A DNA stretch of 64,000 bases, from the NCBI RefSeq assembly GCF_900090315.1, contig NZ_FMHZ01000002.1, positions 4,496,501 through 4,560,500 of the forward strand, in the 5' to 3' direction. Both the position numbers and the translations under genes were made by a program. Positions 1 through 64,000 of the stretch are shown here, one piece after another. The notes beneath the pieces are model-generated. The model was not told where the DNA came from, ran no database searches, and worked only from the letters and a program-made list of their open reading frames with translations. The first letter of the stretch is position 1. Every line of letters begins with the position of its first letter. The DNA comes from Micromonospora citrea (lineage in GTDB: Bacteria; Actinomycetota; Actinomycetes; Mycobacteriales; Micromonosporaceae).

Positions 1-267
1 CTCGACAAGCTGGCGGGGGCGGTCCGGGCGGGGGACGCCGAGGCGCTGACCTCGCGGTACCGGGCGGCGGCGGCGGCCCGGACCGTGCTGGCCGGGCGGA
101 ACTTCGCCAGCCGGGAGCGCGCCTTCCCGGTCGCCGGGGACGCCGACGCGGAGGTCGCGTACCTGTGGGAGCTCGGGGCGGCCGGCGGTTATCTGAGCGG
201 GTGCCGCGTCGACGCCGGGACCGTCTCGTACATCGCGCACCTTCCGGCGGACGCCGGGCCGGTCTGA
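1..267 (+). CDS. C-terminal end of an unrecognised protein (5' end outside window)
   Basis: An open frame runs from base 1 to a TGA at 265-267 and gives about 88 residues. It is alanine/arginine-rich at first, then has a short segment (about residues 58-80) with glycines and one cysteine that could be a small beta fold. The start lies upstream of the window. I do not recognise the family. Forty-nine bases separate it from the SIMPL gene, which has its own leaderless-type promoter, so the two need not be cotranscribed. Confidence 0.55.
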   Translation, partial: LDKLAGAVRAGDAEALTSRYRAAAAARTVLAGRNFASRERAFPVAGDADAEVAYLWELGAAGGYLSGCRVDAGTVSYIAHLPADAGPV

Positions 268-315
268 CCGTTGTTCCCGCGCGCGGGTGGGCCGGTGCGC
301 GATTAGGGTGAGGGC

Positions 316-960
316 ATGGTGGACGGGCCGGTGGTGGCGGTGCGCGGCGAGGCGTACCGCGAGGTCGCGCCGGAGATCGCGCAGTTCACTGTGACCGCGA
401 CGGCCCGCGACCGGGACCGGGAGGCCACCCTGACCCGGCTGGCCGAGCGGGCCGCCGCCGTGCGGGTGCTGCTCGACGGCTACGGCGCCGCCATCGACCG
501 GCGGGAGACCGGCGAGCTGCGGGTCCGGCCGGAGACCAGGCGCTCCGGGGAGCGGGTCGTCGCCTACCACGGCAGCGTGGCCACCACCGTGACGGTCAGC
601 GACTTCACCGCGCTCGGCGACCTGATGCTGCGCCTGGCCGACCAGGACCAGGTCGAGGTGGCCGGGCCGTGGTGGTCGCTGCGGCCGGACAGCCCGGCCC
701 ACCGGGAGGCCCGGCACGCCGCCATCGCCGACGCGCTGCTGCGTGCCCGCGAGTACGCCGAGGCGCTGGGCGCCCGGGTGACCGCCCTGATCGAGCTGGC
801 CGACGCGGGCGCGGCGGAACGGCCGATGATGAGCAGGATGGCCTACGGGGCGGGTGGGGGTGCCGAGAGCGCCCCGGAGCTGGAGCTCGACCCGCAGCCG
901 CAGACCGTGCAGGCGGCGGTGCACGCGCGCTTCGCGATCAGCGAGCCGGTCCTCGGCTGA
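316..960 (+). CDS. SIMPL (DUF541) domain protein
   Basis: The 214-residue product fits the SIMPL/DUF541 family. It has an N-terminal strand with V-x-V-x-G-E-A, a PEIAQFTVTATA stretch, a central REARHAAIADALLRAREYAEALG helix region typical of the family's second half, and a C-terminal strand V-x-A-x-F-A-I. There is no signal peptide, so it is probably cytoplasmic; most SIMPL proteins are of unclear function. The ATG at 316 is favoured by a TAGGGT box six bases upstream, the leaderless pattern seen at other genes here. Its stop codon overlaps the next start (ATGA at 957-960 region), so it is cotranscribed with the kinase gene. Confidence 0.8.
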   Translation: MVDGPVVAVRGEAYREVAPEIAQFTVTATARDRDREATLTRLAERAAAVRVLLDGYGAAIDRRETGELRVRPETRRSGERVVAYHGSVATTVTVSDFTALGDLMLRLADQDQVEVAGPWWSLRPDSPAHREARHAAIADALLRAREYAEALGARVTALIELADAGAAERPMMSRMAYGAGGGAESAPELELDPQPQTVQAAVHARFAISEPVLG

Positions 961-1622
961 TGGAGACCGCCAGGGTCGTCGTGGTCGACGAGTTGGTCAC
1001 GCGGGCGCGGGCCCTCGCCGACGCCGGCCCGCGGCAACTGCTCGGCATCGCCGGGGCGCCCGGCGCGGGCAAGTCCACGCTGGCGGAGCGGATCGTCGAG
1101 GCGGTCGGCCCGACCGCCCGGCTGGTGCCGATGGACGGCTTCCATCTCGCCCAGGCCGAGCTGCACCGGTTGGGTCGGGCGGAGCGCAAGGGCGCCATCG
1201 ACACGTTCGACGCCAACGGCTACGTCTCGATGCTGCGGCGCCTGCGCCGGCTGGAGCCGACCGCCGTCTACGCGCCGGCGTTCCGCCGGGACCTGGAGGA
1301 GCCGGTGGCCGGCTCCATCGAGGTGCCGCCGTCGGTGCGGCTGGTGGTCACCGAGGGCAACTACCTGCTGGTGAACCGGATGCCCTGGGACGAGGTGCGG
1401 CAGCTGCTGCACGAGGCGTGGTTCCTGGACCTGGACGCCGAGCTGAGGCTGCGCCGGCTGACCGCCCGGCACCAGGCGTACGGGCGGACGGCGGAGCAGG
1501 CCCGAGCCTGGGCCACGGGCAGCGACGAGACCAATGCCGCCCTGGTGGCCGGCACCGCGCAGCACGCGGACCTGGTCGTCCGGCTGGCCGAGCCGCCCCC
1601 CGTCGGGCCGGCCGTCGGCTGA
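960..1622 (+). CDS. nucleoside/nucleotide kinase family protein (uridine-kinase/fructose-kinase-like P-loop)
   Basis: The 220-residue product has a Walker A loop GAPGAGKS (about residues 32-39), a PMDGFH motif (about 58-63) and an EGNYLL strand (about 138-143). These mark the uridine kinase/pantothenate kinase-like P-loop family often annotated as nucleoside/nucleotide kinase; some members phosphorylate fructose. The substrate cannot be told from sequence. The ATG at 960 shares its A with the TGA of the SIMPL gene, which indicates translational coupling. Longer in-frame starts at 669 or earlier lie inside the SIMPL gene and are rejected. Confidence 0.85.
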   Translation: METARVVVVDELVTRARALADAGPRQLLGIAGAPGAGKSTLAERIVEAVGPTARLVPMDGFHLAQAELHRLGRAERKGAIDTFDANGYVSMLRRLRRLEPTAVYAPAFRRDLEEPVAGSIEVPPSVRLVVTEGNYLLVNRMPWDEVRQLLHEAWFLDLDAELRLRRLTARHQAYGRTAEQARAWATGSDETNAALVAGTAQHADLVVRLAEPPPVGPAVG

Positions 1623-1707
1623 CCCGTACGCGCGGCCGGCGGCGGTCATCGGCGGGCAGGTTCGCACGGGGGCCGTGAGCGACCCCCGTCCGGCAGGGAC
1701 GTGCCCG

Positions 1708-1740
1708 GTCCGGCCCGCCCGGCGGGTCGGGCGGGCGGAC
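1708..1740. terminator. GC-rich hairpin between convergent genes
   Basis: GTCCGGCCCGCCC (1708-1720) pairs with GGGCGGGCGGAC (1729-1740) with one bulged base and an 8-base loop. It lies between the kinase gene and the convergent membrane hydrolase gene. There is no T-run, as is usual for such actinobacterial hairpins. Confidence 0.45.
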
Positions 1741-1746
1741 GTCGGG

Positions 1747-4365
1747 TCAGCCGGATCCCTGCCGGGGCGCCGGCACGCCCCGCCGCAGCAGCCAGGCCAC
1801 GCGCGAGCGTTCCCGGTGGAACTCGGGCGCCTCCGGATAGCCGCTGTGGTTGCGGATGGGCGGGTCGGCCACCTCCCCGTCGCTGGGGTGCAACGCCTCC
1901 GGGTCCCGTACGGGCAGGTCGCGTTCGCCGGCCGTGACCTGCCAGCCGAGCGGGTCGGTGTCGCGCCAGAAGTTGGTCCAGCGGGTCCGGCCGCCGGGCG
2001 GCGTCAGCGCCTCGGCCAGCACCGGCAGCCGGTCCGGCCCGAAGTAGGCCGGGAAGACCCGCCCGTAGAGCCGGGTGAGCTGGCATCCGTAGGAGAAGAA
2101 CCAGATCCGTCGGCGGGACCGGGCGGGAAGCTGGAGGAGCACGGCCGCGCAGATCACCGTGCCCTGGCTGTGTCCGGAGAGGATGATCCCGTCCACGGCC
2201 CGCGGGTCGTGCTCGTCCAGCGCCAGCAGCCCGGCCGCGCGGGTCTGCAACTCGGGCACGGCGCGCTCCGCGTAGCTGGGCGGGGCCAGCGGGTGCGCGG
2301 CCCGGGGCCAGAAGGTGCCGACGTCCCAGAGCACGCCGACGGAGCGGCGCACGAGGTCGTTGCGGTAGACGAGCAGGCCCACGGTGCCGACCAGCATCGG
2401 TAGCCAGCCGAGCAGCCGGTTGCCCAGGTCGGAGGCCCACGCGACCACGGCGGCGCCGCCGGTGGCCACCGTCGGGTGCGGCGGGTCGCCGGAGAGCACG
2501 GCGGCGCAGCCGACGGCGACCAGCACACCGGCCGCGACGGCGTAGCCGCCCACCAGCCGCACCGCGTGCTCGCCGACCAGCCGGTGCAGCGCCCGCCAGG
2601 CGCTCACCTGGTGGCCGCGTCGCAGGTCGTGGCCGGAGAGCCGGTGGCCGGGGGGCACCAGGTTCGCGTACTCGCGGCGGCGGAGGCGGACGAAGAGCAG
2701 TCCGGCCCGGGCGGCCGTGGCGGCGAGCGCGAGCAGGGCGACGACGAAGGCGAGCCCGGCCCAGCTCAGCGGCACCGGCGGCGTGACGGGGGAGAGCCCG
2801 CCGGCCGGCTGGTCGCCGCCGAGCCGATCGGCGGCCCAGTGGAGCATGCCGGCGCTGTAGGAGACGCAGAGCAGCCAGCCGGAACCGGCCAGCAGCGCCG
2901 GCGCGCGGCCACCCCAGGCCAGGTCGGTGTGGGGCTCCAGCGGCTGGCGCTCGGCCGGCGTGGGGACGCGGGGCAGCACCAGGCCGGTCGCGGCGAGCGC
3001 GACGGCTCCGAGGACGAGCACCCAGATCTCCAGCGGCGCGGGCGGGAGCCCGGGCAGCCGGCCGGTGGTCCAGGCGAGGCCGAGGGCGAGCAGCAGGGCG
3101 GCCCCCGCCGGCGCGGCCAGCCCCCGCCGCCCCGACCGGCTGACCGACCCGATCGCGATCAGCAGGAGCAGTTGTCCGGTGCCCAGTCCGGCGACGACCT
3201 GGTCGAAGCCGGGCAGCGACCGGTCGGCCACGCACGCCGGCCCGCCGGTGGCGCCGCAGCCGGACACCGGGCGCAGGTCGGCCAGCGGAGTGCCGGCGGG
3301 GCCGTCGGGCAGCAGCAGGATCAGCAGGGTCCCCGTCAGCCCGGCGGCGGTGAGCCCGGCGACCGCGACGCTCCACGGGCCGAGCGGGGTGTGCCCCGCG
3401 CGCCGGGTCAGCCAGGGGCGCGCGAGCGCGACCACCGCGATCAGCCCGACGGCGGCGAGCGCGGCCACGGTGGGCCAGGCGACGACGGCCCGGACGCCGC
3501 GGGGCGGGTCCATGGCGAGGACCGCACCGAGCGGTACGGCGGCGGCGACGACCGTCCCGGTGCACAGGTGCAGCACGGCCGCGCGGCGCAGCTGCCCCTC
3601 GCCGCTCCAGAACCTGGCGTCCTGCAGCGGGTTGCCCGGTGGGCCGGGCGGCGGCTCGGGCGCGGGCGGCTCCGGCGCGGGCTGGCCGGGTTCCCCGCTC
3701 GGGCCCTCGTCGGTGGGCCGGGCGACGGCGAGCGGCGCGGGCTCGGCCGGCATCTGCGCCTCGTACTGGTAGGTCCGCCAGCTCACCAGCCCGAGCAGGG
3801 CCAGCACGCCGAGCGGCGCGAGCAGGCCGACGGCGAGGGGCCGGGCCGCCTCGCTCCACCAGCCCCGCCCGAGGAACTCCCAGGGACCGGGGATCCGGCC
3901 CAGACAGTCCTCGTCGACGCACTGCCAGCCGACGAGGTCGACCCCGACGCCGGTGAAGGCGAGCGCGAGGGTGCCGGTGAGGCTGAGGCAGAACAGCCGG
4001 ATCAACCAGGCGGTGGCGCCCGACCGGCAGGACGGGCGCTCGTCGTCCGGGTCCGCCGGGATACCCGGCCGGGCGTGCAGCGCGATGTTGGCCAGGGTGA
4101 AGGGCAGCAGCAGCGTCCACAGCGCCCGTTCCACGTCGCGCGCGGTCCGCGCCCCGGAGGTCAACTGCCCCCAGCTGTACGCCTCGACGACGATCGGGTC
4201 GTCCGGCCCGCTGCCGGGCGAGCGGTAGAAGCCGGTCACCGGGCCGCCCGCGACGAGCCACGGCGGGGGCGGGTCGGCCCCGGGTGCGGGCCGCAGACCC
4301 AGGATCTGACCAGGGGGCGTGTTGGAGACCCCGTGCACCCGCAGTTCGAGCACTCGACCGATCAT
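1747..4365 (-). CDS. large multi-pass membrane protein with serine-hydrolase (GHSQG) motif
   Basis: The protein has 872 residues. The N-terminus (VLELRVHGVSNTPP) resembles the first strand and HG turn of lipase/esterase-like alpha/beta hydrolases. It is followed by many hydrophobic segments scattered over residues 70-680, separated by a Pro/Glu-rich loop near 240-275. Near the C-terminus, SGHSQGT with Ser about 733 is a classical nucleophile elbow, followed by a tail with conserved-looking tyrosines. I infer a membrane-bound serine hydrolase of unknown substrate. The start at 4365 is chosen because AGGAGG lies four bases upstream; an in-frame codon at 4431 has no such site. It faces away from the acetyltransferase-like gene by about 100 bases but is on the same strand. 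Confidence 0.75.
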   Translation of the reverse strand: MIGRVLELRVHGVSNTPPGQILGLRPAPGADPPPPWLVAGGPVTGFYRSPGSGPDDPIVVEAYSWGQLTSGARTARDVERALWTLLLPFTLANIALHARPGIPADPDDERPSCRSGATAWLIRLFCLSLTGTLALAFTGVGVDLVGWQCVDEDCLGRIPGPWEFLGRGWWSEAARPLAVGLLAPLGVLALLGLVSWRTYQYEAQMPAEPAPLAVARPTDEGPSGEPGQPAPEPPAPEPPPGPPGNPLQDARFWSGEGQLRRAAVLHLCTGTVVAAAVPLGAVLAMDPPRGVRAVVAWPTVAALAAVGLIAVVALARPWLTRRAGHTPLGPWSVAVAGLTAAGLTGTLLILLLPDGPAGTPLADLRPVSGCGATGGPACVADRSLPGFDQVVAGLGTGQLLLLIAIGSVSRSGRRGLAAPAGAALLLALGLAWTTGRLPGLPPAPLEIWVLVLGAVALAATGLVLPRVPTPAERQPLEPHTDLAWGGRAPALLAGSGWLLCVSYSAGMLHWAADRLGGDQPAGGLSPVTPPVPLSWAGLAFVVALLALAATAARAGLLFVRLRRREYANLVPPGHRLSGHDLRRGHQVSAWRALHRLVGEHAVRLVGGYAVAAGVLVAVGCAAVLSGDPPHPTVATGGAAVVAWASDLGNRLLGWLPMLVGTVGLLVYRNDLVRRSVGVLWDVGTFWPRAAHPLAPPSYAERAVPELQTRAAGLLALDEHDPRAVDGIILSGHSQGTVICAAVLLQLPARSRRRIWFFSYGCQLTRLYGRVFPAYFGPDRLPVLAEALTPPGGRTRWTNFWRDTDPLGWQVTAGERDLPVRDPEALHPSDGEVADPPIRNHSGYPEAPEFHRERSRVAWLLRRGVPAPRQGSG

Positions 4366-4466
4366 CGCGCCTCCTGGTGACGGCATCACCACCCACAGTG
4401 CCGTGGGCGGGGCGCGACACGCCAGGCGCAAATGGACGTTTGTGCAGGTGGCGGGCTTGATCGGGG

Positions 4467-5024
4467 TCAGTCGAGCTGTCGTACGACCCGGGCCGGGTTA
4501 CCGAGCGCGACCACGTTTGCCGGCAGGTCCCTCGTCACGACGGCGCCCGCGCCGACGACGGTGTTCTCCCCGATGGTGACGCCGGCGAGCACGATCGCCC
4601 CGCCGCCGAGCCAGACGTTGTCGCCGATGGTGATCGGCTTGGCCGCCTCCCACTTGTCGCGTCGCGGCCCGGGCTCGACGGGGTGGGTGGGGGTGAGCAG
4701 TTGGACGTTCGGTCCGATCTGGACGTCGGCGCCGATGGTGATCGGGGCGACGTCGAGGAAGACCGCGTTGAAGTTGACGAAGCTGCGCGGCCCGATCCGG
4801 ATCTGCCACCCGTAGTCGCAGTGGAAGGGCGGCCGGACCCAGGTCTCGTCGCCCACCTCGCCGAGCAGGTCACGCAGGGCGGCGAGCCGGCCCTCGGGAT
4901 CGGCGGCGGGGCTGGTGTTGAAGCGTTCCGTCAGGCGCGCGGCGCGGTCCAGGTCGGCGAGGATCTCCGGCTCGTCGGCGATGTACGGCTCGCCGGCCAG
5001 CATGCGTTCCTTCATGGAGGTCAC
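4467..5024 (-). CDS. sugar O-acetyltransferase, maltose/galactoside acetyltransferase family (LbH hexapeptide)
   Basis: The 185-residue product begins with the family signature SMKERMLAGEPY, then a maltose-acetyltransferase N-terminal domain (about residues 5-60). A left-handed parallel beta-helix follows, built of imperfect hexapeptides (ITIGADVQIGPNV, ITIGDNVWLGGGAIVLAGVTIG). LLTPTHP carries the likely catalytic His. Family members transfer acetyl from acetyl-CoA to a sugar hydroxyl. I prefer the GTG at 5024 (AGGA eight bases upstream); ATG 5015 is a close alternative, and the long in-frame extension to 5180 would cover the palindrome at 5091 and is rejected. It is divergent from the subtilase gene. 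Confidence 0.88.
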   Translation of the reverse strand: MTSMKERMLAGEPYIADEPEILADLDRAARLTERFNTSPAADPEGRLAALRDLLGEVGDETWVRPPFHCDYGWQIRIGPRSFVNFNAVFLDVAPITIGADVQIGPNVQLLTPTHPVEPGPRRDKWEAAKPITIGDNVWLGGGAIVLAGVTIGENTVVGAGAVVTRDLPANVVALGNPARVVRQLD

Positions 5025-5089
5025 CGGTCGATCCTGCCCGAGGGGCGGGGGATCTGTTGGCCGGTCCGTCACATTCAGGCCTTCACTAT

Positions 5090-5109
5090 GCATACCCGGT
5101 ATGTAAATA
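5090..5109. promoter_or_regulatory. palindromic operator-like site, copy 1 of CATACCCGGTATG
   Basis: CATACCCGGTATG (5091-5103) is a perfect inverted repeat of CATACC/GGTATG around one base, in an AT-rich patch between the divergent acetyltransferase and subtilase genes. The 20 bases 5090-5109 match 11126-11145 at 19 of 20 positions. It is probably a regulator-binding site; the regulator is unknown. Confidence 0.6.
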
Positions 5110-5167
5110 TGATGACCGTCAATGCACGTCTCTCTCACAGGTAGTAACGCCCGACGAGGAGGATCCG

Positions 5168-8100
5168 TTGCAGCGAACAAGAAGAATGGCCGGTCTCGGT
5201 CTGGTGCTCGGTCTGGTGCTCGGCACCCCCGGAGTGGCCGTGGCCCAGGCGCCCGCCGAACCCGCCGCCCGTCCCGTCCCGACCGCCGACCGGGGCGCCG
5301 CCGCCCCGGCGGGAGTGGCGGGCGAGCGTCCGACCACCGTCACCCTGCTCACGGGCGACCGGGTGACGGTGACCGGCGCCGGGGCCAGCGTGCGTCCGGG
5401 GCCGGGGCGGGAGAAGGTCCGCTTCCTGGCCCGGCGCGAGCAGGGCCGGCTCAGCGTCGTGCCGCAGGACGCGGTCCCGCTTATCCGGGCGGGGCGGGTC
5501 GACCAGCGGCTGTTCGACGTCACCGGGTTGATCGCCGCCGGCTACGACGACGCGCGGCGCGACGACCTGCCGGTGCTCATCACCGGGCGGGCCGGCGCGG
5601 CGCGGCGCGCGGCGACGCCGGCCGGCGTCACGGTCACCCGCGAACTGCCGACCGTCGGTGGGGTCGCCGGGACGGCGGCCAAGGACCGGGTCGGCGAGGT
5701 GTGGGCGGCGGTCACCGCCGCCGGGGCGTCGGTCGGCACGGCGGGGGGTGTCGACCGGATCTGGCTCGACGGCCGGCGGCGGCTCACCCTGGACCGCAGC
5801 GTGCCGCAGATCGGCGCGCCGGCGGCCCACCGGGCCGGCCTGACCGGCCGCGGCGTGCGGGTGGCGGTGCTGGACACCGGGCTGGACGCCACCCACCCGG
5901 ATCTGGCCGGCCGGGTGGCGCAGGCGCGCAACTTCACCGAGGAGGCCGCCGCCGGCGACGTGGTCGGGCACGGCACCCACGTCGCCTCGATCATCGCCGG
6001 CAGCGGCGCCGCCTCGGGCGGCCGGCACCGGGGAGTGGCCCCGGACGCGACGCTGCTCGACGGGAAGGTCTGCGAGACCAACGGCTGCCCGGAGTCGGCG
6101 ATCCTGGCCGGGATGCAGTGGGCCGCGGCGGAGCAGCGGGCCGACGTGGTCAACCTGAGCCTCGGCGGCTTCGACACCCCGGAGGTCGACCCGCTGGAGG
6201 AGGCGGTCAACACGCTCACCGCGCAGACCGGCGCGCTCTTCGTGATCAGCGCCGGCAACGACGGCGAATTCGCCCCCGTCAGCTCGCCCAGCACCGCCGA
6301 CGCGGCCCTCTCGGTGGGCGCCGTCGACCGGGACGACAGTCTCGCCGACTTCTCCAGCCGTGGCCCCCGCACGGGTGACGACGCCCTCAAGCCCGACGTC
6401 ACCGCCCCCGGTGTGGGCATCGTCGCGGCACGCAGCCGGGACGCGGTGATCGGCGAGCCGGCCGGGGACGGCTACGTGTCCCTCTCCGGCACCTCGATGG
6501 CCGCGCCGCACGTCACCGGCGCGGCGGCGCTGCTGGCCCAGCGGCACACCGACTGGACCGCCGGGCGGCTCAAGGCCACGCTGACGGCCTCGGCCAAGCC
6601 GCACCCGGGGCTGACCGCGTACGAGCAGGGCGCCGGGCGGGTCGACGTGGCCCGCGCGATCGACCAGACGGTGACCAGCGACCCGGCCGGCGTCTCCTTC
6701 GGCCGGGCGCTCTGGCCGCACGGCGACGACACGCCGGTCACCCGCACCGTGACCTGGCGCAACGACGGCACGGCCCCGATCACCCTCGACCTCGCCGTCG
6801 AGGCGACCGGCCCGGACGGCGATCCGGCGCCGGCCGGTGTGTTCACCCTCGGCGCGAGCCGGCTCACCGTGCCGGCCGGCGGCACGGCCAGCACCACCGT
6901 CACGGCCGACACCCGCGTCGAGGGCCCCGACGGCCACTACACCGGCCGGGTCGTCGCCCGCTCCGGCGCCACCGTGGCGGTCACCCCGCTGGCCGTGCAC
7001 CGGGAGGTGGAGAGCTACACGCTGACCGCTCGGCACATCGACCGCGCCGGCGGGGCCGCGAGCATGTACGGCACCACGCTGATCTCGCTGGACGGCTTCG
7101 CCACGTACGACCTGTACGACGCCGACGGCACCGCCGAACTGCGGGTGCCCAAGGGGCGCTACGGCCTGTCCAGCGTCGTGTACGACTTCGACGGCGAGGA
7201 GTTCGTCGGGGCCAGCCAGCTCAGCCAGCCGGAGCTGGCGGTGGCCGGGGACACCGCCATCACCGTCGACGCCCGCCGGGCGGGCCCGGTGCGGATGACC
7301 GTGCCGCAGCGTTCGGCCACCCCGGCGCTGGTCACCCTCGAGGCGGACTTCGTCACCGACCAGGGCGGCTACGGCTTCTCCCTGCTGTCGGAGAACTTCG
7401 ACGGCCTCCACGCGGGCGGCATGGGACAGCCGGCGCCCGGGGACCGGTTCGTCGCCTCGGTGAGCAGCCAGTGGGCGGACCGGAATGCGGCGAGCAGCCC
7501 CTATCTCTACGCGCTCAGCGAGACGCTGCCCGGCCTGATGCCGGCCGGCTTCGTCCGCCACTACCGGGCGAAGGACCTGGCCACCGTCACCCACCGGTTC
7601 AACGGCGGTGCCCCCGGCCTGATCAGCGAGCGCGTGGTCTTCCCGCGCCGGGACCCGGACCTCGGCGGCTGGGCGGTCGTCCTGCCCACCGCGACCCCTG
7701 GCCAGCGGGTCGAGTACCACAACACCCGTGGCGTGCGCTGGTCCTCGGAGTTGGACTTCGGGGTGCCTTCGACGGACGGCTGGACCGACATCAAGGCGGT
7801 GCTGTTCGGCGAGGAGCGGAGCCTGCGGGCCGGGCGGCACTACCGGGAGAGCTGGAACAGCGCGCCGTACGGGCCGTCGTTCCCGGCGGCCGGCATCACC
7901 CGGCGGGGCGACCGCATCGAGGTGAGCCTGCCGCTGCACAGCGACGCCGAGGGGCACGCCGGCGGCTCGCTCGCCGACACCGCCCGCACCGCCCTCTACC
8001 GCGACGGGGTGCTGGTCGGGGAGAGCGAGGAGCCGGCGTACGGCGGGTTCGACGTGCCGCCGGGCGCGGCCGACTACCGGCTGGAGGTGTCGTCGAAGCG

Positions 8101-8503
8101 GAGCTTCACCGACCTCGCCACCGAGGTGGCGGCCACATGGACGTTCCGGTCCCGGCACGTCGCCGGGGACGATCCGGTCGCGCTGCCGGCGTCGGCGATC
8201 CGGTTCACGCCCCGGCTCGACCGGGCGAACGCCGCCCCGGCGGGCCGGAGCTTCGCGATCCCCGTCCGCGTGGAGCGGCAGCCGGGTGCGCCCTCGGCCC
8301 GGGTCGCGGCGCTGACCGTCGACGTCTCCTACGACGGCGGGAAGACCTGGCAGCGGGCCCGGGTCCGCTCCGGTGGGGACGGCTGGACGGCCACCGTGCG
8401 GCACCCCGCCGGCCCCGGACACGTCTCGCTGCGGGCCACCGCCCGGGACACCGCCGGTAACACGGTGACCCAGCGCGTCATCCAGGCGTACCGCCTGCGG
8501 TGA
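5168..8503 (+). CDS. secreted S8 family serine peptidase (subtilase)
   Basis: The 1111-residue product has a signal peptide (residues 1 to about 28: RTRR, hydrophobic core, AQA cleavage region), an N-terminal propeptide-like region to about 215, and a subtilisin domain with Asp236 (VAVLDTG), His268 (GHGTH), the oxyanion Asn364 (SAGND) and Ser443 (GTSMAAP). About 600 residues of beta-rich accessory domains follow, ending in a YDGGKTW/ARDTAGN segment like those that close many secreted actinobacterial subtilases. It should be an extracellular endopeptidase. I chose a TTG start because AGGAGG stands five bases before it and the signal peptide begins there; upstream in-frame codons add a non-signal-like stretch. 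It is convergent with dapD. Confidence 0.92.
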   Translation: MQRTRRMAGLGLVLGLVLGTPGVAVAQAPAEPAARPVPTADRGAAAPAGVAGERPTTVTLLTGDRVTVTGAGASVRPGPGREKVRFLARREQGRLSVVPQDAVPLIRAGRVDQRLFDVTGLIAAGYDDARRDDLPVLITGRAGAARRAATPAGVTVTRELPTVGGVAGTAAKDRVGEVWAAVTAAGASVGTAGGVDRIWLDGRRRLTLDRSVPQIGAPAAHRAGLTGRGVRVAVLDTGLDATHPDLAGRVAQARNFTEEAAAGDVVGHGTHVASIIAGSGAASGGRHRGVAPDATLLDGKVCETNGCPESAILAGMQWAAAEQRADVVNLSLGGFDTPEVDPLEEAVNTLTAQTGALFVISAGNDGEFAPVSSPSTADAALSVGAVDRDDSLADFSSRGPRTGDDALKPDVTAPGVGIVAARSRDAVIGEPAGDGYVSLSGTSMAAPHVTGAAALLAQRHTDWTAGRLKATLTASAKPHPGLTAYEQGAGRVDVARAIDQTVTSDPAGVSFGRALWPHGDDTPVTRTVTWRNDGTAPITLDLAVEATGPDGDPAPAGVFTLGASRLTVPAGGTASTTVTADTRVEGPDGHYTGRVVARSGATVAVTPLAVHREVESYTLTARHIDRAGGAASMYGTTLISLDGFATYDLYDADGTAELRVPKGRYGLSSVVYDFDGEEFVGASQLSQPELAVAGDTAITVDARRAGPVRMTVPQRSATPALVTLEADFVTDQGGYGFSLLSENFDGLHAGGMGQPAPGDRFVASVSSQWADRNAASSPYLYALSETLPGLMPAGFVRHYRAKDLATVTHRFNGGAPGLISERVVFPRRDPDLGGWAVVLPTATPGQRVEYHNTRGVRWSSELDFGVPSTDGWTDIKAVLFGEERSLRAGRHYRESWNSAPYGPSFPAAGITRRGDRIEVSLPLHSDAEGHAGGSLADTARTALYRDGVLVGESEEPAYGGFDVPPGAADYRLEVSSKRSFTDLATEVAATWTFRSRHVAGDDPVALPASAIRFTPRLDRANAAPAGRSFAIPVRVERQPGAPSARVAALTVDVSYDGGKTWQRARVRSGGDGWTATVRHPAGPGHVSLRATARDTAGNTVTQRVIQAYRLR

Positions 8504-8511
8504 GGCGTACC

Positions 8512-8546
8512 CCCGCCGGGTCCGCGACCAGCGCGGACCCGGCGGG
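8512..8546. terminator. bidirectional terminator-type hairpin (subtilase / dapD)
   Basis: CCCGCCGGGTCCGCG (8512-8526) pairs perfectly with CGCGGACCCGGCGGG (8532-8546) around a five-base loop, midway between two convergent genes. There is no T-run. Confidence 0.7.
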
Positions 8547-8554
8547 AGGGCCCG

Positions 8555-9511
8555 TCAGTCGTTGGCGTGCAGCGCGGCGTTCAGCTCGATGCCCCGGCCG
8601 CTGCGCTGCCTCGCCTCCAGCGCGCCGGTCACCGAGTTGCGCCAGAACAGCAGCCCGTCCACCCCGGACAGCTCCCGGGCCTTGACCACCCGGCCGTCCG
8701 GCAGGGCGATCTTGGACGCGGCCGTCACGTAGCAGCCGGCCTCGACCACGCAGTCGTCGCCGAGCGAGATGCCCACGCCGGCGTTCGCGCCGATCAGGCT
8801 GCGCTCGCCGATGCGCACCTTCTCCGTGCCGCCGCCGGAGAGGGTGCCCATGATCGAGGCGCCGCCGCCGATGTCGGAGCCGTCGCCGACCACCACGCCC
8901 TGCACGATCCGGCCCTCGACCATCGAGGTGCCGAGGGTGCCGGCGTTGAAGTTGACGAAGCCCTCGTGCATGACGGTGGTGCCGGCCGCCAGGTGCGCGC
9001 CGAGCCGCACCCGGTCGGCGTCGGCGATCCGCACGCCCGAGGGCACCACGTAGTCGGTCATCCGGGGGAACTTGTCCACCCCGTGCACGGCCAGGTGGCG
9101 GCCGGCGGCCCGCTCGATGACCCGCAGCTCGTCGACCCGCTCCGGCGGGCACGGCCCGGCCGAGGTCCAGGCCACGTTCGCCAGCTTGCCGAAGATGCCG
9201 TCGAGGTTGAGCTCGTTCGGCCGCACCAGGCGGTGGGAGAGCAGGTGCAGCCGCAGGTACGCGTCCGCGGCGTCCTTGATCGGGTCGTCCAGCGAGCCGA
9301 TAACGGTGACCACCTGGACGGTACGCAGCCCGGGCAGCGCCCGGTCGCCGACCGCTCCCGGCGGCAGGTCCAGCACGTCCGCCTCGTCCTCGCCGGCGAC
9401 CAGCGGCAGCTCGCCGAGCCCCAGCTTGCCGGTCGGATACCAGGTGTCGAGCACCTGGTCGTCAGCGGTCACGGTGGCCAGGCCGATGCCCCAGGCGGAT
9501 TCGGACGTCAC
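8555..9511 (-). CDS. dapD: 2,3,4,5-tetrahydropyridine-2,6-dicarboxylate N-succinyltransferase
   Basis: The 318-residue product is the long actinobacterial DapD type. It has an N-terminal mixed domain and a hexapeptide left-handed beta-helix ([51 protein letters not shown]). It uses succinyl-CoA to succinylate tetrahydrodipicolinate in the diaminopimelate/lysine pathway, in the cytoplasm as a trimer. The GTG at 9511 has GAGAGGTGA just upstream. That site is also the end of a 32-codon mini-ORF (see 9516-9614). It is divergent from dapE, which acts two steps later in the same pathway. Confidence 0.95.
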
Positions 9512-9515
9512 GGAT

Positions 9516-9614
9516 TCACCTCTCGTTCGTGGCTGCGGGTCGCGGGCCCGCCCTGCGCCCCGCGCGACCGCCTCCCGCGGCGGCCACCCGGGCACGCTCG
9601 CTCCTCGCGCACAC
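9516..9614 (-). repeat. divergent copy of the V(S/C)ARSE mini-ORF element, before dapD
   Basis: On the minus strand GTGTGCGCGAGGAGCGAGCG (from 9614) matches the first 20 bases of the elements at 16386, 16440 and 24761 closely, and the end GCAGCCACGAACGA matches their ends. The middle is longer and different. It encodes 32 codons starting VCARSERA and stopping at 9516-9518, four bases before the dapD GTG; the stop codon is part of the dapD ribosome-binding site. Confidence 0.5.
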
Positions 9615-9626
9615 CCGACCTGACGG

Positions 9627-9632
9627 TACCGT
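9627..9632 (+). promoter_or_regulatory. -10 box of a leaderless dapE promoter
   Basis: TACCGT ends seven bases before the dapE ATG, and no Shine-Dalgarno sequence is present. This fits an actinobacterial TANNNT box with transcription starting at or next to the start codon. Confidence 0.55.
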
Positions 9633-9639
9633 GCGAACC

Positions 9640-10713
9640 ATGGAGAACCCGCTGACCCCCGAGGTCCTGGCCGATCCGGTGGCGCTGACCCGTGCGCTGG
9701 TCGACATAGAGTCCGTGTCCCTCAACGAGAAGGCCATCGCCGACTGCGTGGAGGAGGTGCTGCGGGGTGTGCCGCACCTGACCACCTACCGGCACGGCAA
9801 CACCGTGATGGCGCGGACCGACCTGGGCCGGGACCAGCGGGTGGTGCTCGCCGGGCACCTGGACACGGTGCCGCTGAACAACAACTTCCCGTCGAGCATG
9901 CGTGGCGATCTGATGTACGGGTGCGGCACCTCGGACATGAAGTCCGGGGTGGCGTACGCGCTGCACCTGGCGGTGACCCTGCCGGACCCGCGCTACGACG
10001 TGACGTACTTCTTCTACGAGGCCGAGGAGATCGAGTCCAGGTACAACGGCCTCTTCCTGGTCGCCGAGGCGCACCCGGAGTGGCTGGAGGCGGACTTCGC
10101 GGTGCTGCTGGAGCCGACGTACGGCATCGTCGAGGCCGGCTGCCAGGGCACCATGCGCTCGGTCGTCACCACCACCGGCGTACGCGCCCACTCGGCCCGC
10201 TCCTGGCACGGCGTGAACGCCATCCACGCGGCGGGCGAGGTGCTCGACCGGCTGGCCCGGTACGAGGCCCGGCGCGTCACGATCGACGGCTGCGACTACC
10301 GGGAGGGGATGAACGCGGTCCGCATCCACGGCGGCGTGGCGGGCAACGTGGTCCCGGACCACTGCGAGGTCGAGGTCAACTACCGGTTCGCGCCGGACCG
10401 CACCCCGGCGGAGGCCGAGGCGCACCTGCGCGAGGTCTTCGCCGGCTTCGAGGTGCGGGTCACCGACTCGGCCGCCGGCGCCCCGCCCGGGCTGGAGGCG
10501 GCCCCCGCCCGCGAGTTCCTCGCGGCGGTCGGCGCCGCGCCGATCGGCAAGCTCGGCTGGACGGACGTGGCCCGGTTCGCGGCGATGGGCATCCCGGCCC
10601 TGAACTTCGGCCCCGGCGACCCGAACCTGGCCCACCACCCCGACGAGCACGTCGAGATCAGCAAGATCCGGGACGGCGCCGCCACACTGCACCGCTGGCT
10701 CGCCTCCGCCTGA
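9640..10713 (+). CDS. dapE: succinyl-diaminopimelate desuccinylase
   Basis: The 357-residue M20 metallopeptidase has zinc ligands and catalytic residues visible: His73 and Asp75 (GHLDTV), Asp99 (GTSDMK), Glu129-Glu130 (EAEEIES) and a C-terminal HHPDEHVEI with the last His ligand. It hydrolyses N-succinyl-LL-diaminopimelate to LL-diaminopimelate and succinate. The ATG at 9640 is set by the [10 protein letters not shown] beginning and the TACCGT box. The neighbours dapD and the LOG gene downstream form an arrangement also seen, from memory, in mycobacteria (Rv1201c-Rv1205). Confidence 0.94.
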
Positions 10714-10853
10714 CGGGCGCGCCCGGCCGGGCGTCGGCCGTTCCGGCGGTCGTGCCCCGGCCCGGTGCCGGCGTGCTGAGGGCTGAGTCCCGCCGAATGC
10801 CGCCGTGCTGACGGGCGCGCCGCGGTCACGGCGCCGGGGCTCGTCGCGCACGT

Positions 10854-10907
10854 GACCGGGAGGCCCGCGTCAACCGAGCGGTGCTCGGTAACGCGGGCCT
10901 CCCGGTC
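10854..10907. terminator. very long bidirectional terminator hairpin
   Basis: GACCGGGAGGCCCGCGT (10854-10870) pairs perfectly over 17 bp with ACGCGGGCCTCCCGGTC (10891-10907). The 20-base loop contains its own 6-bp stem (ACCGAG 10873-10878 / CTCGGT 10884-10889). It lies between dapE and the convergent small gene. Confidence 0.75.
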
Positions 10908-10928
10908 GACGTCGTGTCGTCGGCGCCG

Positions 10929-11093
10929 TCAGACGGCGGCGGACGTGTCGGCGGTGGGCCGGGCGTCGGTCGGGCCGCCCTGGTCGGCGGCAGACGGCTC
11001 CATCAGGCGGGCGCGGCGGCGCTCGGCCACCACGTCGCGGATCCGGCGCTGCATCTGCCGCCGGATCCGGATCATCTCGCTGTTGCTGATCAC
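10929..11093 (-). CDS. small basic hypothetical protein
   Basis: The 54-residue product starts from GTG 11093 with GGGGGAGGAG five bases upstream, one of the best ribosome-binding sites in the window. Residues 5-30 form an Arg-rich amphipathic helix (MIRIRRQMQRRIRDVVAERR), and the tail is polar. I do not recognise a family. The palindrome at 11127-11139 lies about 35 bases upstream, so it is probably regulated by the same factor as the 5.1 kb divergent region. It is too small for most gene finders. Confidence 0.65.
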   Translation of the reverse strand: MISNSEMIRIRRQMQRRIRDVVAERRRARLMEPSAADQGGPTDARPTADTSAAV

Positions 11094-11125
11094 GCTGACT
11101 CCTCCCCCGCAGGCGCGTGCCGGGG

Positions 11126-11145
11126 CATACCCGGTATGTGAATAG
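11126..11145. promoter_or_regulatory. palindromic operator-like site, copy 2 of CATACCCGGTATG
   Basis: CATACCCGGTATG (11127-11139) repeats the palindrome at 5091-5103 together with its flanks; 19 of 20 bases agree. It sits between the small gene (minus) and the LOG gene (plus). Confidence 0.6.
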
Positions 11146-11236
11146 TAAGACGTACGAGCGACAGATTTAGTTGCCCATGATCCGGAACTAATTTCCGCCG
11201 CTGGTCGCCCCGCACACCCGGCGGGTGCCGCTCCAC

Positions 11237-11242
11237 TACGGT
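11237..11242 (+). promoter_or_regulatory. -10 box of a leaderless promoter for the first LOG gene
   Basis: TACGGT lies seven bases before the ATG at 11250 and no ribosome-binding site is visible. Confidence 0.5.
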
Positions 11243-11249
11243 TGCTCCC

Positions 11250-12110
11250 ATGGGTCAGAGCAACGGGCGGGAGGCCGGCCGCGAGCCGGGACGGGAACGG
11301 CACCGGGGGGCCGTGACGCTGCGGCGGCAGGCGATCACGGACAGCACCGCCGACCAGCGCCTGCTCGACTCGCGGGGGCGCGGCGACTGGAAGACCAAGG
11401 ACGCCTGGCGGGCCCTGCGCATCCTCTCCGAGTTCGTCGAGGGCTTCGACACCCTCGCCGACCTGCCGCCCGCGGTGAGCGTCTTCGGCTCCGCGCGCAG
11501 CCGACCCGAGAGCCCGGAGTGCCGGATGGCCGAGGCGCTCGGCGCGGCCCTGGCCCGGGCCGGCTACGCGGTGATCACCGGCGGCGGGCCGGGCGTGATG
11601 GAGGCGGCCAACCGGGGCGCCAGCGAGGCCGGCGGGCTCTCCGTGGGGCTCGGCATCGAGCTGCCCTTCGAGCAGGGCCTCAACGACTGGGTCGACCTGG
11701 CCATCGACTTCCGCTACTTCTTCGCCCGCAAGACGATGTTCGTCAAGTACGCGCAGGCGTTCGTCGTGCTGCCCGGCGGGTTCGGCACCATGGACGAGCT
11801 CTTCGAGGCGCTCACCCTCGTGCAGACGGGCAAGGTCACCCGGTTCCCCGTGGTGCTGATGGGCGTCGACTACTGGCGTGGCCTGCTCGACTGGCTCCGC
11901 GACACCATGGCGGCCGACGGCAAGATCGGGCCGGTCGACCTGGAACTGATCTGCGTGACCGACGACATCGACTCGGCGGTCCGGCACATCGTCGAGGCCG
12001 AGGCCACCCTCTCCGCCGAGCAGGAGGCGGTCCGCGAGGAGGCGGTGGCGGTCACCGCAGCCGACCAGCGGGCCGCCGCCGAGGCGGGCGACGAGAGCCG
12101 GGAGCGCTGA
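11250..12110 (+). CDS. LOG family protein (TIGR00730), longer paralog
   Basis: The 286-residue Rossmann-fold protein contains ITGGGPGVMEAANRGA (about residues 109-124) and the LOG signature PGGFGTMDE (residues 175-183). The family includes cytokinin riboside 5'-monophosphate phosphoribohydrolases and more general nucleoside-monophosphate N-glycosidases; older annotations say lysine decarboxylase. It has about 60 extra N-terminal residues and a polar, Ala/Glu-rich C-terminal tail relative to the core fold. A second LOG gene follows after two bases, so the two are cotranscribed and may form different oligomers. Confidence 0.85.
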   Translation: MGQSNGREAGREPGRERHRGAVTLRRQAITDSTADQRLLDSRGRGDWKTKDAWRALRILSEFVEGFDTLADLPPAVSVFGSARSRPESPECRMAEALGAALARAGYAVITGGGPGVMEAANRGASEAGGLSVGLGIELPFEQGLNDWVDLAIDFRYFFARKTMFVKYAQAFVVLPGGFGTMDELFEALTLVQTGKVTRFPVVLMGVDYWRGLLDWLRDTMAADGKIGPVDLELICVTDDIDSAVRHIVEAEATLSAEQEAVREEAVAVTAADQRAAAEAGDESRER

Positions 12111-12112
12111 GC

Positions 12113-12658
12113 GTGGCGGCGATCTGTGTCTTCTGCGCCTCGTCGCGTACCCTCGACCGGCGCTGGCTGGACCTGGCGGCCGAGACGGGCGCGGAGATCG
12201 CCCGGCGCGGGCACACGCTCGTCAGCGGCGGCGGCTGCGTCGGCATGATGGGCGCGCTGGCGGACGGCGCGCGGGCGGCCGGCGGTCGGACGATCGGGGT
12301 GATCCCGCAGTCGCTGGTCGACCTGGAGGTCGCCGACCTGGCGTCGGACGAGTTGCTCGTCACCGACTCGATGGCCAGCCGCAAGACGGTCATGATCGAC
12401 AAGTCGGACGCGTTCGTCACCCTGCCCGGCGGCCTCGGCACCCTCGACGAGCTGTTCGAGGTCTGGACGACCGCGACGCTCGCCCTGCACGCGAAGCCGA
12501 TGGTGCTGGTCGACACCGACGGCTTCTACCGCCCGATGCTCGACTGGCTGGGCGCCCTGGCCGACCAGACCTTCCTCAAGCCCGCCGGCCTGGGCCTCCT
12601 CACGGTGACCGACACAGTCACCGCCGCCCTGGACGCCCTGGACCGCCAGCTGACCTGA
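12113..12658 (+). CDS. LOG family protein (TIGR00730), short paralog
   Basis: The 181-residue product is close to the usual length of LOG proteins. It begins VAAICVFCASS, has LVSGGGCVGMMGALADGA in the nucleotide-binding region and the PGGLGTLDE signature (residues 105-113) preceded by SRKTVMIDKSD. It probably releases ribose 5-phosphate from a modified or ordinary nucleoside monophosphate. The GTG at 12113 follows the previous stop by two bases, which suggests translational coupling. The in-frame extension upstream lies inside the first LOG gene and is rejected. Confidence 0.85.
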   Translation: MAAICVFCASSRTLDRRWLDLAAETGAEIARRGHTLVSGGGCVGMMGALADGARAAGGRTIGVIPQSLVDLEVADLASDELLVTDSMASRKTVMIDKSDAFVTLPGGLGTLDELFEVWTTATLALHAKPMVLVDTDGFYRPMLDWLGALADQTFLKPAGLGLLTVTDTVTAALDALDRQLT

Positions 12659-12720
12659 TCCGGGCGGGCGGAGCGGGGTGGCGGGGTGGGGGTGTCGTAC
12701 GGGCGTGGTGGGATGGGCAG

Positions 12721-15700
12721 ATGCAGGCGTACCGGCTGGTGCGCCGGCCTGCCGAGGCGGCCCGGGGGGACCGCAGGTCCGGCGGGCCGGCCCGGGGGGA
12801 CGGTCGGTCCGGTGGGCCGACCGAGGGCGAGCGGCGGTCCGATGGACCGGCCGGCGGTGACGCGCACCGTCGGGCGGCGCGGCTGACCGATCCGCACCAG
12901 GCGGAGGTCGTCGCGCACACCGACGGGCCCATGCTGGTGCTCGGCGGCCCCGGCACGGGCAAGACCAGCACCCTGGTCGAGGCGGTCGCCGCACGCGTGG
13001 CCGAGGGCGTCGACCCGGAGCGGATCCTGGTGCTCACCTTCAGCCGCCGGGGCGCCACCGCGCTGCGCCAACGGATCGAGGCGCGGGCGGCCGGCGACGG
13101 GCACCGGGTGCTGCGCGAGCCGCTGGTCCGCACCTTCCCGGCGTACGCCTTCGGGCTGCTGCGCCGCGCGGCGGCCGAGCGGGGCGAGCCGTCCCCGCGC
13201 CTGCTCACCGGCCCGGAGCAGGATCTCATCATCCGCGAGCTGCTCGACGTGGTCGGCGAGGAGCCCGACGACGACCCGGTGGGCTGGCCGGAGGACCTGC
13301 GCCCCGCGTTGCGCACCCGGGCCTTCGCCGCGCAACTGCGCGACCTGCTGATGCGCGCCGCCGAGCGCGGCGTCGGCCCCGTCGAGCTGGCCCGGCTGGG
13401 CGAGAAGCTCGGCCGCGCCGACTGGCCGGCCGCCGCGCGCTTCCTCCGGGAGTACGTGGCCGTGCTCGCCCTGCGCGACGTGAGCAACCGCGGCTCCGTC
13501 GCCTACGACCCGGCCGAGCTGGTCCGGGCCGCCACCGGGATGCTGCTCGACGATCCGGAGCTGCTCGCGGCCGAGCGCCGCCGGCTGGCCCACGTCTACG
13601 TCGACGAGCTGGCCGACACCGACCCCGCCCAGCAGGATCTGCTCGCGACGGTGGCCGGCGGCGGCAAGCACCTGGTCGCGTTCGCCGACCCGGATTCGTC
13701 CACGTACGCCTTCCGCGGCGCGGACCCCGCGGTGGTGACCACGTTCGCCCACCGCTTCCGCACCGCCTCCGGCGCGCCCGCGGCGCAGGTGGTGCTGACC
13801 ACCTCCTACCGGGCCGGCCCCCGGCTGCTCGCCGCGTCCGGCCGGCTGGCGCGGCGGCTGCGGGGCCCGGCCGCGCACCGAAGGCAGCATCCGCTGCCCG
13901 ACGCGCCGCCCGGCTCGGTGGAGGTGCGCACCTTCCGCTCGGCCACCAGCGAGGCGGCCTGGCTGGCCCACGCGTTGCGCGAGGCGCACCTGCTCGGCGG
14001 CGTGCCGTGGTCGGAGATGGCCGTGCTGGTGCGCTCCACCGGGCGGCAGCTGCCGTCGCTGCAACGCGCGTTGCACGCCGCCGGGGTGCCCACCGTGGTG
14101 CACGGGGAGGACCTGCCACTGCACCTGCAACCGGCGGTCGCGCCCCTGCTGCTCCTGCTGCGCTGCGCGCTGGAGCCCGAGCGGCTCGACGAGGAGGCCG
14201 CCGTCGCGCTGCTGCACTCGCCGCTCGGCGGCGCCGATCCGCTGGCCGAGCGGCGGCTGCGGCAGGGGTTGCGCGCCCTGGCGCTGGCCGCCGGCGACCG
14301 CCGGCCCTCCGGCGAGCTGATCGTCGAGGCGCTGCGGGACCCGGCCGAGCTGGCCGGGATCGAGCGGCGCTGGGCCGAGCCGGCGCAGACGGTCGCCGGC
14401 CTGCTGGCCGTGGCGCGGGAGACCGCCGCCCGGCCCGGCGCGACGGCGGAGGACGTGCTCTGGGCGGTCTGGCGGGCCAGCGGCCTGGCCGAGTTGTGGT
14501 CCGCGGCGATCGGCCGGGGCCAGACCGTGGCCGGCGAGGGCGACGTGGCCCGGCGCCGCCGCGCCGAGGCCGCCGACCGGAACCTCGACGCCGTGATGGT
14601 GCTCTTCGACGCGGCGGCCCGCTTCACCGACCGGCTGCCCGGCGCGCGCACCGAGGTCTTCCTCGACCACGTCCTCGCCCAGGACCTGCCGGCCGACACC
14701 CTCGCGCCGACCGCAGACCGGGGCGAGGCCGTGCGGCTGCTCACCGCGCACGCCGCGAAGGGGCTGGAGTGGGATCTGGTGGCGGTGGCGGGGGTGCAGG
14801 AGGGCGTCTGGCCCGACCTGCGGCTGCGCGGCAGCCTGCTCGGCTCCGAGCGGCTGGTCGACGTGCTCGCCGGCCGGGCGGCCGGCGCCGGCCGGGTGGC
14901 GACCCTGGTCGGGCAGACCTCGGCGCTGCTCGACGAGGAGCGGCGGCTGTTCCACGTGGCGGTCACCCGGGCCCGGCGGCGGCTGCTGGTCAGTGCGGTC
15001 GCCTCCGCCGCCGTGGGCGGCGACGACCACGAGGAGCAGCCCAGCCGATTCCTCTACGAGCTCGGCCCGACCGACCCGCCCCCGCCGGACGACGGCACAC
15101 CACCGCCTTCGGCCGATCCGGACGGCACACCACCGCCTTCGGCCGATCCGGACGGCACACCACCGCCTTCGGCCGATCCGGACGGCACACCACCGCCTTC
15201 GGCCGGTGCGGGCGGTGCACCACCGCCTTCGGCCGGTGCGGACGACGCGGGGCGGACGGCGGCCGGCCCGGACCGCGCCCGACGGTCTCCGGCCGGTCGG
15301 GGCGAGGCGGGATCGACCCCCGGCGACGACGGGTTGGCGGCGGTCGAAGAGGAGCCCGACCGGCCGACGACGCTGCCGGTGAGCCGGCCGCCCCGCGCGC
15401 TCACCCTGCCGGCGCTGGTGGCGGAGCTGCGTACCGCCGTCAGCGACCCGGCCGCGCCCTACGCCCGGCGGCAGGCCGCGGCGGCCGAACTGGCCCGCCT
15501 CGCCGCCGCCGGGGTGGCCGGCGCGCACCCGGACGACTGGTGGGGGCTGCGGCAGCTCTCCGACGACCGCCCGTTGGTCGAGGAGGGGGCGCCGGTCAGG
15601 GTCACCCCGTCGGCGATGGAGAGCGCGCTGCGGTGCAGCCTGCGCTGGCTGCTGGAGCGGCACGGCGGCAGCGCCCCGGCCAGCGCCGCCCAGGGCGTCG

Positions 15701-16389
15701 GCAACCTGGTGCACGCCGCCGCGATGCTCGCCGAGGACGCCAGCGTCGACCGGGGCGCGCTGCTGGACTACGTGGCGGCCCGGTTCGACGCGATCGAGCT
15801 GGCCGCCCGCTGGATGGTCGGCCCCGAGCGGACCCGCGCCGAGGCGATGGTCGACAAGCTGCTGCGCTGGCTCGCGGCCAACCCGCGCCGGCTGCTCGCC
15901 ATCGAGCACGAGTTCGCGGTCCGCCTGGACGACCCGCACCGGCCGGTCGAGCTGGCCGGCCGGGTGGACCGGCTGGAGGTCGACGCCGACGGCCGGCTGG
16001 TCGTGATCGACCTGAAGACCGGCAAGTCCACCGCGGTCACCGCGAACGACCTCGCCGAACACCCGCAGCTCGGCGCCTACCAGGCGGCGGTGGAGGCCGG
16101 GGCGTTCGCCGAGTTCGGCGAGGAGTCCGGCGGGGCGGCGCTGGTGCAGCTCGGCACCGGGGCCAGGGACGCGAAGGAGCAGAGCCAGCCGCCGGCCGGG
16201 GAGGGCCCGGAGGCCGGCTGGGCGACCGCGCTGGTGCGGCGCACCGCCGATACGATGGCCGCCGCCACCTTCGCCGCGGTCGCCAACTCGAAGTGCCGGG
16301 TCTGCCCGGTGCGGACGAGCTGCCCGGTGTCCGGGCAGGGGCGCCAGGTGGTCGAGCCCCCGACCACCCGTCCGCCGGAGCACCCGTGA
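12721..16389 (+). CDS. adnA: AdnA-type helicase-nuclease subunit (UvrD-like motor plus RecB-like nuclease)
   Basis: The 1222-residue product has Walker A GGPGTGK (Lys81), UvrD-type motifs [11 protein letters not shown] and FHVAVTRARRR in the second motor half, a linker with 10-residue repeats (about 791-840), and a C-terminal RecB-like nuclease with GRVDRLEVD, Asp1097 and Lys1099 (VIDLKTGK). Cys972 plus Cys1192-x2-Cys1195-x5-Cys1201 match the 4Fe-4S pattern of AddB-type nucleases. Motifs II and III are degenerate (DELAD; ADPDSSTYAFRGA). With AdnB it should resect DNA double-strand breaks. Mycobacterial AdnA is shorter (about 1050 residues); the extra length is mainly the repeat linker and a Gly/Arg-rich N-terminus (residues 15-48). 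Confidence 0.9.
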   Translation: MQAYRLVRRPAEAARGDRRSGGPARGDGRSGGPTEGERRSDGPAGGDAHRRAARLTDPHQAEVVAHTDGPMLVLGGPGTGKTSTLVEAVAARVAEGVDPERILVLTFSRRGATALRQRIEARAAGDGHRVLREPLVRTFPAYAFGLLRRAAAERGEPSPRLLTGPEQDLIIRELLDVVGEEPDDDPVGWPEDLRPALRTRAFAAQLRDLLMRAAERGVGPVELARLGEKLGRADWPAAARFLREYVAVLALRDVSNRGSVAYDPAELVRAATGMLLDDPELLAAERRRLAHVYVDELADTDPAQQDLLATVAGGGKHLVAFADPDSSTYAFRGADPAVVTTFAHRFRTASGAPAAQVVLTTSYRAGPRLLAASGRLARRLRGPAAHRRQHPLPDAPPGSVEVRTFRSATSEAAWLAHALREAHLLGGVPWSEMAVLVRSTGRQLPSLQRALHAAGVPTVVHGEDLPLHLQPAVAPLLLLLRCALEPERLDEEAAVALLHSPLGGADPLAERRLRQGLRALALAAGDRRPSGELIVEALRDPAELAGIERRWAEPAQTVAGLLAVARETAARPGATAEDVLWAVWRASGLAELWSAAIGRGQTVAGEGDVARRRRAEAADRNLDAVMVLFDAAARFTDRLPGARTEVFLDHVLAQDLPADTLAPTADRGEAVRLLTAHAAKGLEWDLVAVAGVQEGVWPDLRLRGSLLGSERLVDVLAGRAAGAGRVATLVGQTSALLDEERRLFHVAVTRARRRLLVSAVASAAVGGDDHEEQPSRFLYELGPTDPPPPDDGTPPPSADPDGTPPPSADPDGTPPPSADPDGTPPPSAGAGGAPPPSAGADDAGRTAAGPDRARRSPAGRGEAGSTPGDDGLAAVEEEPDRPTTLPVSRPPRALTLPALVAELRTAVSDPAAPYARRQAAAAELARLAAAGVAGAHPDDWWGLRQLSDDRPLVEEGAPVRVTPSAMESALRCSLRWLLERHGGSAPASAAQGVGNLVHAAAMLAEDASVDRGALLDYVAARFDAIELAARWMVGPERTRAEAMVDKLLRWLAANPRRLLAIEHEFAVRLDDPHRPVELAGRVDRLEVDADGRLVVIDLKTGKSTAVTANDLAEHPQLGAYQAAVEAGAFAEFGEESGGAALVQLGTGARDAKEQSQPPAGEGPEAGWATALVRRTADTMAAATFAAVANSKCRVCPVRTSCPVSGQGRQVVEPPTTRPPEHP
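15091..15240 (+). repeat. five in-frame 30-bp tandem repeats in the adnA linker
   Basis: Three perfect copies (15091-15120, 15121-15150, 15151-15180) encode DGTPPPSADP. A fourth (15181-15210) and a fifth (15211-15240) differ at a few bases. The unit is a multiple of three, so copy-number changes keep the frame. It lies between the motor and nuclease domains. Confidence 0.92.
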
Positions 16390-16484
16390 GCGCGAGGAGT
16401 GAGCTTGCGAGCCCCGCAGTCGTGAACCGAGACGGCACCGTGAGCGCGAGGAGTGAGCTTGCGAGCCCCGCAGTCGCGAACTGA
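16386..16484 (+). repeat. two tandem copies of the VSARSELA mini-ORF element, adnA-adnB junction
   Basis: GTGAGCGCGAGGAGTGAGCT begins at 16386 and again at 16440 (54-base offset). The first 35 bases of the copies are identical, and the match continues with one change through the GAAC at the copy's end. Together they form a 32-codon open frame (VSARSELASPAV, linker, VSARSELASPAVAN). Its GTG overlaps the adnA stop as GTGA, and its TGA (16482-16484) is nine bases before the adnB GTG. Confidence 0.85.
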
Positions 16485-16493
16485 GGCAGTGCG

Positions 16494-19400
16494 GTGACGC
16501 AGCCCGCCCTGTTCGGCACGGCGACCCCGGCGCCACGGGCGGCCGACGCCGGCCCCCGGTACACGCCGGTGGAGCTGGCGAGGCTGCTGCGGCTGCCGGC
16601 CCCCACCCGCGAGCAGGCGGCCATCATCGCCGCCCCCGTCGAGCCGCTGCTGGTGGTCGCGGGCGCCGGCTCGGGCAAGACCGAGACGATGGCGGCCCGG
16701 GTGGTCTGGCTGGTCGCCAACTCGTACGTGCGGCCGGAGCAGGTGCTCGGGCTCACCTTCACCCGCAAGGCCGCCGGTGAGCTGGCGCACCGGGTGCGTA
16801 CCCGGCTGGACCAGTTGGTGCGGCGGCTCGGGCGGCGGGGGCGCGACCCGCTCGACGACCCGCTGGCAGGGGAGCCGACGGTCTCCACCTACCACTCGTA
16901 CGCGGGCCGGATCGTCACCGAGCACGGGCTGCGGGCCGGCTACGAGCCGTCCACCCGGCTGCTCACCGAGGCGTCCCGCTGGCAACTTGTCGACCTGCTG
17001 GTACGCAACTACGACGGCGACATGTCCGAGGTGGACCGGATGCCGAGCACGGTCACCGACGCGGTGCTGGCGCTCGCCGGCGAGCTGGACGAGCACCTGG
17101 TCGACCCGGACGCGCTGGCCGCGTGGACGGGCCGCTTCTTCGCCGACGTGCAGGCGCGTCCGGGCCGGGTCTACGCCGACGTGCGCAGGGCGCTCGCCCT
17201 CCAGCAGACCCGGCTGAAGCTGCTCCCGCTGGTGCGCGCGTACGCCCGGCGCAAGGAGGACTTCGAGGCGATGGACTTCGCCGACCAGCTCGCGCGGGCG
17301 GCCCGGGTGGCCCGGGACCATCCCGGGGTCGGCGAGATCGAGCGGGACCGGTTCCGGGTGGTGCTGCTCGATGAGTACCAGGACACCAGCCACGCCCAGG
17401 TGGTGCTGCTCAACGCGCTCTTCGGCGGCGGGCACCCGCTGACGGCGGTCGGCGACCCCTGCCAGTCGATCTACGGGTGGCGGGGCGCCAGCGCCGGCAC
17501 GCTGGACCGCTTCCCCACGGAGTTCGCCCGCGCCGGCGGCGCGCCGGCCGAGGTGCTCAGCCTCACCACGAGCTGGCGTAACCGGCCGGAGATCCTCGGC
17601 GTGGCCAACGCCCTGGCCACGCCGCTGCGGGCCGCCGGCGCCCGGGTGCCGGAGTTGCGCGCCGCGATGAGCGTCGCCGACCCGGTGCCGCACCGCAGCG
17701 CCCGCGGCGCCGCCGGTGGCACCGTCCACTGCGCCCTGCTCCGGACGTACGCCGACGAGGCCGACTGGATCGCCGACAGCGTGCTGCACGCCTGGCGTGG
17801 GGCGGCGGGGATGCCCGGGGCGCTGCCCGAGCACATCCCGGTGCCGCTGCGCCCCACCACGGCCGTGCTCGTGCGGCTGCGCAGCCAGATCCCGGCGATC
17901 GAGTCGGCGCTGCGCGAGCGCGGGCTGCCCGTCGAGGTGGTGGGCCTGGGCGGCCTGCTGGACACCCCCGAGGTGCGGGACGTGGTGTGCACGCTGCGGG
18001 TGCTGGCCGACCCGACCGACGGGGCCGCGCTGCTGCGGCTGCTCACCGGGGCGCGCTGGCGGATCGGGCCCCGTGACCTGGTGGCCCTGCACCGCCGGGC
18101 GAAGGCCATCGCCGCGGCCCGGCGCAGGCTCGCCGACGACGGCACCCCGGAGATCACCCCGGACCTGCTCGACGAGGCCACCCTGGTCGAGTCGCTGGCC
18201 GACCTCGGCCCGGCGCAGGCGTACTCGGCGGAGGGCTACGCCCGGCTGCGTGCGTACGCCCGGGAGCTGGGCCTGTTGCGCTACCGGATGGACCAGTCCC
18301 TGCCGGAGTTGATCGCGGACATCGAGCGGACGATCGGCCTGGACGTGGAGGTGGCGGTGCGGGCCGGCCGGGACGGGGCCGGCGACGCCGGCCTGGCCCG
18401 GGGCCACCTGGACGCGCTCGGCGACGTCGCGGCCCGGTTCAGCGGGGAGACTCCGGGCGCCACCCTGTCGGGTTTCCTGGCCTATCTCGCCGCCGCCGAG
18501 GACGAGGAGCGTGGCCTCAGCCCGGGTGAGGTGGAGGTGGTCGAGGGCGCGGTGCAGATCCTCACCGCGCACGCCGCCAAGGGCCTGGAGTGGGACGTGG
18601 TCGCGGTGGCCGGCCTGAGCCGGGGCGTGTGGCCGGGGCCGGTCCGCAACTCCGACCACTGGCTGGGCGGGCTGGGCGTGCTGCCGTTCCCGCTGCGCGG
18701 CGACGCCGACGGGCTGCCCGAGCTGGGGCTGGACGAGGCCGAGGACCAGCGGGGGGTGGCCCGGGCGCTGGAGGACTTCACCGACGCCTGGCGGGCGCAC
18801 GACGAGCGGGAGGAGCGCCGGCTGGCGTACGTGGCGGTGACCCGGCCCCGGCGGCTGCTGCTCTGCTCCGGCCACTGGTGGGGGGAGGGCACGAAGCGGC
18901 CGCGCGGCCCGTCGGTGCTGCTGCGCGAGGTGCACGACGCCTGCCTGGACGGCGGCGCGGGGCACCTGGTCGACGAGTGGGCCCCGGAGCCGCCGGGCGA
19001 CGCGGTCAACCCGACCACCGAGGTGGTGCTGCGCGCCGAGTGGCCGGCCGACCCGCTTGGCGCCCGCCGCCCGGCGCTGGCCGAGGCGGCCGCGCTCGTT
19101 CGCCGCTTCCTCACCGACGGCGACGCCGCCCGTCGGCCTGCCAACTCCGAACAGCCGGTCGGCCCGGAACGCCCCGCTGGCTCGGTGCAGCCGGCCGGCC
19201 CGGAACGGCCGGTGGACGTGGCCGACGAGGCCGGGGGCGCGGTCGATCCGCTGGCCGACGACCCGGACGTCGCGCGGTGGCGGCGGGAGGCCGACCTGCT
19301 GCTCGCCGAGCGGGCCGAGCTGACCCGGCAGACCGGCGCGGTCGAGGTGGCCCTGCCCGGGCAGCTCTCGGTGACCCAGCTGGTGGCGCTTCGCCGGGAC

Positions 19401-19979
19401 CCGGCCGCGCTGGCCCGGGCGCTGCGCCGCCCGGTTCCCACCGAGCCGAGCCCGTACGCCCGCCGGGGCACCGCCTTCCACACCTGGCTGGAGCAGCGGT
19501 TCGGCGCGGACCGGCTGCTCGACCTGGACGAGCTGCCCGGCGCGGCCGACGCCGACGCCGCGCCCGACGAGGCGCTGGCCGAGCTCCAGGAGCGCTTCCT
19601 GGCCAGCGAGTGGGCCGACCGGGTGCCGGTCGAGGTGGAGGTGCCCTTCGCCACGGTCGTCGCGGGGGTGGTGGTGCGGGGCCGGATGGACGCCGTCTTC
19701 GCCCGCCCCGGCGGGCGCTTCGACGTGGTCGACTGGAAGACCGGCCGGCAGCCCTCCGGCCCGGCCGCCGACGTGGCCGCCGTGCAGCTCGCGGTCTACC
19801 GGCTGGCCTGGGCGGAGCTGGCCGGGGTGCCGGTGGAGCGGGTCGGCGCGGCGTTCCACTACGTGCGCGACGGCGTCACGGTTCGCCCGGCGGACCTGCT
19901 CGACGCCGACGGGCTGACCGCGTTGATCACTTCGGTGCCGGAAAATCCGGCAGACGGTGGCCATCCGGCGAATCCGTGA
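16494..19979 (+). CDS. adnB: AdnB-type helicase-nuclease subunit (lead motor plus nuclease)
   Basis: The 1161-residue product has Walker A GAGSGKT (Lys62), [14 protein letters not shown], intact motif II DEYQD (Asp293-Glu294), [25 protein letters not shown] and YVAVTRPRR, then a RecB-like nuclease with RGRMDAVF, Asp1080 and Lys1082 (VVDWKTGR) and QLAVYRLAW. It is the catalytically complete partner of AdnA in the ATP-dependent end-resection machine, acting at double-strand breaks. A variable Pro/Ala-rich linker (about residues 875-920) precedes the nuclease. The GTG at 16494 follows the mini-ORF element; the GAGGCAG before it is a weak ribosome-binding site, so coupling is likely. Confidence 0.92.
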
Positions 19980-20131
19980 TAGGTTGGTGGCGTTGCAGTT
20001 ATGGTTCCCAGAGACTCTGTGTGCGCCTGGAGGATTGTGGCCCAGGCGCTCTTTGTTGTGTCCGGAGTTCTCCGGGCGGGGCGACCAGAAGCGACAAGCG
20101 AGCCAGGCAGTTCCGCGTGGCGCGCTCCTCT

Positions 20132-20158
20132 TCGAGCCCACAACAGGTGTGGGCTCGA
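20132..20158 (+). promoter_or_regulatory. hairpin in the cold-shock mRNA leader
   Basis: TCGAGCCCACA (20132-20142) pairs perfectly with TGTGGGCTCGA (20148-20158) around a five-base loop. It ends about ten bases before the AAGGAGA of the cold-shock gene within a 205-base leader. Long structured leaders control translation of many cold-shock genes; this hairpin could act as a temperature-responsive or stabilising element (inference). Confidence 0.5.
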
Positions 20159-20184
20159 CGTTCCGTCAAGGAGACGAAACAAAA

Positions 20185-20388
20185 ATGGCTATTGGCACCG
20201 TCAAGTGGTTCAACGCTGACAAGGGCTTCGGCTTCATCACCCCGGACGGCGGCGGCGCCGACGTCTTCGCCCACTTCTCGGCGATCCAGACCTCCGGCTA
20301 CCGGAGCCTGGACGAGAACCAGCGGGTCGAGTTCGAGGTGACCCAGGGCCAGAAGGGCCCGCAGGCGGAGAACATCCGCCCGCTCTGA
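20185..20388 (+). CDS. cspA: cold-shock protein, CspA family
   Basis: The 67-residue single cold-shock domain has RNP1 KGFGFIT and RNP2 VFAHFS, with the usual start [10 protein letters not shown]. It binds single-stranded RNA and DNA and acts as an RNA chaperone. The ATG at 20185 has AAGGAGA upstream. A DEAD-box helicase follows 223 bases later, a pairing that makes sense for RNA remodelling at low temperature. The longer in-frame ORF starting at 19957 is leader, not coding. Confidence 0.95.
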
Positions 20389-20611
20389 TCTTCGGATCTC
20401 CACGTAACACCCACCGCGCCCTCCGGGCGTGGTGACGGAACCGGCCCGCCCCCGCCGTCGACCTGCGTACGCAGGCGGCGACGCGTGGCGGCGGGCCGGC
20501 CCGTACCCCTTTCGGTTCGTGCTTGTGAGTCATCCGCGGCCTCGCCCGCCGATGACAGCGCCGCCTCCGGCGCCCTCCCTCGACACGTGCCGCGTCGAGG
20601 AAGGCTTCCGC

Positions 20612-21937
20612 ATGACCACCGTCGTTCCGTCGTTCGCCCATACCGGGCTGGCCCCGGCGCTCCTCGCCGAGCTGGCCGCCCAGGGCATCACCGAGCCGTT
20701 CCCGATCCAGGCGGCGACCCTGCCCGACTCGCTCGCCGGTCGCGACGTGCTCGGCCGGGGCCGCACCGGCTCCGGCAAGACCCTCGCCTTCGGGCTCCCC
20801 GTGCTGTCCCGCACCGCCGGTCGCCGCGCCCGCCCGGGCCGTCCGCTGGCCCTGGTGCTGGTGCCGACCCGGGAACTGGCCCAGCAGGTCACCACCGCAC
20901 TCGACCCGTACGCCCGGGCGGTCGGCCTGCGCTGCGCCACCGTCGTCGGCGGCCTGTCGCTGCAACGCCAGGCGGACGCCCTGCGCGCGGGCGCCGAACT
21001 GGTGGTGGCCACCCCCGGGCGGCTGCACGACCTGATCAACCGCGGCGACGCCCGGCTGGACCAGGTCGCGATCACCGTGCTCGACGAGGCCGACCAGATG
21101 GCCGACATGGGCTTCCTGCCGCAGGTGACGAAGCTGCTGGAGCAGGTCGCCCCCGACGGGCAGCGGATGCTCTTCTCGGCCACGCTGGACGGCGGCGTGG
21201 ACAGGCTGGTCCGCCGCTTCCTCACCGACCCGGTCTCGCACTCGGTCGACCCGGGCACCGCGACCGTCACCGCGATGACCCACCACGTGCTGCACGTCGA
21301 CCCGGCGGACAAGCCGGCCGCGCTGACCCAGATCGCCGCCCGCGAGGGTCGCACCATCCTGTTCATGGGCACCAAGCACCGTGCCGACCGGGTCGCCCGC
21401 CAGTTGCTGGCCAAGGGCGTACGCGCGGCGGCGCTGCACGGCGGCAAGTCGCAGCCGCAGCGCACCCGGATCCTGGAGCAGTTCCGCAACGGGCAGGTGA
21501 CCGCGCTGGTCGCCACCGACGTGGCGGCCCGGGGCATCCACGTGGACGGGCTCGACCTGGTGGTCAACGTGGACCCGCCGACCGAGGCGAAGGACTACCT
21601 GCACCGGGGCGGGCGTACGGCCCGGGCGGGGGAGTCCGGCGCGGTGGTCACCCTGGTCCTGCCGGAGCAGCGCCGGGACGTGTCCCGGCTGATGGCCACC
21701 GCCGGCATCCGACCCGAGTCCGTCCAGGTGCGCCTCGGCGACGAGGCGCTGGCCCGGGTGACCGGCGCCCGCGAGCCGTCCGGCGTGCCGGTGACGATCG
21801 CGCCGCCCCCGCCGCGGCCCGCCGCGTCGGACGCCGGGCGGTCGGGCGGTCGCGCCGGCGAGGGCGGCCGGACCGCGCACCGCGCCTCGGGACGGTCCCG
21901 CCGCTCCCGACGTCCCCGCCCGCCGCGCGCGTCCTGA
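20612..21937 (+). CDS. DEAD/DEAH-box RNA helicase (RhlE/CsdA-like)
   Basis: The 441-residue product shows the Q motif (EPFPIQAATLP), motif I TGSGKT (Lys56), PTRELAQQ, motif II DEAD (158-161), SAT, and the C-terminal HRGGRTARAGESG. The last 70 residues are a basic, Ser/Arg-rich tail that may bind RNA. It should unwind RNA with ATP, in ribosome assembly or mRNA turnover. The ATG at 20612 is chosen for GAGGAAGG nine bases upstream; an earlier in-frame start at 20429 would add an arginine-rich segment before the Q motif. It probably shares cold control with cspA. Confidence 0.92.
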   Translation: MTTVVPSFAHTGLAPALLAELAAQGITEPFPIQAATLPDSLAGRDVLGRGRTGSGKTLAFGLPVLSRTAGRRARPGRPLALVLVPTRELAQQVTTALDPYARAVGLRCATVVGGLSLQRQADALRAGAELVVATPGRLHDLINRGDARLDQVAITVLDEADQMADMGFLPQVTKLLEQVAPDGQRMLFSATLDGGVDRLVRRFLTDPVSHSVDPGTATVTAMTHHVLHVDPADKPAALTQIAAREGRTILFMGTKHRADRVARQLLAKGVRAAALHGGKSQPQRTRILEQFRNGQVTALVATDVAARGIHVDGLDLVVNVDPPTEAKDYLHRGGRTARAGESGAVVTLVLPEQRRDVSRLMATAGIRPESVQVRLGDEALARVTGAREPSGVPVTIAPPPPRPAASDAGRSGGRAGEGGRTAHRASGRSRRSRRPRPPRAS

Positions 21938-22068
21938 CGCCCGCCCGTCCCGCGTCCCCGGCGCTCGGCGGCCGGGCCAGGGCGGCCGTGGCCGTGCCAG
22001 GGCTGCCGTGACCGACTGTGAGCAGTCGCTTCCCGTTCGACGTCTGAGCCCGGAATCAGCAGACATTG

Positions 22069-22101
22069 CGTCCGATCGGCGACTGTTCCGCCGATCGGAC
22101 G
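22069..22101. terminator. 13-bp perfect hairpin after the DEAD-box gene
   Basis: CGTCCGATCGGCG (22069-22081) pairs with CGCCGATCGGACG (22089-22101) around a seven-base loop. It may terminate the helicase transcript or sit in the leader of the small membrane gene. Confidence 0.5.
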
Positions 22102-22162
22102 TGGTGGAAGCTGGGGCGGGGGGAAGACCCGGGCGGAACCGCCCGGCGCAGGAGGGGTGACC

Positions 22163-22351
22163 ATGGCGGGTGACGTCGGCTCGGGCGCGGTGCGTGAACT
22201 GCTGCTGGTGTTCGCGGTCGCGGTCGCCGGGCTGCTGCTCGCCATGGTCGCGGTCTTCACGCCGTGGCACGCCAGCCCGGACGAGGCCGCGCCGGCCGCA
22301 CCGGTCGAGCTGCACAGCCCGACCGGAGGCCCGACCGCCATCGCCGGCTGA
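22163..22351 (+). CDS. small single-pass membrane protein
   Basis: The 62-residue product has a short N-terminal segment, one hydrophobic helix (LLLVFAVAVAGLLLAMVAVF, about residues 13-32) and a polar Pro-rich tail. AGGAGG lies seven bases before the ATG at 22163; the GTG at 22157 is too close to it. No family is recognised. It is convergent with the ABC permease gene with 39 bases between the stops. Confidence 0.6.
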   Translation: MAGDVGSGAVRELLLVFAVAVAGLLLAMVAVFTPWHASPDEAAPAAPVELHSPTGGPTAIAG

Positions 22352-22390
22352 CCCGGCGACGGCGGGGCGCTGCGCGCGGAGACGCACACG

Positions 22391-23275
22391 TCACTGACCC
22401 GCCTGGTCCAGCACGCCCCAGCGACGCCGGATCGCCTTGTCCGCCGCCCCGAACGCGGCGTCCACCGCCAGGCCCAGCACCAGGATCACGATCATCGTGG
22501 AGATCAGCCAGGGGGAGTCGGAGAGTTCCCGCGAGTAGGTCAGCTGCGCGCCCAGCGAGGTCTGCGAGATGCCGACCACGATCAGCTCGCCGGCCATCAG
22601 GCTGCGCCAGGAGAACGCCCAGCCCTGTTTGAGGCCGGCCACGATGACCAGCAGCGCGGCGGGCGCGATGACGTACCGGTACAGGTTGAGCCCTCGCGCG
22701 CCGAGGTTGCGGCCGGCGCGCAGCAGCAGCGGCGGCACGTAGTCCACGCCGGCGATCACGCCGTTGGCGATGGACGGCGCCGCGCCGAGCACCACCACGA
22801 AGAAGATCGCCTTCTCGCTCAGCTCGAAGAGCAGGATCGCCAGCGGGAACCACGCGATCGACGGCATGGTCTGCAGCGCGGTGATCATCGACCCGATGGC
22901 GGCCCGCAGGATCCGCGACCGGGCCACCGCGAGGCCGAGCAGCAGGCCCACGGCGACCGAGAAGAGGTAGCCGACGGCCGCCCGGCGCAGCGTCGTGGCG
23001 AGGCCGTCCCAGAGTTGGACGCCGCTGAGCTGCCGGAGCAGTTCCTGGCCCACGGAGGCCGGGCCGGGCACGGCGTACTCGGGCTTCCAACCCGTCCAGA
23101 CCACGACCTGCCAGGCGCCGACGGCGATGCCGAGCGCCGCCAGCTTCGGCCAGGTCGCGGCCCAGAGCCGGGCGGCCCGCGGCCGGTTCTCCGCGCGGCC
23201 GGCCAGCTCCAGGGCGTCGAGTCCCGAGATCTCCGTGTCGGTACGCGGAACGGCGGCGAGGGTGTCACCGGCCAT
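22391..23275 (-). CDS. ABC transporter permease, sulfonate/nitrate/taurine type (SsuC/TauC-like)
   Basis: The 294-residue product has about six membrane segments and a BPD_transp_1 domain. Typical phrases are WDGLATTLRRAAVGYLFSVA, LQTMPSIAWFPLAILLF and the cytoplasmic loop ARGLNLYRYVIAPAALL (EAA-like coupling site). It would form the membrane channel of an importer for sulfonates, taurine, nitrate or a related anion. No ATPase or matching binding-protein gene lies next to it, so it is an orphan here. The ATG at 23275 has only a weak ribosome-binding site. Confidence 0.85.
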   Translation of the reverse strand: MAGDTLAAVPRTDTEISGLDALELAGRAENRPRAARLWAATWPKLAALGIAVGAWQVVVWTGWKPEYAVPGPASVGQELLRQLSGVQLWDGLATTLRRAAVGYLFSVAVGLLLGLAVARSRILRAAIGSMITALQTMPSIAWFPLAILLFELSEKAIFFVVVLGAAPSIANGVIAGVDYVPPLLLRAGRNLGARGLNLYRYVIAPAALLVIVAGLKQGWAFSWRSLMAGELIVVGISQTSLGAQLTYSRELSDSPWLISTMIVILVLGLAVDAAFGAADKAIRRRWGVLDQAGQ

Positions 23276-23440
23276 GGCGGCCCGCGTCCCGGAAGTGTCG
23301 GCAATTCCTACTGATTGAATGGCCTTTGCGTTGCCGGCGCGGGGCGTCCTCGCACGACGCCCGGCGGGGCCGGCGGACAGCCGGGGACGCCGGTCGGAGC
23401 GGCTGGGGGAAGGTCGACGGTGACAGGGGTGCCGACGCGC

Positions 23441-23446
23441 TAGGGT
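23441..23446 (+). promoter_or_regulatory. -10 box of a leaderless promoter for the M16 operon
   Basis: TAGGGT lies seven bases before the GTG at 23454 with no ribosome-binding site. Confidence 0.5.
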
Positions 23447-23453
23447 CGATCAC

Positions 23454-24764
23454 GTGCCGACGCGGAGAGCCAGAATTCCAGCGACGAAATACCCGGTCGA
23501 GCGGTTCACCCTCGACAACGGCCTACGGGTGGTCCTCACCCCCGATCGCAGCGCACCGGTGATCGGGGTCGCGGTCGTCTACGACGTCGGCATCCGCTCC
23601 GAGCCGGAGGGGCGCACCGGCTTCGCCCACCTCTTCGAACACCTGATGTTCCAGGGCTCGGAGAACCTGGAGAAGCTCGCCCACTTCCGGCACGTGCAGG
23701 GCGCCGGCGGCACCTTCAACGGCTCCACCCACCTGGACTACACCGACTACTTCGAGACGTTGCCGAGCAACGCCCTGGAACGGGCGCTGTTCCTGGAGGC
23801 CGACCGCATGCGCGGCCCCCGGCTGACCGAGGAGAACCTGCGCAACCAGGTCGACGTGGTCAAGGAGGAGATCCGGGTCAACGTGCTCAACCGGCCGTAC
23901 GGCGGATTCCCCTGGCTGACCCTGCCGCCGGTCATGTTCGACACCTTCCCGAACGCGCACGACGGCTACGGCTCCTTCGTCGACCTGGAGTCGGCCACCG
24001 TCGCCGACGCCGCCGACTTCTTCCGCCGCTACTACGCCAGCGGCAACGCGGTGCTCGCCGTCAGCGGCGACATCGACGTCGCCGAGGCGACCACGCTGAT
24101 CGAGCGGCACTTCGGCGACGTGCCGGCCCGGCCCGCGCCGGAGCGGCCCGACTTCGCCGAGCCGGACCTGGCCGCGGAGCGGCGCACCTCGTACACCGAC
24201 AGGCTGGCGCCGCTGCCGGCGGTGGCCGGCGCCTGGCGCGTACCCGACCCGGTCACCGACTTCGCCGGCTACCTGCCGTACGTCGTGCTGGCCGAGGTGC
24301 TCACCGACGGCGACGCCTCCCGGCTGGTCGAGCGGCTGGTCCAGCGCGACCGGGCGGTCACCAGCCTGGGCGGGTACCTCAGCTTCATGGGCGACCCGTT
24401 CGACGTGCGGGACCCGACCGCGCTGCTGCTCCAGGCGCACCTGCCGCCGGGCGGGGACGTCGACAAGGTGCTGCGCACCATCGACGAGGAGCTGGACCGG
24501 CTGGCCACCGACGGGCTGACCGAGGGGGAGCTGGCCCGCACCCAGGCCCGGATGGCGACCCACCTGCTGCGGGACACCGACGCGGTGCTGGCCCGGGCGC
24601 TGCGGATGGCCGTGCTGGAGCAGCAGCGCGGCGAGCCGGGCCTGCTCAACGAGCTGCCCCGGCTGGTCGGCGAGGTCACCGAGGAACAGGTCCGCGCGGC
24701 CGCCGCCACCCTGCGGCCGGAGCGCCGCGCGTCCATCGAGGTCATCCCCGGAGGTGGCCGGTGA
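23454..24764 (+). CDS. M16 family zinc metallopeptidase, catalytic subunit
   Basis: The 436-residue product has the inverted zinc motif HLFEH (His59, Glu62, His63) and Glu138/139 in VVKEEI at the expected distance for the third ligand. The two-lobed M16 fold is about full length for one subunit. It is related to processing peptidases and to YmxG/PqqL types; no signal peptide is seen, so it probably works in the cytoplasm. It is the first gene of an overlapping series: its TGA overlaps the GTG of the element at 24761, followed by a non-catalytic partner and nudC. Confidence 0.92.
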   Translation: MPTRRARIPATKYPVERFTLDNGLRVVLTPDRSAPVIGVAVVYDVGIRSEPEGRTGFAHLFEHLMFQGSENLEKLAHFRHVQGAGGTFNGSTHLDYTDYFETLPSNALERALFLEADRMRGPRLTEENLRNQVDVVKEEIRVNVLNRPYGGFPWLTLPPVMFDTFPNAHDGYGSFVDLESATVADAADFFRRYYASGNAVLAVSGDIDVAEATTLIERHFGDVPARPAPERPDFAEPDLAAERRTSYTDRLAPLPAVAGAWRVPDPVTDFAGYLPYVVLAEVLTDGDASRLVERLVQRDRAVTSLGGYLSFMGDPFDVRDPTALLLQAHLPPGGDVDKVLRTIDEELDRLATDGLTEGELARTQARMATHLLRDTDAVLARALRMAVLEQQRGEPGLLNELPRLVGEVTEEQVRAAAATLRPERRASIEVIPGGGR

Positions 24765-24814
24765 GCGCGAGGAGTGAGCTTGCCAGCCGCGCAGCCGCGA
24801 ACGAAGGAAAGTCA
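24761..24814 (+). repeat. VSARSELA mini-ORF element, copy at the M16 gene junction
   Basis: GTGAGCGCGAGGAGTGAGCT at 24761 repeats the elements at 16386 and 16440; about 38 of 42 bases match in total. The GTG overlaps the upstream stop as GTGA. The frame (VSARSELASRAAANEGKS) runs without a stop into the next protein, whose own GTG stands at 24815. Confidence 0.85.
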
Positions 24815-26158
24815 GTGAGTACGACCGCACCGGCCGCGCCGCGGGCGCTGCCCCCGCTCGGCCCGAACCGCAGGCTCAAGCTGCCGAAGCAGGCCGAGCG
24901 CACGCTGGGCAACGGGCTGACCGTCATCGCCGTACGCCGGCCGGCGGTCCCCCTGGTCGAGCTGCGGCTCTGGATGCCCTTCGGCCGGGCCCACCTGGCT
25001 CGGGGCGCGATGCTCGCGCAGACCCTGCTCTCCGGCACGGAGACGATGACCAGCGTGCGGCTCGCCGCCGAGTTGCAGAAGGTCGGCGGCGGGCTGTCCG
25101 CCGGGATCGACCCGGACCGGCTGATGCTCTCCGGCACCGGCCTGGTCACCGGGCTGGACCGGATGCTGGAGATTCTCGCCGAGGTGCTCACCGGCGCGAC
25201 CTATCCGGACGACGACGTGGCCACCGAGCGGGACCGGCTGGTCGACCGGATCCAGGTCGCGCAGAGCCAGCCCGGGCACCTGGCCCGCACCGCCCTGCTC
25301 AAGCGGGTCTACGGCAAGCACCCGTACGCGGTGCAGACCCCCGACCCGGACGCGGTCCGCGCGGTCCGGCCGGGCGCCCTGCGCACCCTGCACGCCCAGC
25401 GGGTGCATCCCGCCGACGCGGTGCTGGTGCTGGTCGGCGACGTGCAGCCGGAGCGGGCGCTGGACGCCGCCGAGAAGGCCCTGTCCGGGTGGAACGGCGC
25501 CGGGCACACCGCCGACCTGCCGCCCGCCCCGGCGCTGGAGCCCGGGCCGCTGCTGCTGGTCGACCGGCCGGGTTCGGTGCAGTCCTCGCTGCGGGTCGCG
25601 CTGCCGGCGGTGCCCCGCACCCATCCCGACCACGCCGCGCTGCAACTGGCCAACCTCGTCTTCGGCGGCTACTTCTCCTCCCGCTGGGTGGAGAACATCC
25701 GCGAGGACAAGGGCTACACGTACGGGCCCCACTCGCTCGTCGAGCACTCGGTCGCCGGGTCGGTGCTGGTCGCCGCCGCCGAGGTGGCCACCGAGGTCAC
25801 CGGGCCGGCGCTGCTGGAGACGACGTACGAGCTGGGCCGGCTGGCCACCCTCCCGCCCGGCGAGGACGAGCTGGAGCAGGCCCGCCGGTACGCCCTCGGC
25901 ACCCTCCAGCTCGGCATGTCCACCCAGGCCGGGCTCGCCTCGCTGACCAGCGCGTACGCCGGCAACGGGCTGCGCCTGGACTTCCTGGCCGAGCACGCCG
26001 CCCGGCTGGCCGGGGCCACCGTGGCCGACGTGGCCGAGGCGGCGGCCCGCTACCTCGCCCCGGCCCGGGCGGTGACGGTGGTGCTGGGCGACGCCGAGCG
26101 GATCGCCCCCCAGTTGGCGGCGCTCGCCCCGGTCGTCACGGAGCCGGCGCGGCCGTGA
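24815..26158 (+). CDS. M16 family peptidase, non-catalytic partner subunit
   Basis: The 447-residue product has the M16 fold but not HXXEH: the corresponding place reads AHLARGAML. It keeps the conserved second-lobe phrase RWVENIREDKGYTYGPHS, including the Arg/Tyr residues that in processing peptidases help bind substrate. Such inactive partners complete the active site chamber of heterodimeric M16 enzymes. I chose GTG 24815 (AAGGAAAG nearby); starting at GTG 24761 would add 18 residues encoded by the repeat element, and that alternative cannot be excluded. Its stop overlaps nudC (GTGA). Confidence 0.88.
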   Translation: MSTTAPAAPRALPPLGPNRRLKLPKQAERTLGNGLTVIAVRRPAVPLVELRLWMPFGRAHLARGAMLAQTLLSGTETMTSVRLAAELQKVGGGLSAGIDPDRLMLSGTGLVTGLDRMLEILAEVLTGATYPDDDVATERDRLVDRIQVAQSQPGHLARTALLKRVYGKHPYAVQTPDPDAVRAVRPGALRTLHAQRVHPADAVLVLVGDVQPERALDAAEKALSGWNGAGHTADLPPAPALEPGPLLLVDRPGSVQSSLRVALPAVPRTHPDHAALQLANLVFGGYFSSRWVENIREDKGYTYGPHSLVEHSVAGSVLVAAAEVATEVTGPALLETTYELGRLATLPPGEDELEQARRYALGTLQLGMSTQAGLASLTSAYAGNGLRLDFLAEHAARLAGATVADVAEAAARYLAPARAVTVVLGDAERIAPQLAALAPVVTEPARP

Positions 26159-27093
26159 GCGGAGAGGCCGCGCCGCCGCTGGCCCGCTCCACCCTGGACC
26201 GGGCGGCGCACCGGCGCACGGATCCCGGGTGGCTGGCCCAGGCGTGGGCCCGGGCCCGGGTGCTGGTGCTCGACTCGGGCGACGAGGGCAGGGCGCTCGT
26301 GCGGGCCGACGCCTCGCCGCCGACGCTGGTGCTGGTGGACGCGGCCGACCTGCCGGCGGCGGCGTCGCCGATGTTCCTCGGCGTCGAGCCCGACGGGGTG
26401 CCGGTCTTCGCCGTGGACGGCCCGCTGCCCGAGGTGGCGGGGGCCCGGGCGGCGCACCTGCGCGAGGTCGGTCACCTGCTCGGCGACCGCGACGCGGGGC
26501 TGTTCACCACCGCGCTTGCGCTGGTCAACTGGCACCTGCGGCACCGCTACTCGTCGGCCACCGGCCATCCCACGGAGGTGGACGAGGCCGGTTGGTCCCG
26601 CGTCGACGGGGCGGGGGAGCGGATCTGGCCGCGTACCGACCCGGCGATGATCGTGCTGGTGCACGACGGCGTGCCGGGCCCGGACGGTCGGTGCCTGCTC
26701 GGTAACAACGCCACCTGGCCGCAGACGCCCGGCCAGCGCCGCTTCTCCTGCCTCGCCGGCTACGTCGAGCCCGGGGAGTCGGCCGAGGCCGCCGTGCTGC
26801 GCGAGGTCCGCGAGGAGGTCGGCGTCCCAGTCGCCGACATCGCGTACGCGGGCAGCCAGGCCTGGCCGTTCCCCGGCTCGCTGATGCTGGGCTTTCTCGC
26901 CACCGCCGATCCGGAGCATCCGGTGCAGGTCGACCCGGCGGAGATCGCGTACGCGCGGTGGTTCAGCCGCCGGGAGATCGGTGCCGCCCTGGCGGGACGC
27001 CCGGTCGACGTGGGCGGCGCCCGGCTGGTGCTGCCACCGCCGTCGTCGATCGCGTTGTTCCTGGTCCACCGTTGGCTCGACGGGCACTGCTGA
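26155..27093 (+). CDS. nudC: NAD(+) diphosphatase (NudC-type Nudix hydrolase)
   Basis: The 312-residue product has a Nudix box G202-x5-E208-x7-REVREE-x-G223 and the NudC marker SQAWPFPGSLMLGF (canonical SQPWPFP). It hydrolyses NADH/NAD to NMN(H) and AMP and in other bacteria removes NAD caps from RNA. The four zinc cysteines of E. coli NudC are absent: the region RYSSATGHPTEVDEAGWSRV has none. The GTG at 26155 overlaps the previous TGA. From memory, NudC also sits near adnAB and uvrD2 in mycobacteria. Confidence 0.9.
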   Translation: MSGEAAPPLARSTLDRAAHRRTDPGWLAQAWARARVLVLDSGDEGRALVRADASPPTLVLVDAADLPAAASPMFLGVEPDGVPVFAVDGPLPEVAGARAAHLREVGHLLGDRDAGLFTTALALVNWHLRHRYSSATGHPTEVDEAGWSRVDGAGERIWPRTDPAMIVLVHDGVPGPDGRCLLGNNATWPQTPGQRRFSCLAGYVEPGESAEAAVLREVREEVGVPVADIAYAGSQAWPFPGSLMLGFLATADPEHPVQVDPAEIAYARWFSRREIGAALAGRPVDVGGARLVLPPPSSIALFLVHRWLDGHC

Positions 27094-27109
27094 CGGCGCT
27101 GTCGTGCGG

Positions 27110-27153
27110 TCCCGGCTCGTGGCCGCCGTTGCCGCGACGGCCACGAGCCGGGA
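27110..27153. terminator. bidirectional terminator-type hairpin after nudC
   Basis: TCCCGGCTCGTGGCCG (27110-27125) pairs perfectly with CGGCCACGAGCCGGGA (27138-27153), 16 bp with a 12-base loop, between nudC and the convergent small gene. Confidence 0.7.
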
Positions 27154-27232
27154 ACACGGACCGTCGTGGTCGGCTGGGCAAGGAACGCGGCGGGGGAGCC
27201 GGTCCGGCCACGACGGACGCCTCGGGGTGGGG

Positions 27233-27508
27233 TCAGCTGCCCCGGTCGGGGGGTGCGGCCCGCCAGGGGCGGGTCGGCTCGTCGAGCGGGAGCACCTTGA
27301 CCCGCTGTTTACCGCACCGGACCGCGCCGACCGTGGACAGGGCACGGGCCAGCAGCAGCGCGGCGTCCCGGTCCTCGGCGTGCACGATCTGTCGGCGCGG
27401 TTCGGGCGCGGTGGTCTCGTCCCGCAGGCGGCCCCCGCACGCCCAGGCGGCGGCGATGTCCACGTCGGCGGCGGCGCGGATGTCGGTGCGAACGATCAGG
27501 AAACGCAT
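27233..27508 (-). CDS. small hypothetical protein
   Basis: The 91-residue product starts MRFLIVRTDI from ATG 27508 with GGAG six bases upstream. It looks like a small alpha/beta protein: a beta strand, an Ala-rich helix, and a middle part HAEDRDAALLLARAL that could be a helix. There are two cysteines. No family is recognised. A promoter-like pair and a 13-bp palindrome lie upstream (27546-27600). Confidence 0.6.
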   Translation of the reverse strand: MRFLIVRTDIRAAADVDIAAAWACGGRLRDETTAPEPRRQIVHAEDRDAALLLARALSTVGAVRCGKQRVKVLPLDEPTRPWRAAPPDRGS

Positions 27509-27545
27509 GTGGGTCTCCGGATGAACCGCGACGGTGGGGGAACGG

Positions 27546-27600
27546 GTGGAAGTTCCACGTCACTCTGCCGTCATGTTACGCCGCGCGAGTGGCTCAGCAA
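27546..27600 (-). promoter_or_regulatory. putative promoter with palindromic operator for the small gene
   Basis: On the minus strand TTGCTG (27600-27595) and TAACAT (27578-27573) are spaced 16 bases. GTGGAAGTTCCAC (27546-27558), a perfect 6-bp inverted repeat around one base, lies between the -10 box and the start codon. The rest of the 325-base gap 27509-27833 is GC-rich, with no ORF or structure I would defend. Confidence 0.4.
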
Positions 27601-27833
27601 GTGAAACGCGACTATCGGTCCGCAGCCTCGTCCGATCATCGGATGCCTGGTCAGCGCGGTCGGCGGTGCGGGCGCGGGGCGCGGGCACGGCGGTGGCAAC
27701 GCGGGGTGTGGCGGTGAAGCGGGTGTGGCGGTGGAGCGGCGGCCGCGGGGGAGCGGCGGTGGCGGCAGGGGGCGGCACGGAGACGCGGCGGGGCCGCCGA
27801 CACCGTGCCGGCGGCCCCGCGACGGTCTGCGGA

Positions 27834-28070
27834 TCAGTTCAGATCGAACTGTCCGTTCTTCGCGCCGGCGATGAAGCCCAGCCATCCCGCCCGGTTGAAC
27901 AGCAGCACCGGACCGCCTTGGTCCTTGCTGTCCCGCAGGGCCACCGCCGCCGGGCCCGTCCCCAGTGGCGCGACCTCGACGCAGTTCGAGGTCTGGCTGC
28001 GCGTGCTCTTGCGCCACGGGGCGTCGGCGAACTGCGTGTGCGGGGACGGCGTGTTGCGGATCTCGTTCAT
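27834..28070 (-). CDS. DUF397 domain protein
   Basis: The 78-residue product shows the DUF397 signatures WRKSTRSQTSNCVEVA and VALRDSKDQGGPVLLF followed by GWLGFIAGAKNGQFD. These small actinobacterial proteins are typically encoded next to XRE regulators with a DUF5753 domain, as here, and include relatives of the Streptomyces BldB/Scr2 group. Some pairs behave like regulator/modulator modules in development. It lies 73 bases downstream of the XRE gene on the same strand. Confidence 0.92.
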   Translation of the reverse strand: MNEIRNTPSPHTQFADAPWRKSTRSQTSNCVEVAPLGTGPAAVALRDSKDQGGPVLLFNRAGWLGFIAGAKNGQFDLN

Positions 28071-28143
28071 CGTTTCACTCCTGAGGTGAACTGCACCGAT
28101 GGAACGAGTGGCGCCGCACGACCCGACGGTGGTTCCCCCGTGA

Positions 28144-29121
28144 TCACCGTTCCGTCAGGCGCCCCGAGTGCCGGCGGCGTTGGGTCGGCGCCGTTGCCGA
28201 GCCGTACGCCACCGTGGACGCGGCCGTACCGGGCAGCCGTCCCGTCGCCTCGATCAGCCAGGAGAGGGTGTCCGATGCGGAGAGTGCCGCCGTGCATAAC
28301 CACTCGAAGACCACTTTATAGCGATTTAGCGCGTTTGCCTCGGTCGACATGACGTCGGTGAACCCACCTTCGATGGCCAGCGTCTCGGGGTCGAGCGGGT
28401 CGGCGAACCGGTAGACGGAGAACGCCGTCGGCGGGAGGTACCAGCCGCCGATCTGGGTGTCGCGGGGCAGCACGTGCAGCGTGATGTTCGGCAGCATGGC
28501 CAGCTCACAGAGCTGCGTCAGCTGCTCGTGCAGCACCTCGGGCGGCCCGGCCCGGCCGCCGAGCGCCGCCTCCTCCAGCACGGCCGTGTAGCGGGGCGCG
28601 TCGGGCGTGCGGGTCAGCAGCGACTGGCGGGCCAGCCGCGCCCTGACCTCGGTGTCGATGTCCTCCCCGGCCTCCGGGTCGCCCGCCTCCTCGCCGACCT
28701 GGCGGGCCGAGGCGATCCGCACCGAGGCGTACCCCGGCGTCTGGAGCAGGCCCGGCACCAGGACCGGGTTGTACTCGGAGATCTCCGCGCAGCCCGCCTC
28801 CAGCTCTGCGAAGCTGCGCTGCTGCTGGGTCATCACCGGGTAGTTCTTCAGCCAGCCGCGCATGTCGCCGGCCTCCCGGGTGATGCCGAGGAGCTCGTCG
28901 CGCAGCGCCTGGCCGGCGCCGTAGAGGTCGAGCAGCACGCGCACGTCGTCGGGATCCGGGCGGCTGCGGCCGTTCTCCAGCCGGGACAGCTTGGACGCGG
29001 AGGCCCAGCCGATCCGCTCGATGACCTGGTCCCCGGTGAGACCGCTGGCCTCGCGCAGCCGGCGCAGTTCGGTGCCCAACCTGCGGCGGCGCAGGATCGG
29101 GCTGGGTGAGGCAGGAGGCAC
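28144..29121 (-). CDS. XRE-family helix-turn-helix regulator with DUF5753 domain (WhiJ/Scr1-like)
   Basis: The 325-residue product has an N-terminal HTH (LRRLREASGLTGDQVIERIG with ASASKLSRLENG, about residues 18-52). A DUF5753 region follows, recognisable by the EYNPVLVPGLLQTPGYA phrase, RLARQSLLTR, and LPRDTQIGGWYLPPTAFSVY. It probably binds DNA and is modulated by the adjacent DUF397 protein. GTG 29121 is chosen for AGAGGACG upstream. A promoter should lie in the 222 bases shared with the divergent MFS gene. Confidence 0.92.
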   Translation of the reverse strand: MPPASPSPILRRRRLGTELRRLREASGLTGDQVIERIGWASASKLSRLENGRSRPDPDDVRVLLDLYGAGQALRDELLGITREAGDMRGWLKNYPVMTQQQRSFAELEAGCAEISEYNPVLVPGLLQTPGYASVRIASARQVGEEAGDPEAGEDIDTEVRARLARQSLLTRTPDAPRYTAVLEEAALGGRAGPPEVLHEQLTQLCELAMLPNITLHVLPRDTQIGGWYLPPTAFSVYRFADPLDPETLAIEGGFTDVMSTEANALNRYKVVFEWLCTAALSASDTLSWLIEATGRLPGTAASTVAYGSATAPTQRRRHSGRLTER

Positions 29122-29343
29122 GACGTCCTCTTTTCCCGTGGACCGCCGCGGACGCGACGGTAACTGTATGAAATTCGCCCCCCACGGTCAGTATGGACGG
29201 CGCAACCCCCGCCGGAGGTACCGGTGGGGGCGTGTCTCGCAGAAAAGAGCACCGTGGAAGGGGAGTGGCGGCCGGCACGGCGCCGTCCCCGACCGACCTC
29301 ACGAACCGACCGCGAGGCGCGTACCACCCCGCCGGAGGGACCC

Positions 29344-30654
29344 ATGCGCACCGTCCTGCGCCGCCCGGATTTCCGCCTGCTCTTCGGCGGTCTGCTCGCC
29401 AGCATGGCCGCCGAGTCGATCCTGCTGCTCGCCCTCGCCATCTGGGTGAAGGACCTGACCGGGTCGGACGGGCTGGCCGGCGCCACCATCTTCGCCGTCA
29501 TCGCGCCGATGACGCTGGCCCCGCTGGTCGGGTGGCTCGTCGACCGCTACCCGCGCCGCCCGTTCTTCGTGACGGCCAACCTGGTCACGGCGGCGCTGCT
29601 CACCCCGCTGTTCGCCGTCCGGGACCGCACCGACGTGTGGATCATCTACGCGGTGGCGGCGCTGTACGGCCTGTCGTACATCACGCTCAGCGCCGTGCTC
29701 AGCGGCCTGATCCGGCAGATCGTGCCGCTCGACCTGCTGGCCGAGGCGAACGGCGTGCTGCAGACCGTACGCCAGGGGCTGCGGCTGATCGGCCCGCTGG
29801 CCGGCGCCGGCCTCTACGCCGCCGTGGGCGGATGGATGCTCGCCGCGATCGGGATGGTGGGCTTCCTGTCGGCGGCCGCCGTGGTCGGGGCGCTGCGCAC
29901 GACGGACGCCCGGCCGCCCGGGCCGGGGCTGCGCTGGCCCGCCGAGGTGGGCGCCGGGCTGCGGCACCTGGCCGGGGAGCCGGCGCTGCGCCGGGCGCTG
30001 CTGGGCTACGGGCTGGGCTCGCTGGCGATGGGCTTCACCGAGTCGCTGATCTTCGCCTACGTCGACCGGGGGCTGGGCCGGGACGCCGCGTTCGTCGGCG
30101 TGCTGGTCACCGTGCAGGGCATCGGCGGGCTGATCGGCGGCCTGCTCTCCCCGGCGGTGGTGCGCCGGGCCGGCGAGGTGGGCACGCTCGCCGCCGGGGT
30201 GGCGTTCTTCGGGCCGGCGTCGCTGGCGCTGGCGTACCCCAGTCTCTGGCTCGGCTTCGTCGCGGTGCTGCTGGCCGGGGTGTCGCTGCCGCTGACCATG
30301 GTCGGGCTGCACACGCTCATCCAGCGGCGCACCCCGGCCGGCCTGCTCGGGCGGGTCGCCGCGGCGTCGGAGGCCGTGGTGAGCGGTCCGCAGGCGCTCT
30401 CCATCGGCGCCGGTGCGCTGCTGGTCGGGGTGCTGGACTACCGCGTGCTCTTCGGCCTGATCGGCGTGGCCACCCTGCTCGCCGGCGGCTACCTCTGGCA
30501 CGGCCGCGCCCTCAGCCGGCCCCCGGCGGGCGCCGCCCCCGCCCGCCGGATCCCCGCCACCCGGCCGTCGGCCCCCGCCGCCCCCGTCCCGGCCCCGCGC
30601 CGCCCCGCCGACGACGGGGTCGTGGCCGCGACACGCCGGCGACACGGGCGGTGA
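29344..30654 (+). CDS. MFS transporter (drug/efflux type)
   Basis: The 436-residue product has roughly 12 hydrophobic segments. It begins RRPDFRLLFGG, typical of MFS_3-type exporters. The loop GWLVDRYPRRP after the second helix is the MFS motif-A-like turn. The C-terminal 60 residues are Ala/Pro/Arg-rich and cytoplasmic. The substrate is unknown. The ATG at 29344 has GGAGGGA close upstream; the earlier in-frame codon at 29224 would add an arginine-rich, non-membrane stretch. Confidence 0.88.
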   Translation: MRTVLRRPDFRLLFGGLLASMAAESILLLALAIWVKDLTGSDGLAGATIFAVIAPMTLAPLVGWLVDRYPRRPFFVTANLVTAALLTPLFAVRDRTDVWIIYAVAALYGLSYITLSAVLSGLIRQIVPLDLLAEANGVLQTVRQGLRLIGPLAGAGLYAAVGGWMLAAIGMVGFLSAAAVVGALRTTDARPPGPGLRWPAEVGAGLRHLAGEPALRRALLGYGLGSLAMGFTESLIFAYVDRGLGRDAAFVGVLVTVQGIGGLIGGLLSPAVVRRAGEVGTLAAGVAFFGPASLALAYPSLWLGFVAVLLAGVSLPLTMVGLHTLIQRRTPAGLLGRVAAASEAVVSGPQALSIGAGALLVGVLDYRVLFGLIGVATLLAGGYLWHGRALSRPPAGAAPARRIPATRPSAPAAPVPAPRRPADDGVVAATRRRHGR

Positions 30655-30710
30655 CCGCACGGCCGGCGGCGGGGCGTCCGCAACGGCCGGCGGCGGGGCG
30701 CCCGCAGACG

Positions 30711-30747
30711 CGACGAGCGGCCGCCCGGGTGGGTCGGCCGCTCGTCG
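30711..30747. terminator. bidirectional terminator-type hairpin (MFS / mycoredoxin)
   Basis: CGACGAGCGGCCG (30711-30723) pairs with CGGCCGCTCGTCG (30735-30747), 13 bp, between convergent genes. Just upstream, two direct copies of an 18-base GC-rich sequence (ACGGCCGGCGGCGGGGCG) lie at about 30658 and 30683. Confidence 0.65.
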
Positions 30748-30764
30748 ACGGGTGCTGCGCCAGG

Positions 30765-31007
30765 TCAGGCGGCGAGGCTGGCGAGGTGCTGCTTGACCTG
30801 CGTGATCGACGGGTTGGTGAGGGCGCTGCCGTCGGCGAAGCGCAGCGTCGGGACGGTCTGGTTGCCGCCGTTGACGCTCATCACGAACTCGGCGGCCTTC
30901 GGGTCCTGCTCGATGTCGACCACCTCGTACCCGATGCCCTCGCGGTCGAGCTGCGACTTCAGCCGGTGGCAGTAGCCGCACCAGGGGGTGGAATACATCG
31001 TCAGCAT
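30765..31007 (-). CDS. mrx1: mycoredoxin (glutaredoxin-like, CGYC)
   Basis: The 80-residue thioredoxin-fold protein has active-site Cys10-Gly-Tyr-Cys13 and the cis-Pro region QTVPTLRFADG. Mycoredoxins reduce mixed disulfides with mycothiol, the actinobacterial thiol. I chose ATG 31007 (GGAGG eight bases upstream); the longer ORF to 31049 is unlikely. From memory, the mycobacterial mycoredoxin-1 gene also lies beside uvrD2, with which this gene is divergent. Confidence 0.9.
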   Translation of the reverse strand: MLTMYSTPWCGYCHRLKSQLDREGIGYEVVDIEQDPKAAEFVMSVNGGNQTVPTLRFADGSALTNPSITQVKQHLASLAA

Positions 31008-31099
31008 GGTCAGATCCTCCAACGTTCCGCCCGGCGGCTTGCCGATCAAGCCCAGGCTATCCGCTGCAACGTCCGGCGGAGCTGAGACAATTCCTCGCT

Positions 31100-33259
31100 G
31101 TGGTGGTTCACTCAGCGTCCGAGCGCGTGCTCGCCGGTCTGGATCCGGAGCAGCGGTCGGCGGTGACCGCCCCCGCCGGGCCGGTGTGCATCCTGGCCGG
31201 CGCCGGCACCGGCAAGACCCGGGCCGTCACCTCCCGCATCGCCCACCGGGCGCTCTCCGGGGAGATCTCCCCCCGGCACGTGCTCGCGGTCACCTTCACC
31301 GCCCGCGCCGCCGCCGAGATGCGAAGCCGCCTGGCGGTCCTCGGGGTGCCGGGGGTGCAGGCGCGGACGTTCCACGCCGCCGCGCTGCGCCAGGTGCGCT
31401 ACTTCGCGCCCCGGCTGCTCGAGGGGCGGGCCATGCCCGAGCTGCTGGACAGCAAGGTCCGGCTGGTCACCCTCGCCGCGGCGAAGGTCGGTCTGCGCGC
31501 CGACCGGGCCGCCGCGCGGGACCTGGCCGGCGAGATCGAGTGGGCCAAGTCGTCGCTGGTGGAGCCCGGGGAGTACGTGGTGGCGGCGGCCAAGGCCCTG
31601 CGGGACACCCCGCACGAGCCGGCGAAGGTCGCCGACGTCTTCGCCGCGTACGAGCGGCTCAAGCGGTCCAACGGCGTGATCGACTTCGAGGACATGCTGC
31701 GCGCCGCCGTCTGGGGGATCGAGGAGCACCGGGACGTCGCCGAGCAGGTCCGCGCCCAGTACCGGCACTTCGTGGTCGACGAGTACCAGGACGTCAACCC
31801 GCTCCAGCAGCGGCTGCTCCAGGCGTGGTTGGGCGGCCGGGACGACCTGACCGTGGTCGGCGACGCCAGCCAGACGATCTACTCGTTCACCGGGGCCACC
31901 TCGTCCTACCTGGTCGACTTCCCGCGCCGGCACCGTGGGGCGACGGTCGTCCGGCTGGTCCGCGACTACCGCTCCACGCCGCAGGTCGTCGGGCTGGCCA
32001 ACGCGGTGATCTCCCAGGCGCGGGGCGCCGAGGCGCGGCTGCGGCTGGAACTGGTCGGCCAGCGCCCGCCCGGCCCCGAGCCGGAGCTGCGGATCTTCAC
32101 CGACGAGCCGGCGGAGGCCAACGCCGTCGCCGCCCGCTGCCGCGCCCTGGTCGAGGCGGGCACGCCGGCGAAGGAGATCGCCGTGCTGTTCCGCACCAAC
32201 GCGCAGTCCGAGGCGTACGAGAAGGCGCTGACCGAGGCGCAGGTGCCGTACGTGGTGCAGGGGGCGGAGCGGTTCTTCGAGCGCGCCGAGGTCCGGCAGG
32301 CGATGGTCGCGCTGCGGGCCGCCACCCGCTCGATCCCGGGGGAGACGCCGCTGCCCGCCGCCGTCGTCGAGGCGCTCGCCGCGGTCGGCTGGGCCCCCGA
32401 CGCCGCCCCGGCCGGCGGCGCCGCGCGTGAGCGGTGGGAGGCGCTCGCCGCGCTGGTCCAGCTCGCCGAGGAGTACGCGGCCACCCCGGAGGTGCTGCCG
32501 ATCGGGCCGGCCGCCGCCGTCGAGCGCCCGGTCACCCTGGCCGACTTCAACGACGAGCTGGCCCGCCGGGCCGCCGCGCAGCACGTGCCGACCGTCGACG
32601 GGGTGACGCTGGCCTCCCTGCACTCGGCCAAGGGGCTGGAGTGGGACGCGGTCTTCCTGGTCGGCCTCTCCGAGGGCACCCTGCCCACCACGTACGCCAG
32701 GACCGCCGAACAGGTCGAGGAGGAGCGCCGGCTGCTCTACGTCGGCATCACCCGGGCGCGGGAGTGGCTCTGGCTGTCGTACGCCTCGGCGCGCTCGCCG
32801 GGCGGGCGGGCCCGGCGGCCGTCGCGGTTCCTGCCGCAACTCGACCGCTCGGGCGGGGCGGAGCGGGCCGGCGCCGGCCCGGGGCGGCGGCCGGAGCGCC
32901 GGCGGACCCAGATCGTGTCCTGCCGGATCTGCGGCGCCACCCTGCTCGCCGGGCCGGACCGCAAGCTCGGCCGCTGTCCCACCTGCCCCTCCGACATCGA
33001 CGACGAGCTGCACGAACGGCTGCGCGAGTGGCGCCAGCGGGTGGCCGGCGGGCAGCGGGTTCCGGCCTATGTGGTCTTCACCGACGCCACGCTTGTCGCG
33101 CTGGCGGAGCGGCGTCCCGCGCGCGCCGAGGAGCTGATCGCGATCGCCGGCATCGGGCCCCGCAAGCTCGGCCTGTACGGGGAGGCGGTGCTGGCGCTCG
33201 TGGCGGGCGCGGCGGTCGACGACGTCTGCCCGGAGAAAACTTTCGAAATCTCGCCGTAA
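31100..33259 (+). CDS. uvrD2: ATP-dependent DNA helicase UvrD2 (with tetracysteine and HRDC domains)
   Basis: The 719-residue SF1A helicase has Walker A GAGTGKT (Lys39), DEYQD in motif II, VGDASQTIYSF, SLHSAKGLEWD and YVGITRARE. The C-terminus adds a tetracysteine module (Cys608, Cys611, Cys626, Cys629) and an HRDC domain (about 640-705), the layout known for mycobacterial UvrD2, an essential 3'-5' helicase. The GTG at 31100 or the next GTG at 31103 is the start; no ribosome-binding site is seen, so it may be leaderless. The whiB7 promoter begins right at its stop codon. Confidence 0.93.
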   Translation: MVVHSASERVLAGLDPEQRSAVTAPAGPVCILAGAGTGKTRAVTSRIAHRALSGEISPRHVLAVTFTARAAAEMRSRLAVLGVPGVQARTFHAAALRQVRYFAPRLLEGRAMPELLDSKVRLVTLAAAKVGLRADRAAARDLAGEIEWAKSSLVEPGEYVVAAAKALRDTPHEPAKVADVFAAYERLKRSNGVIDFEDMLRAAVWGIEEHRDVAEQVRAQYRHFVVDEYQDVNPLQQRLLQAWLGGRDDLTVVGDASQTIYSFTGATSSYLVDFPRRHRGATVVRLVRDYRSTPQVVGLANAVISQARGAEARLRLELVGQRPPGPEPELRIFTDEPAEANAVAARCRALVEAGTPAKEIAVLFRTNAQSEAYEKALTEAQVPYVVQGAERFFERAEVRQAMVALRAATRSIPGETPLPAAVVEALAAVGWAPDAAPAGGAARERWEALAALVQLAEEYAATPEVLPIGPAAAVERPVTLADFNDELARRAAAQHVPTVDGVTLASLHSAKGLEWDAVFLVGLSEGTLPTTYARTAEQVEEERRLLYVGITRAREWLWLSYASARSPGGRARRPSRFLPQLDRSGGAERAGAGPGRRPERRRTQIVSCRICGATLLAGPDRKLGRCPTCPSDIDDELHERLREWRQRVAGGQRVPAYVVFTDATLVALAERRPARAEELIAIAGIGPRKLGLYGEAVLALVAGAAVDDVCPEKTFEISP

Positions 33260-33295
33260 ATTCGTTTGCCCTCGCCCCCGGCCGAGGAATAGCCT
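33256..33295 (+). promoter_or_regulatory. whiB7 promoter with AT-rich element before -35
   Basis: TTGCCC (33266-33271) and TAGCCT (33290-33295) are spaced 18 bases. An AT-rich stretch GTAAATTCG (33256-33264) lies just upstream of the -35 box. WhiB7 is known to activate its own gene and others through such an AT patch next to a housekeeping -35, using its AT-hook. Confidence 0.55.
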
Positions 33296-33387
33296 CATGG
33301 CACACCTCGCGAGCGGCGTCATTCGGGCTGCTCACGAGGGGTCGAGACCGTGTCGGCAACGAGTGAACGTCAGAGGAGGTGGCCCCC

Positions 33388-33645
33388 ATGGAGATCGTCT
33401 ACAACTGCGAGCGTCCGGCGGCGCTGCCCGCTGCCGTCGCTCCGCTGTCGGCTGTCCGGGTGGCCCTTGCCGCTGCGCGACCGTCGGTTCCGCAGGTGCA
33501 CCAGGTCGAGGCTCAGGCCGAGCTGATCCTCGCGACCGCGCCGAACGGGACCCGGGGGACCAGTGGCTTCACGGGCAAGGGTGTCGATGTCGCTGCCAAG
33601 CGCATGGACGTCCGCGGAGTTCCACCTCGAGGTAGACCGGTCTGA
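33388..33645 (+). CDS. leader ORF upstream of whiB7 (candidate attenuation ORF)
   Basis: The 85-codon frame is preceded by AGAGGAGG nine bases before the ATG, a much stronger site than that of whiB7 itself. The product starts MEIVYNCERP and is Ala/Val/Pro-rich; residues 55-75 contain RGTSGFTGKGVDVAAKR. No family is recognised. Its stop at 33645 stands 24 bases before an intrinsic terminator and 130 bases before whiB7. In other actinobacteria whiB7 transcription is attenuated through translation of a leader ORF, so this is probably the sensing ORF (inference); it could also simply be a small protein gene. Confidence 0.55.
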   Translation: MEIVYNCERPAALPAAVAPLSAVRVALAAARPSVPQVHQVEAQAELILATAPNGTRGTSGFTGKGVDVAAKRMDVRGVPPRGRPV

Positions 33646-33668
33646 TCATCAGACCACCGGCTCACCTC

Positions 33669-33712
33669 GAGGCCGCGGAACCCGCTACCGGGATCCGCGG
33701 CCTCAGTTTTTT
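33669..33712 (+). terminator. intrinsic terminator/attenuator in the whiB7 leader
   Basis: GAGGCCGCGGA (33669-33679) pairs perfectly with TCCGCGGCCTC (33694-33704), then two bases and TTTTTT (33707-33712). It is the only hairpin I noticed in the window with a six-T tail. The 5' arm flank CACCTCGAGG (33663-33672) is repeated at 33623-33632 and the CCTCGAGG core is self-complementary, so the two copies can pair as an antiterminator. A further palindrome GGTCTGATCATCAGACC lies between them. Confidence 0.8.
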
Positions 33713-33774
33713 GCCCGCCAAGTACGTCGGTAGTGCGATCCACGAGATCGAAACGAGAGAGAGGTGACCGGGCG

Positions 33775-34140
33775 ATGAGTCTGGCGTTGGCCCCGCTCGA
33801 CGTGAGCGTCGAGATGGAGGCGAACCTGCCCTGCCGGAAGTTCGACCCCGACCTGTGGTTCTCCGACTCGCCCGCCGAGCTCGAGCTGGCCAAGTCGCTC
33901 TGCGGGGACTGCCCGCTGCGCGTCGAGTGCCTGGCCGGGGCGGTGGAGCGGGCCGAGCCCTGGGGCGTCTGGGGCGGCGAGATCTTCGAGCGTGGCGCGG
34001 TCGTCCCGCGCAAGCGGCCCCGTGGCCGTCCGCGCAAGGAGGACCTCGCCCGCGACGCGGCGCTCCGGGTCGAGGCCGAGGCGCGGCTGGCGGCCAGTGG
34101 GCTGTCCGAGTCGCGCAACGCGGTCCGGCTGGCGGCCTGA
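33775..34140 (+). CDS. whiB7: WhiB7-type transcriptional regulator (iron-sulfur, AT-hook)
   Basis: The 121-residue product has the WhiB cysteines Cys20, Cys43, Cys46 and Cys52, the EPWGVWGGE turn (61-69) and an AT-hook RGRPRK (83-88), the feature that sets WhiB7 apart from other Wbl proteins. It binds the primary sigma factor and activates antibiotic-resistance genes under ribosome stress. The C-terminus beyond the hook (89-121) is a longer helix-rich tail. The start ATG 33775 follows GAGAGGTGA. Genomic context (uvrD2 and the ABC1 kinase) agrees with mycobacterial whiB7. Confidence 0.93.
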   Translation: MSLALAPLDVSVEMEANLPCRKFDPDLWFSDSPAELELAKSLCGDCPLRVECLAGAVERAEPWGVWGGEIFERGAVVPRKRPRGRPRKEDLARDAALRVEAEARLAASGLSESRNAVRLAA

Positions 34141-34201
34141 CATGCACCCGATCCGCACCATCCACGCCGGTGTCGCACCGGCGACGAGAGAGCTGACCAC
34201 C

Positions 34202-34381
34202 ATGCTGAACGTTCTTAACGGAGTCGCCGAAATGCAACTACTTCACGAAGCGTTGTCCCGGGCTCGAATGCGCCGGCCTCAGGCCGGTCGTACCACCACG
34301 AGCACTGAGGCAACCCGTTCCGCCCGTACCGTCGCGATGAACAGCCGTAACCGATCGGCGCGCGACCTGGGCGTTCTCTAG
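34202..34381 (+). CDS. small hypothetical protein downstream of whiB7
   Basis: The 59-residue product MLNVLNGVAEMQLLHEALSR onward has an amphipathic N-terminal helix with the MQLLHEALSRARMRR phrase and a Ser/Thr/Arg-rich tail; it is strongly basic. It begins 61 bases after whiB7, probably in the same transcript, and its base composition is less GC-rich than its neighbours. The ribosome-binding site is weak (GAGAG). An internal start at MQLLHEAL is possible. No function is assigned. Confidence 0.5.
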   Translation: MLNVLNGVAEMQLLHEALSRARMRRPQAGRTTTSTEATRSARTVAMNSRNRSARDLGVL

Positions 34382-34399
34382 ATCACCACTGATGCCCGA

Positions 34400-34428
34400 G
34401 GGGCGGCGGCCGGTTCGGCCGCCGCCCC
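34400..34428. terminator. bidirectional terminator-type hairpin (whiB7 side / ABC1 kinase)
   Basis: GGGGCGGCGGCCG (34400-34412) pairs with CGGCCGCCGCCCC (34416-34428), 13 bp with a three-base loop. Confidence 0.65.
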
Positions 34429-34499
34429 CCGGCGTGTTCCGGGGCCGCCTGTCGGCGTGTTCGCGGGCGGCCCTCCGTACGGTCGGGGCGGCGGCGGTC

Positions 34500-35846
34500 T
34501 CAGGAGACCGGGGCGAAGCCGGGCAGCCAGCGCTCCAGGATGCCTCGGTAGGGCGCCTTCGCCTCCAGTTGGCAGAGCACGCCGATCGACCCGAGCGTCA
34601 CCCGGTGGATGAGCAGGTACGACGGCGGCAGGTTGAGCTGCCGGCTCAGCTGGTACGCGGGGGAGCGTGGGCTGGCCAGCCGGGTCGCCTCGGCGCGCAG
34701 CCACGCCCGGGTGAAGCGGAACTCCTCGGCGGCGATCGGCTCCAGCATCGGCCGGAGGAAGTCGAGCACCGCCTGGGCGTCGATCTCCTCGGCGGCGCCG
34801 ATGAACCCCTCCGCCCGCAGGCCCGCCACCACCTCGTCGGCGTCGCCCCGCAGCGCCAGCCCGGCGATGCGGCCGATCGGCTCGGGCGTGCCCTCCGGCA
34901 TCCGGGCCACCGCGCCGAAGTCGATCACGCCGAGCCGGCCGTCCGCCAGCAACCGGAAGTTGCCCGGGTGCGGGTCGGCGTGCAGCAGCCCGGCCCGCTG
35001 CGGCGCGGACAGGTGCAGGATGGCCATCAGGCGGCCGGCCTCGTCGCGCTGCTTCTCCGTGCCCTCGCGGATGATGTCCGCCAGCGGGGTGCCCTCGACC
35101 CACTCGGTGACCAGGACCCGGGGCGACGCCGAGACCACCGCCGGGATGTAGATCTCCGGGTCGTCGGCGTACGCGGCGGCGAAGGCACGCTGCGACTCGG
35201 CCTCCAGCTCGTAGTCGAGCTCCTCGGTGATCCGTTCCCGCAGCTCGGTCAGGAGCGGCTTGACGTCCAGCCCGGGCTGGATCGCCCGGAACATCCCACC
35301 GAGCCGGGAGAGCTGCTTGAGGTCGGCGAGCAGGGCGTCGCCCGCGCCCGGATACTGGATCTTGACGGCGACGTCGCGGGTCCTCGGCGCGCCCGAGGCC
35401 TCGTAGCCCGGCTCCCGCCACACCGCGCGGTGCACCTGGCCGATGCTGGCCGCGGCGGCGGGAGTGTCGTCGAACTCCACGAACCGGTCCCGCCAGTCCG
35501 GGCCGAGCTGCTCGGCGAGCACCTTGTGCACGCTGGCCGCCGGCAGCGGTGGCGCGGCCTCCTGGAGCTTGGTCAGCGCCTGGCGGTATGGGGCGGCGAT
35601 CTCCTCGGGCAGGGCGGCCTCGAAGACCGACAACGCCTGACCGAACTTCATCGCACCGCCCTTGAGCTGCCCCAGCACGCTGAAGAGCTGCTCGGCGGTG
35701 CGCTGCTGGATCTCTGCGGAGATCACGTCGGAGGCGAGCCCGGTGACGCGCTTACCCATGCCGAGGACGGTCCGACCGGCGAAGCCGAGCGGCAGAGCGG
35801 CGAGCTTGGCGGTCCGGGACACGGCCCGGCGCGGGATGTCGGTCAC
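34500..35846 (-). CDS. ABC1/AarF (UbiB-family) atypical kinase
   Basis: The 448-residue product has the UbiB hallmarks: GGAMKFGQALS (KxGQ), AAAASIGQVHRA (Ala-rich loop in place of the glycine loop), VAVKIQYPGA with the ATP-binding Lys, LLHADPHPGNF (catalytic loop) and VIDFGAV. Members act in lipid or quinone metabolism in other organisms; some bacterial ones are linked to macrolide tolerance. The GTG at 35846 is the start. From memory it corresponds in position to Rv3197, next to whiB7 in M. tuberculosis. Confidence 0.9.
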   Translation of the reverse strand: MTDIPRRAVSRTAKLAALPLGFAGRTVLGMGKRVTGLASDVISAEIQQRTAEQLFSVLGQLKGGAMKFGQALSVFEAALPEEIAAPYRQALTKLQEAAPPLPAASVHKVLAEQLGPDWRDRFVEFDDTPAAAASIGQVHRAVWREPGYEASGAPRTRDVAVKIQYPGAGDALLADLKQLSRLGGMFRAIQPGLDVKPLLTELRERITEELDYELEAESQRAFAAAYADDPEIYIPAVVSASPRVLVTEWVEGTPLADIIREGTEKQRDEAGRLMAILHLSAPQRAGLLHADPHPGNFRLLADGRLGVIDFGAVARMPEGTPEPIGRIAGLALRGDADEVVAGLRAEGFIGAAEEIDAQAVLDFLRPMLEPIAAEEFRFTRAWLRAEATRLASPRSPAYQLSRQLNLPPSYLLIHRVTLGSIGVLCQLEAKAPYRGILERWLPGFAPVS

Positions 35847-35938
35847 CCGGTCATTGTTACCGACTCCGGGGGTCCGCGGCTGCTCTGCCGCCGGGCTGGG
35901 TGCTGGCCCCCGCCGTCGCGCCGCCGGTCCACCGCCCC

Positions 35939-36088
35939 TCCCGCCGCCGGTTGCGGGGTCCGGTCGGCTCCCGCCGCCGGTTCCGGGGCTCGGTCGGCTC
36001 CCGCTGCCGGTTCCGGAGCGCGGTCGGCTCGCGCCGCCGGTTCCGGGGCCGGGTCGGCTCCCACTGCCGGTCCCCGGGCTCGGTCGGC
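35939..36088. repeat. 30-bp tandem repeat between the ThiF-like and ABC1 genes
   Basis: Units of exactly 30 bases such as CGGTCGGCTCCCGCCGCCGG plus ten more begin at 35961, 35991, 36021 and 36051, with a partial unit before and after. They differ at a few positions each. They fill most of the 243-base gap and end at the stop of the ThiF-like gene. Confidence 0.85.
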
Positions 36089-36089
36089 G

Positions 36090-37142
36090 TCACCGGCGGC
36101 CCCGGGAGCATCCGCAGGCCGGGTGGGGAGGCCAGACCCGGCGGCGGAACCGGCCGGGGCCGGCGATCTCCACCGCACAGCCGAGGGTCTCCGGGCTGCC
36201 CCCGTCGAGCTGGGCGAGCCCCTCCGCCGCCGCGTACGCCCCCGCCGCGAGGAGCGTCGCGGTGGCGCACGCCTGCTCCGCGCCGCCGGCGGCGAGCTGG
36301 GCGGCCAGCGCCGGCCAGTCCGGGTCGAGGTCGGTCCGGTGCAGGTCCAGGCAGTTCAGGCAGGGGCCGGCCGGCGGTCGGACGAGCGGGCCGACCACGG
36401 GCACGCCCTCCCGCAGGCCGACCAGCAGGTGCGGCTGGCGGCGTCGGGCGTGACCGGCGGCGAGCAGGGCGGCCGGTCGGTCCGTGCCGAGCTGGATCAC
36501 CAGGTCGACCCGGCCGCGCCGCAGCGGACCCGTGCCCGCGCCCGGGGCGGCGCGATCGAGGGCGTCGCGTACCGCCTCGGCGAGCGGACGCCCGATCGCG
36601 GCGGCGGGGATCCCGGTGCCGGCCAGGTCGGCCGGGCGGACCGGACCGGCCAGGTCGGGGTGCACGTGCCCGACGCCGGCCTGGGCCAGCGCCAGGGCGA
36701 CCTGGGCGCCGAGGGGCCCGGCGCCGGCGACCACCACCCGGGCGGCCAGCCGGCGACGCAGCACCTGGGCGGGCGTGCCGGGCAGCCGGGCGGCGGCCAG
36801 CGCCAGCGCCCCGGCCTCCGCGGCGAGCCGGGCCCGGAACGGGCTGGCCAGGTCCCTCGGCAGCAGCGTGTGCGCGGGTACGACCAGGCCGGCGGCGCGC
36901 AGCGCGTCGAGCAGGATGCGGGCCTCGTCGGGTGCCACCTCGGCGGCGACGGCGTGCTCCAGCACCAGCCGCTCGCTGCGGGTGCCGTCGATCAGGTCGA
37001 GCAGCCGGGCCGCCCGGGGGTCGGCGACCTCCAGCAGCACGGCGCGACCAGGCTCGACGCCGAGCTGGAGGGTGTGCCGGTCCCGCCAGAGGCGGGTGAT
37101 GCCGGGCAGCAGCGTGGGACGGGGCAGTGGGGCAGGGCGCAT
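36090..37142 (-). CDS. ThiF/E1-like protein, TOMM leader-peptide-binding type
   Basis: The 350-residue product has an N-terminal region resembling the precursor-binding part of cyclodehydratase partners (VLLEVADPRAARLLDLIDGT), a nucleotide-binding VVVAGAGPLGAQVALALAQAG (about residues 136-156) and PPAGPCLNCLDLHRTDLDP with a CxxC. No peptide precursor or YcaO gene is near, so its role is unknown. It occupies the position of Rv3196 in the whiB7 neighbourhood (from memory). ATG 37142 has no ribosome-binding site; a CACGAT box lies seven bases upstream, so it may be leaderless. DnaA-box-like sites lie 40-100 bases upstream. Confidence 0.75.
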   Translation of the reverse strand: MRPAPLPRPTLLPGITRLWRDRHTLQLGVEPGRAVLLEVADPRAARLLDLIDGTRSERLVLEHAVAAEVAPDEARILLDALRAAGLVVPAHTLLPRDLASPFRARLAAEAGALALAAARLPGTPAQVLRRRLAARVVVAGAGPLGAQVALALAQAGVGHVHPDLAGPVRPADLAGTGIPAAAIGRPLAEAVRDALDRAAPGAGTGPLRRGRVDLVIQLGTDRPAALLAAGHARRRQPHLLVGLREGVPVVGPLVRPPAGPCLNCLDLHRTDLDPDWPALAAQLAAGGAEQACATATLLAAGAYAAAEGLAQLDGGSPETLGCAVEIAGPGRFRRRVWPPHPACGCSRGRR

Positions 37143-37181
37143 GACACGAATCGTGACCGTGTCCGTGCTGTCCGTCGATCG

Positions 37182-37243
37182 TTGTCCACAGGTGGCCGGT
37201 CCCCTGTCCAGCGCTGTCCACAGGAATTTCCGCGATATCCACA
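37182..37243 (+). promoter_or_regulatory. cluster of three DnaA-box-like 9-mers
   Basis: TTGTCCACA (37182-37190) is an exact actinobacterial DnaA box. CTGTCCACA (37214-37222) and ATATCCACA (37235-37243) differ by one and two or three bases, in the same orientation. They lie 40-102 bases upstream of the ThiF-like start, in a gap to the DUF5679 gene. This may be a DnaA-binding regulatory or titration site. Confidence 0.5.
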
Positions 37244-37391
37244 ACCGGCCGGTAACCGTGTCGGTGAGCCGACAGTGGCGGCCGTGCCCGGCGGCGCGGG
37301 GAGCGGCCCGTCGGCCGGGGCGCGCCGGATCAGGTGCGGCAACGCCGGAGGGGGCGGCCGGCGGCCACCCCCTCCGAAGCATCCGTACGGG

Positions 37392-37559
37392 TCAGACCTT
37401 GGCCTTGCCCAGGATGCGGTTCACTGTTGTCCCGCACACCGGACACTTGCCCTTGGCCATGTTCATCCCGGTCTTCGAGACCTCGACGCGCCCCTCGAAG
37501 TCCCGCTTCTCCTTGCACTTGACGCAGTAACCGTTGTAGGTCTGGGCCTGGTCGGCCAC
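37392..37559 (-). CDS. DUF5679 small zinc-ribbon-like protein
   Basis: The 55-residue product has two CxxC pairs, YCVKCKEKRDF and GKCPVCGTTVNR, and a basic end ILGKAKV, as in DUF5679 proteins. It probably folds around one zinc. GTG 37559 is chosen because GAGGAGG lies five bases upstream; the ORF extends to 37658 without a better site. The function is unknown. Confidence 0.85.
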   Translation of the reverse strand: MADQAQTYNGYCVKCKEKRDFEGRVEVSKTGMNMAKGKCPVCGTTVNRILGKAKV

Positions 37560-38082
37560 GGTGCCCTCCTCGTCTCGTCCGCCGGCCGATGCCGTCCCGG
37601 CGGGTTTCCCGGCGGCGGGCCACACGGGCGCCGGCGCTGGGTCGTTCTCCGCGGCCACCCTCGTGACCGCTGGTCCGCGGACCCTACCCAGGTCTGGGCA
37701 GTTCCATGTCAGCTGTGCTTCGTCACTGTGAGCAAGTCGACGTCGAGAGTGTGCATGGCGAATTACGTCTGATAAGTCAGTTTGGCGGGGACACGCCGAC
37801 CGAATCCGGTCGAATGCCCCGAGCGGGGCCCGGTGCCGGCCCCCGAGCTGTGCCTCGCGGGGTGATCACCTACGGTGGACGTGTCGCCGTCGTACGCCGG
37901 CCATCCGCCGCCACGAAGGGTGACGGCGGCGATTGTCGGCCACCCGATCAAAGTTTTTTCGGGACTCTGCCGACCAATCACCATTTTCCGGGCGCGTGTC
38001 GACGTGTTGACTCTTGCGGACCCCTGGTCAGTACGCATTAGCTTGCGTTCGTGGCAGGAATCCGAGGCTGCGCGGTCCGCTG
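37560..38082. other. 523-base intergenic region with divergent control signals
   Basis: No credible gene is seen. The middle (about 37730-38045) is clearly more AT-rich than its surroundings, with TTTTTT at 37955-37960. On the plus strand TTGACT (38007-38012) is followed after 19 bases by TACGCA (38032-38037), a weak promoter candidate for the peptidase gene. On the minus strand TAGGGT (37686-37681) could serve the DUF5679 gene. Confidence 0.35.
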
Positions 38083-38613
38083 ATGGCAGGGGCGCGCAAG
38101 CCGGTCGTCGAAGTACGGCGCAGCCAGCGCCGGCGACGGACGGTGTCCGCGTACCGCGACGGTGAGCGGGTGGTCGTCCTCATTCCGGACCAGTTCTCCC
38201 GGGCCGAGGAGAGCGAGTGGGTCGACCGGATGCTCGCCCGGCTGGCCGCCCGGGAGGGGCGCCTCGCCCGGTCCGACGCCGAACTGCTCGCCCGGGCCAC
38301 CCGGCTGATCAAGCTCTACCTCGCCGAGCACGGGACGCAGGCCGTGCCGACGAGCATCCGCTGGGTCACCAACCAGAACGGCCGGTGGGGATCCTGCACC
38401 CCGGCCGACGGCACGATCCGCATCTCGCACCGGGTGCAGGACATGCCCGACTGGGTGATCGACTACGTGCTCCTGCACGAACTCGCGCACCTCATCGTGC
38501 CCAGCCACAACGACCGGTTCTGGGCGCTCGTCGCGCGCTACCCGAAGACCGAGCGGGCGCGCGGCTACCTGGAGGGCGTCGCCGCGGCCGCCGGCGCCCC
38601 GCTGACGGACTGA
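38083..38613 (+). CDS. YgjP-like/M48-type zinc metallopeptidase
   Basis: The 176-residue product has His132-Glu133-Leu-Ala-His136 and a third candidate ligand, His142 (IVPSHNDRFW). RWVTNQNGRWGSCTPADGTIRIS precedes it, the classic phrase of the YgjP/DUF45 SprT-like family. The N-terminus (VRRSQRRRRTVSAYRDGERVVVLIP) is the family's beta-rich part. The substrate is unknown. The start at ATG 38083 fits the family start. Confidence 0.88.
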   Translation: MAGARKPVVEVRRSQRRRRTVSAYRDGERVVVLIPDQFSRAEESEWVDRMLARLAAREGRLARSDAELLARATRLIKLYLAEHGTQAVPTSIRWVTNQNGRWGSCTPADGTIRISHRVQDMPDWVIDYVLLHELAHLIVPSHNDRFWALVARYPKTERARGYLEGVAAAAGAPLTD

Positions 38614-38619
38614 CCTCCC

Positions 38620-38847
38620 CTCGGCTGCGCGCTTCGGCGGTGGTGCGTGTGTGGCGGTGTCGCGTGTGTGGCGGCGTTCCCTCGGCTGTGCGCTTCGGCG
38701 GCGGTGCGCGTGCGGCGGTGTCGCGTGTGTGGCGGCGTTCCCTCGGCTGCGCGCTTCGGCGGCGGTGCGCGTGCGGCGGTGTCGCGTGTGTGGCGGCGTT
38801 CCCTCGGCTGCGCGCTTCGACGGTGGTGCGCGTGCGGCGGTGTCGCG
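38620..38847. repeat. 61-bp tandem repeat, about 3.7 copies
   Basis: CTCGGCTGCGCGCTTCGGCG begins units at 38620, 38681, 38742 and 38803; the spacing is exactly 61 each time. Copies two and three differ by one base in most of their length; copies one and four carry a few more changes. The unit is not a multiple of three and fills the gap between two genes. Confidence 0.93.
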
Positions 38848-38870
38848 GGGTGCCCGGATAGGGTCGTGGG

Positions 38871-39485
38871 GTGGCCAGACGTGTGGTGGTGGCGTTGCTC
38901 GGACCGGTGACCTGGTCGCCGCCCGGCATCGATCCGGTGGACTGGCGGGCCGCGCTCGCCGAGGACGTGGTCGACCTGCTCGCCACACTCAACGAGGTGG
39001 AGACGGCAGTCGCCGTCACGCCGGACGACCGGTGGCTGGCCGACGCGGTGGTCTGGCCGGACATGGCGATCCACGAGGTGCCCGAGCCGACCCCGAACGC
39101 TGTCTTCGCCGCCCTCGCCGAGAACGGTCACGACCAGGTGGCGGTGGTCGCCGGGGACGCTCCGGACGTGCCGGGCCTGACGATCGGCAAGCTGCTCCGC
39201 CCGCTCACCACCCGACCCGTGGCGGTCGCCCCGGTCGAGGGCGGCCAACCGGGGCTGCTCGGCGTGGCCGCCCGGCTTCCCGTACCGGCGTGGCTGCCGG
39301 CGCTGGACCTGAACGACGCGCGGCCCGCGGCCGTTCGCGGCGCGGCACCGCGCCCGGGCGACCTGGCGGTCACCCCGGCTTGGCGCCGCCTGCGCGGGCC
39401 GGCCGACCTGGCCTTCCTCGACCCGGCCGTAGAGGGCTGGGAGACCACCCGTGCCCTGCTCTCGGGCGTCGGCCGGGCCCGCTGA
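38871..39485 (+). CDS. hypothetical protein, nucleotidyltransferase-like (DUF2064-like)
   Basis: The 204-residue product has an N-terminal strand VVVALLGPVTWSP, then VAVTPDDRWLADAVVW, and VVAGDAPDVPGLTIGKLLRPL. The GDxPDVP phrase is the place where DUF2064/GT-A-like nucleotidyltransferases bind sugar nucleotide and metal; the family assignment is tentative. TAGGGT lies six bases before the GTG 38871, so it should be leaderless. It starts directly after the 61-bp repeats, which therefore abut its promoter. Confidence 0.6.
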   Translation: MARRVVVALLGPVTWSPPGIDPVDWRAALAEDVVDLLATLNEVETAVAVTPDDRWLADAVVWPDMAIHEVPEPTPNAVFAALAENGHDQVAVVAGDAPDVPGLTIGKLLRPLTTRPVAVAPVEGGQPGLLGVAARLPVPAWLPALDLNDARPAAVRGAAPRPGDLAVTPAWRRLRGPADLAFLDPAVEGWETTRALLSGVGRAR

Positions 39486-39588
39486 CCGCGCCGCCGGGAC
39501 ATAGAGCCGCCCGGCCCGTCCGAGCTGTCTGCCCGGGGCCGGCCCGGCGCCGCCTCGCCTGCCCGGCTCGGAGCCGTCCGGCCCGTCC

Positions 39589-39662
39589 GAGCTGCGCGAC
39601 CCACCCGGGTCCGTCCGGCACGCCCGAGCTGCGCGACCCACCCAGGGCCGTCCGGCACGCCC
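39589..39662. repeat. 37-bp direct repeat, two copies
   Basis: A unit starting CGAGCTGCGCGACCCACCC occurs at about 39590 and again at about 39627, differing at two or three bases; weaker related pieces lie upstream from 39510. It lies in the gap between two convergent genes. Confidence 0.65.
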
Positions 39663-39707
39663 GGCCCGAAGCCGCCCGGTGCGGTCAGGGCCGGGCGGCT
39701 TCGGGCC
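39663..39707. terminator. 17-bp perfect bidirectional terminator-type hairpin
   Basis: GGCCCGAAGCCGCCCGG (39663-39679) pairs with CCGGGCGGCTTCGGGCC (39691-39707), 11-base loop, between convergent genes. Confidence 0.75.
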
Positions 39708-39716
39708 GCGGGTGGG

Positions 39717-41018
39717 TCAGGGGCGGGCGTCGCCGCCCTCGGTGTCGTCGTCCGGGCGCTGCCCCGGCTCGCCCGGGGCCTTCTCCTCCGGGCCGCCCGG
39801 CGCGCTGAAGTCGAAGTTCTCCAGCTCGCTCAGGTCCAGCTCGGACATCGCGAAGGCCACCGGGTCGGCGAAGTCGTCGTCGGAGGGGAGCAGGTCGGGG
39901 TGGCCCCACAGGGCGTCCCGGCCGGAGATGCCCCGGTGCTCGGTGAGCGCCGCCCAGAGCGCCGCCGCCTCGCGCAGCCGGCGCGGGCGCAGCTCAAGGC
40001 CGACCAGGGCGGCGAACGTCTGCTCCGCCGGCCCGCCGGCGGCCCGGCGGCGACGGAACGCCTCGCCGAGGCTCACCACGTTGGGCAGCCGGCCGCTCGC
40101 CGCGCTGTCGACCACGTGGCAGACCCAGCCCTCGACCAGCGCCAGGGCGGTCTCCAGCCGGGCCAGCGACGCCTTCTGCGCCGGGCTGTCCTCCGGCGTG
40201 AAGATGCCCTCCAGCGCGATCGCCTGCATCGACTCGGGGTCGGTCGGGTCGACCCGGCCCATCGCCTCCTCGATCGCCTCCCGGTTGACCCGGATGCCGG
40301 CGGCGTACATCTCCACGGCACTGAGCACGTGCCCGCGCAGCCACGGCACGTGCTGGAAGAGCCGCTGGTGGGCGGCCTCGCGCAGGGCCACGTAGAGGCG
40401 GACCTCGTCCTCCGGCAGCTCCAGGCCCTCGCCGTACGCCCGGATGTTGGCCGGGATGAGCGCGGCCGTGCCCGCCGGGCCGAGCGGCAGCCCGATGTCG
40501 CCGGCGGAGAGCACCTCCGCGGCGAGCGAGCCGAGCGCCTGGCCGAGCTGTCCGCCGAAGAGCGCCCCGCCCAGGGTGGCGACCATGGACTGCATCGGGC
40601 CGAGCTGGGCGCGCGCCTCCGGCGGCACCAGGTCGCCCATCGCGCCGACCATGCGGCTGGCGACCGGGTCGCAGAGCTTGCGCCAGACGTCTAGGGTCTT
40701 GAAGATCCACTCGTTGCGGTTCCAGGCCAGCGAGGTCTGGATGCCCGAGGGCAGGGCGGAGGCCGGCTCCAGCCACAGGTCGGCGAGCCGCAGCGCCTCC
40801 TCGACCGCGTTGCGCTCGTAGGGCGAGACCGCCGGGTCACCGGAGGCGGCGAGTTGGCTGGCGGCCACCTGCCGGGCCAGGTCCCAGTTGACCGGCCCGC
40901 TGCCCGACGAGGAGAGCAGGTGCTGCAACTGCGACATGAACTGCTGCATCTGCGCGGGATCGTTGGGGTCTGGTGGTTGCCCACCCGGGAGCGCGAAACC
41001 GAACGGAATATCAGGCAC
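39717..41018 (-). CDS. zinc-dependent metalloprotease-like protein (Zincin_2/DUF2342 family)
   Basis: The 433-residue product starts PDIPFGFALPGG, typical of the family. It carries ALREAAHQRLFQHVPWL with Glu214 and His217 where zincins have HExxH-type ligands, then GHVLSAVEMYAAGI, and an acidic C-terminal tail. Also called putative hydrolase TIGR03624; function is not established. GTG 41018 is preceded by TACCGT at seven bases, so it should be leaderless. It is divergent from the PDZ-Lon gene, as in the Rv3195/Rv3194c pair (from memory). Confidence 0.88.
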   Translation of the reverse strand: MPDIPFGFALPGGQPPDPNDPAQMQQFMSQLQHLLSSSGSGPVNWDLARQVAASQLAASGDPAVSPYERNAVEEALRLADLWLEPASALPSGIQTSLAWNRNEWIFKTLDVWRKLCDPVASRMVGAMGDLVPPEARAQLGPMQSMVATLGGALFGGQLGQALGSLAAEVLSAGDIGLPLGPAGTAALIPANIRAYGEGLELPEDEVRLYVALREAAHQRLFQHVPWLRGHVLSAVEMYAAGIRVNREAIEEAMGRVDPTDPESMQAIALEGIFTPEDSPAQKASLARLETALALVEGWVCHVVDSAASGRLPNVVSLGEAFRRRRAAGGPAEQTFAALVGLELRPRRLREAAALWAALTEHRGISGRDALWGHPDLLPSDDDFADPVAFAMSELDLSELENFDFSAPGGPEEKAPGEPGQRPDDDTEGGDARP

Positions 41019-41025
41019 GACGTCT

Positions 41026-41031
41026 ACGGTA
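41026..41031 (-). promoter_or_regulatory. -10 box of the Zincin_2 gene
   Basis: TACCGT on the minus strand, seven bases before GTG 41018. Confidence 0.5.
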
Positions 41032-41118
41032 CGCGCGCCGCGCCCCAGGTAGCCGCCGCTGGCGTTGCGCTGAGGGCGAAGTCGCGGTTCGCCCGCCAGG
41101 GCCACCCACCCCGATCGG

Positions 41119-41124
41119 TACGCT
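41119..41124 (+). promoter_or_regulatory. -10 box of the PDZ-Lon gene
   Basis: TACGCT, seven bases before ATG 41132, without a ribosome-binding site. Confidence 0.5.
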
Positions 41125-41131
41125 CAGCCGC

Positions 41132-42145
41132 ATGAGACGTCGCGGCGTGACCGTCCTCCTCGGTGCTCTGCTCACCACCCTGCTCAGCATCGGCGTGCTC
41201 GGCGCGCCCATCCCGTACGTGGTGCTCGGCCCCGGGCCGACCGTCAACACGCTGGGCAAGGAGAACGGCAAGGAGGTCATCCAGGTCAGCGGCCGGGAGA
41301 CCTCCACCTCGGCCGGCCAGCTCCGGCTGACCACGGTCGGGGTGCAGCCCACGGTCAAGCTGCGCTCGGCGATCCAGGGCTGGTTCTCCGACGACGAGGC
41401 CGTGGTGCCGCGCGAGCTGGTCTATCCGCCCGGGGAGAGCCGCGAGCAGGTCGAGGAGCGCAACGCGGAGGACTTCAAGGTCTCCCAGACCAGCGCGGAG
41501 ACCGCGGCGCTGCGCGAGCTGGGGTACCCGGTGCAGGTGGTGGTGAAGACCGTGGCCGCCGACGGCCCCGCCGCCGGTGTGCTCAAGCCCGGCGACGTGG
41601 TGACGTCGGTGGACGGGCAGCCGGTGTCGGTGGCCGCCCGGCTCACCGAGCTGATCCGGGCCAAGCCCGCCGGGACCGCGCTGGAGATCGGCTACACCCG
41701 GGGCGGCGCCGCCGCCACGGCGAAGGTGACCAGCCGGGAGCAGGACGGCCGGCCCCGCGTCGGCATCGAGATCGAGCAGCAGCAGCCGCACCCGTTCACC
41801 CTCAACATCGACCTGGAGGACATCGGCGGGCCGAGCGCCGGCCTGATGTTCGCCCTCGGCATCGTGGACAAGCTGACCCCGGAGGACCTGACCGGCGGGA
41901 AGATCATCGCCGGCACCGGCACCATCGACGACACCGGCCGGGTCGGCCCCATCGGCGGCATCGCCCAGAAGCTGGTGGGCGCGAAGGAGGCCGGCGCGAC
42001 GGCGTTCCTGGTGCCGGCGGACAACTGCGCCGAGGCCGTCCGCAACCCGCAGCCGGGCCTGCCGCTGCTGAAGGTCGGCTCGCTCGACGAGGCGCTGACG
42101 GCCCTGGAGACGCTGCGCGCCGGCGGCCAGCCCGCCCGCTGCTGA
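41132..42145 (+). CDS. membrane-anchored PDZ / Lon-type serine protease (YlbL-like)
   Basis: The 337-residue product has one N-terminal membrane helix (about residues 5-27), a PDZ domain (about 125-195, VAADGPAAGVLKPGDVVTSVDGQPV) and a Lon protease domain with Ser235 (GGPSAGLMFAL) and Lys280 (GGIAQKLVGA), the Lon Ser/Lys dyad. It would cleave substrates outside or at the membrane without ATP. The start at ATG 41132 gives a normal signal anchor. It stands before the UPF0182 gene as in the Rv3194c/Rv3193c pair (from memory). Confidence 0.92.
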   Translation: MRRRGVTVLLGALLTTLLSIGVLGAPIPYVVLGPGPTVNTLGKENGKEVIQVSGRETSTSAGQLRLTTVGVQPTVKLRSAIQGWFSDDEAVVPRELVYPPGESREQVEERNAEDFKVSQTSAETAALRELGYPVQVVVKTVAADGPAAGVLKPGDVVTSVDGQPVSVAARLTELIRAKPAGTALEIGYTRGGAAATAKVTSREQDGRPRVGIEIEQQQPHPFTLNIDLEDIGGPSAGLMFALGIVDKLTPEDLTGGKIIAGTGTIDDTGRVGPIGGIAQKLVGAKEAGATAFLVPADNCAEAVRNPQPGLPLLKVGSLDEALTALETLRAGGQPARC

Positions 42146-42422
42146 CCGCCGCGCGGCGTGCGACGGCCGGCTCGCCCGCTGCCGGCCGTCGTCCGCCCGC
42201 TGACCCGTCGCACGCCGCCGCACCGGCCCGCCCGCCGCCGGCCGTGGCACGCCCGCCGCCGCCGCATCGGCCCGCCCGCCGCCGGCCGTCGTACGCGGGT
42301 GCGGGGCCCCGCCGGGGCGGCTCCGGGCACCCGCCGCGTGACCTTGGACCGACACGTTCAGGAACACCCCGTACTCTGGGTGCCTGGTCGGAGCCGATCA
42401 CATCGAGCGTGCGGAGCCAACA

Positions 42423-45400
42423 GTGGTCATGCGTAGCAGCAGCCCCCTGCCGAGGATGAGCCGACGCGGACGCGTCACGATCGGTGTCCTGGTCGGGGTG
42501 TTCGTGCTCTTCACCCTGCTCGGCTGGGGTGTCCAGGCGTGGACGGACTGGCTGTGGTTCGACGAGGTCCGCTACACCCAGGTCTTCACCGGGGTGCTGA
42601 CGACCCGGCTGCTGCTCTTCCTCGCCGTCGGCCTCGGCATGGCCCTGATCGTCGGCGGAAACCTCTGGCTCGCCCACCGGCTGCGGCCCCGGATGCGCCC
42701 GCATTCGCCCGAGCAGGCCACCCTGGAGCGCTACCGGATGGTGCTGGGCCCCCGGCTCGGCCTGTGGATCGCGCTGGTCGCCGGCGTGGTCGGCCTCTTC
42801 GCCGGGCTGTCCGCGCAGTCCCGGTGGAGCCAGTGGCTGCTCTTCCGCAACGGCGGGGACTTCGGCGTCAAGGACCCGGAGTTCAAGGTCGACATCGGCT
42901 TCTACGTCTTCGAGCTGCCGTTCTGGCGCTACCTGCTCGGCGTCGGCTTCACCGCGGTGGTGCTGTCGGTGATCGGCGCGCTCGCCGTGCACTACATCTT
43001 CGGCGGCGTCCGGCTCCAGGGCGTCGGGGACCGGATGACCAACGCCGCCCGCGCCCACCTCAGCACGCTGGTCGCGGTCTTCGTGCTGCTCAAGGCCATC
43101 GCGTACGTGCTGGACCGGCGGGCGATGCTGCTGGAGTACAACGACGGCGCCAACGTCTACGGCGCCGGCTACGCCGACGTCAACGCGTTGCTGCCGGCCA
43201 AGGAGATCCTCGCCTACATCTCCATCGTGGTGGCGATCGCGATCATCGTCTTCTCCAACGCCTGGATGCGGAACCTGGTCTGGCCGGGCATCTCGCTGGC
43301 CCTGCTCGGCGTCTCCGCGGTCGCCATCGGCGGCATCTATCCCTGGGCGGTGCAGACCTTCGAGGTCAAGCCGAGCGCCAAGGAGAAGGAGGCGCCGTAC
43401 ATCGAGCGCAGCATCAAGGCCACCCGGGCGGCGTTCGGGCTGGAAGGGGTCACCACCACGCCGTACGCGGCGAGCAATCTGACCCCGCCGGCGAGCCTCG
43501 TCACGAACACGTCCGTGGTGCCGAACATCCGGCTGCTCGACCCCCAGTTGGTCTCCGAGACCTACACCCAGCGGCAGCAGGTGCGGCAGTTCTACGACTT
43601 CGGCGAGAAGTTGGACGTCGACCGGTACGCCGTCAACGGCAAGGTGCAGGACTACGTGGTCGGCCTCCGCGAGGTCAACTACCGGCAGCTGACCGCGCAG
43701 CAGAACACCTGGATCAACCGGCACACCGTCTACACCCACGGCTACGGGCTGGTGGCGGCGCCGGGCAACCGGGTGGTCTGCGGCGGCCAGCCGTTCTTCG
43801 TCTCCGGTTTCCTCGGCGACCCGCAGGAGCAGCAGAAGGACCAGCCGGGGCAGACGGCGAACGAGCAGTGCGCCGCGCAGACCGAGCAGATCCCGGCGCA
43901 GCAGCCCCGCATCTACTACGGCGAGCGGATGGACTCCGGCGACTACGCGATCGTCGGGCAGACCGACCCGGAGCGGAAGGCGGAGTTCGACCGCCCCGTC
44001 GGCGAGGGCGGCGAGTCCTACACCTACACCGGTGAGGGCGGCGTCGAGATCGGCTCGTTCACCCGCCGGCTGCTCTACGCGATCAAGGAGCAGGAGTCGA
44101 ACTTCCTGCTCTCCGACGCCGTCAACGAGAACTCGAAGCTGCTCTACGTGCGCAACCCCCGGGACCGGGTCGAGAAGGTCGCCCCGTTCCTGACCCTCGA
44201 CGGCGACCCGTACCCGGCGGTGGTCGACGGCCGGATCCAGTGGATCATCGACGGCTACACCACGGCGGCGACCTATCCGTACGCCGAGCGGGTCAACCTC
44301 CAGGAGCAGACGGCCGACGAGCTGACCGGGCGGGGCACGTTCCAGCTCGCCCGGGAGAACGTCAACTACATCCGCAACTCGGTCAAGGCCACCGTCGACG
44401 CGTACGACGGCACCGTCCGGCTCTACGAGTTCGACGAGGCCGACCCGGTGCTCAAGGCGTGGAACAAGGCGTTCGGCGGCGACCTGGTGGTGCCGAAGTC
44501 CGAGACCCCGGTGGAGCTGGCCGAGCACTTCCGCTACCCGTCCGACCTCTTCAAGGTGCAGCGCAACCTGCTGACCCGGTTCCACGTGACCGACCCGGGC
44601 GACTTCTACTCCGCGCAGGACTTCTGGCAGGTGCCGAACGTGCCGGACGCCCCCGACACCGGCCAGAAGCAGCCGCCCTACTACCTCTTCACCCAGTTCC
44701 CCGGCCAGGATTCGCCGCGCTTCCAGCTCACCTCGGCGGTCACCCCGAACGGCCGGGAGAACCTCGCCGCGCTGATCTCCGGGTCGTACGTCGACGGGCA
44801 GCCGAGGCTGGAGGTGCTCGACCTGCCCGACCAGACCCGGGTCTCCGGCCCGGTGCAGGTGCACCAGTCGATGACCAACAACGCGAGCATCCGGCAGCAG
44901 CTCAACCTGCTCCAGTCCGCGCAGGCGCAGGTGCAGTACGGCAACCTGCTCTCCCTGCCGTTCGGCGACGGCATGCTCTACGTCGAGCCGGTCTACGTGA
45001 AGACCGCCGCGCAGAACGCGCCGCCGCTGTTGCAGCGAGTGCTGATGTCCTACGGCGACGGCGGCTCCTACGTGGTGCTGGCCAACAACGTGGCCGACGG
45101 CATCAAGCAGCTCGTCGAGCAGGGCAAGCAGGGCGCCGCGCCGGGCGCGCCGCCGCCCGCCGGTGGCACCCCGCCGACCGGCACGCCGCCCGCGCTGACC
45201 GGCGAGCTGGCGGAGGCGGCGAACCGCGTCCAGAGCGCCATCACGGAGGTCCGGGCCGCGCAGACGTCCGGCGACTTCGAGCGGTACGGGCGGGCGTTGA
45301 AGGCGCTGGACGAGGCGCTCACCGCTTTCCAGCGGGCCCAGCAGGCGGCGGCCGCCCCGACGCCGGGGGCGACGCCCAGCGGCAGCCCTCCGGCCTCCCC

Positions 45401-45440
45401 GGCGGCCAGCGGCAGCGCCGCACCGACCCCGAGCGGCTGA
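42423..45440 (+). CDS. UPF0182 family membrane protein
   Basis: The 1005-residue product has about seven membrane helices in the first 320 residues (DWLWFDEVRYTQVF is a family phrase). A large extracytoplasmic domain (about 325-900) follows with ERSIKATRAAFGL, NTWINRHTVYTHGYGLV and LLYVRNPRDRVEKVAPFLTLD, and then a Pro/Gly/Ala-rich tail. The function is unknown. GTG 42423 has GGAG at six bases; ATG 42429 is an alternative. The 277-base gap upstream holds only GC-rich, loosely repeated CCGCCCGCCGCCGG-like sequence. Confidence 0.92.
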   Translation: MVMRSSSPLPRMSRRGRVTIGVLVGVFVLFTLLGWGVQAWTDWLWFDEVRYTQVFTGVLTTRLLLFLAVGLGMALIVGGNLWLAHRLRPRMRPHSPEQATLERYRMVLGPRLGLWIALVAGVVGLFAGLSAQSRWSQWLLFRNGGDFGVKDPEFKVDIGFYVFELPFWRYLLGVGFTAVVLSVIGALAVHYIFGGVRLQGVGDRMTNAARAHLSTLVAVFVLLKAIAYVLDRRAMLLEYNDGANVYGAGYADVNALLPAKEILAYISIVVAIAIIVFSNAWMRNLVWPGISLALLGVSAVAIGGIYPWAVQTFEVKPSAKEKEAPYIERSIKATRAAFGLEGVTTTPYAASNLTPPASLVTNTSVVPNIRLLDPQLVSETYTQRQQVRQFYDFGEKLDVDRYAVNGKVQDYVVGLREVNYRQLTAQQNTWINRHTVYTHGYGLVAAPGNRVVCGGQPFFVSGFLGDPQEQQKDQPGQTANEQCAAQTEQIPAQQPRIYYGERMDSGDYAIVGQTDPERKAEFDRPVGEGGESYTYTGEGGVEIGSFTRRLLYAIKEQESNFLLSDAVNENSKLLYVRNPRDRVEKVAPFLTLDGDPYPAVVDGRIQWIIDGYTTAATYPYAERVNLQEQTADELTGRGTFQLARENVNYIRNSVKATVDAYDGTVRLYEFDEADPVLKAWNKAFGGDLVVPKSETPVELAEHFRYPSDLFKVQRNLLTRFHVTDPGDFYSAQDFWQVPNVPDAPDTGQKQPPYYLFTQFPGQDSPRFQLTSAVTPNGRENLAALISGSYVDGQPRLEVLDLPDQTRVSGPVQVHQSMTNNASIRQQLNLLQSAQAQVQYGNLLSLPFGDGMLYVEPVYVKTAAQNAPPLLQRVLMSYGDGGSYVVLANNVADGIKQLVEQGKQGAAPGAPPPAGGTPPTGTPPALTGELAEAANRVQSAITEVRAAQTSGDFERYGRALKALDEALTAFQRAQQAAAAPTPGATPSGSPPASPAASGSAAPTPSG

Positions 45441-45456
45441 CCCCGTACCACCGTCG

Positions 45457-45505
45457 CAGCGCCCCCGGCCCGCGGACCGACCAGGTCCCGGCCCCGGGGG
45501 CGCTG
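45457..45505 (+). terminator. hairpin after the UPF0182 gene
   Basis: CAGCGCCCCCGG (45457-45468) pairs with CCGGGGGCGCTG (45494-45505), 12 bp with a 25-base loop. Confidence 0.5.
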
Positions 45506-45606
45506 TCGCTTACCCGACCGGCGGCCGGGTCGCCGCAACCCGCGCTCCCCTGACCTCGTCCTTCCTGCAAGAGGCGGGAAACGGGCCGGGGGGAGCGTGG
45601 TCGAGG

Positions 45607-46113
45607 ATGAGGGACGCGACGAGTTTCGACGAGTTCTACCGGAGCACCTCACGACGGATGCTCCGCTACGGCCACGCGGTCGCCGGCGACCACGCCGAGG
45701 CCCAGGACCTGGTGCAGGAGGCGTACGCCCGGGCCTGGCGGCAGTGGGGCCGGCTGACCACCCACCCGGCGCCGGAGGCCTGGCTGCGCTTGGTGATCGC
45801 GCGGCTCGCCACCGACCGGTGGCGCCGGCTGCACGGCTGGCGCTCGATGCTCAGCCGGACGGGGCCACCCGAGCCGGTGCCGCCGCCGAGCGAGGACGGC
45901 GTGCTGCTGGCGGGCGCGCTGCGCCGACTGCCGGCCGTCCAGCGGCAGGCGCTGGCCCTGCACTACCTCCTCGACATGTCGGTGCAGGACATCGCCCGGG
46001 AGACGCAGGTGCCCACCGGCACCGTGAAGTCCTGGTTGGCGCGGGGGCGGGCACGGCTGGCAGCGCTGCTGCCCGACCTCGACGAGGAGTTGGAGGCGAA
46101 CGATGTCGCGTGA
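45607..46113 (+). CDS. SigE-family ECF RNA polymerase sigma factor
   Basis: The 168-residue product has a sigma region 2 (FYRSTSRRMLRYGHAVAGD to QDLVQEAYARAWRQW) and a region 4 helix-turn-helix (LPAVQRQALALHYLLDMSVQDIARETQVPTGTVKSWLARGRARL). It belongs to the actinobacterial SigE-like ECF class. The next gene overlaps it by 11 bases and encodes a one-helix membrane protein, probably its regulator. Confidence 0.9.
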   Translation: MRDATSFDEFYRSTSRRMLRYGHAVAGDHAEAQDLVQEAYARAWRQWGRLTTHPAPEAWLRLVIARLATDRWRRLHGWRSMLSRTGPPEPVPPPSEDGVLLAGALRRLPAVQRQALALHYLLDMSVQDIARETQVPTGTVKSWLARGRARLAALLPDLDEELEANDVA

Positions 46114-47053
46114 ACTGTCGGACCTGTACCGGTCGCTCGCCGAGGACGCCGACGGCCACAGCCTGGCCGCCCCGGAGCAGGTGCGGCGGCGCGCCGACCG
46201 CCGCGCCCGGGTGCGGGTCGCCGGCGCCGCGCTCGCGACGGCGCTGCTGGTCGGCGGACTGGCGACCGGCACCCGGCTGGTGCTGGCCGGGGAGGAGACC
46301 GCGCTGCCGTCGCCCGCCGGCACCCCGGCGCCCACGGCAAGCGCCCCGGCGCCGGGCCCGTCGCCGTCGCCCGGCGGGACCGCCTCGCCGACCGGCTCGC
46401 CCTCGCCGACCGGCGCGCCGCCGTCGACGGGCACGCCCGCGGCGCCGACGACAGGCACCGGTGCGCCGCCACGTACGCCCGCCTCGATCCCGGACCGGGC
46501 GTTCTTCGTCCAGGCGCCCGCGAACCGGACGGGCATCGAGCCGGTCTTCCGGGACACCGTCGCGCTGCCGAGGCTCTGCGACGCCCGCTACCGCAGCGAC
46601 GCCGGCATCGTGCAGCGCCGCACCCGGAACCTGGCCTACAAGCTGCCGCGGACCCCGCAGGGGTACGTCCCCGACGGCAGCTACACGCACAGCATCACCG
46701 TCTACCGTCCGGGCCGGGCCGGCGACTTCCTGCGAGAGTTGCGGGCGGCGGTGCGGGGCTGCCCGGAGCAGCCGGGGGTGAGCGGCGGCAACCCGTCGAC
46801 CTCGCGGGTGCGGCTGCTGGCCGACGGCCGCTTCGGCGACGACTCGGTGCTGTTCGAGATCCGTACGCCGGCCCGGGACGTCGAGGGCGACCCGACCGGC
46901 GGCGAGGAGGTCCGGCTGATCCGGGCGGTCCGGCTCGGCGACGTGGTTACCGTGCTGTGGGAGCAGGGCTGGGAGGGCACCTCCGCCGAGCGGTCCCAGG
47001 TCGACGCCGACAGCCGGCGTGCGGTCGACGCGATCGAGCGCTGGCTGGGCTGA
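46103..47053 (+). CDS. single-pass membrane protein, probable regulator of the upstream sigma factor
   Basis: The 316-residue product has a cytoplasmic N-terminus (about 1-45, LSDLYRSLAEDADGHS then Arg-rich), one membrane helix (about 40-62), a Pro/Thr/Ser-rich stalk (66-125) and an extracytoplasmic beta-rich domain with two Cys. The arrangement resembles anti-sigma factors, but no zinc HxxxCxxC motif is present. ATG 46103 lies inside the sigma gene end, so translation is coupled. Confidence 0.75.
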   Translation: MSRELSDLYRSLAEDADGHSLAAPEQVRRRADRRARVRVAGAALATALLVGGLATGTRLVLAGEETALPSPAGTPAPTASAPAPGPSPSPGGTASPTGSPSPTGAPPSTGTPAAPTTGTGAPPRTPASIPDRAFFVQAPANRTGIEPVFRDTVALPRLCDARYRSDAGIVQRRTRNLAYKLPRTPQGYVPDGSYTHSITVYRPGRAGDFLRELRAAVRGCPEQPGVSGGNPSTSRVRLLADGRFGDDSVLFEIRTPARDVEGDPTGGEEVRLIRAVRLGDVVTVLWEQGWEGTSAERSQVDADSRRAVDAIERWLG

Positions 47054-47152
47054 CTCGTACGGCGGTCCGGGCGGCGGCGCGCGGCCCGGACCGCCCCGGT
47101 CGGCGGTCGTTTTGCGGCGGCCGGGGTCGGTGAGATACGGTGTACGAACCGA

Positions 47153-47229
47153 CGCGGGGTGGAGCAGCTCGGTAGCTCGCTGGGCTCATAACCCAGAGGT
47201 CGCAGGTTCAAATCCTGTCCCCGCTACCA
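47153..47229 (+). tRNA. initiator tRNA-Met (CAT), copy 1, CCA encoded
   Basis: The cloverleaf starts CGCGGGG, has anticodon loop CTCATAA flanked by three G-C pairs (GGG/CCC), T loop GTTCAAAT, and the 3' end TACCA. C1 faces T72 (no Watson-Crick pair) and the GGG/CCC stem is the initiator hallmark. A hairpin terminator follows. Confidence 0.95.
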
Positions 47230-47233
47230 CGTC

Positions 47234-47267
47234 GGAACGGCCCCGAGGATCTCCTCGGGGCCGTTCC
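47234..47267 (+). terminator. terminator of the first tRNA-fMet
   Basis: GGAACGGCCCCGAGGA (47234-47249) pairs with TCCTCGGGGCCGTTCC (47252-47267), a 16-bp stem before the loop adjusts. It starts five bases after the tRNA. Confidence 0.75.
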
Positions 47268-47488
47268 GCGTTCCGGGGCCGTTTCGCGGTTCCGGGGCCG
47301 TCCGCCGAGCCGCGCCTCCGGCGGCCGGCCGCGTTCCCGTTGCCCGGCGACGGGGACCGTGCCCGGTCCAGCTCGGCCCGCGCGGCGCTCCGCTTCCGGC
47401 GGGCCGAGCTGGTCCGGGAGGGAATCGGGGCGGAATCGGGGCCCCGCTGATCATCCGCCCGGGGGATGCGATAGAGTAAACGAGCCGA

Positions 47489-47562
47489 CGCGGGGTGGAG
47501 CAGCTCGGTAGCTCGCTGGGCTCATAACCCAGAGGTCGCAGGTTCAAATCCTGTCCCCGCTA
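47489..47562 (+). tRNA. initiator tRNA-Met (CAT), copy 2, no encoded CCA
   Basis: The 74-base body is identical to that at 47153-47226, but the following bases are CTC instead of CCA, so the end must be added by nucleotidyltransferase. A TAGAGT box lies about ten bases upstream; the distal part of the 259-base spacer shows no other gene. Confidence 0.95.
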
Positions 47563-47568
47563 CTCACG

Positions 47569-47602
47569 CGAAAGGCCCCGGAGAAACCTCCGGGGCCTTT
47601 CG
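47569..47602 (+). terminator. terminator of the second tRNA-fMet
   Basis: CGAAAGGCCCCGGAG (47569-47583) pairs with CTCCGGGGCCTTTCG (47588-47602) around AAAC. Confidence 0.75.
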
Positions 47603-47689
47603 CCGTTTCCGGCCCCGTGACCGGCAGCGCGTCGGTGCTTGCCGACCGACCGACGTGCCGGGGTTGCGGCTGTCGGCGAGGATGTCTGC

Positions 47690-47938
47690 ATGTCTTCATT
47701 CGGAAAGTGGTGGGGCCGGCTCAGCGCCGTCCTCGGTGCGGTCGTGCTGTCGGTGTTCGTGCCCGTCGCGGCCTGGGCGTCCACCGGCACGGGTGAGCTT
47801 GTGGTGGAGGCCGCCCGGCGGCGTCGCGGCGGTGGCTTCGGATTCCTGAGCCTGCTCTGCTGCCTGGTCGTGGTGGCGGCGATCGTGTTCCTGGTGCTGC
47901 GGATGATGCGCAACCGTCGCGGGGGCCCGCCGCGCTGA
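47690..47938 (+). CDS. small protein with two hydrophobic segments
   Basis: The 82-residue product has helix 1 (about 13-30, SAVLGAVVLSVFVPVAAWA) that may be a signal or anchor, an Arg/Gly-rich loop, helix 2 (about 47-68, LSLLCCLVVVAAIVFLVL) and a basic end. GAGGA lies seven bases before ATG 47690. No family is recognised. It is convergent with the binding-protein gene. Confidence 0.65.
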   Translation: MSSFGKWWGRLSAVLGAVVLSVFVPVAAWASTGTGELVVEAARRRRGGGFGFLSLLCCLVVVAAIVFLVLRMMRNRRGGPPR

Positions 47939-47984
47939 CCTGAGCCGAAGGCCCGGCCGGCGACCCCGACCGCGCAGACGGCGG

Positions 47985-49316
47985 TCACCCGGCGAGCGCG
48001 GCCTCCGCCCGGGCCATGAAGCGCGACGCCGCCGCCCAGGTCCCGGCCGCCCCGCTGCGGACGGTCTCGGCGGCCTCCAGCAGCAGCGCGCGCACGCGCG
48101 GGTGGCCCTGCGGCGGCGGGCCGGGCGCCGGCCCCAGCCGGTCGGCCAGCGCGGCGCCGAACGCCGCCGCGCGTTTCTGCGCCGGCTCGGTGATGGTGCC
48201 CTCGACGTAGCGGCGGACGGCGAGGCTGGGGTTGAGCCCGCGGTCGTGGCCGAGCACGGCGCCCGCCTCGCCGTTGCCGGTGAGGAAGTTGATCACGTCG
48301 GCCACCACCGCGGGGTGCCGGGTGCCGTGGAAGCCCGCCCAGTACATCGACGCCCGCGCCCACTGCGCCGCCACCGGGCCGGGCAGGACGGCCAGGCCGA
48401 GTTCGGCGTCGGTGAGCCGCTGCAGTTCCGGGAGCTGGTGCGACCAGGCGAAGGAGGCGGCCGCGGCGCCGGTGACCACCAACTGCCGGGCGGGCACGTC
48501 GCTGTCGGCCTGCTCGACCAGGGCGGCGCTCGGGGTGGCCCGGCCGGACCGGGCGTCCCGCCACAGCTCGAACCACTCGGCCAGCGCCTCGGCGTCGAAC
48601 CCGAGCTGCCGGCCCCGGTAGAGATCGCCGCCCCGGCCGCGCAGCCAGTGCCAGAACGCGCGGTAGTCGCCCGACGCGTCCATCGTGCCGGCCACCCGTC
48701 CGTCGCTGGCCCGGGTGACCCGCCGCGCCCAGGCGACGTACTCCGGCCAGGAGATCCCGGCGTCCGGTTCCGGCACGCCCAGCCGGCGCAGCAGCGTGCG
48801 GTTGAGCACCAGCGCGGCGGCCGTCTGCCCCGCGGCGACGCCCACCGTGCGCCCGTCGACCTGCCCGTAGCGGAGCAGGCCCGGAGGCAGGGTGCGCACG
48901 TCCAGCCGGTGGTCGGCGACGTACTCGCTGAGGTCGAGGACGATCTCGCGCCGGGCGTACTCGGCCAGCATGCCGTCGTCGAGCTGGATCAGGTCCGGCA
49001 CGTTGCCGCCCGCAGCCTGGGTGGCCAGCCGGTCGTGGTAGCCGTCGACGCCCTGCCAGGTGATCCGGAAGCCGACGCGGGGGTTGCGGTCGGTGTAGAG
49101 GCGCAGCACCCGTTCGGTGAGCTCGGCGCGCTTCGCCCCGCCGTACCAGAAGACCGACAGCTCGATCGGGCCGGTCTCCGTCGGCGCCGCCTGCTCCTCG
49201 CTGCACCCGGTCAGCCCGCCGGCCGCGAGCACCGGCGCCCCGAGCAGCGCGGCGAGCACCCGCCGCCGGCCCGGGGCCGCCCCGGCGGGGGACAGCGGGC
49301 GGCGGGCGGCGGACAC
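47985..49316 (-). CDS. ABC sugar-type extracellular solute-binding lipoprotein
   Basis: The 443-residue product has a twin-arginine-like signal (GRRRVLAALLG) ending in a lipobox LTGC (Cys about 36). An SBP_bac_1-like domain follows: ELSVFWYGGAKRAELTERVLRLY, DLIQLDDGMLAEY, FINFLTGNGEAG-like end. It would capture a carbohydrate at the cell surface. No permease or ATPase gene lies beside it, so it is an orphan. GTG 49316 is chosen for AGGAG five bases upstream. Confidence 0.85.
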   Translation of the reverse strand: MSAARRPLSPAGAAPGRRRVLAALLGAPVLAAGGLTGCSEEQAAPTETGPIELSVFWYGGAKRAELTERVLRLYTDRNPRVGFRITWQGVDGYHDRLATQAAGGNVPDLIQLDDGMLAEYARREIVLDLSEYVADHRLDVRTLPPGLLRYGQVDGRTVGVAAGQTAAALVLNRTLLRRLGVPEPDAGISWPEYVAWARRVTRASDGRVAGTMDASGDYRAFWHWLRGRGGDLYRGRQLGFDAEALAEWFELWRDARSGRATPSAALVEQADSDVPARQLVVTGAAAASFAWSHQLPELQRLTDAELGLAVLPGPVAAQWARASMYWAGFHGTRHPAVVADVINFLTGNGEAGAVLGHDRGLNPSLAVRRYVEGTITEPAQKRAAAFGAALADRLGPAPGPPPQGHPRVRALLLEAAETVRSGAAGTWAAASRFMARAEAALAG

Positions 49317-49466
49317 GGGGACTCCTGGCGGACGGGCGGATGCGGCCGGATCATTCACGCAGGCGGCGCGGGAGGTGTCAACGTCCGTCCGGCCACACCG
49401 CCGCGCCCGTGGGCGTACGCATCGACGCCGTCCGCCACCGCCGCCGGCCGTACGCAGGTCGCCTGG

Positions 49467-49472
49467 TGTAAT
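49467..49472 (+). promoter_or_regulatory. -10 box of a leaderless purC promoter
   Basis: TGTAAT ends seven bases before GTG 49480 and there is no ribosome-binding site. Confidence 0.5.
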
Positions 49473-49479
49473 AGGCCGC

Positions 49480-50313
49480 GTGGAACTTCTGCACTCGGGC
49501 AAGGTCCGGGACGTCTACGCCGACGGCGACGACCTGATCCTGGTCGCCTCCGACCGCATCTCGATCTACGACGTGGTGCTGCCGACGCCGATCCCCGACA
49601 AGGGCAAGTTGCTCACCGCGCTGTCCCTGTGGTGGTTCGAGCAGCTGTCCGACCTGGTGCCGAACCACGTCATCTCGGCCACCGACGTGCCGGCGGAGTT
49701 CGCGGGCCGGGCGATCCGCTGCCGGCGGCTGGAGATGGTTCCCGTGGAGTGCGTCGCCCGGGGCTACCTGACCGGCGGCGGCCTGAAGGAGTATCAGCGC
49801 ACCGGCGCGGTCTCCGGCGTGGAGCTGCCGCGCGGCCTGGTCGAGGCGTCCATCCTGCCCGAGCCGATCTTCACCCCGTCGACCAAGGCGCCGGTGGGGG
49901 AGCACGACGAGCCCATCACCTTCGCCGAGGTGGTCGACAAGGTCGGCGCCGAGACCGCCGAGCGGCTGCGGCAGATCACCATCGACGTCTACCGCCGGGG
50001 GGCCGAGCTGGCCGCCGACCGGGGAATCCTGGTCGCCGACACCAAGATCGAGCTGGGCTGGGCGGCCGACGGCACCCTGACGGTCGGCGACGAGCTGCTC
50101 ACCTCCGACTCGTCCCGGTTCTGGCCGGCGGAGTCGTACCAGCCGGGCCGGGCGCAGTTCTCCTACGACAAGCAGTACGTGCGCGACTGGGCGGTGGAGA
50201 GCGGCTGGAACAAGCAGGCCCCGGCGCCCGAGGTGCCGGCCGAGGTGGTCGAGGCGACCAGGGCCCGCTACGTCGACGTCTACGAGAAGCTCACCGGCAA
50301 CCGCTGGGACTGA
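49480..50313 (+). CDS. purC: phosphoribosylaminoimidazole-succinocarboxamide synthase
   Basis: The 277-residue product starts ELLHSGKVRDVY and contains ASDRISIYDVVLPTPIPDKG, VECVARGYLTGGG, DTKIELGWA and DSSRFWPAESY, all SAICAR synthetase motifs. It joins aspartate to CAIR with ATP in purine synthesis, in the cytoplasm. GTG 49480 gives the normal family start. No other pur gene is adjacent. Confidence 0.95.
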   Translation: MELLHSGKVRDVYADGDDLILVASDRISIYDVVLPTPIPDKGKLLTALSLWWFEQLSDLVPNHVISATDVPAEFAGRAIRCRRLEMVPVECVARGYLTGGGLKEYQRTGAVSGVELPRGLVEASILPEPIFTPSTKAPVGEHDEPITFAEVVDKVGAETAERLRQITIDVYRRGAELAADRGILVADTKIELGWAADGTLTVGDELLTSDSSRFWPAESYQPGRAQFSYDKQYVRDWAVESGWNKQAPAPEVPAEVVEATRARYVDVYEKLTGNRWD

Positions 50314-50370
50314 TTTCCCGACCGGTGCAGCGCCTCGGCCACCCCACGGACTTTCTGGGGCGGAGGTGCC

Positions 50371-50868
50371 ATGCAGCCGACGTTCGAGGAGTTCGTGACC
50401 GCCCGCGGGGCAGCCCTGCTGCGGTTCGCGCTGATGCTCACCGGGGACCGGCACCAGGCCGAGGACCTGGTGCAGTCGGTGCTGGCCAAGGCGTACGTGC
50501 GGTGGGCGCGGGTGGCGGAGATGAGCCGGCCCGAGGCGTACCTCAAGCGGGTCCTGGTCAACGAGAACCTGCGCTGGTGGCGGCGGCTCTCCTCGCGCGA
50601 GCTGCCGGTCGCCGCCCCCGCTGACGGGGCGGCCGGCCCGGACGACGCCGGCAGCCACGCGGCGCGCGAGGCCGCCTGGGCGCTGTTGCGCCGGCTGCCG
50701 AGCCGCCAGCGGGCGGTGCTCGTGCTGCGCTACTACGAGGACCTCTCCGACACCCAGATCGCGGAGGTCCTCGGCTGCGCCCCGGCCACTGTGCGGTCGC
50801 AGGCGACGCGGGCCCTCGCCACGCTTCGGGCCACGGTGCCCACGATCGATCGGGAGGCGCTGCCATGA
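50371..50868 (+). CDS. SigE-family ECF RNA polymerase sigma factor (second)
   Basis: The 165-residue product has region 2 (FALMLTGDRHQAEDLVQSVLAKAYVRW) and region 4 (LPSRQRAVLVLRYYEDLSDTQIAEVLGCAPATVRSQATRAL). It is another actinobacterial SigE-like ECF factor. GGAGGTGCC before ATG 50371 is a good ribosome-binding site. It is coupled to a membrane protein gene by an ATGA overlap, repeating the arrangement at 45.6-47.0 kb. Confidence 0.92.
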   Translation: MQPTFEEFVTARGAALLRFALMLTGDRHQAEDLVQSVLAKAYVRWARVAEMSRPEAYLKRVLVNENLRWWRRLSSRELPVAAPADGAAGPDDAGSHAAREAAWALLRRLPSRQRAVLVLRYYEDLSDTQIAEVLGCAPATVRSQATRALATLRATVPTIDREALP

Positions 50869-52010
50869 GTCGGTACGACGTCGAGACGCTGATCCGGGAC
50901 ACGTTCCGCAGCCACGAGGCCGAGGCCGACGAGGGCGGTGCGGACCTGGCCGGGGCGGTGCGGGCGCGGGTGGCCCGGCGGCGTCGCCGGGCCACGGTGG
51001 CGGGGGCCGGGGCGGCGGCCGTGGCGGTGCTCGTCGCCGTCGGGGTGGTCCCGGCGCTCGTCGGGCAGGACCGTGCCCGACCGCCGGCGGGAGACACGGC
51101 GGCCGAGGACCGGGCGGCGACCGCGGACTGGCGCTGGGAGAGCTCCCTCGGCGCGGAGATCCGGGTGCCGGCGGGCTGGGCGGTCAACGACTTCGGCTGC
51201 GGGATGACCGACGGGCCCAGCGTGGTGCGGGGCGGGGGCCTGGCGCACACGTGCCTCACCCCGGAGGCGGTCCACAAGGAACTCGCGATCATCAGCGACC
51301 GGGTGGGACGGCAGCCGGACGACGCGCGGTTGCCAGGGCGGTCGGTCACCGTCAGCGGGGTGCCCGCCCTGCGCGCGGAGGGACGGCTGCCCGACGGCCG
51401 CTACGCCGGCACCATCAACGTGCCCCGGCGCGACGTCGCGATCGCGGTGCGGACCCGGGACGCGGCCACCACCCGGCGGATCCTGGACAGCCTCCGACTG
51501 GTGCAGACGGACCACGTCGGCTGCCCGACCCAGCGCCAACCGGTCGTCAACGCGCCGTTGCCCGGGTGGGAGCCGCCGCAGTCGTCGACGGCCTCCGATG
51601 CCCGCACGCCGCCGCGCGAGCCGTTCGTGCCGGAGCACCCGTCCGCCGTCTCCATCTGCGCCTACGGCTCCGGTGTGGGAGGGATGCCCCGCCCCGAACG
51701 GATCCGGGCGTCGACCCGGCTGGCCGGCGCGGACGCGACCGCGCTCGCCGTGGCGCTGAACGCCGCCCCCGCCGGGAGCAACCCCGCTGGCAAGGCGTGC
51801 CCCAGGCCCGAGCCGGCGGACGGCTACGACGTCCTGCTCCTCCTGCGCAGCCGGGACGGCGAACGACGGGTGGTGGCGAGCTGGAACCGGTGCGTGGGCC
51901 GCGGCCTGGACAACGGGGTGCGTCGGGCCCAGCTCACCGAGCCCCTGCTGGCCGCCATCATGCGACCGCTGGGCGTCGGATACGTCCTGGCCGCCCCTCT
52001 GTCCGACTGA
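50865..52010 (+). CDS. single-pass membrane protein paired with the second sigma factor
   Basis: The 381-residue product has a cytoplasmic, acidic then Arg-rich N-terminus (1-45), one membrane helix (about 45-66) and a large outside domain with several cysteines (for example FGCGMTD, HTCLT, VGCPT, SICAYG, KACPR, NRCVG) that may form disulfides. It resembles a sigma-factor regulator or a lipid/envelope sensor by position only. It ends six bases before the convergent glpK stop. Confidence 0.72.
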   Translation: MSRYDVETLIRDTFRSHEAEADEGGADLAGAVRARVARRRRRATVAGAGAAAVAVLVAVGVVPALVGQDRARPPAGDTAAEDRAATADWRWESSLGAEIRVPAGWAVNDFGCGMTDGPSVVRGGGLAHTCLTPEAVHKELAIISDRVGRQPDDARLPGRSVTVSGVPALRAEGRLPDGRYAGTINVPRRDVAIAVRTRDAATTRRILDSLRLVQTDHVGCPTQRQPVVNAPLPGWEPPQSSTASDARTPPREPFVPEHPSAVSICAYGSGVGGMPRPERIRASTRLAGADATALAVALNAAPAGSNPAGKACPRPEPADGYDVLLLLRSRDGERRVVASWNRCVGRGLDNGVRRAQLTEPLLAAIMRPLGVGYVLAAPLSD

Positions 52011-52016
52011 GCGTGC

Positions 52017-53501
52017 TCAGTCGACCCAGTCCAGGGTGCGCTCGACGGCCTTGCGCCAGTTGCGCAGCTCCCGTTCCCGGTGCGCGGGGTCCATGGTCGG
52101 CTCCCACTGCGCGTCGGAGCGCCACTGGGCGCGCAGCGTCGCCAGGTCCGGCCAGAAGCCGACCGCCAGGCCGGCCGCGTACGCGGCGCCGAGGCAGGTG
52201 GTCTCGGTGATCCGGCTGCGGACCACCGGCACGTCGAGCACGTCGGCGAGGAACTGCATCAGCAGCCCGTTCGCGGTCATCCCGCCGTCGACCCGCAGCC
52301 GGCGCAGCGCCACGTCGGAGTCGGCGTTCATCGCGTCGACCACCTCGCGGGTCTGCCAGGCCGACGCCTCCAGCACGGCCCGGGCCAGGTGCCCCTTGGT
52401 GATGTAGCCGGTCAGCCCGGCGATCACGCCGCGCGCGTCGCTGCGCCAGTGCGGGGCGAACAGCCCGGAGAAGGCCGGGACGACGTAGCAGCCGCCGTTG
52501 TCGTCGACGGTGCCCGCCAGCTCCTCCACCTCGGCGGCGGTGGAGATCAGCCCGAGGTTGTCGCGCAGCCACTGCACCAGGGAGCCGGTGACCGCGATCG
52601 CCCCCTCCAGCGCGTACGCGGCGGGCTGGCCCTCGATGCGGTAGGCGACCGTGGTGAGCAGGCCGTGGGTGGAGGGGACCGGGCTGGCGCCGGTGTTGAG
52701 TAGCAGGAAGCTGCCCGTGCCGTAGGTGCACTTCGCCTCGCCCGGCTGGAAGCAGGTCTGCCCGAACAGGGCCGCCTGCTGGTCGCCGAGCGCGCTGGCC
52801 ACCGGCACCCCGGCCAGCACCCCGGTCGCCTCCCCGTAGACCTCGGCGGAGCTGCGGATCTCGGGCAGCATCGCCGCCGGCACGCCCATCGCGTCGAGCA
52901 GCTCCGGGCTCCAGTCGAGGGTGGTCAGGTCCATCAGCAGGGTGCGGCTGGCGTTGGTCACGTCGGTCACGTGCCGCCCGGTCAGCTTCCAGATCAGCCA
53001 GCTGTCCATCGTGCCGAAGAGCACCTCGCCGGCCTCGGCGCGCCCGCGCAGCCCGTCGACGTGCTCCAGGAGCCAGCGCAGCTTCGGCCCGGCGAAGTAG
53101 GTGGCCAGCGGCAGGCCGGTGCGGGTGCGGAACAGCTCCTCGCCGTACGCCTGCTCCAGCTCGCGCAGCAGCGGGCCGGTGCGGGTGTCCTGCCAGACGA
53201 TGGCGTTGGCGACCGGCCGGCCGGTCGCCCGGTCCCAGACGAGGGTGGTCTCCCGCTGGTTGGTGATGCCCACGGCGGCGAGCCCGGCGGCGTCGGTGCC
53301 GGCGGCCCGCAGCGCCTCCCGGACCACCAGCTCCACGTTCTGCCAGATCTCCTCGGCGTCGTGCTCCACCCAGCCGGGTCTGGGGAAGATCTGCCGGTGC
53401 TCCCGCTGCGCCACGGAGACGATTTCCCCGGCGCGGTCGAAGACGATGCACCGGGAGGAGGTGGTGCCCTGGTCGATGGCGGCGACGTACTGGGGGGTCA
53501 C
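52017..53501 (-). CDS. glpK: glycerol kinase
   Basis: The 494-residue FGGY kinase has [13 protein letters not shown] near the N-terminus, [29 protein letters not shown] and [19 protein letters not shown] segments, and GSFLLLNTG in the ATP-binding half. It makes glycerol 3-phosphate. GTG 53501 ([14 protein letters not shown]) is the start. No glpF or glpD gene is beside it. Confidence 0.95.
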
Positions 53502-53611
53502 GGCAGCACCGTACCCGGACCGGCCGTGCCCCGCCGACCGGCCGCGCCCCGCCCGGCGGTCCCGGCCCCGGTCGGGGGCGGCCCGGGGTGGCGTCCGTAC
53601 GATGTGTGGAC

Positions 53612-54550
53612 GTGCGTGACATCGCCGTCTTCAGTGGTACCGCCCATCCCGAACTCGCCGCCGAGATCTGCGCCCACCTCGAGGTGCCCCTGCACCCGGT
53701 GCGGGTGTCCCGGTTCGCCAACGACTGCCTGGAAGTCCAGTTGCAGGCCAACTGCCGGGAGCGGGACGTCTTCCTGATCCAGCCGTTGGTGCCGCCCGTG
53801 CAGGAGCACCTGGTCGAGCTGCTGCTCATGATCGACGCGGCCCGGGGTGCCTCCGCCGGCCGGATCACGGTGGTGCTGCCGCACTACGCGTACGCCCGGT
53901 CGGACAAGAAGGACGCGCCGCGCATCTCCATCGGCGGGCGGCTCGTCGCCGACCTGCTCACCTCGGCGGGCGCGGACCGTGTGCTGGCGATGACCCTGCA
54001 CTCGCCGCAGGTGCACGGCTTCTTCAGCGTGCCGGTCGACCACCTGCACGCGCTGCGCGAGCTGGCCGAGCACTTCGCCCGCTACGACCTGAGCAACACG
54101 GTCGTGGTCTCGCCGGACCTGGGCAACGCCAAGGAGGCGGCGGCGTTCGCCCGCCGGCTCGGCACCCCGGTGGCCGCCGGGGCGAAGCAGCGGTTCAGCG
54201 ACGACCGGGTCAAGATCAGTGCGGTGATCGGGGACGTGGCCGACCGGGACGTGATCGTGCTGGACGACGAGATCGCCAAGGGCAGCACGGTGATCGAGCT
54301 GATGGAGCACCTGCGCGAGCTGAAGGTCCGCTCGATCCGGCTGGCCTGCACGCACGGCCTCTTCTCCAGCGACGCCCTGCGGCGGCTCAGCGAGCAGGAG
54401 GGCGTGCTGGAGATCGTCTGCACCAACACGGTGCCGATCCCGGCCGACAAGCGGGTGCCGAAGCTCGAGGTCCTCTCCGTCGCGCCGGCGCTGGCGGAGG
54501 CGATGCGTCGCATCCACAACGGCGAGTCCGTCAGCACCCTCTTCGCCTGA
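53612..54550 (+). CDS. prs: ribose-phosphate diphosphokinase family protein (paralog)
   Basis: The 312-residue product has the Prs fold: [57 protein letters not shown] (compare DLHAAQIQGFF), and the PRPP loop [11 protein letters not shown]. It should join ATP and ribose 5-phosphate to give PRPP. The loop and several contacts differ from the usual DDxIDTGGT, so it may be a specialised form. GTG 53612 follows TACGAT by eight bases; other GTGs at 53604-53606 are possible. Confidence 0.85.
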
Positions 54551-54614
54551 CCCACCCACCCCACCCACCCCACCCCACGCCCCGCCACCCCACGCCCGCC
54601 ACGCCGGTCCCGCC

Positions 54615-54687
54615 CGCGATCTTGCCCTTCCTGCCCCGGCAAACAGGGCAAAGCGCCCGATCCGAGGGCTGAGACTGCAAGATCGCG
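54615..54687. repeat. REP-like inverted-repeat element with GCGATCTTGC ends
   Basis: CGCGATCTTGC (54615-54625) is an exact inverted repeat of GCAAGATCGCG (54677-54687). A nested hairpin TTGCCC (54622-54627) / GGGCAA (54646-54651) lies inside. A CCCACCCCA-rich run (54550-54600) precedes it, between prs and a convergent ATP-binding protein gene. Confidence 0.7.
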
Positions 54688-54724
54688 GCGGTGGGGTCGC
54701 GGGGGCGGCGCGGCGGTGGCGAGG

Positions 54725-55192
54725 TCAGTCGCGGCGGTGGCGGCCGATGTGCTCGGGGGCGCCGACGGTGGTGCTGATGCGTACGGTGGTGCCGGCGGCG
54801 CCGGTGTCGACCTCCATGGCGTCGCTCAGCTCCCGGGCCAGCCAGAGCCCCCAGCCGCCGGCCGTGTCGGGTGCGGGTCGGCTCCGGTCGCCCAGCCGCT
54901 GCGTGCTGATGCCCCTACCGTGGTCGGACACCTCGCAGACGAGTTGCCCCGACTGCCGCCACAGCCGCAGCCAGCCCCGGCCGCCGCCGTGCCGGACCGC
55001 GTTCGTGATCAGCTCGTTGACCGCCAGCACGAAGTCGTCCAGGCGCTGCCCGGCCAGCCCGGCGGCGTGCGCGCAGGAGGTGACCGAGTGTCGCAGCTCG
55101 GTCACCTGGGCCTGTTCGAAGGCCTCGGCGATCAGGGGGGAAGGTTCGATGGGCACAACCGTACGCGGTGTCGGGGATTCTGCGTTCGTCAT
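54725..55192 (-). CDS. ATP-binding anti-sigma-type regulator (RsbW/SpoIIAB-like HATPase)
   Basis: The 155-residue product has a single GHKL ATPase fold with N box NELITNAVRHGGG, G1 box DHGRGI and G2 region GGWGLWLARELSD. It resembles the serine-kinase anti-sigma regulators of actinobacteria. The partner is unknown; a STAS-ATPase protein gene lies 3 kb away. ATG 55192 has a weak ribosome-binding site. Confidence 0.85.
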   Translation of the reverse strand: MTNAESPTPRTVVPIEPSPLIAEAFEQAQVTELRHSVTSCAHAAGLAGQRLDDFVLAVNELITNAVRHGGGRGWLRLWRQSGQLVCEVSDHGRGISTQRLGDRSRPAPDTAGGWGLWLARELSDAMEVDTGAAGTTVRISTTVGAPEHIGRHRRD

Positions 55193-55303
55193 GGCCCCGT
55201 CCCGACAACTGATCACTGGATTTTTTGCGGCATTTCCACCGTACGTCAGCGTTTCTCGCCGTGCATGTGGCGGCCCGCCGGCCGCCCACTTGGCTGTGGC
55301 ATC

Positions 55304-56440
55304 GTGACGACCGTGCCGACGCCCCCCGGTGGTTTCGAGGTCCCGCTCTGGCGGGCCATCGCCGTGTTCCGGGTGGCCTCCCTGGCGTACGTCTGCGTGC
55401 TGGTCGTGCGGCACTTCGACCGGTACGCCCACCCGCTCGCGGCCGGCGGCCTGGTCCTGCTGATGGCGGCCTGGACCGGCGTGACCGCCGTCGGGTACGC
55501 CCGCCCGGCCCGGCGTGGCTGGCCGCTGCTCGTGGCGGACCTCTCGGTCGTCCTCGGCATCCTGCTGGTCAACCCGTGGGTGGTCGGGCGGGAGGCGCTC
55601 GCCTCCGGCGTGCCCACCCTGGCGGTTGCCTGGCTGGCCGGCCCGGTGCTCGCCTGGGCCGTCTCCGGCGGACGGCGGCGGGGCACCGTGGCCGCGCTGG
55701 TGCTCGGCGCGGCGGACCTGGCCACCCGGGAACGGATCGGCCAGTCCTCGCTCACCGGGGTGATCCTGCTGCTGCTCGCCGGGGTGGTCGTCGGGCACGT
55801 CGCCCGGCTGGCCGTGACCGCCGAGGAGCGGCTGCACCGGGCGGTCGAGCTGGAGGCGGCCACCCGGGAACGGGAGCGGCTGGCCCGGGACATCCACGAC
55901 GGCGTCCTCCAGGTGCTCGCGCTGGTGCAGCGGCGCGGCGCCCACCTGGACGGCGAGGCCGGCGAGCTGGCCCGGCTCGCCGGGGAGCAGGAGGCGGCGC
56001 TGCGCGCCCTGATCGCCGGTGCCGCGCCGGCCGGCGCCGGCACCGAGAGCGGCCCGGTGGACCTGCGCGCGCTGGTCGGCCGGTACGCCTCCGCGACGGT
56101 CTCGCTCTCCGCGCCGGCCACCCCGGTGTCGTTGCCCGGGCCGGTGGCCCGCGAACTGGCCGCGGCGACGGCCGCCGCGTTGGACAACGTCGCCCGGCAC
56201 GCGGACGGGCGGGCCTGGGTGCTGATCGAGGACGAGGAGGCGACGGTGACCGTCTCGGTCCGCGACGAGGGCCCGGGCTTCCCGGACGGTCGGCTGGACG
56301 AGGCCGTCGCCGAGGGCCGGCTCGGCGTCGCCCGGTCCATCCGGGGGCGCCTCGCCGACCTGGGCGGCACGGTGCGGATCACCTCCGCGCCGGGCGCCGG
56401 CACGGAGGTGGAGCTGACCGTCCCGAGGGCGGCACGGTGA
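55304..56440 (+). CDS. sensor histidine kinase (MacS/NarX-type, HisKA_3)
   Basis: The 378-residue product has about four to six membrane segments (20-165), then RLARDIHDGVLQVLALVQ with phospho-acceptor His198, and a HATPase with ALDNVARHADG, DEGPGF and GGTVRITSAPGAGTEVELTVP. It senses an unknown signal and phosphorylates the regulator encoded 46 bases downstream. GTG 55304 is chosen because it starts just before the first membrane helix. Confidence 0.9.
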   Translation: MTTVPTPPGGFEVPLWRAIAVFRVASLAYVCVLVVRHFDRYAHPLAAGGLVLLMAAWTGVTAVGYARPARRGWPLLVADLSVVLGILLVNPWVVGREALASGVPTLAVAWLAGPVLAWAVSGGRRRGTVAALVLGAADLATRERIGQSSLTGVILLLLAGVVVGHVARLAVTAEERLHRAVELEAATRERERLARDIHDGVLQVLALVQRRGAHLDGEAGELARLAGEQEAALRALIAGAAPAGAGTESGPVDLRALVGRYASATVSLSAPATPVSLPGPVARELAAATAAALDNVARHADGRAWVLIEDEEATVTVSVRDEGPGFPDGRLDEAVAEGRLGVARSIRGRLADLGGTVRITSAPGAGTEVELTVPRAAR

Positions 56441-56486
56441 GGCCGGGGACCGGCCGTCCCCGGCCGGTGCGACGGAGGGGGAGACC

Positions 56487-57164
56487 ATGAGCGGTGTGCG
56501 CGTGATGGTGGTCGACGACCACCCGATGTGGCGGGAGGGGGTGGCCCGGGACCTCACCGAGGCCGGCCACGTCGTCGTCGCCACCAGCGGCGAGGGGCGG
56601 CAGGCCGTCCGGGTCGCCGCGGCCACCCGGCCCGACGTGGTGGTCCTGGACCTGCAACTGCCGGACGTCTCCGGGGTGGAGGTGATCCGGGGGCTGCGCG
56701 CCGCGCTGCCGCAGGTGCGGGTGCTGATGTTGTCGGCCAGCGGCGAGCAGCAGAGCGTGCTGGACGCGGTGAAGGCGGGCGCCACGGGCTACCTGGTGAA
56801 GTCCGCCGCCCCCGCCGAGTTCCTGGAGGCGGTGCGCCGGACGGCGGCGGGGGAGCCGGTCTTCACGCCCGGCCTGGCGGGGCTGGTCCTCGGCGAGTAC
56901 CGCCGGCTGGCCGCCGCCCCGTCGGGGGCCGCCGCGACGGCCGGTCGGGACTGCGCCGCCGGCCCGGCACCCCGCCTCACCGACCGGGAGACCGAGGTGC
57001 TGCGGCTCGTGGCCAAGGGCATGTCCTACAAGCAGATCGCCGACCGGCTCGGGCTGTCCCACCGCACCGTGCAGAACCACGTGCAGAACACGTTGGGCAA
57101 GCTCCAGCTGCACAACCGGGTCGAGCTGACCCGGTACGCGATCGAGCGCGGCCTGGACGACTGA
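56487..57164 (+). CDS. NarL/LuxR-family response regulator
   Basis: The 225-residue product has a receiver domain (Asp10-Asp11, phospho-acceptor Asp55, Lys about 105 in YLVKSA) and a C-terminal LuxR-type helix-turn-helix (LTDRETEVLRLVAKGMSYKQIADRLGLSHRTVQNHVQNTL, about 165-204). It pairs with the upstream kinase. GGGGGAGACC lies before ATG 56487. Confidence 0.93.
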   Translation: MSGVRVMVVDDHPMWREGVARDLTEAGHVVVATSGEGRQAVRVAAATRPDVVVLDLQLPDVSGVEVIRGLRAALPQVRVLMLSASGEQQSVLDAVKAGATGYLVKSAAPAEFLEAVRRTAAGEPVFTPGLAGLVLGEYRRLAAAPSGAAATAGRDCAAGPAPRLTDRETEVLRLVAKGMSYKQIADRLGLSHRTVQNHVQNTLGKLQLHNRVELTRYAIERGLDD

Positions 57165-57238
57165 GGCCGCCGGGAGACCGCCCCCGGACGGTTCCCCGAC
57201 AGCCCCGGCGCCGGCCACGGACCCACTGTCGCGCCGGG

Positions 57239-57811
57239 TCAGACCGAGTGCGGCGGCCGTGTCTCGTGGATGGCCAGCTCCTCGGCGCTCGCGCCGCCGC
57301 CGGCCGAGCCGGCGTCGTACGCGACCGAGTCGGTCTCCTGGTCGGTGTGCGCCCCCTCGTCCGGTTCGACGAGCCGGCCGACCTGGGCGTCGGCGACGCT
57401 GCCGAGCTGGCCGTGGTCGTAGAGGGAGACCGGCGAGTTCGGGTCGGAGGTGGGGCCGGGGTCGAGCACGTCCGCGTCGAGCTGGGCCTGCGCCGCGGCC
57501 TCCTCGCTGTCGGCCTCGGCGGCGATGTCCGGGTCGACGGGGCCGGCCAGCGGATCGTCGGCGGGGCGCTCGTACAGCTCCCGGTCGAGCTTGTAGTCGA
57601 GCGACTCGCCGTCGAGCTGCTCCTCGGCGGTGGTCCCGTACCGGTCCACCGCCACCGGCGTCCGGTCGCCCGGCAGCTGGGCCGGCTCCGGGCCGTCCGC
57701 CTCGCGCCCGGTCAGGACGTCGTCGTTGGCGGTCGAGTCGTCGTCGGCGGTGTCGGGCAGGCCCTCCGCCTCGGGGTCGGACACGGGGGTCGGGTACTCG
57801 TCGTCGCGCAT
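57239..57811 (-). CDS. DUF5709 domain protein
   Basis: The 190-residue, strongly acidic product contains GESLDYKLDRELYERPADDP (DUF5709 core) and ends with ASAEELAIHET. It is disordered in appearance and has no membrane helix. It is found in actinobacteria; the function is unknown. It lies tail to tail with the response regulator gene. Confidence 0.88.
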   Translation of the reverse strand: MRDDEYPTPVSDPEAEGLPDTADDDSTANDDVLTGREADGPEPAQLPGDRTPVAVDRYGTTAEEQLDGESLDYKLDRELYERPADDPLAGPVDPDIAAEADSEEAAAQAQLDADVLDPGPTSDPNSPVSLYDHGQLGSVADAQVGRLVEPDEGAHTDQETDSVAYDAGSAGGGASAEELAIHETRPPHSV

Positions 57812-57915
57812 GGCTGACCTCTACCCACTGCCCTCCCGGCGTAACCGGTGCCGGGCGTGGCCATCCGGGCGGAAGCATCGCTTCCCGGGACGGACGGGGA
57901 GGACCCGGGCGACGG

Positions 57916-58641
57916 TCAGCCGTCGGCGGCGAGCTCGTCCGCGGCGTACAGGACGCACCAGACGACCTTGCCGTCCGGGACGGGGCTGCTGCCCCAGCGG
58001 CGGGCGACGGTGTCGATCAGCAGCAGGCCGCGCCCGCCGACGGTGTCCAACGGCGCCGGCCCGGTGAAGGCCGGCTGCCGCGACGAGTGGTCGCGTACCG
58101 CGAGGTGCAGGGTGCTGTCCCGGGGGGCCAGCCGCACCGTCATCGGGGTCCGTGCGTGGGCGACCACGTTGCCCACCAGCTCGGTGACCGCGATGCAGCC
58201 CGGCTCGGTCAGCTCGTCCAGGCCCCAGCGGCGGCAGCCGTCGGTGACCAGTTGGCGGGCCTGCCGGGCGGCCTCCACGGCGGGCGGGAACTCGGCGTCG
58301 ACCACGGCGGCCATCGGCGCGGCGGCCAGCCCGGCCATCGCCCCGTCCAGGGTCGGCCAGGCGGGAACCCCCTCCACGGTGCCGGTCGGGTCGCAGAGCA
58401 GCAGGTCGGCGGCGGGCCAGTCGCGGATCTCCCGGCGCACTCCGGCGAAGACGTCCCGGGCCGCCGGGTCGGTCATCCGCAGGTCGGTCACGTCGGCCAC
58501 CACCGGGCCGGGCCGGGCGCAGAGCCGGGCGAGCAGCCCGTCGCGGACCGTGCGGACCTCGGACCGGTCGAGCACGCCGGTCAGCCGGACCACCCCGGAG
58601 GACCGGTCGGTCTCCACCCGGCAGCGCACGTCGGTCGGCAT
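57916..58641 (-). CDS. STAS domain fused to GHKL ATPase (partner-switch protein)
   Basis: The 241-residue product has a STAS domain (about 1-95, VVRLTGVLDRSEVRTVRDGLL and VVADVTDLRMTDPAARDVF) and a HATPase domain (about 110-235, CIAVTELVGNVVAHARTP, GGRGLLLIDTVARRWG). The serine that anti-sigma kinases phosphorylate in STAS (usually DSSG) is replaced by DPAA, so the switch may not work by phosphorylation. ATG 58641 is preceded by GGGACGATC. Confidence 0.82.
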   Translation of the reverse strand: MPTDVRCRVETDRSSGVVRLTGVLDRSEVRTVRDGLLARLCARPGPVVADVTDLRMTDPAARDVFAGVRREIRDWPAADLLLCDPTGTVEGVPAWPTLDGAMAGLAAAPMAAVVDAEFPPAVEAARQARQLVTDGCRRWGLDELTEPGCIAVTELVGNVVAHARTPMTVRLAPRDSTLHLAVRDHSSRQPAFTGPAPLDTVGGRGLLLIDTVARRWGSSPVPDGKVVWCVLYAADELAADG

Positions 58642-58700
58642 GATCGTCCCATTCTGCCTTCCCGGGCCGGGTCCCGCACCGGTCCGCCCGGCCCTGTGCA

Positions 58701-59699
58701 TCAGCGGTCCGTCCGCGTCCGGCGGGCCATCGCGGCCACCGTCCCGACGGCCGTGCCCGCCGCCGCCAGCCCGAAGGCGGCGGACATCCGCACCAGTTGC
58801 CGTCGCCGGCCGTGCCAGCCGCCCTCCCGCTGGGCCGCCGCGTCGGCGTGGAAGACGTTGCCGGTGCTGTCCAGCCGCGGGGCGGGTCCGAACTGGGTGC
58901 GGTGGGTGTACCAGCCGAGGACCCGTTCGGCCAGCGCCGGGGCGAGCCGCCACTGCAGGCCGATCAGCCGGGCGGCCCCGCCGGCGTACGCCTCGCGGCG
59001 CGGCCGGCGCAGCATCCGGACGATCGTCTCCGCCACCACCTCGGGCGGGTACACCGGGGGCGGCGGCGTCAGTTCCCGCCCGCTGTGGTTGGCGGCGTGC
59101 CCGAAGAACGGGGTGTCGATGGTGGCCGGCAGCACCGTGCAGATCGAGATGTTGCCGCGCCCGGTGACCCGCAACTCCTGGCGGACCGTGTCGGCCAGGC
59201 CGCGGATGCCGTGCTTGGTGGCGTTGTACGCCGACTGGTAGGGCATCGCCACCTCGGCCAGCACCGAGGCGTTGTTGATCAGCACCCCGCCGCCCGCCGC
59301 GCCCAGGTGCGGCAGCGCGGCCCGGGTGCCGTACGCGGCGCCGAGCAGGTTCACCTCCAGCACCCGGCGGAACTCGGCCACGGGGATCTCGTCGAAGAGG
59401 CCGACCGCGCTGACCGCGGCGTTGTTGACCCAGCCGTCGATCCGGCCGAACTCGGCCACGGCGCGCGCGGCGAGGCGCTCGACCGCCGCCGGGTCGGTCA
59501 CGTCGGTCGGCACGACGAGCGCGCGCCCGCCCAGTTCCCGGCACCGCTGCGCCACCCGGTGCAGGGCGGGCTCGCTGCGGGCGGCGAGCACCACGGCGGT
59601 GCCCCGCCGGGCGAGGGCGTACGCCGTGGCCGTGCCGATCCCGCTGGAGGCACCGGTGATCACCACGGTGGCGTCGGCGAGGCTGCGGGTGAGAGGCAT
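58701..59699 (-). CDS. short-chain dehydrogenase/reductase (with C-terminal extension)
   Basis: The 332-residue SDR has TGASSGIG (14-21), NNAAVSA and the catalytic pair Tyr158-x3-Lys162 (YNATKHG). About 80 residues after the core include a basic stretch and a hydrophobic helix near 305-325 (LVRMSAAFGLAAAGTAVGTVAAMA), so it may be membrane-anchored. The substrate is unknown. ATG 59699 is the family start. Confidence 0.88.
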   Translation of the reverse strand: MPLTRSLADATVVITGASSGIGTATAYALARRGTAVVLAARSEPALHRVAQRCRELGGRALVVPTDVTDPAAVERLAARAVAEFGRIDGWVNNAAVSAVGLFDEIPVAEFRRVLEVNLLGAAYGTRAALPHLGAAGGGVLINNASVLAEVAMPYQSAYNATKHGIRGLADTVRQELRVTGRGNISICTVLPATIDTPFFGHAANHSGRELTPPPPVYPPEVVAETIVRMLRRPRREAYAGGAARLIGLQWRLAPALAERVLGWYTHRTQFGPAPRLDSTGNVFHADAAAQREGGWHGRRRQLVRMSAAFGLAAAGTAVGTVAAMARRTRTDR

Positions 59700-59916
59700 T
59701 GTCAGCCCGTACCCAGGCTGACGGGGGTCATGCGGCCGATCATCGGTCGGATAACCGTCGGTGCGCGGGCGGTGAACAGCGGAGGGTTGACGCTTGCCGT
59801 CGGGCAAGCACCCGCCGGGCTCTTCCCGATCTGCCAGGTTTCGGCTTGCGGGAGTCTGGTTAATGGGACCCTCTGACCGAGGACCACCGCTTGAGAAGTT
59901 CGCATGGAGGTGACCC

Positions 59917-61119
59917 ATGCGCGTCGGCCTCGTCTGCGCGCACGCCGGCCCGCCCAGGCGTGCCGACGCCCCGACCGTCGGCACCCACCAGCACATCGCC
60001 AGGGTCGCCGCGGAACTGGCCGCGCGGGGCCACGACGTCCGGGTGTACGAACGCCGCGACGACCCCGACCTGCCGGACACGGCCATGGTCGACGGCTACC
60101 GGGTGGAGCGGGTGCCCGTCGGCCCGGCGGCCCCGATCCCCACCGCCGAGCTGGTCCCGTACGTGTCCGAGTTCGGCGCCTGGCTGGCGGACCGGTGGAC
60201 GGGCGACTGGCAGCCCGAGGTGGTGCACGGGCACTACTGGATCGGCGGGCTGGCCGCCGCGCACGCCGTCCGGGAGACCGACGTCCCGGTGGTGCAGACG
60301 TTCCACTCCCTCGGGGTCGAGCAGCTGCGCCACCTCGGCGGCCAGTACGACGGCCCGGGGGAGCGCATCCCGCTGGAGCGGGCGTTGACCCGGGCGGTGG
60401 ACGTCGCGGTCGCCCAGTGCAACGACGAGGTGGACGAGCTGACCCGGATGGGGTTGCAGCGCGCCTCCGTGGCGATGGTGCCGGCGGGCGTCGACACCGA
60501 GCAGTTCCACCCCGACGGCGAGGCCGCCCCCCGCGACCAGCGGGCCCGGATCCTCTCCGTCGGTGGGCTGTCGCCCGGGCACGGCCAGGAGGACCTGATC
60601 CGGGCCATGCGGCTGGTCGGCGACGCCGAGCTGGTGATCGCCGGCGGCCCGCCGGCCGAGCAGCTCGCGGGCCACGCCGAGGCCCGCCGGCTGCGCGAGC
60701 TGGCCGAGCGGAACGGGGTGGCCGAGCAGGTGAAGCTGGTGGGCGCGGTGCCGCACGACCAGATGGCCACCTGGTACCGCTCGGCGGACGTGGTGGCCTG
60801 CACCCCGCACTACTCGTCGGCCGGGCGCGTGTCGCTGGAGGCCATGGCGTGCGGCGTGCCGGTGGTGGGCTATGCCATGGGCGGCATCGCCGACGCGGTG
60901 GTCGACGAGGTCACCGGGCGGCTGGTGCCGCCGGGCGACGTGCGCACGCTGGGCGTCACCCTGCGCCGGCTGCTCGCCGACAACGCGGGGCGGTTCGCGT
61001 ACGGGCACGCCGCCGTGGACCGGGTGCGGTGCAGCTACACCTGGGAACGGACGGCGGGCGCGCTGGAGCGCCTCTACGAGCGGGTGGTGCGCCGGCGCAA
61101 GCCGGTCGAGGCGGCCTGA
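59917..61119 (+). CDS. family 4 glycosyltransferase
   Basis: The 400-residue GT-B enzyme has an N-terminal acceptor domain (VGLVCAHAGPPRRADAPTVGTHQHIARVAAEL, EVVHGHYWIGGLAA) and a C-terminal donor domain with LSVGGLSPGHGQEDLIRAM, LVGAVPHDQM and CTPHYSSAGRVSLEAMACGVPVVGYAMGG (GT4 signature with E-x7-E spacing). It resembles sucrose/phosphatidylinositol/mycothiol-type GT4s; donor and acceptor are unknown. TGGAGGTGACCC before ATG 59917 is a near-perfect ribosome-binding site. Confidence 0.92.
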   Translation: MRVGLVCAHAGPPRRADAPTVGTHQHIARVAAELAARGHDVRVYERRDDPDLPDTAMVDGYRVERVPVGPAAPIPTAELVPYVSEFGAWLADRWTGDWQPEVVHGHYWIGGLAAAHAVRETDVPVVQTFHSLGVEQLRHLGGQYDGPGERIPLERALTRAVDVAVAQCNDEVDELTRMGLQRASVAMVPAGVDTEQFHPDGEAAPRDQRARILSVGGLSPGHGQEDLIRAMRLVGDAELVIAGGPPAEQLAGHAEARRLRELAERNGVAEQVKLVGAVPHDQMATWYRSADVVACTPHYSSAGRVSLEAMACGVPVVGYAMGGIADAVVDEVTGRLVPPGDVRTLGVTLRRLLADNAGRFAYGHAAVDRVRCSYTWERTAGALERLYERVVRRRKPVEAA

Positions 61120-61213
61120 CCGGCAGCGGCCCGCCTCGCGCCGGTGACCCGCCCCGCGCCGGCAGCCCGCCCGGTGGCGGGTCGCACGGCGGCGGGCGTC
61201 CCGGCGGCGGTCC

Positions 61214-62110
61214 TCACATCGGGCGGCCGGGGGCGCCGACGCCCACGACGGCCGGCTTCCGCTCCCCGGCCACCGCGTGGTGGTGCTGGGGTTCGGCGTA
61301 CCGGGTGAGGCCGATGACCGAGGCGAGGGTGACCAGGAACCCGGCCGCGGCGAGCCACTCCCGGCCGGGCCAGATCTTGTCGTTGAGCAGCAGCAGGCCG
61401 ACGATCGCCGCGGGCACCGCCCCGGCCGCGTCCATGGCGGCGACGGCGGCCGTGGTCGAGCCGCGCTGCATGGCCAGGCCGAGCAGGAGCTGACCGACGA
61501 TCGAGTGCGCGATCAGCAGGTAGAGCAGCGGGTGCCGGACCAGGTCCTCCGCCGTCGGGGCCGAGGCCAGCGGTCGGGCGGCCACCGCGGCGGCGGAGAA
61601 CGCCAGCCCGGCCAGCGAGCCGAGCGCCACCGAGCCGGGCGCCCCGTGCAGGCGCACGGCGAAGAAGCCGACCACCGCGATCACGACGAGCACCGCCGCC
61701 AGGACGATCATGCCGGTGGTGCCGAGCGGCTTGGACTGCGCGGGCCGGGCGGAGAGCACCAGCGCGGAGATTCCCGCGAAGAGCAGCACCAGCAGGGCCA
61801 CCTCGGCCGCCGGCAGCCGCCACTTGAGCAGCAGCACGCCGAGCAGTGCGGTGACGCCGAGCCCGGCCGCGACGCTGGACTGGACCAGGAAGAGCGGCAG
61901 GTCCCGGCGGGCCAGGAAGGCCAGCACGAACCCGGCCACCTGGCAGGCCAGCCCGACCAGGTAGGTGCGGTGCCCGGCGAGCCGCAGCAGCAGGCCCGGG
62001 TCGAAGGTGTGGTGCACGGTGGTGCGGGCGGCGGCGACCGACTGGAGCAGGTTGGCGACGCCGTACGCGATGATCATCGCCGCGAGGAAGCACCAGCCGG
62101 AGGAAACCAC
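61214..62110 (-). CDS. multi-pass membrane transporter, EamA/DMT-like
   Basis: The 298-residue product has about nine or ten hydrophobic helices with two similar halves. LGVTALLGVLLLKWRLPAAEVALLVLLFAGI and AAGAVPAAIVGLLLLNDKIWPGREWLAAAGFLVTLASVI resemble the drug/metabolite (EamA) superfamily. The substrate is unknown. GTG 62110 follows TATCCT by six bases, so it is probably leaderless. Confidence 0.8.
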   Translation of the reverse strand: MVSSGWCFLAAMIIAYGVANLLQSVAAARTTVHHTFDPGLLLRLAGHRTYLVGLACQVAGFVLAFLARRDLPLFLVQSSVAAGLGVTALLGVLLLKWRLPAAEVALLVLLFAGISALVLSARPAQSKPLGTTGMIVLAAVLVVIAVVGFFAVRLHGAPGSVALGSLAGLAFSAAAVAARPLASAPTAEDLVRHPLLYLLIAHSIVGQLLLGLAMQRGSTTAAVAAMDAAGAVPAAIVGLLLLNDKIWPGREWLAAAGFLVTLASVIGLTRYAEPQHHHAVAGERKPAVVGVGAPGRPM

Positions 62111-62136
62111 CTGGCGAGGATAGAGGCTGGCGGAGG

Positions 62137-62955
62137 TCAGTGCTCGGTTGGCCGACCCAGCCGGGCGAGGATGTCGGCGTGCAGCGCGCCGTTGCTGGCC
62201 ACGGCGCTGTTCTCGGTGCCGGCGTCGCCCGAGAGGGCCGGCCGGCCGGCCAGGTCGGTGAACGCGCCGCCCGCCTCGGTGACGATCGGCACCAGCGCGG
62301 CGACGTCCCACAGCGACAGCTCCGGCTCCACCATCACGTCCAGCGCCCCCTCGGCCAGCAGCATGTAGCCGTAGAAGTCGCCGTACGCCCGGCTGCGCCA
62401 GGTGTCCCGCATGAGCTGGAGCATCGCGTCCAGCCGGCCGGCGGACTCCCAGCCGGTCAGGGACGAGTAGCAGAAGCTGGCGTCCGCGAGGTCCCGGACC
62501 CCGGAGACCCGGATCGGCGCGCCGCTCGCGGCGTCGGGCCCCGCGTACGCGCCCGCGCCCAGCGCGCCCCACCAGCGGCGGCCCAGCGCCGGGGCGGACA
62601 CCAGCCCGACGACCGGGCGGTCGCCCTCCAGCAGCGCGATCAGGGTGGCCCAGACCGGCACGCCGCGGATGAAGTTCTTCGTGCCGTCGATGGGGTCGAC
62701 CACCCAACGCCGGCCGTCCGGGCCGCCGGCCGGCTGCTCGCCGTACTCCTCGCCGAGCAGGCCGTCGGCCGGGCGGTGCGTGGCCAGCAGCGCGCGGATC
62801 TCCCGCTCGACCGCGGTGTCCGCGTCGGAGACCGGGGTCAGGTCGGGTTTCGCCTCGACGCGCAGGTCGAGCGCGCGGAACCGGGCCGTGGCGACGGCGT
62901 CGGCGGCGTCCGCGAGCAGGTGGGCGAGGGCGATGTCGTCGGCGTACCCGGTCAT
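62137..62955 (-). CDS. hisN: histidinol-phosphatase, inositol-monophosphatase family
   Basis: The 272-residue product has the IMPase signatures LLGEEYGE, DPIDGTKNF and WDVAALVPIVTEAGG, and the SDADTAVEREIR helix. In actinobacteria this subfamily, next to rsgA, is the HisN histidinol-phosphate phosphatase of histidine synthesis (family assignment; other substrates are possible). TACCGT lies seven bases before ATG 62955. Confidence 0.88.
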   Translation of the reverse strand: MTGYADDIALAHLLADAADAVATARFRALDLRVEAKPDLTPVSDADTAVEREIRALLATHRPADGLLGEEYGEQPAGGPDGRRWVVDPIDGTKNFIRGVPVWATLIALLEGDRPVVGLVSAPALGRRWWGALGAGAYAGPDAASGAPIRVSGVRDLADASFCYSSLTGWESAGRLDAMLQLMRDTWRSRAYGDFYGYMLLAEGALDVMVEPELSLWDVAALVPIVTEAGGAFTDLAGRPALSGDAGTENSAVASNGALHADILARLGRPTEH

Positions 62956-62980
62956 GCCGCAAACGGTAGCGACGCCCCGG

Positions 62981-64000
62981 TCAGGACCCGCCGTGCGGGT
63001 CGCCCTCGCCGTCACGCGCGCCGGGGCCGCGCTGGTCGGGCTCGCTGCGCGCGTCGCCCTCGCCGGAGCGGGAGGCCAGCAGCCGGCGGTACGAGGCCAG
63101 CCGGCGCGGGTCGGCCTTGCCGGCGGCCACCCAGGAGTCCAGCCCGCAGTCGGGGGCGTCCGGGGTGTGCGGGCAGTTGGCGGGGCAGTCGACGCTGCCC
63201 TCCACCAGGTCGGGGAAGCCGTGCAGCAGGCTGTCGGCGGAGACGTGTGCCAGCCCGAAGCTGCGCACCCCCGGCGTGTCGACGATCCAGCCGGCGGCGG
63301 CGTGCTCGCCGTGCGTCGGGTCCCGGGGCAGGCGCAGCGCGACCGCGCTCGTGGAGGTGTGCCGCCCCCGGCCGATCGCGCTGACCGTGCCGACCGCCCG
63401 CGCGGCGTCCGGCACCAGGCGGTTGACCAGCGTCGACTTGCCCACCCCGGAGTGCCCCACCATGACCGAGACCCGGCCGGCGAGCAGGCTGCGCAGGGCG
63501 TCGAGGTCGGAGTCGGGGCGGATCAGCACGTACGGCAGCTCCAGCTCCGCGTAGTAGCCGAGCACGGTCTCGGGGCCGGCCAGGTCGGCCTTGGTGAGGC
63601 AGAGCAGCGGCTCGATGCCGGCGTCGTACGCGGCCACCAGGCAGCGGTCGACGAACCCGGTGCGCGGCGGCGGGTCGGCCAGCGCGCTGACGATCACCAA
63701 CTGGTCGGCGTTGGCGACGACCACCCGTTCCAGCCGCCCCTCGGCGGTGGTCTCGTCGTCGTCGGCGGTGCGCCGCAGCACAGACGTCCGCTCGGCGATG
63801 CGGACGATCCGGGCCAGCGCCCCGGCCGCCCCGGACGTGTCCCCGACCAGGCCGACGCGGTCGCCGACCACCACCGACTTGCGACCCAGCTCCCGGGCCC
63901 GCATGGCGGTGATCGGGGGCACGTCCGGCCCGGCGTCGGGCGGCACGCACGTGTAGCGGCCCCGGTCGACGGCGATCACGAACCCGTCCACCGCGTCGGA
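62981..64000 (-). CDS. rsgA: ribosome small-subunit-dependent GTPase A (N-terminus cut by window end)
   Basis: The visible 339 residues show the circularly permuted GTPase order: LTKAD (G4), then GHSGVGKST (G1), DTPGVRSF (G3), and a zinc region CPANCPH-x6-C. RsgA matures the 30S subunit with GTP hydrolysis. The frame remains open to base 64000, so the OB-fold N-terminus starts beyond the window. A short hydrophilic tail ends the protein. It precedes hisN by 25 bases on the same strand. Confidence 0.92.
   Translation of the reverse strand, partial: SDAVDGFVIAVDRGRYTCVPPDAGPDVPPITAMRARELGRKSVVVGDRVGLVGDTSGAAGALARIVRIAERTSVLRRTADDDETTAEGRLERVVVANADQLVIVSALADPPPRTGFVDRCLVAAYDAGIEPLLCLTKADLAGPETVLGYYAELELPYVLIRPDSDLDALRSLLAGRVSVMVGHSGVGKSTLVNRLVPDAARAVGTVSAIGRGRHTSTSAVALRLPRDPTHGEHAAAGWIVDTPGVRSFGLAHVSADSLLHGFPDLVEGSVDCPANCPHTPDAPDCGLDSWVAAGKADPRRLASYRRLLASRSGEGDARSEPDQRGPGARDGEGDPHGGS

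Follow-up and report, generated by a model that had tools for sequence, protein, structure and literature searches.

Mycobacterial interspersed repetitive units (MIRU), reportedly described by Supply et al. in 1997, are the known repeats that most resemble the element analyzed here. One review (PMC3914561) presents MIRU as short repeats of 46 to 101 bp that occupy many dispersed loci and form tandem arrays, and a second (PMC12548453) gives start codons as their insertion sites and an internal ORF coupled at -4 nt. Measured against these descriptions, the element found between adnA and adnB in the window, by which we mean the whole 64-kb stretch of DNA that was analyzed, is MIRU-like in being short (mostly 54 to 62 nt), in lying at dozens of dispersed loci, often in tandem and in variable copy number, and in having inserted at start codons, which is visible as empty orthologous sites at two junctions. 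The internal ORF with its -4 nt overlap is a likeness of architecture only, exact at 38 of 51 junction groups and in phase at 43 of 51, and absent from the copies in the window. Unlike MIRU, the element belongs to another bacterial family: a sequence-only model built from the host copies found no match in 24 genomes from other families of the order, and a draw of 298 genomes from the order gave a single weak match in the sole matching genome outside the host's family. Because strong matches occur only in that family, we regard the element as MIRU-like in its working and not as MIRU by descent. It also resembles MITEs in being small and dispersed and in having no transposase gene of its own, but no terminal inverted repeats were seen by eye, and resemblance between its flanks is partial and found mainly in arrays.

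The reading that we favor, with a probability of about 0.83, is that of a dispersed repeat of ~56 nt with MIRU architecture, inserted at DTGA starts, which relays the ribosome through a mini-ORF and whose insertion is nearly neutral. It would be a translationally transparent repeat of the Micromonospora family, of a kind already known, and it suggests that spread via translational transparency, the lifestyle of MIRU, is not confined to mycobacteria. No earlier description of this repeat family was found in the open-licence literature, which was covered largely as titles and abstract openings; there, neither exact core strings nor the combination of mycobacterial interspersed repetitive with Micromonospora gave a match, and MIRU-like returned only unrelated work.

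Copies in the window and anatomy of the unit

Two tandem copies of 54 nt, with a 54-nt spacing and 89% identity, fill the space between adnA (12721..16389, plus strand, taken from the ORF list) and adnB (16494..19979, plus strand, with its GTG start at 16494). Both genes encode proteins with UvrD-type helicase and PD-(D/E)XK nuclease domains, a content that fits the names given to them by an earlier, sequence-only reading. Copy 1 (16386..16439, plus strand) contains the adnA stop TGA (16387-16389) in its initial GTGA, and the end of copy 2 (16440..16493, plus strand) directly abuts the adnB GTG. The mini-ORF (16386..16484, plus strand) stays open for 32 codons through both copies, and its TGA, ending at 16484, lies 9 nt short of adnB. 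The earlier reading had described the tandem pair, the overlap of the first GTG with the adnA stop and the extent of the open frame just as they were found; its unit of 42 to 45 bp held as a repeat and not as a length, since units mostly measure 54 to 62 nt, with ~47 conserved nt and a variable end of 9 to 11 nt. The window's own copies are atypical, being 54-nt variants in phase 0 without the exact relay (NTGA handoff) described below.

A third 54-nt copy (24761..24814, plus strand) lies between two M16 peptidase genes. The TGA of the upstream gene (23454..24764, plus strand) sits in the GTGA of the element, whose frame continues in frame into the downstream gene (24815..26158, plus strand, start GTG 24815). 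A diverged copy with extra sequence (9512..9614, minus strand) stands between divergent genes ahead of dapD (8555..9511, minus strand; TIGR03535 above cut-off). The recurrence that had been noted at these two places is real: a 20-mer of the element is exact at 24761 and has 3 mismatches at 9614-9595 on the minus strand, and four matches occur in the window against 0.01 expected by chance.

Units generally start with GTGA, hold the mini-ORF and a Shine-Dalgarno (SD)-like stretch, and run up to the next start codon. The GTGA is supplied by the element itself; its TGA usually terminates the upstream gene and its GTG opens the mini-ORF, which in most cases closes on a TGA overlapping the next start (GTGA or ATGA), with the SD-like stretch near the 3' end lying ahead of that start. 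In a set of 30 type-A units, each 56 nt long and from a different junction, the conserved core spans ~47 nt and starts GTGAGCGCGAGGAGTGAGC, whereas the last 11 nt, where the SD-like stretch usually lies, vary by 28 to 33%. Within nt 4-45 of these units, differences from the consensus amount to 1.2, 4.5 and 1.7% at codon positions 1, 2 and 3, which agrees with the sequence-only claim that third positions are as conserved as the others. Since third positions are no freer than the rest, this pattern points to recent copying of DNA and not to selection on the peptide. Peptide selection was rejected on these grounds together with a consensus GC3 of 0.78 and a frame shift inside the mini-ORF of subfamily B, and the peptide that the mini-ORF would encode probably does not matter. 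The idea that RNA structure is what is conserved was likewise rejected: the folds of six elements gave z between -1.3 and 0.9, none markedly better than shuffles.

Type B carries ~5 nt extra in mid-unit and type C has a different middle, both mostly as 59-nt units. In last units, the indels that separate subfamily A (mostly 56 nt) from B and C (mostly 59 nt) preserve phase: a length of 2 modulo 3 is found in 68/88 distinct last units of A, 14/14 of B and 4/4 of C, compared with 34/56, 3/6 and 3/5 internal units, respectively. In 161 of 170 distinct units, the frame stays open as far as the following start.

Position relative to genes and a possible ribosome relay

Gene context was read by a frame caller based on codon usage, with 86 host ORFs as its training set, for 123 arrays (209 copies in all) found in the host and in 30 further genomes of the genus. 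Because the arrays of the relatives were drawn from the best-scoring matches, they lean to young copies; the 29 host arrays comprise 28 of 34 sites and one further split array, all passing the nhmmer threshold, with the dapD copy left out. An upstream gene was called in 105 of the 123 arrays and is in the sense orientation in 103 of those. In 85/123 arrays, this gene stops at the TGA inside the element's GTGA, against 59/1401 control GTGA sites, and in five further arrays it ends at the second TGA of the element; in the host only, the count is 18/29, the adnA tail having been missed by the caller and its stop taken from the ORF list. Of the 118 arrays with a called downstream gene across the host and 30 genus genomes, 117 have that gene in the sense orientation. 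The stronger wording, that copies always lie directly before a start in the sense orientation, holds for 27 of 29 host arrays, which face a same-strand downstream gene, and gives way at one antisense array and one without a called gene. The antisense exception is a four-copy array (L076:2895-3107) that is antisense to the called genes on both sides and lacks a GTGA start.

When the arrays were grouped by downstream protein, leaving out of the phase set the 6 of 123 without a called sense downstream gene, 51 distinct junctions resulted. The upstream stop lies in the GTGA at 36 of them. The 43 groups in phase are those with phase 2 modulo 3, which allows the mini-ORF to finish on the following start (binomial against 1/3, 8e-14); phase 0 occurs in 7 and phase 1 in 1. 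Under the start choice used, 13/51 groups lack the exact NTGA handoff: 5 are in-frame fusions and 8 are scattered, 3 of the latter owing to start choice at an earlier in-frame GTG. Genes behind an in-frame copy (5/51) may be given false N-terminal extensions from the element by annotators. Spacings between copies inside arrays show phase 2 less frequently (50/86, with 27 in phase 0 and 9 in phase 1), and phase could in part be inherited from master copies instead of being selected. SD-like matches of at least 4 nt precede the first GTG in 36/51 groups and the downstream start in 46/51, compared with 35% of random positions.

Beyond the genus, 20 regions from five genera hold 21 arrays, of which 18 of the 19 with a called downstream gene are in phase 2 and 14 of 21 have the exact NTGA handoff. 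Upstream overlap is rare there (4/21 arrays, with no upstream gene called in 11/21), and the high phase count beside the low overlap count suggests that coupling to the downstream start is the more general feature, in keeping with the start-codon insertion and the -4 nt coupling described for MIRU (PMC12548453).

These arrangements lead us to propose a relay. After insertion, the SD of the upstream tail would stand before the GTG of the element and the element's own SD-like stretch before the downstream start. A ribosome finishing the upstream gene could then restart on the mini-ORF with the help of the SD that remains in the upstream tail, and restart again on the downstream gene after the mini-ORF; tandem copies would be the same relay repeated. 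We infer that the mini-ORF couples the upstream to the downstream gene in this way and that, because the ribosome would be relayed, insertion would be nearly neutral for expression and thus survive.

Orthologous junctions and genomic range

The adnA/adnB set comprised 81 sequences (80 loci and the window), of which 3 were not parsed. Among the 78 others, 34 are without insert and show a direct 4-nt stop/start overlap (ATGA, GTGA or TTGA), while the remainder hold the element, its remnants or an unrecognized spacer (33 filled and 11 other). The closest locus, in M. sp. C31 with 93% identity in AdnB, is empty, as are 6/6 outgroup loci; M. tulbaghiae on one side and M. marina and M. chalcea on the other provide a filled/empty comparison. 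On a quick AdnB DNA tree, in which 22 of 75 inner branches are weakly supported, filled and empty states require at least 13 changes, a count that is blind to gain versus loss and leaves out the 11 other rows; all three states together give 22 changes. This soil-bacterial system, in which one junction is available in 34 empty and 33 filled versions, nearly all in named strains, makes coupling and movement directly testable.

At the peptidase junction, loci came from 30 of 41 genomes, 5 of the 30 had no anchor motif match, and 25 genus loci were left. Thirteen of these are empty, all 13 as DTGA overlaps, and 12 hold the element or a remnant as judged by eye. The empty junctions have an SD (GGAGG) in the upstream tail ahead of the DTGA, and one pair, L282 with two copies and L279 empty, has an identical downstream start region. 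In L265 and L289, a truncated element seems to enter the peptidase gene start and may be taken up as coding sequence.

Element-free orthologues of both junctions consist of a bare DTGA overlap, so the element appears to insert at coupled stop/start overlaps: its sites would be start codons of the form DTGA, in the host genus mostly where an upstream TGA overlaps the downstream start. These comparisons indicate that it is not required at either junction; at adnA/adnB, 34 of 78 junctions do with a direct 4-nt overlap instead. The earlier proposal that the element couples adnA to adnB is thus better put as insertion into a junction that was already coupled, in a way that leaves coupling possible. 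Of a mobile or selected translation-coupling or leader module, the part that is well supported is a dispersed module with translation-coupling architecture, on the strength of its copy number, the empty sites in orthologues, and the phase and stop/start overlap at its junctions.

In the 7.2-Mb host genome, the sequence-only model finds 60 copies at E<=0.01, or 61 copies at 34 sites, in arrays of 1 to 4, when the dapD copy is included. All 37 genomes searched within the genus have the element, with 16 to 70 matches each, which are lower bounds from 100 candidates scored per genome. In the host's family, 75/160 genomes match, spread over 23 of 44 genera. The draw from the order has 46/298 matching genomes, namely 44 of the host genus, 1 of another genus of the family and 1 outside it, and at least 9 of the 252 genomes without a match belong to the host's family. 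A draw from the class has 7/246, namely 3 of the host genus and 4 outside the family, the latter with 1 or 2 weak matches each. As these wide searches scored 20 to 100 candidates per genome under strict filters, the counts are lower bounds, and weak relatives may be missed. In the genomes searched, strong matches are confined to the host's own family. By AdnB, the named relatives are Micromonospora, Salinispora and Verrucosispora and, further off, Plantactinospora, Asanoa and Phytohabitans, which makes it very probable that the host is itself a Micromonospora.

Other explanations and means of movement

A selected regulatory leader, whose mini-ORF is retained because it adjusts the dosage of the downstream gene, would account for a downstream phase conserved across subfamilies and in other genera and for the SD-like stretch ahead of the downstream start. 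We nevertheless consider it unlikely, as the element is patchy at the same junction (empty at 34/78 adnA/adnB and 13/25 peptidase loci), its host genes are as diverse as 51 groups by downstream protein, and at adnA/adnB diverged as well as shortened copies are frequent.

Local duplication or gene conversion of ribosome-binding regions, with no mobile unit inserted, is very improbable. It would explain why, at a given site, the ~7 nt immediately ahead of the downstream start are similar to the ~7 nt immediately ahead of the element, and arrays do appear to have grown through tandem copying. Over the 45 of 51 junction groups used, flank resemblance at the same site is 0.48 against 0.36 over 8 nt, a value reached by 0/2000 shuffles. 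However, the 29 groups with arrays show the resemblance clearly and the 16 with single copies show it weakly (135/2000 shuffles reach it in the latter), and because nt 4-45 of 30 units at 30 unrelated junctions are only 1 to 5% off consensus and empty sites are clean overlaps, the core must come from elsewhere. Both microhomology-driven amplification and a short target duplication would fit the flanks; target-site duplication is suggestive in arrays and not established in single copies.

That the element is a REP/BIME-type repeat whose mobility depends on a REP-associated tyrosine transposase can practically be set aside, as it is short, extragenic, dispersed and high-copy like REP/BIME but has no strong stem-loop in the six folded sequences, keeps nearly always one orientation relative to genes, sits on stop/start codons, and has no match to the Y1 transposase (PF01797) in its host genome, while 5 of 14 control genomes do.

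The dispersed, translationally transparent repeat that we favor carries no gene for its own mobility. Carriage by phage was rejected, with 0 exact matches of one 26-mer of the element in viral contigs. It is doubtful that the insertion machinery recognizes translation start regions, for instance via an intermediate tied to mRNA or the ribosome or via microhomology to an SD plus start, as opposed to random insertion followed by selection. If it did, clean DTGA insertion, sense orientation and intergenic scarcity elsewhere would amount to targeting, and mycobacterial MIRUs might move likewise.

The window has further features of its own. Rfam models gave one weak match in window positions 9000-26000, a cspA thermoregulator at 20143-20438, after adnB (38.8 bits against a gathering score of 78), which is possibly due to chance and not related to the element. 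A 30-nt tandem repeat lies within the adnA coding region at 15061-15300, and three tandem copies of a sequence, with a 61-nt spacing and 94 to 95% identity, lie at 38618-38847.
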